Positions 1 to 40,993 of a stretch of DNA of 40,993 nt are shown here, in pieces (the stretch's first letter is position 1; every line of letters starts with the position of its first letter). Origin of the DNA: a virus; IMG/VR virus record IMGVR_UViG_3300024261_000067, positions 1-40,993 of that record; one strand, written 5' to 3'. The notes under the pieces are model-generated. The model had not been told where the DNA came from and did not search any database. It saw only the letters and a list, made by a program, of their open reading frames with translations. The translations under genes were made by a program, and so were the position numbers.

Positions 1-11
1 AAGTATAGCGA

Positions 12-3000
12 ATGACTTTAACCACTGACCTTAATGTGGACCCGTACTACGACGATTTTGATGAAGACAACGATTTTCATCGAATTCTGTTCCGTCCAGG
101 TTTCGCGGTACAAGCCCGTGAACTAACGCAGATTCAATCCTATCTACAGGACCAGATTGCGAAGCATGGTACCCACGTTTTTAAAGAAGGCACGATTGTT
201 GCTGGTTGTGAACTATCACTCGACCTCGAATACAACTACGTTCATTTGCGCGATGATAACCACGGCGGCGGTACTGTTGATGCTTCTTTATTCGATGGTA
301 CGACAATCACTGGTAATACAAGTGGTGTAACCGCACAAGTTGTTGGTTATGCTGCAGGTACAGAAGTTGGTGCACCTGAATACAATACTCTGTTCGTCAA
401 ATATACCTCTTCTGGTTCTAACAATACCTCACAACTATTTTCGGCTAATGAAGTATTGACCTCTAACTCAGGTCTAAACGCCAACGTCGTAAACACAACA
501 ACACAGGCTGGTCTTGGTTCGGCTGTTACTATTGACGCCGGTATCATCTATGCCAAAGGAAACTTCATTCGTGTTTCTAAGCAGACTGTTACCCTCGACA
601 AATACACACCGACACCGTCATACAAAATCGGTTACACAATTACGGAATCTACCGTAGATTCTACCTCAGACGCCACTCTGTTAGATCCTGCACAGGGTTC
701 ATTCAACTTTGCGGCCCCTGGTGCTGACCGTTTCAAGATGGTAGCCACACTGGCTACGAAATCTTTGAACACAACCGACCTTACCGACTTCTATGAATTG
801 ATGCAGATTGATGCTGGTGTTGTGAAAGCCCGTGGTGACCGTACTCAATATGCGGAACTACGCAAAGAATTCGCTCGTCGTACATTTGACGAGTCGGGCA
901 ACTACACCGTACAACCAATGCCAATTCGTGTTCGTGAACACTTGAATGATGGCACAAACCTTGGTTATCTAACACTGGCTAACTCTGGTGACGTAAACAA
1001 ATTAGCCATCGGTGTTGAAGCCGGTAAAGCATTCGTACACGGCTTTGAATACGAAACTCTGGTAACTACCTATCTTGAAACTGATAAGGGCACCGATGCT
1101 CTTGAGGTTGAAGCACAACCAATTCCAGCCAACTATGGTAACTATGTTCTTGTCAATGAAATGTCGGGTATCTGGAATACTGATGGTATCCCTTCCGTTT
1201 CCTTGAGAGACACAGCGGCAGATTCTGTTACATCTGGTACATACGGTATTACAGCGGCTCCTGGCTCTGAAGTAGGTACTGCTTACATCCGGGCTGTAGT
1301 TTACGAATCAGGTGACCCTGGTGATGCGGCTTGTGTTTATCGTTTATATCTCTTTGATATTCAGATGACTTCTGGCACATTTGGCGCCGTGAGAAGTATA
1401 TATCTGGACAACTCCTCGGGTGCAGATGCTTTCGGTGATCCCGTTTTGGAATCATCCTTGGCTGTCTTGAAAGAAACTGGTTTCAATACCAGCGTCTTTG
1501 CCATTCCACAAAGTTACACAAAACGCCTGCGTGACTCAACTGGCTCGATCGATAACACCTTCCAATTCCTTAAAGACTTTGAAGTAACGATGGCGACAGA
1601 CGGCACATTTGCTGTTGCAACTGGTGAAGCCGATGAGGTGTATGCCGCAACAGGCGCCTTGAACGCCACACAAAAACTAGATGGTTTCGTTGTGTCAATG
1701 AAAAGCAACGCAGAGACAACCGCTCTGACTGGTACAGCATCATTGACAACAAGCACCGTGACTGGTATAGGCACTGCTTTCCAAACTGAATTTGATGTTG
1801 GTGACCAAATCAAGCTTGGTGGAAACGGTCCATATATCATTGATGGTATCCCAACCCAAACTTCTTTGACTATTACAACAGCACCTGGTAACCTTTCTTC
1901 TAACACATATACAAAGTGGCTAGAATCTGGAACCATCCTTGATATGTCAGGCGTCACTACAGGTGGAACCCGAGGAATTGTCGGTTCGTCACCCAGTTCG
2001 GCGTTCACTGTACTACAAACTTTGACCGGAACATCTACGGTATCTGTCCAAGCGAAACTTCAAAAGACTGACGGTCAAGAGATTGCTAAGACAAGCAACC
2101 AGGCTCGTTATGTCATGATCCGCACCGACACCCACAGCGAAACAACTGCTGGTCCTTGGGGTCTAGGCCTATCTGATGTTTACCAAATCACTGAAGTCCG
2201 TAAGAAAGCAACAGCCTTTACTGCGGTCGGTGAAGGTACAGACGTTACTACGCATTTCGAATTAGACACGGGCCAAAAAGATAACTATTATGACCATGCC
2301 TTGCTTGAACAAAAAGCATCATCGACTCTGACAATCACCTCCGGTGACTATATCCTTATCAAATTGGATCACTTCACCCATGATACCTCATCGGGTATCG
2401 GTTACCTTTCCGTTGACTCGTATCCTATCAATGATGCGAACACGGCTGACACGACCGCAATCACGACCAAAGAAATTCCTATCTTCACTTCACCAACAAC
2501 TGGTGCTCAGTTTGATTTGAGGGATTCCATTGATATACGACCGTTCCGCGCCAACACAGCCATAAGCACAACAACATTTGGCACTGTAACAACGAACCCA
2601 GCCAATTCATCCGTATTTCAGGTTACTTCTGCTGGTGTGCATATGTCAGCACCGAACGAGAACATGACATTTGACCTTGAGTATTATCTTGGTCGTAAAG
2701 ACAAAGTTGTTCTTGACCTTGAGGGAACATTCAAAGTCCTTAAAGGCGCACCATCATTAACGCCTAAGACACCGGAAGATATTGACTCCGCTATGTCTCT
2801 GGCTGTTGTTACTATTCCACCTTATCCTTCACTGGCTCCTAACGTGGCCCGTGACATTGGTAGATCAGAACTATCGTCTACCATTCGTCAAATGGATAAC
2901 AGACGTTTCACAATGAAAGATATTTCTGTTCTTGAACAGCGTATCAACAACCTTGAATATTACACCTCTCTATCACTACTGGAAAAAGATACTGGCGAAC

Positions 3001-6000
3001 TTCAAATTCTTGATGGTTCTGGCGTAGACAGATTCAAGAATGGTATGTTCGTAGACCCATTTACTGGGCATGGTCAAGGTGATGTAACCAACACAGATTA
3101 CAAAATCGCAATAGACGAGAAAGAACAATCTGCAAGACCTCAGTTTTCTTTATACAACAACGAACTCGATTATGACTCAAGCAACTCGACCAATATCGTG
3201 CTTCAGCCTAATGATGCCCGTCTTGATGTAACACCTATTGCGGGCACTTTCACCATACGTGAAGATGTTTATCAGGGTGCGAACCTCGGCGCAGCAACAG
3301 CCCAGGGTAAAATTGTTCACGACAACACTGACCGCTTATATATTGAAATTACTTCCGGCACATGGGCAGTCTCGACTACAGCAACAGGCGATTCGTCTGG
3401 CGCAACAGCCACAGTGACAGCAATTCAATTGCCTACTGATGGCGAACTATTGACCCTACCATACACCCACTCTGTTCAAGTTCACCAGCCGTTCGCGTCT
3501 AAGACACGCAACGCAGTTGGCGAACTATTGTTCCATTGGGTTGGTACAATGACTCTCAATCCTGACCAAGATAACTGGACCGATACTTCACAGAAGCCTG
3601 ACGTTCAAGTAAACTTCGATGGCAACATGGACGCATGGGAAACTCTCTCAAACGCCTGGGGTACGCAATGGAACGATTGGCAAACTAACTGGACGGGTTC
3701 TTCTACTTCTTCTGAAACAGCCGACGTTGGTGTTAACCGTATTACATTCGCCGGTGGCGGTCAAGGATCTATCTTTGGTCGTACAGAAACAACAAGAACA
3801 ACGACGACAACACAGCGCCAGTCTCGTACTGGTATTCAGTTAAACGTGCGTCCTGGTACTCAGACACAGAGTATCGGTCCTAAAGTTGTTGACGTTTCTG
3901 TTATTCCGTTTATGCGTTCTCGCGTCATTCAGGTAACAGCCGAAAGCCTAAAACCTAACACCCGTGTCTATGCCTTCTTTGATGATGAAGATGTAAGTGC
4001 CTACTGTGCTAGTGTTTCAGCCTTTACCGAAGCCTTATTGACTGCACCGTCTTACGGTTCAAGTATGGTCACAGACGCCAACGGGCAACTGTTGATGGTG
4101 TTCCGTATTCCTAACGATAGCACACTTCAATTCCGCACAGGTTTGAAATCTCTGAAACTTACAGACAGCCCGCTTAATGTGGACAGTGACGTTTCAACAT
4201 CCGCCGTTGCGAACTATAACGCAACAGGTCTTCTTCAAACAACCGAAGACACGATTATTTCTACAAGAACACCTGATGTTTCGATAGGCACGGTCGGCGA
4301 TACTCGCAGAACGTCCGACGTTTCTGTTGTAACAACATCGGGTGAACGCTTTGTGGGCAGAACGCCTGCGGCCACTGTTACTAACGTAACCAATGTTAGC
4401 AACGTAACCAATGTTACCCGAGCTACAACCAATGTTACCGTTGTCAATGTAGAACAGCAGAACGCTATCAATAGATTTAATAGGGACGCCACAGGTTTTG
4501 ACGGTCCCGGCAATGGTCCACCTGACCCACTCGCTCAATCATTCTATGTTCGTCAACCCGGCGGTCTCTTTGTATCTAAGATTGATATCTATTTCCAGAC
4601 CAAATCGACCACACTACCAATCACGATCGAAATTCGTGAAATGATAAACGGTCTCCCTGGTCCTAAGGTCGTACCATTCGGCTCTAAGACGTTGTACCCA
4701 GCCGCGATCAATATTTCAACTACCGCAGCGAAGGTTACACCGTTCCATTTTGACAGCCCTGTTTATCTCCGCAGCGAACAAGAATACGTGATGGTACTGA
4801 AGCCAGCTGGTAACTCACCCGACTATAATGTTTGGGTATCAGAGCTTGGCGAATTCGATATCTTTGATACCACAATTCGTATCACAAAGCAACCAGCCGC
4901 GGGTGTACTGTTCACTTCGGCTAACGACAGAACATGGACTCAGCACCAATCTGAAGATCTCAAGTTCACAATTCACCGTGCGGCGTTTGATGAAACTGCA
5001 ACAGGCAGCGTAAGGCTTACAAACGAAGCATCCGAATTTTTCCAATTGTCAGCCGCTAATACGGTGAACGTCGGCGAAGTTATTCATGGTGAACCAAAAA
5101 TTACCGTGACATATACTGCTGGCGTTGCTAACGTTGGTGATGTTGTGACTGGCGCTACCTCTGGCGCTAACGGTACAATCACTGCCGTATCAGGAGCCGG
5201 ACCATACATAATTAGCGTCAAGGATGTACCAACCGGTACCAAATTCAGTAGCACCGAAAACATTACAACCAGCCTCGGTGGTATATTTGACGTTTCAAGC
5301 CAATCAACACCACAGGGCGTTATCAAGTATTACGACCCGAACGATTCGGCTGATATCAAACTTCATCTTGGTTCAACACCTTCGGTTGCTGTATCGGGTG
5401 ATTTCATTGTCGGTGAAAATCTCAGGGGTCAAACTTCAGGAAAGGATGTATTGATCACCGCGCTTGATAATATCGTTCTTGATACCATGAACCCACAGAT
5501 TCAAGCATTGAAATTCAATGGCACAGAAACCACATGGAGTATCAAAACCACCAATACTTCAGACGTTATTGATGTAACTGGTACGGCTATTGAAGTCAAT
5601 GAGAATTATGACTTGACGGCTGAAAAACGTATTCTTGGTCAAACGGCTGAAAGTGGCACAAAGTCATATCAATTGACGGGTACACTGACAACAACGACCA
5701 ACGTTCTATCACCTGCAATTGATACCAAGCGTATCTCTAATATATCTGTTGAAAACAAAATCAACAACGTATCAACGGGTGAAACAGGAGCCGCTGGTTC
5801 CGCACTGGCTAAATATATCTCTCGTCAAATCACTCTTGATGATGGGCAAGATGCAGAAGATATGAAAGTTTATCTGACAGCATATAATCCAGCCCTTGCG
5901 ACCATTGAAGTGTATTACAAGATCCAGAACGGTGAAGACGGTGGTGCTTTCAAAGACAAAGCATGGGTTGAAATGACTCAGGTCACCTCAACAACTACCG

Positions 6001-6215
6001 TATCTGATAGTGAATTGAAAAGTGATTGGAAAGAATTTGAATATGCCATTCCTACGGCTAACCTAACGGGTAGTAGTAGCGAAGTGCAATATGTAGCCGA
6101 CTCTATCACATATACCGGTTACCTTACATTCGCAATCAAGGTCGTTCTGCTAAGTTCTGATACTTCACAAGTACCACGTATCAAAGATCTAAGAACGCTG
6201 GCTATACAGGTGTAA
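12..6215 (+). CDS. Giant DUF4815-type virion structural protein (tail/baseplate appendage)
   Basis: This 2067-aa protein is probably a tail or baseplate appendage. The N-terminus (YDDFDEDNDFHRILFRPG, then QARELTQIQSYLQDQI) matches my recollection of the DUF4815 family, large structural proteins encoded near the neck genes of marine T4-like phages. The chain is rich in Thr, Ser, Asn and Gly and shows no signal peptide or membrane segment. A low-complexity Asn-Val-Thr stretch lies near residues 1455-1480. It is followed from about residue 1505 by a beta-rich domain beginning DPLAQSFYV, with QTKSTTLPITIEIRE, of the kind found at the C-terminus of cyanophage-type tail proteins. No ribosome binding site can be judged because only 11 bases precede the ATG. 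The next gene begins 3 bases after the stop, so it heads or continues an operon of adhesion genes. Family call is good; exact place in the virion is inference. Confidence 0.8.
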   Translation: MTLTTDLNVDPYYDDFDEDNDFHRILFRPGFAVQARELTQIQSYLQDQIAKHGTHVFKEGTIVAGCELSLDLEYNYVHLRDDNHGGGTVDASLFDGTTITGNTSGVTAQVVGYAAGTEVGAPEYNTLFVKYTSSGSNNTSQLFSANEVLTSNSGLNANVVNTTTQAGLGSAVTIDAGIIYAKGNFIRVSKQTVTLDKYTPTPSYKIGYTITESTVDSTSDATLLDPAQGSFNFAAPGADRFKMVATLATKSLNTTDLTDFYELMQIDAGVVKARGDRTQYAELRKEFARRTFDESGNYTVQPMPIRVREHLNDGTNLGYLTLANSGDVNKLAIGVEAGKAFVHGFEYETLVTTYLETDKGTDALEVEAQPIPANYGNYVLVNEMSGIWNTDGIPSVSLRDTAADSVTSGTYGITAAPGSEVGTAYIRAVVYESGDPGDAACVYRLYLFDIQMTSGTFGAVRSIYLDNSSGADAFGDPVLESSLAVLKETGFNTSVFAIPQSYTKRLRDSTGSIDNTFQFLKDFEVTMATDGTFAVATGEADEVYAATGALNATQKLDGFVVSMKSNAETTALTGTASLTTSTVTGIGTAFQTEFDVGDQIKLGGNGPYIIDGIPTQTSLTITTAPGNLSSNTYTKWLESGTILDMSGVTTGGTRGIVGSSPSSAFTVLQTLTGTSTVSVQAKLQKTDGQEIAKTSNQARYVMIRTDTHSETTAGPWGLGLSDVYQITEVRKKATAFTAVGEGTDVTTHFELDTGQKDNYYDHALLEQKASSTLTITSGDYILIKLDHFTHDTSSGIGYLSVDSYPINDANTADTTAITTKEIPIFTSPTTGAQFDLRDSIDIRPFRANTAISTTTFGTVTTNPANSSVFQVTSAGVHMSAPNENMTFDLEYYLGRKDKVVLDLEGTFKVLKGAPSLTPKTPEDIDSAMSLAVVTIPPYPSLAPNVARDIGRSELSSTIRQMDNRRFTMKDISVLEQRINNLEYYTSLSLLEKDTGELQILDGSGVDRFKNGMFVDPFTGHGQGDVTNTDYKIAIDEKEQSARPQFSLYNNELDYDSSNSTNIVLQPNDARLDVTPIAGTFTIREDVYQGANLGAATAQGKIVHDNTDRLYIEITSGTWAVSTTATGDSSGATATVTAIQLPTDGELLTLPYTHSVQVHQPFASKTRNAVGELLFHWVGTMTLNPDQDNWTDTSQKPDVQVNFDGNMDAWETLSNAWGTQWNDWQTNWTGSSTSSETADVGVNRITFAGGGQGSIFGRTETTRTTTTTQRQSRTGIQLNVRPGTQTQSIGPKVVDVSVIPFMRSRVIQVTAESLKPNTRVYAFFDDEDVSAYCASVSAFTEALLTAPSYGSSMVTDANGQLLMVFRIPNDSTLQFRTGLKSLKLTDSPLNVDSDVSTSAVANYNATGLLQTTEDTIISTRTPDVSIGTVGDTRRTSDVSVVTTSGERFVGRTPAATVTNVTNVSNVTNVTRATTNVTVVNVEQQNAINRFNRDATGFDGPGNGPPDPLAQSFYVRQPGGLFVSKIDIYFQTKSTTLPITIEIREMINGLPGPKVVPFGSKTLYPAAINISTTAAKVTPFHFDSPVYLRSEQEYVMVLKPAGNSPDYNVWVSELGEFDIFDTTIRITKQPAAGVLFTSANDRTWTQHQSEDLKFTIHRAAFDETATGSVRLTNEASEFFQLSAANTVNVGEVIHGEPKITVTYTAGVANVGDVVTGATSGANGTITAVSGAGPYIISVKDVPTGTKFSSTENITTSLGGIFDVSSQSTPQGVIKYYDPNDSADIKLHLGSTPSVAVSGDFIVGENLRGQTSGKDVLITALDNIVLDTMNPQIQALKFNGTETTWSIKTTNTSDVIDVTGTAIEVNENYDLTAEKRILGQTAESGTKSYQLTGTLTTTTNVLSPAIDTKRISNISVENKINNVSTGETGAAGSALAKYISRQITLDDGQDAEDMKVYLTAYNPALATIEVYYKIQNGEDGGAFKDKAWVEMTQVTSTTTVSDSELKSDWKEFEYAIPTANLTGSSSEVQYVADSITYTGYLTFAIKVVLLSSDTSQVPRIKDLRTLAIQV

Positions 6216-6218
6216 CGT

Positions 6219-6431
6219 ATGAGAAATTTTGCACATGTAGAAGACACCAAATATAAAGTCCGTGATATGGATTCAGGAGCCATTCTTTCAACAGATTTGG
6301 CTTCACTTGAATCATATAAAGCTGGTCGTTTATCACGCCAACAGGCTGCCTCTGATATAAATACTCTAAAGACAGAAATGTCGGAAATAAAAGCAATGCT
6401 CCATATGTTGCTTGAGAAGGAAAGTAAGTAA
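6219..6431 (+). CDS. Small coiled-coil protein between DUF4815 protein and fibre
   Basis: A 70-aa protein I do not recognise. Its C-terminal third (TLKTEMSEIKAMLHMLLEKE) has heptad-like hydrophobic spacing and should form a short coiled coil; the N-terminal part (YKVRDMDSGAILSTDLASLE) is polar. It starts 3 bases after the giant structural gene and its TAA stop shares bases with the ATG of the following fibre gene (TAATG), so it is translationally coupled to virion genes. A short trimerising or chaperone-like partner of the neighbouring fibre is possible but unproven. A late-promoter octamer lies inside it at 6356-6363. Confidence 0.7.
   Translation: MRNFAHVEDTKYKVRDMDSGAILSTDLASLESYKAGRLSRQQAASDINTLKTEMSEIKAMLHMLLEKESK
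6356..6363 (+). promoter_or_regulatory. T4-type late promoter octamer TATAAATA
   Basis: Exact match to the T4 late -10 element, 67 bases upstream of the 515-aa fibre ATG. It lies inside the small upstream gene, so it would give an internal late transcript for the fibre region. Confidence 0.55.
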
Positions 6432-7978
6432 TGGCGCTTCTATCTAACGTATATGTGCAAAATACTTTCGCAGAGTGGGTTTCGAATTATAACCTCACTG
6501 CGACGAAGATCAATGACATTACCCAAGGTCAAGACAACTACCTTCATGTTGCTGGCGCACACGTAAACACGTTTACCACAAACACTTCTAGTTCCAACAA
6601 TCTGACCATTGCTGTTTCCGCCAGCTTTGATGGAAACACTGATTTTGTTGCCACATCAAATGTGATAATCCAACAAGCGAACAACCTACATATCATGGGT
6701 GGTACCAGCGGGTACTATCTACAAACGAACGGTTCCGGTTTACTTGAATGGGCAGCGGGTTCGGCTGTAAACGATTTCAGCGACCTTACAGGCACAATCG
6801 CCAACAACCAATTTGACCATTCTCATTCAATCGCAGCCAACACAACATGGACTGGCGCAAACACGGTCTTTGAATCGGCTAATATAAACTTCGGTAGCGT
6901 TGCCAGCCTGCACATCGACGGCGGAACAGCCGGATATGCTCTGACAACAGACGGCGCTGGTACCTTATCATGGGCTGAAAGTTCAGCCGGTGGCGCTTCT
7001 CTCGATCACGACGAATTTACAGGCACTGGTGCTTGTACCGAATTTACTGTAACAACAAGCCCTCCTAACACTTCATCCCTTATGGTATGGGTAGGCGGCG
7101 CGATTCAAACACCGGTGACAAATTATTCAGTCAACGGCAATACAGTAACCTTCACTTCCGCGCCTAGCAACCTCTCACAGATTTACACCATTAGTCTATC
7201 ATCGGCTGATGTGACCGTCACAGCCGCAGACGATACCATAGGAACATCAAAACTTCAGACTGGTTCTGTGACGTTTGAGAAAATAGCCGTGAATGCCAAA
7301 CTATGGAAGTCTCATAGATGGACAGCAAACGGTACCGCTAACTCCTTTACGGTAACAACTTCACCCGCAAACTCAGACGGCGTATTTGTTATGGTTGGTG
7401 GTGTTGTTCAAGATTCAGAATTGAACTATACCGCTTCTGGTAACACAATCACCTTGAACGCTTCACCAGCGAACGGTGTACCTGTTGTTATTCGTAGTAC
7501 CGGATTTACTTCTAATGTGGCTGTTGTCGCAGACCAATCGGTGACCACGGCTAAACTATCTGCAAGCGCAGTTTCAACAGTCAAGATCGCAGACAGCGCA
7601 GTTTCAACAGTCAAGATTGCAAACAACGCAGTTTCGACAATCAAGATTGCAAACGACGCCGTTACCTTCGCCAAGACCGATACAACATGGAACACAGCAA
7701 CGTCAAACACAACGATGGTCGCCGGTGGTAGATACTTCGTTTCGACAACTGGTGGTGCCGTGACAATGACCTTGCCTGTAACACCAACACAAGGTGATTG
7801 GGTTCGTATTATCGACACGCAAGGAACCGCAGACACAAATAACATTACTGTGGCGCGTGACGCTAACAGCATTTCTATTCAAGGATCAAATACCGATATG
7901 ACAGTTTCCACAGAACGAGCCGCTTTCTCGCTAGTGTATTTCAACACTACGCAGGGCTGGCTGTTGACGGAGGTTTAA
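6431..7978 (+). CDS. Tail fibre protein with 10-residue repeats
   Basis: A 515-aa Thr/Ser/Asn/Ala-rich protein, very likely a trimeric fibre. The N-terminus (NTFAEWVSNYNLTATKIND) resembles the virion-attachment ends of marine phage fibres. Two short motifs, LHIMGGTSGYYLQTNGSG and LHIDGGTAGYALTTDGAG (about residues 95 and 160), are repeated beta modules of a kind common in phage fibres. Near residues 380-410 are three copies of a 10-residue unit, AVSTVKIAxx, typical of fibre shaft repeats ending in AKLxxxAVxxxKI. The C-terminus (MTLPVTPTQGDWVRIIDTQG) looks like a small beta head domain. It is followed after 3 bases by another fibre-type gene. Confidence 0.8.
   Translation: MALLSNVYVQNTFAEWVSNYNLTATKINDITQGQDNYLHVAGAHVNTFTTNTSSSNNLTIAVSASFDGNTDFVATSNVIIQQANNLHIMGGTSGYYLQTNGSGLLEWAAGSAVNDFSDLTGTIANNQFDHSHSIAANTTWTGANTVFESANINFGSVASLHIDGGTAGYALTTDGAGTLSWAESSAGGASLDHDEFTGTGACTEFTVTTSPPNTSSLMVWVGGAIQTPVTNYSVNGNTVTFTSAPSNLSQIYTISLSSADVTVTAADDTIGTSKLQTGSVTFEKIAVNAKLWKSHRWTANGTANSFTVTTSPANSDGVFVMVGGVVQDSELNYTASGNTITLNASPANGVPVVIRSTGFTSNVAVVADQSVTTAKLSASAVSTVKIADSAVSTVKIANNAVSTIKIANDAVTFAKTDTTWNTATSNTTMVAGGRYFVSTTGGAVTMTLPVTPTQGDWVRIIDTQGTADTNNITVARDANSISIQGSNTDMTVSTERAAFSLVYFNTTQGWLLTEV
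7568..7657 (+). repeat. 30-nt tandem repeat x3 in fibre gene
   Basis: Three tandem 30-base units encode AVSTVKIADS, AVSTVKIANN and AVSTIKIAND. The first two units are nearly identical at the DNA level and the third has diverged slightly. They form part of the fibre shaft. Confidence 0.85.
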
Positions 7979-7981
7979 GAT

Positions 7982-9106
7982 ATGAGTACCTATAGCGATT
8001 TCAGAGCGACAGCAGGCGCTAGTGGTGGTAATCCTAACATGCTAATTAATGGTGGAATGGAAGTGGCTCAATTGGGTGACCAGACTTCTTTCGGCGCTAC
8101 CAATAATGCTATTGGGGCCTGTGATCAATGGCAACAGCGAAGCGCAGGGACTATGACCGCGCGTGTTACTTCATCCCAGGAAGTTGACGGCGGTGTGGAA
8201 GCATTATATCCATGGCATAAATTACTTGTAACAACCGCAGACGCCTCGCCTGGTTCCACAGAAGGTTTCAAGATTGTCCAGAAAATTGAAACGCAAAATT
8301 GTCTGTCAGTAGTAAATAATACGACAGGTATCGAAGCAACAACGCTATCAATGGATATAATTTTCCATGCCGATGGGGCAAGTTCTATCACGTTTCCCGC
8401 CACACTGGCATTGCAAGTGAGAACGCAAGTTGATGTTGGCAACCTATACAGTTATTGGGAAGAAGTAACGATCACTTCGGCCGATACATGGCAAAGAGTT
8501 TCGATATCTATTCCGGCAGATGCAAACCCAGGTTTTGATAGAGAACTTTACGAAGATGCTTTGTGGGTAAGCGTTGGATTATACGGCGGAAGTACCCGGA
8601 CTGATGCCGGCGGCTCATGGGGCACCACTGACCATTACACAACAACAGGCGCTGATAATTTGATGGATGCCACCAACAACTATATTGGTTTTACAAATGC
8701 TAAATTTGAAGCTGGCTCCTCGGCCACGGATTTTGTCCATGAAACATATAACGAAAATTATTTGAAATGCCTTAGATATCAATATGTTCTTGTTCCGACC
8801 GGTGGTTTTAAATCCTTTGCTCATGGTATATCAGAAACGGCGACTATCACAAGAATGACCGTCCGTTTCCCTGTTCCTATGAGAGCCGCGCCGACGCTCG
8901 GTGACTATACCGCCGCTCATTGGTATTCGGCCGATACGTTGACAGGGAGAGTAGGATCAGCCCTCAGTATTTCTTCGAACGCGGATACTGATATTGTGTA
9001 TGGGGCTTTGGCTGTAACACATGCTAGTGGTACCACGCAATACCGCCCGGCAATACTTCAATCGACGGCAAGCGCGTCCGTAATGGTGATAAAGGCAGAA
9101 ATGTAA
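7982..9106 (+). CDS. Carbohydrate-binding-like tail fibre/appendage protein (cassette A)
   Basis: A 374-aa protein. The block beginning NPNMLINGGMEVAQ, followed by a DQWQQR stretch and later CLRYQYVL, is the signature of a jelly-roll, carbohydrate-binding-like module found at the tips of many phage tail fibres and side proteins. The segment ATDFVHETYNENYLKCLRY near residue 250 corresponds to the conserved F-x-H-E-xY-x(5)-KC-xRY pattern of that family. It is paralogous to the C-terminal part of the 496-aa protein at 13059. It is the first gene of a three-gene cassette (this gene, XkdW-like, LamG fibre) that occurs twice in the window. Host-surface glycan binding is inference. Confidence 0.75.
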   Translation: MSTYSDFRATAGASGGNPNMLINGGMEVAQLGDQTSFGATNNAIGACDQWQQRSAGTMTARVTSSQEVDGGVEALYPWHKLLVTTADASPGSTEGFKIVQKIETQNCLSVVNNTTGIEATTLSMDIIFHADGASSITFPATLALQVRTQVDVGNLYSYWEEVTITSADTWQRVSISIPADANPGFDRELYEDALWVSVGLYGGSTRTDAGGSWGTTDHYTTTGADNLMDATNNYIGFTNAKFEAGSSATDFVHETYNENYLKCLRYQYVLVPTGGFKSFAHGISETATITRMTVRFPVPMRAAPTLGDYTAAHWYSADTLTGRVGSALSISSNADTDIVYGALAVTHASGTTQYRPAILQSTASASVMVIKAEM

Positions 9107-9107
9107 A

Positions 9108-9410
9108 ATGAAAGAATATATTCACACGATTCATGGTAATGTAGAATCTTTCTACGACGACGAATTGAAAACAACTTTCACAGATACAGCCACCAAATGG
9201 TATCTCTGCATGTTAGAAGAAGTAGAATCTGGTGACGCTGTAATTACAGTGGTTGATACAACACCCGAAGTCACCTATGCGGATAACCGGACTGCTGAAT
9301 ACGCTTCAATCACAGACCAACTAGATATGCAATACCACGACTCTATCAACGGCACAACTACATGGGTCGACCATGTTGAAGCCGTGAAGACTAAATATCC
9401 CAAAGGGTAA
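9108..9410 (+). CDS. XkdW-like small tail protein (cassette A)
   Basis: A 100-aa protein. Its C-terminal half (EYASITDQLDMQYHDSING, then TWVDHVEAVKTKYPKG) shows the DQLD-x(2)-YHD ... W ... I/V-x-x-VK-x-x-(Y/N)P-K pattern of the XkdW/YorD-type small phage proteins often encoded beside tail fibres. The N-terminus (MKEYIHTIHGNVESFYDD) differs from the paralogue at 14551. It sits between two fibre genes with 1- and 7-base gaps. The conserved placement in both cassettes suggests a fibre-assembly or accessory role; the molecular function of this family is not known to me. Confidence 0.7.
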   Translation: MKEYIHTIHGNVESFYDDELKTTFTDTATKWYLCMLEEVESGDAVITVVDTTPEVTYADNRTAEYASITDQLDMQYHDSINGTTTWVDHVEAVKTKYPKG

Positions 9411-9417
9411 AAGATAA

Positions 9418-11886
9418 ATGGCAATTAACACAATTGATACCGACGTTCTTGAAAGCACCAAACTTCAGGACTTATCAGCGAACACAGCGGTTCCTATTAA
9501 TCTAGGAGCCGTGACCGCTACCTCTGTGACTTCATCCGGTGCCGTATCAGGAACAACCGGAACATTTACAGGCGCTGTTGCAGGAACAACCGGAACATTT
9601 ACAGGCGCTGTTGCAGGAACAACCGGAACATTTACAGGCGCTGTTGCAGGAACAACCGGAACATTTACAGGCGCTGTATCTGCTAATGGTGCCATGACTT
9701 CAGCCGCTTTCTCTGGTGTTGTTGAAACTGATGGTACATACGTTGACGCTGTTATTTTTGGTCCTGCGAGGGATGGTGTTCAATGGGATGAAAAACTCAA
9801 TCTGTCTACTGTGAAGAAAATCATGGTAGCGACCATCAAGGACGCAGGCGCAGATACGACCGTTGAGATCTGGGATTACACAGATAGCACGATTGTCGGT
9901 GGTACTGCTATGGCGGCAATAACCATTACTGGTGCTGCAACACCGACTTCCATTGCAGCCAGCATGGGCTATATCATTGTGGGTTCCGAGGATGGCATTC
10001 ATATCATCCACCCACATTTTGGTTCTTGGGCCGAAGCCACAACAGGTTGGCCCCGATCATTAAACTCAACTGACACCCCTAATTTGAACAACAACGATGT
10101 GATTGGAGTTGCAGCAAATACGCTTTCCAGTGGTCCAACTGATAGTAATACAGGAGGGCAAATCCCAACCTTTGGTGTCAAGTATGGGACAGGGACATTC
10201 CAAGCCTCTGTTATTAAGAACGATGGAACAGTTAAAGATGTAATCCAGATAACAGCAACATCTTCTCCTGCTATCGCCATCGGCCAAGATATGCTGTTCG
10301 CTGCATATTCTACATCACAGTTCAGAGCAGCGGGACCGATTGATACAATTACTGCGGACCAAAGTGTCAACCCACCATATAGTTATCTGTCATCTAACGG
10401 TGGGCTTGATAGTGTAGGTATCTCTGCTGATGCTTTTTCCATCGGAGAGAAGATTGGTGCGCTAGGCGGTACTGGTGGCCTTGATTTTACTATTGGTCGC
10501 ATGGGTCAAGGCTCATTGCAGAACCAGCTATTAGCCTCTGCGTCAATCACTAGGGCAACCAATTCTGGCTACATGCTTCACACAACCAGAGGAGTTTGGC
10601 TTTGCAATTCAGCAACGGCTGATCTTAGTCCCTACGCGAATACGCTGACTAATAACGGTGCAGGTGTTACTGAGGTATCCGCTGACGGAGCTACTGGAGA
10701 ACTTAAAGCCTATAATGGTTATAGCTCAACAATTAACCATACTCGCGCAAGTGATGAAGATTGGGATGTTTGTGGCACTGGCCCGTTTCATATGGCTATC
10801 TGGTTCAAGTCTTCCGGCAACTCTACTGGCGAAGTATTCTGCGGCTTTGGTAATGCTGCTCGGTCTGTGGAGAGTTATATCAGTTTCTTGACCAGTGGTG
10901 TTATTGATTGTCAAGTCAACGGCGCATCAGCGTCTGCAAGTGGACTTGCCACAACAGAGACATTTGATGATGGTGCTTGGCACAAAGCTGACCTTGTAAA
11001 CGTGTCATCCACAGAACGCTATTTGTACGTTGACGGCGTTTTAGAAGCCTCTGACACTACTAATACAGGCTCTATGTCTGACAGCGGTAATATGCCTTTT
11101 GCTATCGGATCACTGGCTAACGGGTCAACAAACCCCGCCACTTCTACCACATTAACAATGTGCCGCTTTGCCGGGGTTTCAAGCGTATCGCCATCTGCCG
11201 CCTTGATACGCAATATGTATTTGGCAGAGAAACCCATGTTTGATACAGCGGCCTTGGTTTTATTACAGTCCGGTACTACCGATGCGGTCCTTGACGTTGA
11301 TGTTGATCCGGTTTCCGGTAAGGTCGCAGTAGTTCAGGCTGACGACAAAGGCATTTGGGACGGGCTTGTCTATACAAATTCAGTAGAAGATGGCGCTTCA
11401 ACCGCATTCGAACACCTAAAACTTTGGGGTGAGGGTCATTACGCAATTGGTGCTACCGATGCTTCAATCAATATGCCAGCCGAGGATTTTAGAGAACTGG
11501 CTGAAACTGTCAGGGGTCTTGGTATTCAACATGAAGGTATTGATTTAAGTAAGGCGAAGGCTTGGCTTATTGGTGGACCAATTTCAACTAGCACAATCAA
11601 CGGTTCATATGGGATAGAGAGTGTAACATGGGTATCTACTGGGCACATTGATGTAGTATTTGCCACACCTTTTAAGGAATCGGTTTCTGGTGCGGATAAA
11701 ATCCCTTATGTGTGTCAGGTTACTATGCAACCAGATGCCGGGACGACAGATACTTGTTATTACTATGACGGCAGTGATGAAAGCACAAATACCTCATGTA
11801 GATTAGCCTTCTATAACGGCGCCGGTGCTGCCAGGAATGTTCAATCATATTCAGCCGTATGGTTTGGCGAACTTGAAGGCGAGTAA
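9418..11886 (+). CDS. LamG-domain tail fibre/spike (cassette A)
   Basis: An 822-aa fibre-type protein. N-terminal residues about 1-100 hold four GTTGTFTGAVA-type repeats. Residues about 100-230 (TYVDAVIFGPARDGVQWDEK, GYIIVGSEDG) form a beta-rich domain shared with the 712-aa protein at 14829. Residues about 427-607 form a LamG/concanavalin-like sandwich (GPFHMAIWFKSS, DDGAWHKADLVN, RYLYVDGVLEAS). The C-terminal region, VLLQSGTTDAVLDVDVDP onward with RGLGIQHEGIDLSKAKAW, is nearly identical in the paralogue. LamG domains usually bind glycans, so receptor binding is the likely role (inference). Confidence 0.8.
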   Translation: MAINTIDTDVLESTKLQDLSANTAVPINLGAVTATSVTSSGAVSGTTGTFTGAVAGTTGTFTGAVAGTTGTFTGAVAGTTGTFTGAVSANGAMTSAAFSGVVETDGTYVDAVIFGPARDGVQWDEKLNLSTVKKIMVATIKDAGADTTVEIWDYTDSTIVGGTAMAAITITGAATPTSIAASMGYIIVGSEDGIHIIHPHFGSWAEATTGWPRSLNSTDTPNLNNNDVIGVAANTLSSGPTDSNTGGQIPTFGVKYGTGTFQASVIKNDGTVKDVIQITATSSPAIAIGQDMLFAAYSTSQFRAAGPIDTITADQSVNPPYSYLSSNGGLDSVGISADAFSIGEKIGALGGTGGLDFTIGRMGQGSLQNQLLASASITRATNSGYMLHTTRGVWLCNSATADLSPYANTLTNNGAGVTEVSADGATGELKAYNGYSSTINHTRASDEDWDVCGTGPFHMAIWFKSSGNSTGEVFCGFGNAARSVESYISFLTSGVIDCQVNGASASASGLATTETFDDGAWHKADLVNVSSTERYLYVDGVLEASDTTNTGSMSDSGNMPFAIGSLANGSTNPATSTTLTMCRFAGVSSVSPSAALIRNMYLAEKPMFDTAALVLLQSGTTDAVLDVDVDPVSGKVAVVQADDKGIWDGLVYTNSVEDGASTAFEHLKLWGEGHYAIGATDASINMPAEDFRELAETVRGLGIQHEGIDLSKAKAWLIGGPISTSTINGSYGIESVTWVSTGHIDVVFATPFKESVSGADKIPYVCQVTMQPDAGTTDTCYYYDGSDESTNTSCRLAFYNGAGAARNVQSYSAVWFGELEGE
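9550..9681 (+). repeat. 33-nt tandem repeat x4 in LamG fibre gene
   Basis: Four head-to-tail 33-base units each begin GGAACAACCGGAACATTTAC and encode the 11-residue unit GTTGTFTGAVA. The first three are identical and the last differs only at its 3' end. Such identity in an otherwise diverged fibre suggests recent expansion. Confidence 0.95.
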
Positions 11887-11889
11887 ATG

Positions 11890-11897
11890 AATAAATA
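11890..11897 (+). promoter_or_regulatory. Possible late promoter (AATAAATA, one mismatch)
   Basis: Sequence GAATAAATAC lies just after the LamG fibre stop and 21 bases before the chaperone-like gene. It has one mismatch to TATAAATA and sits in the right place in one of the few small gaps of the tail region. Confidence 0.35.
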
Positions 11898-11918
11898 CAC
11901 TAAAGAGGAAACAAAGTA

Positions 11919-12377
11919 ATGAACGAGAAAATTGTAAACGCAGACGGCTCAGTAACCGTAGTTGGTGACGCTGGCTCTGTCTCTGGTATCCTGGCTAAGA
12001 AAGTCAAGGCTGCAACAATTCCTGCCACTTACGACCAAGAAGGCAACGAAACAGCCGCGGCTATCGTACCCGATGCTTCTACATTGGCTGTTGAGGTCAC
12101 TGAAGAAGAATTGAAGACCCATGCTTGGCGTCTACCTAAGGTTCGTGAAGAAAAAATGGTACAATTGCGCCGGGTCCGTAACGCGAAACTGGAACAAATC
12201 GACAAAGAAATTATGGAAAAGGTTGTTGGTAAGCCTGGTGCTACCAGAACCAAAGCCAACTCCGCAGCGGAAAAGGTAGTCCTACGGGATATGCCTATCG
12301 CTGCGGAAGTAGCCCTTGACGCTATGGATAACACCGACGATATGGATGCCTTTACGCCTGCCGAACTGGCAGACTGA
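11919..12377 (+). CDS. Probable fibre-assembly chaperone-like protein
   Basis: A 152-aa protein. The second half (LPKVREEKMVQLRRVRNAKL, EQIDKEIMEKVVGK, VVLRDMPIAAEVALDAM) resembles the R-x(2)-RN-x-x-L ... LRD-x-P layout of phage tail assembly chaperones of the Phage_tail_APC type, which are encoded directly after tail fibre genes. The N-terminus (NADGSVTVVGDAGSVSG) is low-complexity. A good ribosome binding site (AGAGGAAAC) precedes the ATG. It separates the two fibre cassettes, which fits a role in folding or joining fibres. Family assignment is by pattern only. Confidence 0.5.
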   Translation: MNEKIVNADGSVTVVGDAGSVSGILAKKVKAATIPATYDQEGNETAAAIVPDASTLAVEVTEEELKTHAWRLPKVREEKMVQLRRVRNAKLEQIDKEIMEKVVGKPGATRTKANSAAEKVVLRDMPIAAEVALDAMDNTDDMDAFTPAELAD

Positions 12378-12391
12378 AGAAAGCAACAACT

Positions 12392-12721
12392 ATGGCTAAC
12401 GATTACCTCGGCGAACGAATCGGTCACCTAGAAACCGAGCAAGCCAGATACGACGAAAGAATCAAGACGGCTTTTAACCGTATTGATGATATAAAAGAAG
12501 GTCAAGAAAAACATGAGGAGCGCGAACTTGCTTATCATCAAAAGACCGAAGACCATATTGATGCATTATCTGACAAGATGGACAAGCTAATTGATAACCA
12601 AAACTCGTTGATCGCTATGAAAAACAAATGGGCGGGTATCATCCTGGCTATTACTTTCATAGGTTCTGTCGGTTTCACCTTTTTTGATGCCATAAGCAAT
12701 TTATTCAAGGGTGGCAGCTAA
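12392..12721 (+). CDS. Coiled-coil protein with C-terminal membrane segment (XhlA-like)
   Basis: A 109-aa protein. Residues 5-75 are charged and heptad-rich (IGHLETEQARYDERIK, HIDALSDKMDKLIDNQ). Residues about 84-103 (WAGIILAITFIGSVGFTFF) form a single membrane helix near the C-terminus. This is the layout of XhlA-type haemolysin/holin-associated proteins of phages. It sits directly before a second small protein with a membrane anchor at the opposite end, so the pair could be lysis accessory proteins. The lysis role is inference. Confidence 0.6.
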   Translation: MANDYLGERIGHLETEQARYDERIKTAFNRIDDIKEGQEKHEERELAYHQKTEDHIDALSDKMDKLIDNQNSLIAMKNKWAGIILAITFIGSVGFTFFDAISNLFKGGS

Positions 12722-12729
12722 ATAGTAAT

Positions 12730-13059
12730 ATGAACATAATAGACGCATTAAAACATATCACAATTTCTCTCGGCGTAGTCTCTGCTATCGGTGGTGCTTA
12801 TGCTGGTGCAGACGCAATGGGGCTTGATATTCCTAGGGTCGCATGGAATACCGAAGTTGAGGAAGTAAAATTCCAACTGGTAGGTCTTGATGTTCGTACC
12901 CAAACACTTATTGTTGAACAGATTCAACGCCAAGTGTGGGCTATTGAAGACCGCATTGAAAAGCGTGGTAGCAACCAGTCGTCAAGAGACAGGTTGAGAA
13001 ATTTAAAAGCGCAATTAGAAGAAGCCAATTCGCGCTTAAAGAAAATTAGAGGTTACTAA
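12730..13059 (+). CDS. N-anchored coiled-coil protein (possible inner-membrane spanin-like)
   Basis: A 109-aa protein. Residues about 8-31 (HITISLGVVSAIGGAYAGAD) form a hydrophobic N-terminal segment that could be an uncleaved signal anchor. The C-terminal half is charged and helical (EDRIEKRGSNQSSRDRLRNL, AQLEEANSRLKKIRGY). A membrane anchor followed by a periplasmic coiled coil is the layout of Rz-type i-spanins, but no embedded Rz1-type lipoprotein ORF was recognised. Its last base is the first base of the next fibre ATG. An alternative is an accessory protein for fibre export or assembly. Confidence 0.55.
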   Translation: MNIIDALKHITISLGVVSAIGGAYAGADAMGLDIPRVAWNTEVEEVKFQLVGLDVRTQTLIVEQIQRQVWAIEDRIEKRGSNQSSRDRLRNLKAQLEEANSRLKKIRGY

Positions 13060-14549
13060 TGGGATTAGGCATTCAATCAATACCTAGCGCAATGTGGGAA
13101 AACTATCAGGGTGCTGTTCTCTATGAATTCACCGCGGCAGCGGCTCAAACTTCAGTATCTGGCGCAGACGACAACGGCAATACTCTTGCATATACCGTGG
13201 GCGAAGGCAATTATCTTGTCTTACTCAACGGTGTTAAACTAAACGACGAAGATTATACAGCAACAACTGGTACAAGTTTCACTGGTCTTGCGGCTATGAC
13301 CGCCGGTTGGAAATTGGAAGTTCTTTCCTTTGGTGAAGTCACAAACCCTAATTCATATGCGAAAGCAGATACCTATACCAAGACCGAAGTTGATGCAAAA
13401 TATGCTCTTAATGGAGCCAATGCAGATATAACAAGTCTAACTGGTTTGACTACGCCATTGTCAGAGGCACAGGGCGGTACAGGTGCAACGAGTGCGCCAA
13501 CGGGTAACAACCCTAACCTGATCATCAACGGCGGCATGACTGTCAGCCAGCGTGGGACTGTTACAGGTATAACCTCTACAGAGTACACCGCAGCAGATCG
13601 TTGGCAGATATTTGTCGAAACTACAAACGCAATCGCTACTACAACTGTCGAGGCATCACCCGCTTTAATGGCCGCAGCGGGTTTTCCATCTGCATTAAAA
13701 GTGGACTGCACCACAGTCGAAAGTTCGTTGGCTGGTAGTGATTTCATGGGCATCCAATATAAGTTTGAAGGGCAGGATGTTCAGCATCTATTGCATGGCA
13801 CATCTGGCTCTTTAGAAACTACGATCTCGTTTTGGTGGCAGTCGCCAAAGGCTGGTACACAGGTCGTTTTCATGGTGGACAACGACAACAACTATGGCTG
13901 CCCTATGGAGTTCACAGTCACGGCGGCGAATACTGCCGAGTACTTCACTGTGACATTCCCCGCACAAACCTCTGGTAGCGCACTGCCTGATGATAATACC
14001 TATGCACTGAGCATCGGCTTCCCCCTGTTATCTAACGGTTATGAAAACACTGCCGATACTTGGACTTCTGGCGGTGGCTGGAGGTCAACGACAAACCAGC
14101 AGAACCTGATGGATAACACGGCGAACAACGTATACCTGACAGGCGTCAAACTGGAAGTTGCCAGCGCAGCCACCAGCTTTGAGCATGAGAGTTATGGGGA
14201 TACGCTGGCTAAGTGTCAGCGGTATTACGAACGGTTTGACAGTGAGGGTCTTTATAGGCTTTGGATAGATGGGTCTGCTCAACACAGTACATACCTAGAG
14301 GGGCAGTTAAACTTTGCTTGGAAACGTACCAATCCAACCGTTACATGTTCAGCTATAACAAACATGCGTGTTCTGCAACAAGGTGGTGGATATAATTGTA
14401 CGTCCTTCAACTGTTGGTACATAACCCATGATAACTGTAATCCCCGATTTACAACATCAGGGTTAACGATAGGGAACGGGGCATTGGTGCAGACATTCCG
14501 GAACGCTGGTGCTGGTATCACTTATATTGAAATAGACGCGGAGCTATAG
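13059..14549 (+). CDS. Tail fibre with carbohydrate-binding-like C-terminus (cassette B)
   Basis: A 496-aa protein. The N-terminal ~100 residues (GEGNYLVLLNGVKLNDEDYT) form a repeat-type beta domain. YTKTEVDAKYALNG and the fibre motif AQGGTGATS follow at about residues 105-145. From NPNLIINGGMTVSQRG onward it resembles the 374-aa protein of cassette A, including TSFEHESYGDTLAKCQRYY near residue 370. It is thus a fusion of a fibre shaft and the glycan-binding-like module, and it opens cassette B. Confidence 0.8.
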   Translation: MGLGIQSIPSAMWENYQGAVLYEFTAAAAQTSVSGADDNGNTLAYTVGEGNYLVLLNGVKLNDEDYTATTGTSFTGLAAMTAGWKLEVLSFGEVTNPNSYAKADTYTKTEVDAKYALNGANADITSLTGLTTPLSEAQGGTGATSAPTGNNPNLIINGGMTVSQRGTVTGITSTEYTAADRWQIFVETTNAIATTTVEASPALMAAAGFPSALKVDCTTVESSLAGSDFMGIQYKFEGQDVQHLLHGTSGSLETTISFWWQSPKAGTQVVFMVDNDNNYGCPMEFTVTAANTAEYFTVTFPAQTSGSALPDDNTYALSIGFPLLSNGYENTADTWTSGGGWRSTTNQQNLMDNTANNVYLTGVKLEVASAATSFEHESYGDTLAKCQRYYERFDSEGLYRLWIDGSAQHSTYLEGQLNFAWKRTNPTVTCSAITNMRVLQQGGGYNCTSFNCWYITHDNCNPRFTTSGLTIGNGALVQTFRNAGAGITYIEIDAEL

Positions 14550-14550
14550 G

Positions 14551-14832
14551 ATGTACATAGAACACAAGATAAATGGCATCACAGTTCAATTCAGCAGGGG
14601 GAAAATGCAGTGGGCAGTAGCCCCCGGTAATCGCCACTATGACCAGATGCTATTGGATATTGAGGCTGACCCGACTTGCTCAAAGGTGCAAGACGACACG
14701 CCGGCACCAACAGTCGATGAAACACGCATCGCCGCCTACGGATTAGTCGGCGATCAACTAGATGAAATTTACCATGATGTTGATGCATGGCGCACCCGTA
14801 TTGCACAAGTAAAGGCGGATAATCCAAAATGA
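14551..14832 (+). CDS. XkdW-like small tail protein (cassette B)
   Basis: A 93-aa protein paralogous to the one at 9108: the C-terminal segment RIAAYGLVGDQLDEIYHDVD, then AWRTRIAQVKADNPK, keeps the DQLD, YHD, W and VK-x(2)-xPK positions. The N-terminus (YIEHKINGITVQFSRGKMQW) is different, so only the C-terminal module is shared. It lies 1 base after the fibre gene and its stop overlaps the ATG of the following LamG fibre. That coupling supports a role with these fibres. Confidence 0.7.
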   Translation: MYIEHKINGITVQFSRGKMQWAVAPGNRHYDQMLLDIEADPTCSKVQDDTPAPTVDETRIAAYGLVGDQLDEIYHDVDAWRTRIAQVKADNPK

Positions 14833-16967
14833 GTAAAGCATTAGACATTGCCCAGGGTGGTGGTACAGGTACTTTCAGTGGCGCGGTTGATACCGATGCC
14901 ACATATGTTGATGCTGTTATCTTTGGTCCAGCCCGCGATGGCGTACAATGGGACGAAAAACAAAATCTTTCTGTCGTCAAAAAACTTATGGTCGCCACAG
15001 TGAAAGACGCTGGGGCTGACAGTACGGTTGAAATTTGGGATGCGACGGATTCAAATGTTGTTGGTGGTACAGCCCTTGCATCGGTTACGATCACTGGCGC
15101 AGCGACGCCAACAGGAATTGCGGCCTCTATGGGCTACATCATTGTCGGTTCAGAAGACGGGGTAACGATTATAGACCCACATGACGGCAGCTGGGCTGAA
15201 CGCACAGTAGGCTGGCCCCGGTCACTGTCTACCAGTACAACTCCGGCTTTAGGAAGCAATGCAGTTACAGATGTAAGTGCGGGTACTTGGGACACTTGGC
15301 CCTCTGATCCGCGCACTGGCGGCAACATGCCTTGTTTCGGGTATAATATGAGTAGCGGTGCAGCTTTCGGTGTTATCAAATATGACGGTAATGTTTGGGA
15401 TCGCGTGACAGCCGCTGCGGCAAACTACGGATCAGCTATAGTTAACGGCTACGTTGTTTACTCAGACGGAACATCTGGTGACAGAGCCTTCCAAAGTCAG
15501 CTTATCGAAACTATGACTGCTGATAACTGGTCAGGAACTGCTGCAAACTCCACTACTGGCGGCGTTTATGGTTTAGGTGTAGACAACGGAATATCTGCCC
15601 GTAGCCAAGGTGAAATTGCGTATGCAGCCGCTGCGGGTTTGACTATTGGCAAACTGAATGGCCCAAGGGACGCCGCAGCATCATTCCAAACACATATGAA
15701 CGCAGCTATAAACCGCACATACAACACTGGTTACATGATCGGGGATGTGCGTGGCGCATGGCTTGCAAACTCTGCAACGGCTGATCGTAGCTACAAGGCC
15801 AACACGCTTACTGAGAACGGCACTGTAACATCGGCCTCCGCAGACGGTGCGAGTGGTGAGTTGCTGGCTTATAGCGGGTTTAGTGCAAGTAACTATCTGA
15901 CCAGAGCAACAGACACTGACTTTGATTGGGGCTCTGGAAACTTCTGTATTGTGGCTTGGTTCAAGCTAACAGCGTCAGGTGGCTATGAGACTATCATAAC
16001 ACGAGGAGCCACAACTCCACTCTGGGGTTTGCGGACAGAAACCTCTGGTGCCATGAATTTCATCATTAATGATGGGTCAGGGTTTGATCAGAACATTACA
16101 ACAGCCACTTTTGCTGACAGTGAATGGCACATGATTGTTGCAGTTAAGCGTGGAACAACCAACACTGAAATATGGGTCGATGGCAAGCTAGAACGTGACT
16201 TCACTATCGTTAACGCTACAGCGACACTGACTGTGAATGAGAGTATTGGCATTGGTGCAACGGCGGCGGCTGGTAATCCGTGGGCCAACGGTGCTATTTC
16301 TATGATTAGGGTAGCAGCAACAGCCCCATCAGCCGCACAAATTCGTGCCATGTACGACGCTGAAAAGGGTATGTTTGAAACAGCCGCCAAGGTCTTGCTG
16401 CAATCGGGAACAACCGACGCAGTGTTGGACGTTGATGTTGATCCGGTTTCCGGTAAGGTCGCTGTAACCCAAACCGACGACAAAGGCATTTGGGATGGAC
16501 TCGTATATACCAACGTAGCCGACGATGGCGCTTCCTCGGCCTTCGAACATATGAAACTATGGGGTAACGGGCGTTTCTCAATTGGTGCTACCGATTCCTC
16601 TATCAGTATGCCGACAGAAAGCCTCCGTGAATTGACCGAGACCGTCAAAGGGCTTGGTATTCAACATGAAGGTATTGATCTTGGTAAAGCGAAGGCTTGG
16701 ATTTACGGGACTCAGGCTGAAATCAGAGCCTCACACAACATAGAAAGTATTTCTGTAGCTAGTGCCACAGTCACGGCTGTTTTTGGAACGCCTTTCAAAG
16801 GCTATTATGTGGCATCCGGTTCGTCAGAAGATAATGATGCTAATATCATTGGCGTAGCCGTTACTAACCCGAGCCAGGCGTCGATATATAACTACACTCA
16901 CGCTGGAGCAGCAGATTCTGTTTACCGATATTTAGTGGTATTCTTTGGCGAACTAGAAGGAGAGTAA
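14829..16967 (+). CDS. LamG-domain tail fibre/spike (cassette B)
   Basis: A 712-aa paralogue of the 822-aa fibre of cassette A. The N-terminus is much shorter (MSKALDIAQGGGTGTFSGAV) and lacks the 11-residue repeats. The shared beta domain (TYVDAVIFGPARDGVQWDEK) begins at about residue 25. A LamG sandwich spans about 344-514 (FCIVAWFKLT, DSEWHMIVAVKRG, EIWVDGKLE). The C-terminal module (LLQSGTTDAVLDVDVDP, KGLGIQHEGIDLGKAKAW) is almost the same as in cassette A, and short exact DNA matches persist there. The last ~60 residues differ between the two, perhaps the receptor-facing tip. Confidence 0.8.
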   Translation: MSKALDIAQGGGTGTFSGAVDTDATYVDAVIFGPARDGVQWDEKQNLSVVKKLMVATVKDAGADSTVEIWDATDSNVVGGTALASVTITGAATPTGIAASMGYIIVGSEDGVTIIDPHDGSWAERTVGWPRSLSTSTTPALGSNAVTDVSAGTWDTWPSDPRTGGNMPCFGYNMSSGAAFGVIKYDGNVWDRVTAAAANYGSAIVNGYVVYSDGTSGDRAFQSQLIETMTADNWSGTAANSTTGGVYGLGVDNGISARSQGEIAYAAAAGLTIGKLNGPRDAAASFQTHMNAAINRTYNTGYMIGDVRGAWLANSATADRSYKANTLTENGTVTSASADGASGELLAYSGFSASNYLTRATDTDFDWGSGNFCIVAWFKLTASGGYETIITRGATTPLWGLRTETSGAMNFIINDGSGFDQNITTATFADSEWHMIVAVKRGTTNTEIWVDGKLERDFTIVNATATLTVNESIGIGATAAAGNPWANGAISMIRVAATAPSAAQIRAMYDAEKGMFETAAKVLLQSGTTDAVLDVDVDPVSGKVAVTQTDDKGIWDGLVYTNVADDGASSAFEHMKLWGNGRFSIGATDSSISMPTESLRELTETVKGLGIQHEGIDLGKAKAWIYGTQAEIRASHNIESISVASATVTAVFGTPFKGYYVASGSSEDNDANIIGVAVTNPSQASIYNYTHAGAADSVYRYLVVFFGELEGE

Positions 16968-16970
16968 GAA

Positions 16971-17270
16971 ATGGAAACTATTGAAATTCTTATCGCAGCA
17001 TTTATGGTGCTACAAGTTCTCGACGTTTACACCACGAACAAAGTTATCAACCAAGGCGGCGTAGAATCTAATCCTGTAATGGCATGGATTATGAGCAAGC
17101 TAGGTAAATCATGGCTAGTCGCAAAGTTCGGGCTATCGGCCGCCGTGGCTTATTTCATGTATTATTACGCATATCCAGATTATCCTACTATGGTCACCGT
17201 TGCTATGACTGGTTTAGTCGCTTTTTATATGTGGGTAGTCAACCACAACTGGAAAATAATGAAAAAGTAA
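16971..17270 (+). CDS. DUF5658-like small membrane protein (holin candidate)
   Basis: A 99-aa protein with three predicted membrane segments, at about residues 4-22 (ILIAAFMVLQVLDVYTTN), 50-68 (AKFGLSAAVAYFMYYYA) and 73-92 (MVTVAMTGLVAFYMWVV). The segment LDVYTTNKVINQGGVESNPV matches the D-x(2)-T ... G-x-E-xNP pattern of DUF5658-type proteins. It is the last gene before the gp13 promoter. Size and topology would suit a holin, but no functional evidence is visible. Confidence 0.6.
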   Translation: METIEILIAAFMVLQVLDVYTTNKVINQGGVESNPVMAWIMSKLGKSWLVAKFGLSAAVAYFMYYYAYPDYPTMVTVAMTGLVAFYMWVVNHNWKIMKK

Positions 17271-17286
17271 TAGTCTCCCTGGTTCT

Positions 17287-17294
17287 TATAAATA
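17287..17294 (+). promoter_or_regulatory. T4-type late promoter octamer TATAAATA
   Basis: Exact octamer in the short gap between the DUF5658-like gene and gene 13, 27 bases before the gp13 ATG, with a TAGGAG ribosome binding site in between. Confidence 0.8.
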
Positions 17295-17321
17295 CAGTAA
17301 AGAACTAGGAGTATTTCTATT

Positions 17322-18065
17322 ATGGCAGTACCTACAAGCCGTGAACAACACAGAGAGTATTGCCTTCGCAACTTAGGCAAGCCCGTTATTGACATAAATG
17401 TTGATAATGACCAACTTGACGACCGCATTGATGAATCCCTTCAGTATTACAGGGATTACCACTTTGATGGTACACAACAAGTTTATGTCGCTCACCAAGT
17501 CACAGCCACAGACGTAACCAACAAATATATTTCACTTAATGAAGATATCGTTGGTGTTACACGCATTTTCCCTATCGGTAGCGCAATTTCTTCATCAAGC
17601 AATATGTTCAACCTGAACTATCAGTTTTCCTTGAATGATGTTTTTGACGCCGCTAATGTTCAAATGACGCATTACGTGATCGCTCAACAGCATATCGCAA
17701 TGATACAGGAAATTCTTACAGGTCAACAACCCATTCGTTTCAATCGTCATACCGACCGAGTGAATCTTGATATGGATTGGAACAAGGTAACTGTAGGCAA
17801 TTATGTTATCATCGACGGTTACCAGTTGATTGACCCAGACACCTACACAGACGTATGGAACGACCGTTGGTTGCTTGAATATACCACACAACTTTTCAAA
17901 CGTCAATGGGGTGCTAACCTGAAGAAATTCACGGGCGTACAACTACCCGGTGGCGTGACCTTTAACGGTCAGGAATTGTGGGATGAAGCCAACACACGGC
18001 TCAAGGAACTAGAAGAAGAAATGATTACCTCTTACAGCCTTCCAGTGTTTGATATGTCTGGGTGA
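17322..18065 (+). CDS. 13: Neck protein gp13 (head-tail connector completion)
   Basis: A 247-aa homologue of T4 gp13, which with gp14 closes the portal after packaging and provides the tail-docking surface. The N-terminal block EYCLRNLGKPVIDINVDNDQ, then LDDRIDESLQYYRDYHFDG, is the conserved start of the family in marine T4-like phages; the C-terminal part includes WLLEYTTQLFKRQWGANLKK. It is shorter than T4 gp13 (309 aa), as is usual outside enterophages. A late promoter precedes it and gp14 follows, with an inserted homing endonuclease gene between the two. Confidence 0.85.
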   Translation: MAVPTSREQHREYCLRNLGKPVIDINVDNDQLDDRIDESLQYYRDYHFDGTQQVYVAHQVTATDVTNKYISLNEDIVGVTRIFPIGSAISSSSNMFNLNYQFSLNDVFDAANVQMTHYVIAQQHIAMIQEILTGQQPIRFNRHTDRVNLDMDWNKVTVGNYVIIDGYQLIDPDTYTDVWNDRWLLEYTTQLFKRQWGANLKKFTGVQLPGGVTFNGQELWDEANTRLKELEEEMITSYSLPVFDMSG

Positions 18066-18073
18066 AATATATA

Positions 18074-18712
18074 ATGATTATTTACGCAATAAAATTATTT
18101 GATGAAATCAAATACGTTGGTCAAACATCAAAAAGTCTTGATGAAAGATGGTCTGGTCATGTGTCACGTTCAAAGACCTCTTGTAATTACAAATTATACA
18201 ATGCTATTCGTAAGCATGGTGTAAATAATTTTACATGCGAAATGATTGAAAGATGTGATGAAACTACTATTGATGATAGAGAACAATATTGGATAGGAAA
18301 ATATGATTTACAGACCCTTGGCTATAATCATGCCTCTGGTGGTCGTGTAAATCGTGGTATGAAAAGAAGTGATGATTTCAAAAAGAAATTATCAGTTTCA
18401 GGTAAGAACCTTTACTACGACAACAGCCCGCTGTGTAAATACAACGGCTCCCAAGAACAAAAAAATCAGTTATCGAAAAGACTCAAAGATGTGCCGAAAA
18501 GTATTGAACATGCTACGAAAGCCGCACAAGCAAGAGCCAAGTATTGGTATAAGATAACAACCCAAGATACAGAATTTCATTCATGGTCCTTAGAATGGGT
18601 ATCAAAACTTTTGGATATACCCAAAACTACATTGAAATATCTGTCCAAGAGCGGCAAAATTTCTCGTAAAGGCACCAGTGTAGAAAGGGTTTGTGATTAT
18701 GGCGGTAAATAG
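18074..18712 (+). CDS. GIY-YIG homing endonuclease with downstream DNA-binding segment
   Basis: A 212-aa free-standing homing endonuclease. The catalytic module is at the N-terminus: IIYAIKLFDEIKYVGQTSKS carries the GIY (here YAI) and YIG (here YVG) elements. The conserved Arg in LDERWSGH follows, and the catalytic Glu is probably in REQYWIGKYD. The C-terminal half is basic, with a NUMOD3-like start (RGMKRSDDFKKKLSVSGKN) and a helix-turn-helix-like WSLEWVSKLLDIPKTTLKYL. A GTG at 18062 overlapping the gp13 stop is an alternative start. The gene is AT-richer than its neighbours and its 3' end carries the gp14 ribosome binding site and start codon. Confidence 0.85.
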   Translation: MIIYAIKLFDEIKYVGQTSKSLDERWSGHVSRSKTSCNYKLYNAIRKHGVNNFTCEMIERCDETTIDDREQYWIGKYDLQTLGYNHASGGRVNRGMKRSDDFKKKLSVSGKNLYYDNSPLCKYNGSQEQKNQLSKRLKDVPKSIEHATKAAQARAKYWYKITTQDTEFHSWSLEWVSKLLDIPKTTLKYLSKSGKISRKGTSVERVCDYGGK

Positions 18713-19511
18713 TTATTTCAACAACTATGCCTTCGCCTCAGAACAGGGGTTGGCAGAGGACTTGATAATCGAGTCCATAAAAATGTATGGGCATGATGTT
18801 CAATACTTGCCGCGTACCCTTGTCAAAGAAGATTTGTTGTTTGGTGAAGATACGCTTTCGGCTTTCAATGTAGCCGCGACTATCGAAGTCTATATCAAAA
18901 ATGTTGAGGGCTTTGAAGGTGAGGGTGACCTACTATCAAAGTTTGGTCTTGAGATACGCGACGAGATAACCTTCACAGTAGCCGTCAAAAGGTTCGAACA
19001 ATTTCAATCAGAGAAATTGCTTACAGAAGGCCAAGGCTATAATGTTCTCTTAGAGACAGGCGACGAGTTTTTACTTGAGGATGCCAACGGCGACAACTTT
19101 GCTTTGTCTCTCGGCAGACCCTTTGAAGGAGATCTAATCTACTTCCCATTGAACGGCAAGATTTTCCAGATCGACCATGTTGAACATGAAGAAGTTTTCT
19201 ATTCGTTTGGTCGTCTATACACCTATGATCTGAGGTGTACCCTATTTGAGTATAGCCACGAAACTATTAGTACTGGTAATGCGACCATTGATCAAATAGA
19301 AACCGATTATTCTGGAAACGCCCTTGCTTATGAAATGTTGCTTGAAACAGGTGACAAGATATTGCTAGAAGATGGTGGTTCATTTATCAAGGAAGATTAT
19401 CTACCTGTGAACACCGATGCTCAGGCTAATAACACCTATTTCACAACAACCAATTATGACGACAACATTATTGACTTTAGCGAAATTAACCCGTTTGGCG
19501 AAGCTGAATAG
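18699..19511 (+). CDS. 14: Neck protein gp14
   Basis: A 270-aa homologue of T4 gp14 (256 aa), partner of gp13 in the head-tail neck. The N-terminus (NSYFNNYAFASEQGLAEDLI, then SIKMYGHDVQYLPRTLVKED) is diagnostic for the family. I chose the ATG rather than the GTG two codons upstream because family members begin only a few residues before the YFN motif. An AAAGGG ribosome binding site lies about 10 bases before it. The start overlaps the end of the GIY-YIG gene by 14 bases. Two similar segments, LLETGDEFLLEDANGD and LLETGDKILLEDGGSF, repeat in the C-terminal half. Confidence 0.88.
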   Translation: MAVNSYFNNYAFASEQGLAEDLIIESIKMYGHDVQYLPRTLVKEDLLFGEDTLSAFNVAATIEVYIKNVEGFEGEGDLLSKFGLEIRDEITFTVAVKRFEQFQSEKLLTEGQGYNVLLETGDEFLLEDANGDNFALSLGRPFEGDLIYFPLNGKIFQIDHVEHEEVFYSFGRLYTYDLRCTLFEYSHETISTGNATIDQIETDYSGNALAYEMLLETGDKILLEDGGSFIKEDYLPVNTDAQANNTYFTTTNYDDNIIDFSEINPFGEAE

Positions 19512-20124
19512 ATTTACATCTATCACCATGATGGCGAGATAAGGTTAACTGATTAGAAACGGTCTTCTGACAATGAACACACGAAACTGGATACTGTCTG
19601 TCTTTGGATTTTTGCCCTATCTTTCTCTTTCTCTCCTCGGAGTGTTTTTTACCATAGTTGCCATTGCCAGCACCAGTTCGTTGTTTACTCCATAATTCTC
19701 TCAATTCTTTTGATGGTACTTTGCCGCGATGGGCGTCACCTATCTTCTTTTTTGTTTCATCGGAAAGAACAGCACCCAATCTCGGCTGTCTGCCTTTATT
19801 CGATTCACTAATAACCTTAGCCACTTTTACCCTGTTGTATTCATGTAGTCTGGAAACATACCGTTTGCCATGGGCGTCCACACCCATCATGTTGAACGCA
19901 AACACCATTTTATGATGGTCAGAACCTTTGGTCATTCTAACCAATAGAGCGTGACAAATGAAATGCTCTTTTGCGGTAAGAGAAACCGTTTCTTCACCAC
20001 CCATAGATTCAGGCACGATATGATGCTTTTCAACATATCCTTCGGGAATAGGTCGTGATTGTGCGTTACGGATGATATTGAAATACCATCTTGTGTATTT
20101 GTTCTGTATAAATAGATGTGACAT
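19486..20124 (-). CDS. HNH homing endonuclease with NUMOD3 and zinc-finger-like tail
   Basis: A 212-aa minus-strand endonuclease between genes 14 and 15. The HNH core begins at GYVEKHHIVPESMGG (residues 29-43) and continues through LTAKEHFICHALLVRM. Two NUMOD3-like helices follow (LSDETKKKIGDAHRGK and KKHSEERKRKIGQKSKDR). The C-terminal segment has a Cys-x2-Cys ... His-His-x3-Cys arrangement near residues 182-203, which may bind zinc. Its 3' end overlaps the last 26 bases of gene 14. It has its own minus-strand TATAAATA 60 bases upstream, so it is predicted to be expressed late. Confidence 0.85.
   Translation of the reverse strand: MSHLFIQNKYTRWYFNIIRNAQSRPIPEGYVEKHHIVPESMGGEETVSLTAKEHFICHALLVRMTKGSDHHKMVFAFNMMGVDAHGKRYVSRLHEYNRVKVAKVISESNKGRQPRLGAVLSDETKKKIGDAHRGKVPSKELRELWSKQRTGAGNGNYGKKHSEERKRKIGQKSKDRQYPVSCVHCQKTVSNQLTLSRHHGDRCKSIQLRQTG
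20107..20114 (+). promoter_or_regulatory. T4-type late promoter octamer TATAAATA (toward gene 15)
   Basis: Exact + strand octamer within the first codons of the minus-strand HNH gene, about 93 bases upstream of the small Cys-rich gene and gene 15. It would supply late transcription of 15, 16 and 17 past the insertion. Confidence 0.65.
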
Positions 20125-20183
20125 TGCTGTTGCCTTCCGGGGCTATAGAGTTAGTGGGTATTGGTAGTACCGCGACTTACAAC

Positions 20184-20191
20184 TATTTATA
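20184..20191 (-). promoter_or_regulatory. T4-type late promoter octamer, minus strand (HNH gene)
   Basis: The + strand reads TATTTATA, which is TATAAATA on the minus strand. It sits 60 bases upstream of the HNH endonuclease start and faces it. Confidence 0.7.
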
Positions 20192-20206
20192 AGATGGAGA
20201 TATTTG

Positions 20207-20389
20207 ATGAAAGAAATATGGTGCCATTATTGCGCCGAATGGGTTGAAGAACCTGATTTTGAAGCGCATATGAATAAAGACCTCAAGACTGAAAGCAAAC
20301 TGGAAGACATTGTGAACGCTATGAAAACAACATGCTCGTATAGAGAACGGTTCATAAAGGAGGGCTCTGACAATCGGATTCGGAGGTAA
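20207..20389 (+). CDS. Small Cys/His protein upstream of gp15 (possible zinc-binding)
   Basis: A 60-aa protein I do not recognise. Near the N-terminus WCHYCAEWVEEPDFEAHMNK gives a Cys-x2-Cys ... His pattern that could hold a metal; a second Cys occurs in TTCSYRERF. The remainder is polar and helical. The ATG has a GGAG upstream and is preferred over the TTG one codon earlier. Its 3' end overlaps the predicted start of gene 15 by 17 bases in another frame, so the two are probably translationally coupled. Confidence 0.55.
   Translation: MKEIWCHYCAEWVEEPDFEAHMNKDLKTESKLEDIVNAMKTTCSYRERFIKEGSDNRIRR
20358..20364 (+). promoter_or_regulatory. Strong ribosome binding site for gene 15 with no canonical start codon after it
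   Basis: AGGAGGG is a near-perfect Shine-Dalgarno. In the gene 15 frame the following codons are GCT CTG ACA ATC GGA TTC. Neither ATG, GTG nor TTG is present at the expected distance; ATC at 20373 has ideal spacing. Confidence 0.7.
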
Positions 20390-21245
20390 CAAATATTTCG
20401 ACCATGAGTCGATACGCAAATATATCATTATCTTTGGGCGGCTTTTCAACGATCTCACAATCGAACGAGTAGACAATCAAGGTGTTCGTCAACAGACGAT
20501 ACAGGTTCCTATTGCGTATGGACCACGCGAGAAATTTTTAGTCAGGTTGAACACCGACCCAGACCTTAATCGTGATGTGGCTATTCAGCTACCACGAATG
20601 GGTTTTGAGATCACAGGCATGACCTATTCACCAGAACGGGCTAAACAGTCAAGTCAACGAAACGTGACTAACTCGACAACAGACCCACAAAAACTATTGT
20701 CTCAGTATGTCGGTGTGCCGTATGATATCGAAATGTCCTTGTCTATCATGGTCAAAAACGCCAACGACGGTGCACAAATCGTTCAACAGATTCTACCGTA
20801 CTTTACCCCAGATTGGACTGTCTCCGCTAACATGATACCAGAAATGGGATTCAAGACGGATATTCCTATCGTGCTGGTATCAACGGCTGTAGAAGATGCC
20901 TATGAGGGTGACTTTCAAACACGACGGGCTTTGATATGGACCCTTGATTTTCAGATCAAAGCATATCTATATGGACCAGTGAAGTCAGCCGAAGTTATCA
21001 AGCGAGTGATTACAGACACATTCATTCCCGCTTCCGATGGTACTGAAACGATTCCAGACACAGCCATTGGTTCGACAGCGACAGCCTCACGAATTGTCAC
21101 AACACCAGGTCTATTAGCAGACGGAACACCAACAACCAACTCCGCTGCTTCGGTTGCAACTTCTACCATTGATGCCTCGGATGATTTCGGTTTTGCCCAA
21201 GACTTTACATTTTTTGATGATGGCACTAAACATGATACGGAATAA
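20373..21245 (+). CDS. 15: Tail sheath stabiliser and completion protein gp15 (non-canonical start)
   Basis: A 290-aa homologue of T4 gp15 (272 aa), the hexameric terminator that caps the tail and joins it to the head. The N-terminal segment KYFDHESIRKYIIIFGRLFN, then DLTIERV, matches the T4 gp15 N-terminus. GAQIVQQILPYFTPDW in the middle corresponds to T4 IVEQILPYFQPHF. The first ATG/GTG/TTG in frame is the TTG at 20547, which would drop about 58 conserved residues. I therefore place the start at the ATC spaced correctly from AGGAGGG; CTG at 20367 is the alternative. A true AUC start, or an ATG misread as ATC, are both possible. Confidence 0.8.
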   Translation: MGFGGNKYFDHESIRKYIIIFGRLFNDLTIERVDNQGVRQQTIQVPIAYGPREKFLVRLNTDPDLNRDVAIQLPRMGFEITGMTYSPERAKQSSQRNVTNSTTDPQKLLSQYVGVPYDIEMSLSIMVKNANDGAQIVQQILPYFTPDWTVSANMIPEMGFKTDIPIVLVSTAVEDAYEGDFQTRRALIWTLDFQIKAYLYGPVKSAEVIKRVITDTFIPASDGTETIPDTAIGSTATASRIVTTPGLLADGTPTTNSAASVATSTIDASDDFGFAQDFTFFDDGTKHDTE

Positions 21246-21247
21246 TT

Positions 21248-21661
21248 ATGACAAAATTTAATGACTCGTTTGAGGATACCCTGGGGCTGCCCCCTATTGT
21301 TATTGATGCAGAAGAAAAAGCCATTGTGGTAATAGAAGAACCAACTGTGGCTGATGAACAAATTGATGCGGATACAGAGCTTGCAAGAGCCAACATTATT
21401 GATGCGGTCGAACAGGGTTCTCTTGTTCTTGGCTCCGCTGTTGAAGTAGCCCAAGACTCAGAACACCCAAGAGCGTTTGAGGTGGTCGGTGGTCTTATCA
21501 AGAATATCGTTGATGGTAACCTTGCGCTGCTAGATTTACAGACGAAAAAGAAAGCACTAAAAGAGAGAGGTCCAAAAGCACCCGAGTCACAAGTGACGAA
21601 TAACAACCTAGTAATGTCAACAGACGACATTCAGAAAATGCTATTAGGAGATAAAAAATGA
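21248..21661 (+). CDS. 16: Terminase small subunit gp16
   Basis: A 137-aa homologue of T4 gp16 (164 aa), the DNA-recognition ring of the packaging motor. The helical core (AVEVAQDSEHPRAFEVVGGL, then IKNIVDGNLALLDLQTKKK) matches the family pattern ADSPRHMEVFATLMGQM...NREILKLHK of T4. The acidic, disordered N-terminus is also typical. It starts 2 bases after gene 15 and its TGA overlaps the next ATG (ATGA), so the 15-16-47aa-hydrolase-17 series is a coupled operon. Confidence 0.85.
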   Translation: MTKFNDSFEDTLGLPPIVIDAEEKAIVVIEEPTVADEQIDADTELARANIIDAVEQGSLVLGSAVEVAQDSEHPRAFEVVGGLIKNIVDGNLALLDLQTKKKALKERGPKAPESQVTNNNLVMSTDDIQKMLLGDKK

Positions 21662-21801
21662 AATTCACCGACTGGAAACGCACACCATACAAAGAGCCTG
21701 AAACCACAGCCGAGGAAATTTCAGAAATCAAAAAGCAAATGAACGCTGGTAAAATCGGTAAGGTTCGCGGTCAGACCATGATAGGCAATCTAAGCAAATG
21801 A
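21658..21801 (+). CDS. Small basic protein between gp16 and hydrolase
   Basis: A 47-aa ORF, ATG overlapping the gp16 stop and its TGA overlapping the next ATG (both ATGA). The protein is charged and probably helical (PETTAEEISEIKKQMNAGKI, then GKVRGQTMIGN). The two four-base overlaps argue that it is translated. Similar tiny genes occur beside terminase genes of marine T4-like phages, but I assign no function. Confidence 0.6.
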   Translation: MKFTDWKRTPYKEPETTAEEISEIKKQMNAGKIGKVRGQTMIGNLSK

Positions 21802-22376
21802 GCCTATACAAAATACAGACCAAGTTCCTTCAATGGTTCTCGCATATCAAGGTGTACAAGACCCCGCTATGGCTCACAGTAGGCCCAACCTCTTACAAAC
21901 TCAAGGGCGATGACTACTATTCGGTGCGTGACCAATTGCGTCCCGGTGATATCTTGCTGCGTGGCTATGACAACTACCTTGATGGGTTCTTCATTCCTGG
22001 CAAATATTCCCATGCTGGAATCTATGTCGGTGACGAGAAGGTTATTCATGCCATGACACCCGCTGTCCAGTACACCAATCTGGTTGATTGGATGCGCTGC
22101 GACCGTATGGCTATAGTGCGCCCTAACGTGTCTCACTCATGGTGCGAAATGGCTGTTGAAGATGCCATCGGTTACCTGGGCGTACCATATGATTACAACT
22201 TTGACTTTGGGAACACGGCTGATGTTCGGTTCTCTTGCTCTGAATTGGTCTATAAATGTTACAAGCCCGTTCGTAAAGAATTGGGTTGGGATCTAAAGAA
22301 CGCAGGACTTGGCAAGATGGTATTCACACCCGACGATTGCTTGAAAGGCGAAGTCACCGTTATAGAGGAATTGTAA
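21798..22376 (+). CDS. YiiX/NlpC-P60-like papain-fold hydrolase
   Basis: A 192-aa protein with the permuted papain-like layout of the YiiX/YaeF group. RPGDILLRGYDNYLDGFF leads to GKYSHAGIYVGDEKVIHAM (catalytic His72 expected), and later ADVRFSCSELVYKCY carries the probable nucleophile Cys147 with Glu149. Members of this superfamily cleave amide bonds in peptidoglycan peptides or lipid/peptide substrates. There is no signal peptide. Being between 16 and 17 in a late operon, it could be the endolysin or a virion-associated hydrolase; a non-lytic amidase is also possible. Confidence 0.7.
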   Translation: MSLYKIQTKFLQWFSHIKVYKTPLWLTVGPTSYKLKGDDYYSVRDQLRPGDILLRGYDNYLDGFFIPGKYSHAGIYVGDEKVIHAMTPAVQYTNLVDWMRCDRMAIVRPNVSHSWCEMAVEDAIGYLGVPYDYNFDFGNTADVRFSCSELVYKCYKPVRKELGWDLKNAGLGKMVFTPDDCLKGEVTVIEEL

Positions 22377-22377
22377 C

Positions 22378-24539
<2,162 letters not shown>

Positions 24540-24560
24540 GTCTTCATAATCCGCTCTTTT

Positions 24561-24568
24561 TATAAATA
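24561..24568 (+). promoter_or_regulatory. T4-type late promoter octamer TATAAATA (gene 18)
   Basis: Exact octamer in the gap after gene 17, 39 bases before the sheath ATG and followed by an AAAGGAG ribosome binding site. Confidence 0.85.
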
Positions 24569-24607
24569 CTAGCGAATATCTATCACAAATGATAAAGGAG
24601 AAACACG

Positions 24608-26509
24608 ATGGGGTTTCAAGTTAGTCCAGGCGTCAATGTCAGTGAAATCGATCTTACCGCGGTTATTCCGGCTGTAAGTACCACTGATGGCGCTATTGCA
24701 GGTGAATTCCGCTGGGGTCCTTTGAATGAGCGTATGCTTATTGAATCAGAGGACGAACTGGTACTACGGTTCTGGAAGCCAGACAACAACGTAGCCAATG
24801 TCTGGTTCACCGCTGCAAACTTTCTAAAATATGGTAACAAACTGCAAACGGTTCGTGTTGCCAACGAAACTGCTGGTTCAGAAGCAAATAATGCTACTGG
24901 CGATGGCACTGGTCTTATCGTCAAGAACGACGACCATTATGATAACAATTACGCAGACGGCTCTGGTGCCGTGGGTGATTGGATTGCAAAATATCCTGGC
25001 ACACTAGGTAACAACCTGAAAGTTTCTATCTGTGGTTCCTCTGGTGCTTATCAGTCAACATTGACTGGTACTGTTGATATTACAGCCAACTCGACTACAA
25101 TGACCAGCGCCGCTAACAACACAGCATTCGATACTGAATTGGTTGTTGGTGACCTTGTAACAGTCAATGGCGCCGAAGTAAAAGTTTCCGCTATTGCCAA
25201 CTCGACTTCGGTTACACTTTCAACAGCCCACGAAGACGGCGCTGTTGCCAATGCTTCTATCATTCGTAACTGGGAATATTACCAAAAAGTCGATACGGCT
25301 CCTGGTACTTCTACATTCGCAACAACACTTTCTGGTGTTGGCGATGAAGTTCATGTTGTCGTTGTTGATGAAGACGGTGAAATCTCACAAACGGCCGGAA
25401 CCGTTCTGGAAGTTTATGAGAAAGTTTCCCTTGGTTCAGACGCAAAAACAATCGACGGTGCAACCAACTACTACAAAGAAGCCATCAACCAGAAATCATC
25501 TTGGATTCGCTGGATGGACCATAGTGCCAACATGACCAACGCTGGTTCTGCTGTTGCTGGTGTTACCTTCGTTGGTAATACTTCACCAGAAACAGTTTCA
25601 CTTTCCGGTGGAACACGTGGTTCGGCTCCTACTGAAGCAGACAAAATCCGTGGCTATGACAAGTTCAAAGACGCCGCTGATGTTGATATCTCACTTGTTC
25701 TTGGTGCAGACGCCAGTCAAACTCTTGCACTTCACCTTGTAAACAACATTGGTGAACTACGCAAAGATTGTATTGTTTGCCTATCACCATTCTCGTCTGA
25801 CGTTGTAAATAACGAAGGTAGCGAAGCAACTTCTATTGTTGCAACTCGTAACCTTCTGCCTTCTTCATCTTACGCGACAATGGACAGTGGTTGGAAATAC
25901 ATGTACGACAAATACAATGACCTATATCGCAACATTCCTATGAATGGTGATGTGGCTGGTCTTTGTGTTCGTACAGACACAGTTCGCGATCCTTGGTGGT
26001 CACCAGCTGGTTACAATCGTGGCGGAATTAAGGACGTTATCAAACTTCCTTACAACCCAAGCCAAGCTGACCGTGACATTCTGTATATGGCTGGTATTAA
26101 CCCAATTATATCACAGCCTGGTCAAGGTACACTACTGTTCGGTGATAAGACAATGCTTTCGGCGCCTAGTGCATTTGACCGCATTAACGTCCGTCGCTTG
26201 TTTATCGTGCTAGAAAAAGCTATTTCTACCGCTGCTAAGTTCATGCTCTTTGAATTCAATGACGAATTCACACGTAGCCAGTTCCGCAACATGGTAGAGC
26301 CTTTCTTGCGTGACATTCAAGGTCGTCGTGGTATTTACGATTATCGTGTGGTAGCTGATGAAACCAATAATACTGGTGAAGTCATTGACCGCAACGAATT
26401 CGTGGGTGACATATACGTGAAACCTGCCCGCAGTATCAACTTTATTCAGTTGAATTTTGTCGCTGTTCGTACAGGGGTAGAATTCAGTGAGGTAGTTGGA
26501 AAATTTTGA
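24608..26509 (+). CDS. 18: Tail sheath protein gp18
   Basis: A 633-aa homologue of T4 gp18 (659 aa), the contractile sheath subunit. N-terminus FQVSPGVNVSEIDLTAVIPA is the classic sheath start. The C-terminal conserved domain is clear: DRINVRRLFIVLEKAISTAA, FMLFEFNDEFTRSQFRNMVE, PFLRDIQGRRGIYDYRVVAD, and VKPARSINFIQLNFVAVRTG. The variable middle (about 150-330) holds surface domains. It is followed by a strong terminator, fitting a highly expressed single gene with its own late promoter. Confidence 0.96.
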   Translation: MGFQVSPGVNVSEIDLTAVIPAVSTTDGAIAGEFRWGPLNERMLIESEDELVLRFWKPDNNVANVWFTAANFLKYGNKLQTVRVANETAGSEANNATGDGTGLIVKNDDHYDNNYADGSGAVGDWIAKYPGTLGNNLKVSICGSSGAYQSTLTGTVDITANSTTMTSAANNTAFDTELVVGDLVTVNGAEVKVSAIANSTSVTLSTAHEDGAVANASIIRNWEYYQKVDTAPGTSTFATTLSGVGDEVHVVVVDEDGEISQTAGTVLEVYEKVSLGSDAKTIDGATNYYKEAINQKSSWIRWMDHSANMTNAGSAVAGVTFVGNTSPETVSLSGGTRGSAPTEADKIRGYDKFKDAADVDISLVLGADASQTLALHLVNNIGELRKDCIVCLSPFSSDVVNNEGSEATSIVATRNLLPSSSYATMDSGWKYMYDKYNDLYRNIPMNGDVAGLCVRTDTVRDPWWSPAGYNRGGIKDVIKLPYNPSQADRDILYMAGINPIISQPGQGTLLFGDKTMLSAPSAFDRINVRRLFIVLEKAISTAAKFMLFEFNDEFTRSQFRNMVEPFLRDIQGRRGIYDYRVVADETNNTGEVIDRNEFVGDIYVKPARSINFIQLNFVAVRTGVEFSEVVGKF

Positions 26510-26532
26510 GATTAGTTCTCAATTAGAAAATC

Positions 26533-26566
26533 GGGTGGGGCTAGCAATAGTTCCACCCATTTTTTT
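26533..26566 (+). terminator. Rho-independent terminator after gene 18
   Basis: Stem GGGTGGGGCTA / TAGTTCCACCC (11 pairs with two G-T wobbles), GCAA tetraloop, followed by seven T. The minus-strand endonuclease ends inside the stem at its TAG. Confidence 0.92.
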
Positions 26567-27302
26567 GTCCTACAACCCAAGAATACAAGGTTTGATATTT
26601 CACCTCTGGGTAGTCTTCATTGGCACTACGAATTGATGAGTATTCTTTATAGCCATCGGTGACTTTACGAGAACTGGTGCCAGAGGCTTTCGTGGCTTCC
26701 CTATGCTTCGCTCTAATATCAGGATTATCCATTGGATTATTGTTGCGAGTGAATTCCGCTTTCACTTTCCGGCCTTCTTCTGTCAATGTCGAACGGCTAT
26801 TAGTCTTGCCTATTTTAGCCTTCGACTCGGCGCTATGCTTTTTGCCGTACATATTGTTTTTCTCACCCTTCTGGCTTTGACCATGGCCCTTCTTATATCC
26901 CTGACTCAGGTAATATGATTCAAGGTCTTTGTCTATCATAATTTTACCGTCTTCATTATACACCCAGATACGCCCCAGTTTTCGCAGAGACATTTTCTTG
27001 CGGATTACATCATCAAAGGCAATTCCGCCCGAAATGTTTTTGTTGAGCCATTTCGTTTCGTTCAACACCTGCATCCGGCGCAGGACTTTCTGCTCCCATA
27101 CGAGGGCATTATGACGTTTCTCAAATGTCTTTCGTACCTGAATAACGTCGGGCAGACCCCAGGATCTCATACATTCATGGACATATTTTGATGAGGTGAA
27201 ATAGCTGGTGAACAAGTCTTCTGGTTTGCAGCCACGGGCATAGCGTACACCATAGTACCAGACATTCTTTTCTTTCCAGCCTATCAAGTAGGTATATTTC
27301 AT
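26541..27302 (-). CDS. Seg-like/NUMOD-type homing endonuclease
   Basis: A 253-aa minus-strand protein between genes 18 and 19. The N-terminal ~100 residues (YTYLIGWKEKNVWYYGVRYA, LFTSYFTSSKYVHECM, VRKTFEKRHNALVWEQKVLR) look like a GIY-YIG-related nuclease of the Seg type: YLI and YYG correspond to the two motifs and Glu in the WEQ segment could be catalytic. A NUMOD3 repeat follows (NNMYGKKHSAESKAKIGK), then NNPMDNPDIRAKHREATK. The C-terminal helix-turn-helix-like tail (YSSIRSANEDYPEVKYQTLY) ends in GWNYC. It has its own late octamer upstream. Confidence 0.75.
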   Translation of the reverse strand: MKYTYLIGWKEKNVWYYGVRYARGCKPEDLFTSYFTSSKYVHECMRSWGLPDVIQVRKTFEKRHNALVWEQKVLRRMQVLNETKWLNKNISGGIAFDDVIRKKMSLRKLGRIWVYNEDGKIMIDKDLESYYLSQGYKKGHGQSQKGEKNNMYGKKHSAESKAKIGKTNSRSTLTEEGRKVKAEFTRNNNPMDNPDIRAKHREATKASGTSSRKVTDGYKEYSSIRSANEDYPEVKYQTLYSWVVGQKNGWNYC

Positions 27303-27340
27303 TATTTACATCCTTTGTCGAAGTAGTTGGGTAATTCTAG

Positions 27341-27348
27341 TATTTATA
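27341..27348 (-). promoter_or_regulatory. T4-type late promoter octamer, minus strand (Seg-like gene)
   Basis: TATTTATA on the + strand equals TATAAATA on the minus strand, 39 bases upstream of the endonuclease ATG and directed at it. Confidence 0.75.
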
Positions 27349-27350
27349 AC

Positions 27351-27358
27351 ACTAAATA
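27351..27358 (+). promoter_or_regulatory. Possible degenerate late promoter for gene 19
   Basis: ACTAAATA, followed by CAAG, is 39 bases before the gp19 start. It keeps the TAAATA core but has two mismatches at the 5' end. It lies three bases from the minus-strand octamer. Confidence 0.4.
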
Positions 27359-27396
27359 CAAGCGAAGAAGAATTAATTTCCTATTGGAGAAACAAC

Positions 27397-27948
27397 GTGG
27401 CATTTAATGTAAATCTTTTCGCTGGCAACATGGCACTTGGTGGTGCTAGACCTACGCTGTTTAGCGTACAAATCACCAACCCAATCAATGGCTCTGCGGA
27501 TATTCAAGTACCATTTATGGTCAAGGGAAGTTCAATTCCTGCGGCTACACTTGGAATGATCGAACTACCGTATTTTGGTCGTAAGGTCAAGATTGCAGGC
27601 GATAGAACATATGAGGATTGGACTACTTCAGTTCTCAATGATGAAGACTTTGGTATTCGTAATGCCATTGAAGAATGGTCACATGCTATCAACACACCAG
27701 TTGGTAACGTGGCTAACCTTGGTTCTGCATCGCCCTCGCAATATAAATCTGACGCACAAATTACTCAGTTTTCTAAGACTGGTATTCCAATTCGTACCTA
27801 TAACTTTGTCGGTCTTTGGCCAACAACCGTTGCTGCAATTGAACTTGCTTGGGATTCTAATGACCAAATTGAGGAATTTGAAGTAACATGGGCATATGAT
27901 TATTGGGAAATTCAATCTGGTATCACCGGTAACGGCGGCACTTCCTAA
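27397..27948 (+). CDS. 19: Tail tube protein gp19
   Basis: A 183-aa homologue of T4 gp19 (163 aa), the hexameric inner tube. Family features: NLFAGNMALGGARPTLFSVQ at the start, VPFMVKGSSIPAATLGMIEL, PYFGRKVKIAGDRTYEDWTT and WPTTVAAIELAWDSNDQIEE, then VTWAYDYWEI. The start is GTG, preceded by TTGGAGAA at good spacing; no ATG fits the conserved N-terminus. It is followed by a hairpin, and a Seg-like gene separates it from gp18. Confidence 0.95.
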   Translation: MAFNVNLFAGNMALGGARPTLFSVQITNPINGSADIQVPFMVKGSSIPAATLGMIELPYFGRKVKIAGDRTYEDWTTSVLNDEDFGIRNAIEEWSHAINTPVGNVANLGSASPSQYKSDAQITQFSKTGIPIRTYNFVGLWPTTVAAIELAWDSNDQIEEFEVTWAYDYWEIQSGITGNGGTS

Positions 27949-27960
27949 CTAAAATAAAAT

Positions 27961-27990
27961 GCGGGTCGCGGTGCTTGAACACCCACCCGC
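27961..27990 (+). terminator. Hairpin after gene 19 (weak or partial terminator)
   Basis: GCGGGT-cgc-GGTG-CTTGAA-CACC-c-ACCCGC forms a stem with a small internal bulge 12 bases after the gp19 stop. No T-run follows, so it may act as a processing/stability hairpin rather than a complete terminator. Confidence 0.5.
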
Positions 27991-28000
27991 ACTATTGCTT

Positions 28001-28195
28001 ATGAGGGGTAGAAAATATTCTAGTGAACACCGTAAAAATTTGAGTATATCAAAATCTACCGATTTTCATAGAGACCTGGCTAGAAAAAACGGATCTATGT
28101 TCAAAGGCTATATTCATTCAGAAGAAACCCGGCGGAAACGGAGTGAATCTATGAAAGCATGGCACGCCCAGAGAAAACTACTAAATAGTCAGTAG
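28001..28195 (+). CDS. Orphan NUMOD3 protein (truncated homing endonuclease remnant)
   Basis: A 64-aa basic protein made of two NUMOD3-like helices: RGRKYSSEHRKNLSISKS and GSMFKGYIHSEETRRKRSES, then MKAWHAQRK. These DNA-binding modules normally follow an HNH or GIY-YIG nuclease domain, which is absent here. It occupies the 19-20 junction, a typical endonuclease insertion site in this window, so it is most likely the remnant of a decayed endonuclease. An in-frame ATG at 27959 would start within the gp19 hairpin. Confidence 0.6.
   Translation: MRGRKYSSEHRKNLSISKSTDFHRDLARKNGSMFKGYIHSEETRRKRSESMKAWHAQRKLLNSQ
28181..28188 (+). promoter_or_regulatory. Possible degenerate late promoter for gene 20
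   Basis: CTAAATAG, 30 bases before the portal ATG, overlaps the end of the NUMOD3 remnant. It keeps the TAAATA core only. Confidence 0.35.
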
Positions 28196-28217
28196 ATGAA
28201 ATAGGAAAGATGTTGCC

Positions 28218-29834
28218 ATGATTCAGTTGTTCGGCTATCAAATTGGCCGTGTAGAAAAAGAAGACAAAAAGCGAGAGAACATTCAATCGTTCACCGCTCC
28301 GGCTAACCACGACGCGGCTATGACGGTTGCGGAAAATGGCGTCTTCGGTACATATTTGGATATGGACGCGACTTCAAAAAACGAAGCGCAACTTATCACA
28401 AAATACAGAGAACTTGCTTTATCACCTGAGGGTGAAAGAGCCATTGATGATATCGTAAACGAAGCGATCATAATGGAGAACTACAAGTCTCCTGTTGAAA
28501 TCAAGTTAGACAAACTGGAACAGCCAGAGGCTATCAAAAAGAAAATCACCGAAGAATTTGAACAGATTCTCAAGTTGATGGATTTCAACAACAAGGCTTA
28601 TGATATTTTCAAACGCTGGTACGTAGACGGTCGTTTGTATTACCACAAGATGATTGACGTAAAGAAGCCAAGGCAGGGCATTCTGGAATTGCGCTATATC
28701 GACCCTCGTAAAATCAAGAAGGTTCGTAAGCAGATTGCACCGAAGGACACTAACAGACCTGTTGTTTCTATTGCACCGTCATATAAAGAATTCTACCTAT
28801 ACAACGAACGTGGCATCGCCAGTAACATGAACGAGGGTATTCGTATCGCTAAAGATTCGATTACCTATGTTCACTCCGGTATTATCAACGAACGAAACAC
28901 CATCATCCTTTCGCATTTGAATAAGGCTCTAAAGATTTGGAACCAGATGCGTTGGATGGAAGACTCATTGGTCATTTACCGTATCTCTCGCGCACCCGAA
29001 CGTCGCATTTTCTACATTGACGTTGGTAACCTGCCGAAGATGAAGGCGGAACAATATCTCAAAGATATGATGGTCAAGCATAAGAACAAACTGGTCTATG
29101 ACGCCTCGACTGGTGAAATCAAAGACGACCGTAAATTCCAGACTATGATGGAAGATTTCTGGTTGCCTCGTCGTGAAGGTGGCAAAGGAACAGAGATTTC
29201 TACACTACCCGGTGGTGAGAACTTGGGTCAAATTGAGGATGTTGAATTCTTCAAAAACAAATTTTACAAGGCCTTGAACGTACCTATCTCTCGTATGGAA
29301 GCAGACGGCGCATTTAATCTTGGTCGTGCAAGTGAAATTACCCGTGACGAATTGAAATTCTCAAAGTTTATCAACAGATTGCGTATGCAGTTTGCCGAAA
29401 TGTTTGACGATTTTCTTGAAACCCAACTAATTCTCAAGGGTATCACAGACAAAGCAACATGGAATATCATCAAAGAGGATATCTTTTATGACTTCCGTGA
29501 AGATAACCACTTTGCTGAATCAAAGAACCAGGAAATCTTGCGCGAACGCATGACCATCTTGAATGATGTTGACGCCTATGTTGGTCGTTACTATTCTCTT
29601 GAGTGGGTCAAAAAGAATATTCTTCGCCAGACTGATGAAGAAATCGAAGAATTGGCTAAGGCTATGAAAGAGGATGAAGCGGAAGGAGTAGATCCAGAAG
29701 AAACTGGTGACACAAACTTCGGTGCTTTCTCTGGACGACCAGACGCGGCTACACGCGAAGAACCTATAGAGCAACTTCCAGACGAGGAAGACCGTCAGTT
29801 ACCTGGCGCACCGGAGCCAGAGCCAAAGAAGTGA
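28218..29834 (+). CDS. 20: Portal vertex protein gp20
   Basis: A 538-aa homologue of T4 gp20 (524 aa), the dodecameric DNA gate and prohead initiator. Diagnostic stretches include SPEGERAIDDIVNEAIIMEN, MDFNNKAYDIFKRWYVDGRL, LELRYIDPRKIKKVRKQ, RISRAPERRIFYIDVGNLPK, MKAEQYLKDMMVKHKNKLVY, and FKNKFYKALNVPISRMEAD. The C-terminus is acidic and Pro-rich as usual. The TGA is followed in the same frame by about 100 further open codons belonging to a decayed neighbour, described separately. Confidence 0.96.
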   Translation: MIQLFGYQIGRVEKEDKKRENIQSFTAPANHDAAMTVAENGVFGTYLDMDATSKNEAQLITKYRELALSPEGERAIDDIVNEAIIMENYKSPVEIKLDKLEQPEAIKKKITEEFEQILKLMDFNNKAYDIFKRWYVDGRLYYHKMIDVKKPRQGILELRYIDPRKIKKVRKQIAPKDTNRPVVSIAPSYKEFYLYNERGIASNMNEGIRIAKDSITYVHSGIINERNTIILSHLNKALKIWNQMRWMEDSLVIYRISRAPERRIFYIDVGNLPKMKAEQYLKDMMVKHKNKLVYDASTGEIKDDRKFQTMMEDFWLPRREGGKGTEISTLPGGENLGQIEDVEFFKNKFYKALNVPISRMEADGAFNLGRASEITRDELKFSKFINRLRMQFAEMFDDFLETQLILKGITDKATWNIIKEDIFYDFREDNHFAESKNQEILRERMTILNDVDAYVGRYYSLEWVKKNILRQTDEEIEELAKAMKEDEAEGVDPEETGDTNFGAFSGRPDAATREEPIEQLPDEEDRQLPGAPEPEPKK

Positions 29835-30286
29835 GCCGCCACAACTTTCCTAGATAGAATATGGATTAATACGTGTTCTGGTGACGGTATAAATATTGAT
29901 GATTGCTTAGGTTTGAGAGCATTAGACATTTCTATTGAAGGCGTTGTAAACGGTTTCAAAACAACAGCAACCTCATTGGGTACCGGTGGTGAAACTGACT
30001 TACAAAGAATTATAATTATGAACGCAACAACGGGTATCAATATCGGAACAAACGTCGAACACACAAAAGTTTATTTGTCGTGTCTTGTTGGACCTGATGT
30101 TACCACAAGGTTGACAGACAACGGCACAAATACCTTTGTCGAAACTGGCGCAAGGCTTCTGTTGATACAAGAGCAATTGCCGACGCTGTATGGGATGAAG
30201 CAGTCGCAGATCACACGACAGCCGGAACCTTCGGGGAACGTGTTGGCAAACTACTGACCAAAATTCAATCGCTTTACTACAACTAA
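29835..30286 (+). pseudogene. Decayed beta-helix/fibre-type gene after portal
   Basis: No intact gene spans this stretch, but two protein-like pieces can be read. From the portal stop to about 30150 the portal frame continues with TCSGDGINIDDCLGLRALDI and NATTGINIGTNVEHTKVYLS, resembling a parallel beta-helix spike; no usable ATG heads it. The C-terminal piece is in the frame one base back, from about 30155 (SVDTRAIADAVWDEAVADHT, then TAGTFGERVGKLL), a sequence type common at the ends of phage structural proteins. One indel between 30140 and 30160 would join them. A late octamer lies inside at 29888. It is either a remnant or a gene broken by a sequence error; no slippery heptamer was seen. 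Confidence 0.6.
29888..29895 (+). promoter_or_regulatory. T4-type late promoter octamer TATAAATA inside decayed gene
   Basis: Exact octamer 54 bases after the portal stop. It could transcribe the prohead core genes, though a second octamer at 30314 is closer. Confidence 0.5.
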
Positions 30287-30313
30287 ATAGCACAGTATAG
30301 AGCGCACAATTAT

Positions 30314-30321
30314 TATAAATA
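30314..30321 (+). promoter_or_regulatory. T4-type late promoter octamer TATAAATA (prohead core genes)
   Basis: Exact octamer 18 bases before the small core-protein ATG, with ATAGGAG as ribosome binding site between. Confidence 0.85.
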
Positions 30322-30339
30322 GTGATAGGAGAACAAATA

Positions 30340-30519
30340 ATGACCGAATACACAACAACAGATATCGTAAGGCATTCACTAGCGGGTGAAGCAGGCAAAG
30401 TAAAAGAAGCCGTGACCGCAGTAATGGGCGATAAAGTTGCAGACGCTCTGAACGTCAAGCGGGCTTCTATAGCCGCGACGTGGCTTCAATCCCAAACAGA
30501 CGAGGAACCTGATGAGTAA
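30340..30519 (+). CDS. Small prohead core protein (gp67/gp68-like)
   Basis: A 59-aa helical protein. The segment IVRHSLAGEAGKVKEAVTAV, then MGDKVADALNVKRASIAATW, matches a short core-protein pattern I recall from the 20-21 interval of marine T4-like phages, ending with the xVADALxxKRxxIAxxW signature. T4 places gp67 and gp68 here as minor scaffold proteins degraded by gp21. I chose the ATG with the strong ribosome binding site rather than an upstream in-frame ATG at 30322. Its last codons overlap the next gene by 8 bases. Confidence 0.7.
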   Translation: MTEYTTTDIVRHSLAGEAGKVKEAVTAVMGDKVADALNVKRASIAATWLQSQTDEEPDE

Positions 30520-31894
30520 ATCATTTAGACAAATGCGCCGAGACCTTCAAGAGGTACCCGAGGCAAACCCACAGGAAATGGAGCCTGAAAATCCAGAAGT
30601 CAAAGCCGCTAATTCGCTCAAAAAGGGCAAGAAGCTGGCTGATATGACTAAGCACCCAACTGCGGGTGACGAGGTTTTCAAAGGCAAAGCAACAGGCGCT
30701 CGGTCTTCTGTTCATGCTGAAGAAACTGAATTGGGTGAAGCTAAGAAATATGAATTCAATGCAGATCAAGAAAACTTTGATTTTGACCCAGAAGAAATGT
30801 TGAAGGCAGCAAAAGCCAAAGGTCTAAATGCTAAATTTACCTATCGCATGGGTCGGTCCAAAGGACCAGATGGTGTTACTATCAAAGATGATCCCGCAAA
30901 GGTCAAAAAGTTCATTAGTGGTTATGACGCGAAGGCTGCTAAAGGTATCGACTATTATAATCTGATTGAAAACGAAGAAACTGAATTGGCTGAAGGCGCA
31001 CTACAACTAAAAGCGATTCCTTATTTCGCCGCTGCTCAAGGTAAGATGCTCAACAAATCTGACCAAGCCAAGGCTTATATGGAAATCGGTAAACAAATGA
31101 AGGCGTTTGCCAAGAAGCATATCAAAGACAAAGAAGAAACAAATTACTGGAATTCGATCATCCATATCTTTAGTCGTGGTTCCAGACCATTTGAAGACGA
31201 TTTCATGTTCGGTTCCTTTGCGCCTGATAACGCAGACCAAATCAAAAAGCGTGTGGTACAAGTCATTTCTAAACTGACAGGTAACCCTAAGTTTTGGAAG
31301 GCTGTTGCAAGCATCAAAGAGGAAGTTGAACTTGATGAAATCAAAGCTAATCGCCCAAGAGCCGGTGGTAGTAAAGCGATTGAAAACAGCATCAAGCGCC
31401 ATATTGAAATGACAAAGGAATTTGTTAAAAAAGGTATGAGCCAAGAGGCCGCTTCTAAAAAAGCGTTTGATATTATCACTTCTGGTGTTAAAGAAGAAGT
31501 TGAACTTGATGAAGTTTCCGACGCTGGTAAAGCCGTTCTGGCTGCTAAAGGTGCCAAGAGAGGCATCCGTGATGTTCATAAAGCGGCTGACGGTGTTGAA
31601 AAATCTGTAGATGATGCAGAAGACGCAGCCAAGAAAGCATTGAAAGCCAAGAACAAAGAAACTCGTAAAGAGGGTCTCGAATCTTTCGGTAGTTTTATTG
31701 ACGAAGCCCTTTCTAAAAAAAACGCTGATAAGCAGAGCGCCGGAATGATGAAGGTTCTCAAAAAATCGTCCTTAGAATTTGCACAAAGAGAAGTCAAACG
31801 CTTGAGGGGCAAGGGTAAAAGTGATGAAGCCATTATGAAAACCCTACAAAAAGATGGACATAACGAAGACGCAATTCTGAAAGCAGTGGGGTAA
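30512..31894 (+). CDS. Prohead core/internal protein with repeated protease-site motifs
   Basis: A 460-aa Lys/Glu/Ala-rich helical protein in the core-protein interval. It carries short acidic motifs ending in a T4 gp21-like L/I-x-E site: ETELGEA (LGE 74-76), ETELAEG (159-161), KEEVELDEI (274-276), KEEVELDEV (332-334) and FGSFIDEAL (396-398). T4 prohead protease cuts after L/I-x-E, so this protein may be a polyprotein of internal peptides and basic domains packaged with DNA. Segments between the sites are basic (ANRPRAGGSKAIENSIKRHI). The C-terminal ~50 residues form a compact helical domain. Role as a core protein is likely; processing is prediction. Confidence 0.65.
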   Translation: MSKSFRQMRRDLQEVPEANPQEMEPENPEVKAANSLKKGKKLADMTKHPTAGDEVFKGKATGARSSVHAEETELGEAKKYEFNADQENFDFDPEEMLKAAKAKGLNAKFTYRMGRSKGPDGVTIKDDPAKVKKFISGYDAKAAKGIDYYNLIENEETELAEGALQLKAIPYFAAAQGKMLNKSDQAKAYMEIGKQMKAFAKKHIKDKEETNYWNSIIHIFSRGSRPFEDDFMFGSFAPDNADQIKKRVVQVISKLTGNPKFWKAVASIKEEVELDEIKANRPRAGGSKAIENSIKRHIEMTKEFVKKGMSQEAASKKAFDIITSGVKEEVELDEVSDAGKAVLAAKGAKRGIRDVHKAADGVEKSVDDAEDAAKKALKAKNKETRKEGLESFGSFIDEALSKKNADKQSAGMMKVLKKSSLEFAQREVKRLRGKGKSDEAIMKTLQKDGHNEDAILKAVG

Positions 31895-31897
31895 ATC

Positions 31898-32176
31898 ATG
31901 CCTAATCAAACCGATAAATTCAATAATTTCTATACGGACCTAGATAGTCCTGCGGCGCATTCCTATGCTATAACATCAAGTAACACAGCAAACACCACAC
32001 ATACGACCCGTTCGGTTTATGTTGGTGAGACTGGTACTCTTGTTGTTGAACTTGCAGGTATGGCTTCAGGAAACACCGTTACATTTACCGCTATTCCAGC
32101 TGGTACTGTTCTGCCTTTGCGCGTCCGTAAAGTGTGGACTAACTCAACAGCCAACAGCGTAATCGGAATGTACTAA
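31898..32176 (+). CDS. Head-spike base-like protein (GTA Rcc01079 type)
   Basis: A 92-aa beta-rich protein. The pattern TRSVYVGETGTLVVELAG ... VTFTAIPAGTVLPLRVRKVW ... SVIGMY corresponds to a small trimeric beta-barrel family whose described member is the spike base of the Rhodobacter capsulatus gene transfer agent (Rcc01079, as I recall). There, the spike base sits on capsid vertices and carries a spike fibre. The neighbouring gene here encodes a LamG protein that could be that fibre. The gene starts 3 bases after the core protein and 3 bases before the next gene. Family call is by remembered pattern and needs a profile search. Confidence 0.65.
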   Translation: MPNQTDKFNNFYTDLDSPAAHSYAITSSNTANTTHTTRSVYVGETGTLVVELAGMASGNTVTFTAIPAGTVLPLRVRKVWTNSTANSVIGMY

Positions 32177-32179
32177 ACC

Positions 32180-32959
32180 ATGAAATTGGGTGCTGGCATA
32201 TCTCTTACTAATATGGCTATCGTGAATCCTGCTTCCAGGTTCTCTGGTGGTGGAGGTGCGCCTGCTACTGATCCTTATTGGGATAATGTTGTACTATATT
32301 CTAAATTCAATGGTACAGACGCTTCAACCACGTTTGTTGATGAAACAGGCTTAAAAACATTAGCTGCCGTTGGCACCGCAGAACTTGATACAGCCGAAAA
32401 AGTATTCGGTACAGCGTCCCTTATCTTACCAGGCACTCACGATCATTATGTTTCTATAAATGCTGGAACTGAAATGACATTTGGAACTGGTGATTTAACT
32501 GTTGAAATGAGAGTTAAACTGAATGCCTTTGGTACAGCAGGCATCAACCTGCTAGACTTTAGATCAACTAACAGCGCAGCACCATGGGCAATTGATATTT
32601 TTGGTCCGGCGGCTGCGGAAGCATACAGAAATGAAATTCACTTCTATAACGGTACAGAATATGGTTCAACAGGCGCTGGTTTAACAACTGGTGTATGGTA
32701 TGCTATTGCTTGGACTAGAACAGGTGGTACATCATATCTGTTTGTAGATGGTGTTGAAGTAGGTTCGTTTGCTGATAGTAATAACTACACAAACGGTAAC
32801 CACACAACACGCATTGGTGATAACTGGGATTCAATAGTAGGTCCAGATGGCCCACTTTCTGGTTGGATGGATGAATTGAGAATAACAAAAGGTGTGGCTC
32901 GTTATACAGGCAACTACACAATCGCAACAGAAGAATTCCCAACTAGCGGTCCCGCATAA
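32180..32959 (+). CDS. LamG-domain protein, candidate head-spike fibre
   Basis: A 259-aa protein. Residues 1-30 are an attachment-like N-terminus with a glycine hinge (RFSGGGGAPATDPYWDNVVL). The rest is a single LamG/concanavalin-like sandwich: YSKFNGTDASTTFVDETG, LTVEMRVKLNAFG, GVWYAIAWTRTGGTSYLFVD, MDELRITKGVARYTGNY. The domain ends almost at the C-terminus. It lies between the spike-base-like gene and the prohead protease, not among tail fibres, so it is probably displayed on the capsid and may bind surface glycans (inference). Confidence 0.7.
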   Translation: MKLGAGISLTNMAIVNPASRFSGGGGAPATDPYWDNVVLYSKFNGTDASTTFVDETGLKTLAAVGTAELDTAEKVFGTASLILPGTHDHYVSINAGTEMTFGTGDLTVEMRVKLNAFGTAGINLLDFRSTNSAAPWAIDIFGPAAAEAYRNEIHFYNGTEYGSTGAGLTTGVWYAIAWTRTGGTSYLFVDGVEVGSFADSNNYTNGNHTTRIGDNWDSIVGPDGPLSGWMDELRITKGVARYTGNYTIATEEFPTSGPA

Positions 32960-32969
32960 AGGAAAAACA

Positions 32970-33620
32970 ATGAAACTAATTACAGAAATGTCTGAAGACG
33001 TTAAACCGTTTGAGGAATTGAACGAAGCGACTGGTGAGAAAACTCTATATATCAATGGAGTGTTTATGCAGTCTGAAGTCGCTAACCGTAATGGTCGTAA
33101 ATATCCAAGCGCGATCCTGGAACGTGAAGTTGCCCGTTATGTGACTGAAAATGTCGATAAGGGTAGAGCATGGGGCGAACTTGGTCATCCTACAGGACCG
33201 ACCATCAACCTCGACCGTGCGTCACACCGCATTACGTCGCTTGTCAAAGAAGGTAATAACTTCATTGGTAAAGCAAAAATTTCAAGCACCCCAATGGGTG
33301 ATATTGTCAAGGGTCTTATCAAAGACGGTGGCAATCTTGGTGTATCCAGCCGTGGCATGGGTTCACTAAAACAAGTCCAGGGCGTCAACGAAGTACAAGG
33401 TGATTTTCATCTGGCTACTCCGGCTGACATTGTGGCAGACCCTTCAGCACCCGATGCTTACGTTGACGGTATTATGGAAGGTAGAGAATGGGTATGGGCA
33501 AACGGTATCATCAAAGAAGTTGATATTGCCCGTCACCAACAAGTGATTCAAAAGGCGTCTAGGAGAGAACTTGAGGAAAGCAAACTTGCTGTTTTTCAGG
33601 ATTTTCTTTCAAGACTCTAA
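32970..33620 (+). CDS. 21: Prohead core protease gp21
   Basis: A 216-aa homologue of T4 gp21 (212 aa), the serine protease that cleaves scaffold, core and capsid precursors. Expected catalytic residues: His73 in WGELGHPTGPTINLDR and Ser126/127 in GGNLGVSSRGMGSL; an Asp in LATPADIVADPSAPDAYVDG may complete the site. The ATG preceded by AAAGGA is preferred to an upstream in-frame start at 32892, which would overlap the LamG gene. The C-terminus (RRELEESKLAVFQDFLSRL) is helical. Confidence 0.93.
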   Translation: MKLITEMSEDVKPFEELNEATGEKTLYINGVFMQSEVANRNGRKYPSAILEREVARYVTENVDKGRAWGELGHPTGPTINLDRASHRITSLVKEGNNFIGKAKISSTPMGDIVKGLIKDGGNLGVSSRGMGSLKQVQGVNEVQGDFHLATPADIVADPSAPDAYVDGIMEGREWVWANGIIKEVDIARHQQVIQKASRRELEESKLAVFQDFLSRL

Positions 33621-33623
33621 TTT

Positions 33624-33631
33624 TATAAATA
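33624..33631 (+). promoter_or_regulatory. T4-type late promoter octamer TATAAATA (gene 22)
   Basis: Exact octamer immediately after the protease stop, 34 bases before the scaffold ATG with an AAGGAG ribosome binding site. Confidence 0.88.
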
Positions 33632-33664
33632 CTGTTGAAGTAATACATTAAGGAGACTGTAACA

Positions 33665-34804
33665 ATGTCTATCAAAGATGAACAATTGGACGAATTCAAG
33701 GCTGACCATTCTGGCACGCCTGTTGTGAAGGGCTCCGAAATTAGCGATTCTGACAAAAGTAAGAACGCTGAAGATCCAAAAGCTGACGGCAAGAAGAAAA
33801 AAGGCGCCCAAAGCCAAGAAACCATTTCTGCTAAAGAAGCGTTGAAAAACGAAGAAGTCGAAGAAGAATTGACTAAAGCGGATATGATTAATGCTGTTAT
33901 TGACAGCATGAAAGACAAATCCACCCTCGAACTTGAATCAATGTTCGATGGCGTCATGGGTTCTCTCGTTGAAGCCGACGATGAAGATGATGACGACGAT
34001 GAAGACGACGACGATAAAAAGTCCGAGAAAAAAGAAAACCCTTTCAAAAAAGTAACCAAAGAAGATGTTGACCTTGCAGCCGACGTTGCTGCAATGTTCG
34101 GTGATGAAGACCTTTCCGAGGAATTCAAAGCCACTGCAACTACTATCTTTGAAGCCGCTGTTGTTGCTAAGGCTAACGAAGTTGCCCAGCAAATTGCAGA
34201 AGCGGCTGAAGCAGAACTTACTGAAACCAGTGATGCTCTTGTGGCGGAAATGGCTCAAAAAGTTGATACATATCTTGAATATGTTTGCGAAGAATGGGTA
34301 TCAGAAAACGAACTAGCTATCGATTCTGGTATTCGTAACGAACTAGCCGAATCTTTCATTACTGGCCTACACGGCTTGTTGGAAGACCATTTCATTGACG
34401 TACCCGAAGAAAAGGTTGACGTTGTTGAGGAATTGGCCCTTCGTAACCAAGATCTAGAAGCGCAATTAGATGAAGCATTGAATGCTTCTATCGACCTTCG
34501 TCAGGAAAAAGACACTCTGACAATGGCTGAAATTGTTGCGGAAGTGACTGAAGGTCTCGTTGACACTCAGGCAGAAAAATTGAAAGCACTCGCCGAAGGC
34601 GTTGATTTCGATAGTGAAGATGATTATCGTGACAAAGTTGTTACTCTGAAGGAAAGTTATTTCCCAACAGATGGCAAAGTTGTCGTTCTAAGTGAAGAAG
34701 TATCTGACGAAGCTATTGACGACGGTAGCGAATCAGAAGCCCGAAAAGCGGACCCAGCGATGAGCCCGTATATGGACGCCATTTCTCGCACTACAAAACG
34801 CTAA
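33665..34804 (+). CDS. 22: Prohead scaffolding core protein gp22
   Basis: A 379-aa highly acidic, helical protein at the gene 22 position between protease and capsid. An Asp/Glu run around residues 99-118 is followed by EKKENPFKKVTKEDVDLAAD. The C-terminal half (DVVEELALRNQDLEAQLDEA, LRQEKDTLTMAEIVAEVTEG, YRDKVVTLKESYFP) matches the coiled-coil core of the family. It is longer than T4 gp22 (269 aa), mainly by an N-terminal extension (residues 1-120) that begins SIKDEQLDEFKADHSGTPV and contains L-x-E sites. It forms the internal scaffold and is degraded by gp21. Confidence 0.88.
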   Translation: MSIKDEQLDEFKADHSGTPVVKGSEISDSDKSKNAEDPKADGKKKKGAQSQETISAKEALKNEEVEEELTKADMINAVIDSMKDKSTLELESMFDGVMGSLVEADDEDDDDDEDDDDKKSEKKENPFKKVTKEDVDLAADVAAMFGDEDLSEEFKATATTIFEAAVVAKANEVAQQIAEAAEAELTETSDALVAEMAQKVDTYLEYVCEEWVSENELAIDSGIRNELAESFITGLHGLLEDHFIDVPEEKVDVVEELALRNQDLEAQLDEALNASIDLRQEKDTLTMAEIVAEVTEGLVDTQAEKLKALAEGVDFDSEDDYRDKVVTLKESYFPTDGKVVVLSEEVSDEAIDDGSESEARKADPAMSPYMDAISRTTKR

Positions 34805-34807
34805 ATT

Positions 34808-34815
34808 TATAAATA
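34808..34815 (+). promoter_or_regulatory. T4-type late promoter octamer TATAAATA (gene 23)
   Basis: Exact octamer 31 bases before the capsid ATG, with AAAGGAG between. It starts 4 bases after the gp22 stop. Confidence 0.9.
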
Positions 34816-34845
34816 AGAGTACAATACATCCAAAGGAGAACAACA

Positions 34846-36207
34846 ATGTTGCTCAATCACGAACTACAAGAGAAGTGGCAGCCAGTAATAGAACACCCCG
34901 ATCTACCTAAGATCGAGGATGCTCACAAACGCTCGGTTATCGCAACTCTGCTAGAGAACCAAGAAACGGATGCCCGTACCAATGCCGCTGGCAATGGTGG
35001 CTACCGTGGACCACAATCTCTATTGGAAGCTGCACCAACGAACAACATGGGTGCTTCTTCTTCTACTGCTGGCGACGGCGCTATCGACATTTTCGATCCA
35101 GTGTTGATTTCACTACTTCGCCGTGCTGCACCGAACCTAATGGCTTTTGATATGATGGGCGTTCAGCCTATGACTGGTCCAACCGGACTTATCTTTGCTA
35201 TGCGTTCACGCTACACCAACCAAACTGGTACTGAAGCACTTCATAACGAAGCAAACACAACATTCTCAGCCGCTGCTGCTGGTAATGCTGCGATGGCTCT
35301 TGTTGCTAACAACCAACTTGGTTCTTCACCTGTTGCGACACCTGTCGACGGTGACACTTACACAGCCGCTACCGCTATGTCAACAGCACTTGCTGAAAGA
35401 CTTGGCGAAGCAACAACACATGACTTCCCTGAAATGGCTTTCTCAATCGAGAAAATCACCGTGACAGCCCTTAGTCGTGCGCTTAAAGCTGAATACACCA
35501 TGGAATTGGCTCAAGACTTGAAAGCCGTTCATGGTTTGGATGCTGAAACAGAATTGTCTAACATTCTGTCAACAGAAATCCTGGCTGAAATCAACCGCGA
35601 AATGGTTCGTAAGATCAATATCTCTGCTACAATCGGCGCCCAAGAAAACGTCGCTTCTGCTGGTACATTCGATCTTGACCAAGACGCAAACGGACGTTGG
35701 TCTGTTGAAAAGTTCAAGGGCTTGATGTTCCAATTGGAGCGCGAAGCCAACGCAATTGCCAAGGCTACTCGTCGTGGTAAAGGTAACATGCTTGTTTGTT
35801 CAAGTGACGTTGCCTCTGCATTGAACATGGCTGGTGTTCTTGATACATCATCTGCTTTGAACAACAGCATCACCTCTGACGACACAGGCAACACCTTCGT
35901 TGGTAACCTGAACGGTCAGTTCAAGGTTTATATCGACCCTTACTTTGCAGCCACATCTGGTATCCAGTATGCTACTGTTGGTTATAAAGGTTCAAGTCCT
36001 TTTGATGCCGGTATGTTCTATTGCCCATACGTGCCACTACAAATGGTTCGCGCTATTGGCGAGAATACGTTCCAGCCCAAAATCGGATTCAAGACCAGGT
36101 ATGGCCTTGTTGCTAACCCATATGCGACTTCGGCAGCCGATGGTGTTGTATCGTTCGCTAATAAGAACTCTTATTACAGAATTATTGCGGTCGACAATCT
36201 CATGTGA
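34846..36207 (+). CDS. 23: Major capsid protein gp23
   Basis: A 453-aa homologue of T4 gp23 (521 aa), HK97 fold. Family features: VIATLLENQETDAR in the propeptide, DPVLISLLRRAAPNLMAFDM, MTGPTGLIFAMRSRYTNQTG, AEYTMELAQDLKAVHGLDAE, LSNILSTEILAEINREMVRK, YKGSSPFDAGMFYCPYVPL, and KIGFKTRYGLVANPY. The likely gp21 cleavage site is SLLE|AAPTNN (Glu61), close to T4 Glu65. It is preceded by a late promoter and ends at a strong terminator, as expected for the most abundant virion protein. Confidence 0.97.
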   Translation: MLLNHELQEKWQPVIEHPDLPKIEDAHKRSVIATLLENQETDARTNAAGNGGYRGPQSLLEAAPTNNMGASSSTAGDGAIDIFDPVLISLLRRAAPNLMAFDMMGVQPMTGPTGLIFAMRSRYTNQTGTEALHNEANTTFSAAAAGNAAMALVANNQLGSSPVATPVDGDTYTAATAMSTALAERLGEATTHDFPEMAFSIEKITVTALSRALKAEYTMELAQDLKAVHGLDAETELSNILSTEILAEINREMVRKINISATIGAQENVASAGTFDLDQDANGRWSVEKFKGLMFQLEREANAIAKATRRGKGNMLVCSSDVASALNMAGVLDTSSALNNSITSDDTGNTFVGNLNGQFKVYIDPYFAATSGIQYATVGYKGSSPFDAGMFYCPYVPLQMVRAIGENTFQPKIGFKTRYGLVANPYATSAADGVVSFANKNSYYRIIAVDNLM

Positions 36208-36230
36208 GTTTGTTTTACCAAAAGAAATCA

Positions 36231-36260
36231 AGGCGTTCCTTCGGGAGCGCCTTTTTTTTG
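36231..36260 (+). terminator. Rho-independent terminator after gene 23
   Basis: AGGCGTTCC - TTCG - GGAGCGCCT forms a 9-bp stem (one G-T) with a UUCG loop and an eight-T tail. It ends the late structural operon. Confidence 0.95.
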
Positions 36261-36313
36261 TCTAAATGTTTCAGATGGTAACAATTTGTGAACTCGTTGT
36301 GTTCAACTTGATG

Positions 36314-36321
36314 TATAAATA
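36314..36321 (+). promoter_or_regulatory. T4-type late promoter octamer TATAAATA (HNH gene)
   Basis: Exact octamer only 5 bases before the endonuclease ATG; the transcript would begin at or next to the start codon. Confidence 0.7.
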
Positions 36322-36326
36322 AAAGT

Positions 36327-36860
36327 ATGAAACACAAACATCATATAATACCGAGACACTCAGGTGGCACCGATGATCCACCGAATCTCATTCTCCTAAC
36401 CATACCAGAACATGCCGAAGCGCATAGAAAACTCTATGAAGAATATGGTAACGAATATGACCGTATTGCTTGGAAATGTTTATCTGGTCAAATCACAAAT
36501 GCAGAAGCGCACCGTGCCGCACATAAAGAGCGCATGACTGGTAGCATACCCTGGAATAAGGGGAAGACCGGAATCTGGACCGAGGAGCAACTTGAAAATA
36601 ACAGGGAAAAGCACCGGGGCAAACCAGTATCACAAGAAACCCGGGACAAGATTGCTGATAAACATAGAGGCAAGAAACACAGCCAAGAGAGAAAAGACGC
36701 TATTGGCGCAGGAAATTCTAAACAATTCTTGGTATCAGAACCTGGTGGAGAACCCTACGTCATTGTCAACCTAAGGGAGTGGTCAGGGGCGCGTGGTGTA
36801 GACCAGGGAAATCTCATAAAATATGGAAAAAGCAAAGGATTCACAGCAAAAAAGGTATAA
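36327..36860 (+). CDS. HNH homing endonuclease with NUMOD3 repeats
   Basis: A 177-aa endonuclease. The HNH motif starts at residue 3: HKHHIIPRHSGGTDDPPNLI, then LLTIPEHAEAHRKLYEEYG, supplies the His-His, Asn and His residues. Two NUMOD3-like helices follow (IWTEEQLENNREKHRGK, VSQETRDKIADKHRGKKHSQ). The tail REWSGARGVDQGNLIKYGKS is helix-turn-helix-like. The motif begins so early that no later start is possible, yet the ATG has no Shine-Dalgarno and lies right behind a late promoter. It sits downstream of gene 23. Confidence 0.85.
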   Translation: MKHKHHIIPRHSGGTDDPPNLILLTIPEHAEAHRKLYEEYGNEYDRIAWKCLSGQITNAEAHRAAHKERMTGSIPWNKGKTGIWTEEQLENNREKHRGKPVSQETRDKIADKHRGKKHSQERKDAIGAGNSKQFLVSEPGGEPYVIVNLREWSGARGVDQGNLIKYGKSKGFTAKKV

Positions 36861-36866
36861 AAACAC

Positions 36867-36895
36867 TTGACATTTGGTCAGAAATGGTGCATGAT
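36867..36895 (+). promoter_or_regulatory. Host sigma70-type (early) promoter
   Basis: TTGACA (36867-36872), 17-base spacer, CATGAT (36890-36895; four of six to TATAAT). It stands before a run of small genes, a ligase and a recombination gene, which look like early functions, and it is the only convincing -35/-10 pair noticed. Confidence 0.65.
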
Positions 36896-36938
36896 CAAAT
36901 AGTAAGATCAAGAACCAAGAGAGAAAGGGAGATTGAAA

Positions 36939-37118
36939 ATGACATTGACTGATTTAGAAAAAGCAGAAGCCGAATATGAATTGCGACTCGCATTGGCAAT
37001 CAAATATGATTTCGCCAGCGACTATGATAAGGCGCAATTTTTCAAACACGCTTTGAAACATCTTGAAATGTGGGATCTGGAAGAAATTGCCCGCGAACTA
37101 ACGGATATTGAATTATGA
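36939..37118 (+). CDS. Small early-region protein, helical
   Basis: A 59-aa acidic helical protein (TLTDLEKAEAEYELRLALAI, FFKHALKHLEMWDLEEIARE). I do not recognise it. The ATG follows an AGAAAGGGAG ribosome binding site and is preferred over a TTG two codons upstream. It is the first gene after the sigma70-type promoter and its stop overlaps the next ATG (ATGA). Confidence 0.65.
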   Translation: MTLTDLEKAEAEYELRLALAIKYDFASDYDKAQFFKHALKHLEMWDLEEIARELTDIEL

Positions 37119-37333
37119 AAATCACGTATGATATGGTTTGGAAATCATCCGGTATTGAAGAATATTGCGTTGACGCCTCTGACCTCGGGCTAGCCCCTGG
37201 CGCATGGCCTATGGCAATGAATACCAGCATGGGTAACGAATTGCCTTTTGTGTTGGATTATCAAAACGACGCTGGTCATTTCGTTTACAAACAAGCCGGG
37301 GGCTGTGTCAGCCTGCTGGTCTTTAACGATTGA
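37115..37333 (+). CDS. Small early-region protein, unknown
   Basis: A 72-aa protein of mixed composition (KITYDMVWKSSGIEEYCVDA, LPFVLDYQNDAGHFVYKQAG) with no recognised domain. It overlaps the preceding gene by 4 bases. The region after its TGA stays open in the same frame for another 61 codons that look protein-coding but belong to the following disrupted gene. Confidence 0.6.
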   Translation: MKITYDMVWKSSGIEEYCVDASDLGLAPGAWPMAMNTSMGNELPFVLDYQNDAGHFVYKQAGGCVSLLVFND

Positions 37334-37340
37334 GGATACC

Positions 37341-37519
37341 ATGACAAAACTAGAAAACTCGCCGCCGAAGAAGCCGTCGAATATACCGATACAGCGCGCC
37401 AATGGCGCGACTGGCATGGCGGATATGGTTCGGTAAATCCCGTTCCCGCTATCGCGGAATTTCTTGCCAATCAAGATGGCAAGACCCTGTACTCATATAT
37501 GGTTGGTGTTGAAAAATGA
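37341..37519 (+). pseudogene. Small early gene broken by one missing base in an A-run
   Basis: The ATG at 37341 opens a frame that stops at 37436 and has an unlikely composition (ENSPPKKPSN). The next frame reads RKLAAEEAVEYTDTARQWRD, WHGGYGSVNPVPAIAEFLAN and QDGKTLYSYMVGVEK to a stop at 37519, overlapping the ligase ATG as a coupled gene would. That frame has no start codon. One more A in the run at 37346-37349 would give MTKTRKLAAEEA and a normal 59-aa protein. So either a recent frameshift, a homopolymer sequencing error, or -1 slippage at A AAA. Confidence 0.65.
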
Positions 37520-38622
37520 AAACATTTCCAAACATTTACAAACGCACCTCTGCTGGTAAAATTCAACAGTGGCGAATCGAAGTTGAAGGCAGTGCCTATC
37601 GTACCGTAAGCGGTCAGACTGATGGCAAAAAGCAAACGTCAAAATGGACCGCGTGTTTCGGTAAGAATCCCGGCAAAGCAAATGAGACTACCGACGAGGA
37701 GCAAGCCTTAAAACAGGCTCAATCCGCTTATGACAAAAAGTTGGAAAACCATTACCACCGAAGTATTGAGGATTGCGACAAGGCCAAGTTCGTGAAAGCT
37801 ATGCTGGCTGCGACTTACGGACCGTCTACCACGGTTGATTTTGACGATCTGTATAGCCAACCGAAATTAGATGGTATGCGCTGTATCGTCAATAAAGATG
37901 GCATGTGGAGCCGCGGTGGAAAACCTATCAATTCTGCGCCTCATATCTTTGAAGCCTTACATGATGAATTCCAACGTGACCCCACAATGGTCTTCGATGG
38001 CGAACTTTATGCAAGCCATTTGCGGGACGACTTTGAAAAATTGATTTCACTGGCTAAAAAAGCCAAGCCTAATGCCGAACAACTGGCTGAAAGCAAAGCG
38101 AATCTCCAATATTGGGTTTATGACATTATCGACTTGAATACGGATTTTGAAACCCGTTTCGATATTTTGACATATCTAATGGAGGATGTGCCGTCTGTTG
38201 TGGTTACACCCACAGACAAGGTGGAAAACCAAGAGCAAATGGACCAGTTGTACCAGGGTTACCTTGAGGCTGGCCAAGAAGGTCAAATGCTTCGCATTGG
38301 TTCGTCGCTCTATGAAGGCAAGCGAACCAAGAGCCTGTTGAAACGGAAAGAGTTTCAAGATGAGGAATATGAGGTTGTCGCTGTTGTTGAGGGCCAAGGA
38401 AACTGGACTGGTTACGGTAAGGCTGTGACCTGTAAGTTGGCTAACGGCGAGACATTCAATGCCGGGATCAAAGGCGACCGTGAGTTTTGCAAGCAATTGC
38501 TGGTCAATGCTGACAAGCATGTTGGTTCAGACGCAACGATTCGTTTTCAAAACCTGTCGTCAACTGGTGTTCCACGGTTCCCTGTAATGTACCACATGTG
38601 GGACGGCAAACGCGATGTTTGA
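37516..38622 (+). CDS. ATP-dependent DNA ligase with WGR-like N-terminus
   Basis: A 368-aa nick-sealing ligase. Nucleotidyltransferase motifs: I, QPKLDGMR with adenylated Lys117; III, VFDGELYA (Glu163); IV, EGQMLRIG (255-262); V, LLKRKEF (274-280). An OB-fold-like C-terminus follows (YEVVAVVEGQGNWTGYGKAV). Residues 1-80 (KRTSAGKIQQWRIEVEGSAY, ACFGKNPGKANETT, EEQALKQAQSAYDKK) look like a WGR-type nucleic-acid-binding domain. It would seal Okazaki fragments or recombination nicks in phage replication. It is not close to T4 gp30 in layout. It overlaps the broken gene by 4 bases. Confidence 0.9.
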   Translation: MKTFPNIYKRTSAGKIQQWRIEVEGSAYRTVSGQTDGKKQTSKWTACFGKNPGKANETTDEEQALKQAQSAYDKKLENHYHRSIEDCDKAKFVKAMLAATYGPSTTVDFDDLYSQPKLDGMRCIVNKDGMWSRGGKPINSAPHIFEALHDEFQRDPTMVFDGELYASHLRDDFEKLISLAKKAKPNAEQLAESKANLQYWVYDIIDLNTDFETRFDILTYLMEDVPSVVVTPTDKVENQEQMDQLYQGYLEAGQEGQMLRIGSSLYEGKRTKSLLKRKEFQDEEYEVVAVVEGQGNWTGYGKAVTCKLANGETFNAGIKGDREFCKQLLVNADKHVGSDATIRFQNLSSTGVPRFPVMYHMWDGKRDV

Positions 38623-38734
38623 GGCTCTGGTTCAAATTTTCGGTTTCTTGTTTCTTTGTTGGATGATGATTGGCTACCCGTTATATACCTCCATTAAAGA
38701 ACATTTAGAGAGAACTTCCGATAAGCGAAAGTAA
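38615..38734 (+). CDS. Tiny single-membrane-span protein after ligase
   Basis: A 39-aa ORF. Residues 4-22 are strongly hydrophobic (ALVQIFGFLFLCWMMIGY), followed by a charged tail (SIKEHLERTSDKRK). The ATG overlaps the ligase stop by 8 bases, so translation is probably coupled. It converges with and overlaps the end of the minus-strand tail gene by 41 bases. Function unknown. Confidence 0.5.
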   Translation: MFEALVQIFGFLFLCWMMIGYPLYTSIKEHLERTSDKRK

Positions 38735-39230
38735 CGTCGGCCTGGAGGTACTGGATATCAGTTTCTTCAACATTGAATTCAAGTGAAGACAGGCTGATTG
38801 GAAACATATCGACAAAGGTAACCTCGACATTGGGGTTACGGTGTGAGGTCATGAGAGTTAGAGTGGCATCCGATGCGGTGCCCTCGCCGCGTAAATTAGC
38901 CTCGTTGATTTTTTCACCTGGGGCTTTGTGAATGGACTGTAAGAAATCGTCGGGGAAGCCAAGACCAATCATCCAATTATAGATTTCAAGATAGTTGGTC
39001 AGATCTTCATCGACCATGAAACGTAAGTTGAAAGGCGCGAAAGTAAGTTTATCACCCTGTAAAGGAATCCTAACAAACATGTTTTCATGTTGTGGTTCAC
39101 CCAGAGTGATATCAGGTATTGTTGCAGACTTGGCAAAATAGTTTACCCCAGGTAACCGCTTCATTTGGAACCGGAAATTGAGTGGTGTAATACCATTGAT
39201 GTTGTCTGGTTGATTGTCGTATGCGCTCAT
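38694..39230 (-). CDS. Tail-tube-fold structural protein (gp19/gp54-like), inverted
   Basis: A 178-aa protein on the minus strand. The sequence SAYDNQPDNINGITPLNFRF, MKRLPGVNYFAKSATIPDIT, FNLRFMVDEDLTNYLEIYNW and MIGLGFPDDF is a conserved virion-protein family in marine T4-like phages. The two-strand plus loop layout with QMKRLPGVNYFAKSATIPD resembles tail-tube or tube-initiator proteins (gp19 shows VKGSSIPAATLGMIELPYFG at the matching place). It is likely a baseplate-tube initiator or second tube protein. A late octamer stands 23 bases upstream. It is the only structural gene in this early region. Confidence 0.6.
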   Translation of the reverse strand: MSAYDNQPDNINGITPLNFRFQMKRLPGVNYFAKSATIPDITLGEPQHENMFVRIPLQGDKLTFAPFNLRFMVDEDLTNYLEIYNWMIGLGFPDDFLQSIHKAPGEKINEANLRGEGTASDATLTLMTSHRNPNVEVTFVDMFPISLSSLEFNVEETDIQYLQADVTFAYRKFSLNVL

Positions 39231-39252
39231 ATCTGAAAACCTTTCTGTCTTC

Positions 39253-39264
39253 TATTTATAAATA
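39253..39264. promoter_or_regulatory. Palindromic bidirectional late promoter TATTTATAAATA
   Basis: The 12-base sequence is a perfect palindrome and so contains TATAAATA on both strands (39257-39264 on +, 39253-39260 on -). The minus copy faces the tail-tube-like gene and the plus copy faces the small gene at 39278. At least the minus direction makes biological sense for a structural gene. Confidence 0.75.
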
Positions 39265-39277
39265 CCGTGAGGATAAC

Positions 39278-39403
39278 ATGATGAATCAAGTGATAACCGA
39301 CGTTATTAAAATGCTGAACGGCAAACGTGTTGGCTCTTTACGCCCGCGTATACGCTACGGTACCTTCAAACTCTGCGATCCTAAAAATGATAGAGAAACT
39401 TAG
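39278..39403 (+). CDS. Small basic protein, unknown
   Basis: A 41-aa protein (MNQVITDVIKMLNGKRVGSL, then RPRIRYGTFKL) preceded by GAGGATAAC, a fair ribosome binding site. The start is one of two adjacent ATG codons. It is divergent to the tail-tube-like gene and begins 13 bases after the palindromic promoter. No family recognised; the shortness leaves some doubt. Confidence 0.45.
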   Translation: MMNQVITDVIKMLNGKRVGSLRPRIRYGTFKLCDPKNDRET

Positions 39404-39408
39404 AAAAA

Positions 39409-39678
39409 ATGCTTATATGGCAAAAGATACCCGGCGTGAAGGCTTGGCACATTTCCAAAGTCCAACCACCACAGGGCTTTTTACAGCGGATTCTTTATCG
39501 TTTAGCGTTGCGGATTCTAGGTGTTGATTACACTCAACCACTAAAGACGGCAAGCCCAAGAGTACAAGAAGAAATTGCTATGGTTACCCTTGCGGAGCCA
39601 GCCAGATTTACGAATAGTGGCCGGACGCAGCCATGGATGCGAAATAAAATGATGAATATTATGAGGAAACCAAAATGA
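39409..39678 (+). CDS. Small basic protein, unknown
   Basis: An 89-aa basic protein (HISKVQPPQGFLQRILYRLA, LRILGVDYTQPLKTASPRVQ, RFTNSGRTQPWMRNKMMNIM). Its stop overlaps the next ATG (ATGA), which supports this frame. The start lacks a clear ribosome binding site. An overlapping frame from 39387 (MIEKLRKNAYMAKDTRREGL) is shorter and ends without coupling, but the true start of the gene might involve it. Confidence 0.5.
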   Translation: MLIWQKIPGVKAWHISKVQPPQGFLQRILYRLALRILGVDYTQPLKTASPRVQEEIAMVTLAEPARFTNSGRTQPWMRNKMMNIMRKPK

Positions 39679-39824
39679 ACGATTTAATTGAACGACTTGA
39701 AGTTGGCCCCGGTAGCTGTGAGTTATCAGATGAATTTCTGTTGGCTATGGGGTTGGAACAACAAGCCTACCGACTGGATGCCGCTACCAGAGCCGCCGTC
39801 CGATTTGGAGACAGGAGAAAGTGA
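39675..39824 (+). CDS. Small protein resembling alphaproteobacterial-phage ABA-sandwich family N-terminus
   Basis: A 49-aa protein: MNDLIERLEVGPGSCELSDE, FLLAMGLEQQAYRLDAAT. The opening xDLIxRLExxxGxxxELDxE pattern is typical of a small protein family of alphaproteobacterial phages (Phage_ABA_S type, by memory). Here it is short and lacks the rest of the domain, so it may be truncated. Coupled on both sides (ATGA before; TGATG after). Confidence 0.5.
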   Translation: MNDLIERLEVGPGSCELSDEFLLAMGLEQQAYRLDAATRAAVRFGDRRK

Positions 39825-40168
39825 TGCCTGAAATTACCCGTGAAACTGTCTATAACATGCCTTTGAGTGATTTGATCTCATACGTTGAAGACATTGCCGA
39901 ACTGACCAATACCCCGGAATTGCTAGGGATTACAGATCGGCTGGAGGCAATCAGCGGCGATTTAACGTTAAGCACACCCCCGGAAAATACAGACATTGGC
40001 TATATGTGCCAGACCGATTTTCAGCATGAACTGTATAACGCCAGAGGCGGTGTGACGGTCTATCCATCCCCTGAGAACGCTAAACAGTGCCGGGAGTGTA
40101 TCGAAGATTGCGGGATGGTTTCTGTAAAAGTTGAACTTGTCGAAGTGATCGACAAGGGCACGATATAA
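39824..40168 (+). CDS. Hypothetical early-region protein
   Basis: A 114-aa acidic protein (MPEITRETVYNMPLSDLISY, VEDIAELTNTPELLGITDRL, CRECIEDCGMVSVKVELVEV). Three Cys lie in QCRECIEDCG and might bind metal. The ATG shares its A with the preceding TGA (TGATG) and is preferred over GTG one codon upstream. No function is recognised. Confidence 0.6.
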   Translation: MPEITRETVYNMPLSDLISYVEDIAELTNTPELLGITDRLEAISGDLTLSTPPENTDIGYMCQTDFQHELYNARGGVTVYPSPENAKQCRECIEDCGMVSVKVELVEVIDKGTI

Positions 40169-40182
40169 CGAGGATTTTTGAA

Positions 40183-40386
40183 ATGGCAACGATCACACCA
40201 AAGACTGAAATAAAAACCTACAGCGTTGAACTGACGGCAATCGAGCTTCAAGCAGTCCATGAGGCACTTGGCGCAATCTCACCTGCAAACTATTCCAGCC
40301 ACGATGTCAGACGTGCTGGAGCATGCTTGTATGCCGAAATCACAGACACACTTGATGCCGAAAGGATAGGTCATGTATCACATTGA
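40183..40386 (+). CDS. Small hypothetical protein
   Basis: A 67-aa protein, preceded by CGAGGA. The segment VELTAIELQAVHEALGAISP, then DVRRAGACLYAEITDTL, predicts two helices like many short early phage proteins. No family recognised. It overlaps the next gene by 14 bases in another frame. Confidence 0.55.
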   Translation: MATITPKTEIKTYSVELTAIELQAVHEALGAISPANYSSHDVRRAGACLYAEITDTLDAERIGHVSH

Positions 40387-40561
40387 AGAACGGAAGCCAG
40401 TCAAGTGCGGCTCACTGGATATTATCAAGCCGGTAAATCAGGACGCCATTCTATTGCAGTGCGTCAACTGTGGGCATGAGAAACGCAGACCAGAACCAAA
40501 GCCAGATCATCTCGGCTACAGTTTCGGCACTCATGCCGATAACCCATTCGACACTTTCTAA
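40373..40561 (+). CDS. Small Cys-containing protein (possible zinc ribbon)
   Basis: A 62-aa protein. KCGSLDIIKPVN and LLQCVNCGHEKRRPEPK give one Cys followed by a Cys-x2-Cys knuckle with a following His, which may be a partial zinc ribbon (the fourth ligand is uncertain). The C-terminus is polar (GTHADNPFDTF). The start overlaps the upstream gene; the ATG follows AAAGGATAGGTC. Confidence 0.5.
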   Translation: MYHIEERKPVKCGSLDIIKPVNQDAILLQCVNCGHEKRRPEPKPDHLGYSFGTHADNPFDTF

Positions 40562-40579
40562 AACGAGCGAGGCGTAAAC

Positions 40580-40804
40580 ATGGCAAACGTACCCGAGACA
40601 CAAACCAGAGTGGCACAGCTTGAGCGCAAGGTTGAGCTTATGGAAGAACGCTTGAAGATGCTTGAGCCGGATAAAAAGCCACAGTTAGACAAAGAGGCGC
40701 TGGAGATTGTGCTGGATGCTGCTCAGATATCCTTAGGCTATACCTATGACACTGGCGGCATGATCAAGACCGCCATTGCAAAACTGAGAGGGAATGAACA
40801 ATGA
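40580..40804 (+). CDS. Small coiled-coil protein upstream of UvsY-like gene
   Basis: A 74-aa protein. The N-terminal half is a clear coiled coil (TRVAQLERKVELMEERLKML); the C-terminal half is a helical segment (KEALEIVLDAAQISLGYTYD). A GAGCGAGGCG stretch precedes the ATG and its stop overlaps the next ATG (ATGA). Unknown function. Confidence 0.6.
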   Translation: MANVPETQTRVAQLERKVELMEERLKMLEPDKKPQLDKEALEIVLDAAQISLGYTYDTGGMIKTAIAKLRGNEQ

Positions 40805-40993
40805 ACCTTACAGCATTACAAGAGTCATGGGATGCCGATTGCGCCATTGACAAATACGATCTTGATACTGAAGCGGCTAACATACCGTCGCTTCATAATA
40901 AGTACCTGAAAATTTGGAATGAAGAACGCCTTCGGTGGGTCAAATTAGATGCCGACAACAAACGCCTCGAATCCAACAAGCGCCGTTTCTATC
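40801..40993 (+). CDS. uvsY: UvsY-like recombination mediator (partial, runs off window)
   Basis: The first 64 codons of a gene cut by the window end. MNLTALQESWDADCAIDKYD, LDTEAANIPSLHNKYLKIWN and EERLRWVKLDADNKRLESNK fit the N-terminus of T4 UvsY-type proteins, which read W-x-x-D-x-x-ID-x-x-L-x-x-EA followed by (L)HxKYL. UvsY loads the UvsX recombinase onto ssDNA covered by gp32. Being near the ligase, it points to a replication/recombination module. Confidence is limited by the missing C-terminus. Confidence 0.7.
   Translation, partial: MNLTALQESWDADCAIDKYDLDTEAANIPSLHNKYLKIWNEERLRWVKLDADNKRLESNKRRFY

Follow-up and report, generated by a model that had tools for sequence, protein, structure and literature searches.

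Does a virus of the T4 superfamily carry on its capsid the kind of head spike known from the R. capsulatus GTA (RcGTA)? The question is raised by two adjacent genes in an IMG/VR virus record (the window, i.e. the whole stretch of 40,993 bases that was analysed), one coding for a 92-aa protein with the pattern of the RcGTA spike base and the other for a protein with a LamG domain. The two ORFs lie where the preliminary description had placed them, and its GTA-like head-spike reading of the pair is supported. We consider it probable that the pair encodes an RcGTA-type head spike which a T4-superfamily myovirus uses at its capsid vertices as a LamG glycan tether, a reading derived from the genes of an IMG/VR fragment. 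Its direct support comes from four observations: the base is homologous to the RcGTA base and shares its fold, the neighbour has a star-type N-terminus and a lectin-type fold, the genes stand in a fitting order, and they are tightly spaced.

The surroundings of the pair are a T4-type head block, in which Pfam matches place gp20, gp21, gp22 and gp23 in this order on the + strand. The portal gp20 (28218..29834, PF07230 E 3.2e-174) is preceded by gp19, which starts at 27397 (+). The prohead protease gp21 (32970..33620, ATG at 32970, PF03420, Peptidase_S77, E 2.2e-41) is followed by the scaffold gp22 (33665..34804, PF25623 E 3.3e-65) and the major capsid protein gp23 (34846..36207, PF07068 E 4.6e-138). 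The base gene (31898..32176, stop codon counted in) and the LamG fibre gene (32180..32959, 259 aa) are found directly upstream of gp21, on the strand common to gp20, gp22 and gp23. Upstream of them, also on the + strand, a 65-aa ORF (30322..30519) would code for a gp67-like prohead core protein, judged by position and by likeness to relatives (in tblastn L032 matched at 37% over 54 aa and others more weakly), and a 460-aa ORF (30512..31894) for a putative prohead core protein without a family match above the cut-off. The preliminary description had set the pair between core protein and protease; the protease is confirmed, and the core protein, which has no Pfam match above the cut-off, is plausible by its position only. 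The gaps are short: 3 nt separate the 460-aa ORF from the base gene, another 3 nt the base gene from the LamG gene, and 10 nt the LamG gene from gp21. The pair thus belongs to one tight gene run.

The GC content of the base gene (0.446) and of the LamG gene (0.429) is like that of the neighbours (0.423-0.475). In third positions the LamG gene is low, 0.27 vs 0.36-0.47 in the base and head genes, which is a weak hint of recent arrival. By nucleotide comparison the same phage is present in three further IMG/VR contigs. The whole pair is found in two of them, L001/L017 (100% identity over 12,276 and 99.99% over 16,024 bases) and L002 (100% over 8,859 bases); the third, L003 (100% over 4,827 bases), stops after LamG residue 177 of 259. 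No near-identical phage was matched in the annotated collection. A search for a second base among the 433 ORF fragments of at least 40 aa in the window returned the known base as sole match. It should also be mentioned that a 114-aa ORF without Pfam or PHROG match (29913-30257) is located between gp20 and the gp67-like ORF, and that the late gene block contains four homing-endonuclease-like ORFs, one of which matches phrog_314 at E 1.8e-19 (18062-18712), the other three (19486-20124; 26541-27302; 36327-36860) being called by eye only.

The base protein was compared with PDB sequences using phmmer, and 'Head spike base Rcc01079' (6tb9) was the sole match below 0.1 (E 8.4e-7). Pfam gave no family for it at E <= 1; in PHROGs it is matched at E 9.5e-17 by phrog_12296, a family labelled 'tail fiber protein'. 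The AlphaFold2 model (45 sequences, mean pLDDT 89.2, pTM 0.74) gave two Foldseek matches under E 0.001 in the PDB, 6tb9_A1 (TM 0.79/0.85) and 8cjz_h (TM 0.70/0.74), the latter from the mature-capsid map of Carin-1. VIA-align superimposed 83 of 84 residues on 6tb9 (Z 12.5, 1.5 Å) and 85 residues on the Carin-1 capsid chain (Z 11.1, 3.7 Å); the third and fourth rows, the FLiP penton protein and a STIV structural protein, both have Z 4.6 and the rest no more than 4.6. A comparison with the viral model library yielded 20 matches under E 0.001, most of them to uncharacterised proteins of phages. The base is a homologue of Rcc01079 with the jelly-roll fold of Rcc01079. The spike-base pattern noticed at the start is therefore more than chance, and the structural match on which the first reading had been staked beforehand was found by a wide margin, in TM score as well as in Z. 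The RcGTA cation residue Glu12 is aligned to Asp16 of the base, but this site is variable in the family alignment rows shown, which we count against the head-spike reading. Carin-1, a Cobetia marina phage called T7-like (PMC11476376), is a podophage, unlike the virus of the window.

The neighbour contains, as the preliminary description had it, a single LamG domain; this Laminin_G_3 match is the only one in Pfam (PF13385 E 1.7e-14, residues 88-237, 54.7 bits vs a cut-off of 27.6). Three parts can be told apart: codons 1-10 with alternating hydrophobic residues, the 'star' anchor and putative base-binding plug (32180..32209, +); codons 11-33, a Gly-rich linker mostly of low confidence (32210..32278, +); and one LamG/ConA-like beta-sandwich domain, residues 34-259 with the stop codon (32279..32959, +). 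The model (18 sequences, pLDDT 79.7, pTM 0.80) shows the beta-rich domain from about residue 34. Residues 1-30 are of low confidence, with block means of 47-61 (47 for residues 11-20, 61 for residues 21-30), and GGGG is found at residues 23-26, so that 'glycine-hinged N-terminus' was a fair description; the loops at about 131-160 and 211-220 are also of low confidence. A long helix or shaft is absent from the model, which would suit a singly anchored chain, unlike an ordinary trimeric tail fibre. Foldseek ranks domain 4 of the arabinanase AbnA first (E 1e-8, TM 0.60/0.73). We considered the Foldseek neighbours as possible kin and rejected them as such, since most of them are generic ConA-like domains from proteins unrelated in other respects, with only the fold in common.

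The LamG protein has no sequence match to Rcc01080 in a PDB sequence set including the full 325-aa Rcc01080 (E <= 0.1), and we therefore do not call it GhsB; Rcc01080 did not match any of 63 genomic fibre-position proteins either. A second LamG protein of 712 aa (14829-16967, PF13385 E 8.7e-15) is encoded beside the tail-fibre-like ORFs. It has no star peptide and shares, by eye, long stretches with an 822-aa ORF (9418-11886).

Residues 2-10 of the RcGTA fibre, I-A-L-G-L-G-L-G-L, lie on the base pentamer as a star with five points (PMC7296036). The PDB chain of Rcc01080 starts MIALGLGLGL and the window fibre starts MKLGAGISL, with the hydrophobic residues M1, L3, A5, I7 and L9. Removal of Met1 should be blocked by Lys2. 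Met1 would then be kept thanks to Lys2, and the window fibre would have five star points. Like starts are found behind the bases of Flavobacterium phage immuto (MYIGLGISL), RcapNL (MGLGLGIGLGL), Edwardsiella phage ZHS (MIGLGLNIW) and P8625 (MIGLGLDLSL), and of IMG/VR contigs (MQIGLGLSI, MRLGLGISI, MKLGLSLSL). The partner in R. capsulatus SP108 starts MSALGLGLGL and reaches the contig end after 187 aa.

A looser first form of the motif (25/77 partners vs 40/1100 controls) was dropped because it scored some internal start codons. With the strict form the motif was found in 17 of 70 non-redundant partners, the window counted; of 700 control ORFs taken at these same loci, 5 had it (Fisher P 5e-15). 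This set was built from 90 non-redundant bases after removal of repeated partners, and by the rule 11 of the bases stand without a partner ORF. The strict rule had been written after inspecting the partners, and the comparison was therefore repeated with the rule fixed on a second set, 80 bacterial genome loci found with the RcGTA base, 17 of which lack a partner ORF for the base under this rule; here 11/63 partners and 2/819 controls carry the motif (P 7e-12). It should be noted that most partners fail the strict motif (53/70 and 52/63) and that both sets include bases without a partner, which counts against the head-spike reading; some of the failing partners are near misses (MRLGTGLGL, MLGLGSGLM) and others resemble unrelated genes. 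The pairing of base and fibre is backed by the star-type N-terminus, of which the preliminary description had noticed only the glycine hinge.

Compared with the RcGTA spike (GhsA/GhsB, PDB 6tb9/6tba) the window thus has a homologous base with the same fold over 83/84 residues, a fibre gene directly downstream, an alternating-hydrophobic N-terminal anchor and a flexible distal part. The differences are that the window pair is located in the head block of a T4-type myovirus whereas RcGTA has an unlinked GTA locus, and that the distal part is one LamG domain. What the LamG protein has in common with Rcc01080 is its position and the type of anchor, with no match in sequence. Each of the eleven RcGTA spikes consists of a pentamer of Rcc01079 and one chain of Rcc01080 and is situated on a capsid pentamer (PMC7296036), which speaks against the trimer of the preliminary description. 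Binding of the tagged RcGTA fibre was 100% with capsulated SB1003 cells and about 4% with a capsule-less mutant; it was about 45% with the capsule-less strain 37b4 and 72% once 37b4 had been given capsule genes (PMC10218006). Because of the 45% binding to capsule-less 37b4 the fibre is not strictly capsule-dependent. Gene donation by RcGTA continues, at low frequency, when the head spikes are missing; the spikes thus help and are not essential (PMC10218006).

For the spike of the window we infer a base pentamer with one fibre chain (5:1 stoichiometry), a vertex location, a glycan ligand and a role in adsorption. Five of the jelly-roll bases would sit by their N-termini on the five-fold vertex of the gp23 capsid, and one LamG chain would plug M1-L3-A5-I7-L9 into five equivalent pockets of the base pentamer. 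The flexible Gly-rich linker would let the one lectin-like domain sweep outward. With up to 11 such spikes the virion, head first or in random orientation, would be kept in loose contact with a polysaccharide of the host surface until its tail fibres reach the true receptor. By analogy with RcGTA, we propose that the spike probably serves reversible docking of the myovirus head to glycans. One point which counts against the head-spike reading is that the window contains one gp23-family gene; the vertices of this phage could be made of gp23 or of a gp24 encoded elsewhere.

The LamG head fibre could also serve for binding other surfaces or particles, such as mucus, algae, detritus or other virions, as a tether like T4 Hoc or the fibre of Agrobacterium phage 7-7-1, a myophage. 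We find this unlikely, although the best of the alternatives. Capsid fibres of the Hoc type and of 7-7-1 are described as tethers to mucin, flagella or other phages (PMC12796354; Hoc papers), and the RcGTA precedent is one of binding to the host capsule (PMC10218006), which argues against the environmental role. Hoc is, like the proposed spike, a capsid-displayed fibre of a T4-type phage; it differs in being a single chain with no base/fibre pair, having a C-terminal capsid-binding domain and three Ig-like domains and being present in 155 copies (PMC10385173). No Ig-like domains of Hoc type were found in the window pair by Pfam. In phage 7-7-1, too, every vertex pentamer bears a single central fibre; the differences are the postulated anchor, namely the Ig-type domains of its linker protein 2, and the flagellar target (PMC12796354).

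The preliminary description also regarded such a pair as unseen in the T4 group. Bases are carried by two further phages of this group, immuto and Caulobacter phage Cr30, and neither record names the base as a head spike. In immuto (160 kb) the window's gp20, gp21 and gp23 have matches at E 1e-26, 7e-28 and 5e-30. Gene products 205 and 206, annotated as 'tail fiber protein' and 'hypothetical protein', are a base 38.5% identical to that of the window and its star-peptide partner. This is again a base and star-peptide pair in the head block of a T4-superfamily phage; unlike the window pair it follows directly after gp23, and the partner lacks LamG, showing no Pfam match and, by eye, Ig-type repeats. 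Cr30 (156 kb), whose gp23 and gp20 are 56% and 45% identical to those of the window, has been placed in a T4-like supercluster (PMC10783043). Its OZ74_gp270 is a base homologue of 75 aa (phrog_12296 E 1.9e-11) located upstream of gp18; unlike the base of the window it is followed by the sheath gene, with no adjacent fibre partner.

In the stretches of DNA covered for the 81 loci L096-L176, T4 head genes were found in immuto only, and searches of IMG/VR with other base probes gave only immuto and Cr30 as T4-like carriers among the matches listed. In T4-like relatives found with gp21 (best 80 of 304) no base was present in any of 78 loci besides the window's own phage, and tblastn with base and LamG was likewise negative in 78; both gp20 and gp21 matches are present in 64 of the 78 loci, and the absence of a base is meaningful for these only. 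Independent origins of the three T4-like bases were considered and given up, as a tree of 63 rows and 87 columns resolves little. A single clade is compatible with the AU test (p 0.67 for the three, 0.77 for window and immuto). We claim only that the positions of the three differ.

The slot before gp21 is in some relatives occupied by other small proteins, which by eye are rich in beta structure. Proteins of L032, L036, L057 (three) and L185 served as seeds of an HMM, which also matched L058 and L059 (which repeat L057), L076, L077, L092 and the Pelagibacter phages Mosig and HTVC008M; Melnitz and DLP6 gave no match. The family is found in 8/78 IMG/VR relatives (seeds counted; best 80 of 304) and in 2/4 cultured ones. 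Its members are 105-150 aa long with up to three in tandem before gp21 (L032 2166-2537; L036 7007-7453; L057 3843-5052; L076 1094-1480; L200 4749-5490; L202 4672-5462), and the five slot proteins of L032, L036 and L057 have no PHROG match at E <= 0.01. We suggest that the slot may be a bay for capsid decoration and the slot family a candidate capsid-decoration family. In L185 (235-1352) a LamG protein starting MLGLNSGLIG is found downstream of a 122-aa protein in place of a base of GTA type, which would fit star-type fibres being able to use a different socket; the 122-aa protein is one of the HMM seeds, and its kinship with the slot family is thus not independent.

Outside the T4-like phages the base family is widespread. 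A consensus probe found 233 relatives in IMG/VR (best 80 of 233 examined) and the RcGTA base found at least 134 in bacterial and archaeal genomes (best 80 examined); the family is also present in 105 phage records and, at E <= 1, in 14 plasmid records. Base and LamG pairs occur elsewhere in L146, L114 and Verrucomicrobia phage P8625 (gp23/gp24). When 20 chosen partners of other bases were compared with Pfam, 3 had LamG (P8625 gp24 E 7e-20, L146 E 7.8e-14, L114 E 7.7e-9), 1 had a SASA carbohydrate-esterase domain (Limimaricola, L015) and 16 were unmatched; two Thioclava partners outside these 20 are annotated as sialate O-acetylesterase. On the Rhodobacterales plasmids L009, L010, L011, L012, L014 and L015 the bases have as neighbours genes for polysaccharide synthesis or plasmid replication or, on L009, pqq genes, and the stretches covered contain no structural genes of phages; the neighbour of the base on L012 is without the star motif. 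These plasmid loci may be GTA head-spike loci that are mobile and linked to the type of capsule.

Some of these positions count against a head spike: in P8625 and RcapNL the base is downstream of tail genes, and in Rhodobacter phage RcGingersnap it is among non-structural genes. The LamG-like regions of T4-like cyanophages, found in gp7-type baseplate wedge proteins, are a further point of this kind. One may therefore think of the pair as a tail or baseplate adhesin, with the base as adapter on a tail structure and the LamG protein as a short tail fibre, as the 'tail fiber' label of phrog_12296 would also have it. We regard this as somewhat less likely still than the environmental tether, because both clearly matching solved chains come from capsid maps (by PDB titles), the RcGTA base is on capsid pentamers (PMC7296036), and the pair is inside the head block, with the tail-fibre-like ORFs apart from it at 6431-14549. 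Small capsid jelly rolls often serve as cement. That the base is a vertex cement stabilising the capsid and the LamG domain no adhesin, as this and the partnerless bases in 17/80 genomic loci and in Cr30 might suggest, is the least likely of the alternatives, given a star peptide with varied partners (LamG, SASA-type esterase, Ig-like repeats by eye), which indicates display of changing cargo, and an RcGTA that still works, at low frequency, without its spikes (PMC10218006).

We return to the head spike as the preferred reading. A match of rcc01079 in phage RcapNL was reported earlier (PMC8601537), and the kind of spike is already known from RcGTA and, by fold, from Carin-1; what sets the present case apart is the T4 setting and the lectin cargo. 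The titles and abstract starts listed from the open-licence literature gave no report of an RcGTA-type spike in a T4-like phage, and titles gave no virion proteomics of immuto or elemo phages. A wider model, which we put forward tentatively and think somewhat doubtful, is that the head block of the T4 superfamily would be an exchangeable adhesin bay. The slot before gp21 (in immuto the place behind gp23) would take different decoration modules, and the GTA-type base with its star plug would be a universal socket in which lectins, esterases and Ig-type repeats are swapped among several tailed-phage types and GTAs. If this is true, infection would commonly begin with head-first docking to glycans, a step so far overlooked and masked by 'tail fiber' labels.

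The finding carries a mechanism established in a GTA into the T4 superfamily and puts names to its partners, a socket of 92 aa and a plug of ten residues. The sequence rule can reveal further capsid fibres now called tail fibre or hypothetical. Should the head-spike reading be true, models of host range and adsorption of T4-like phages would need a capsid-borne sugar-binding step: T4-type viruses may grip the sugars of the host surface by their heads before the tails engage.
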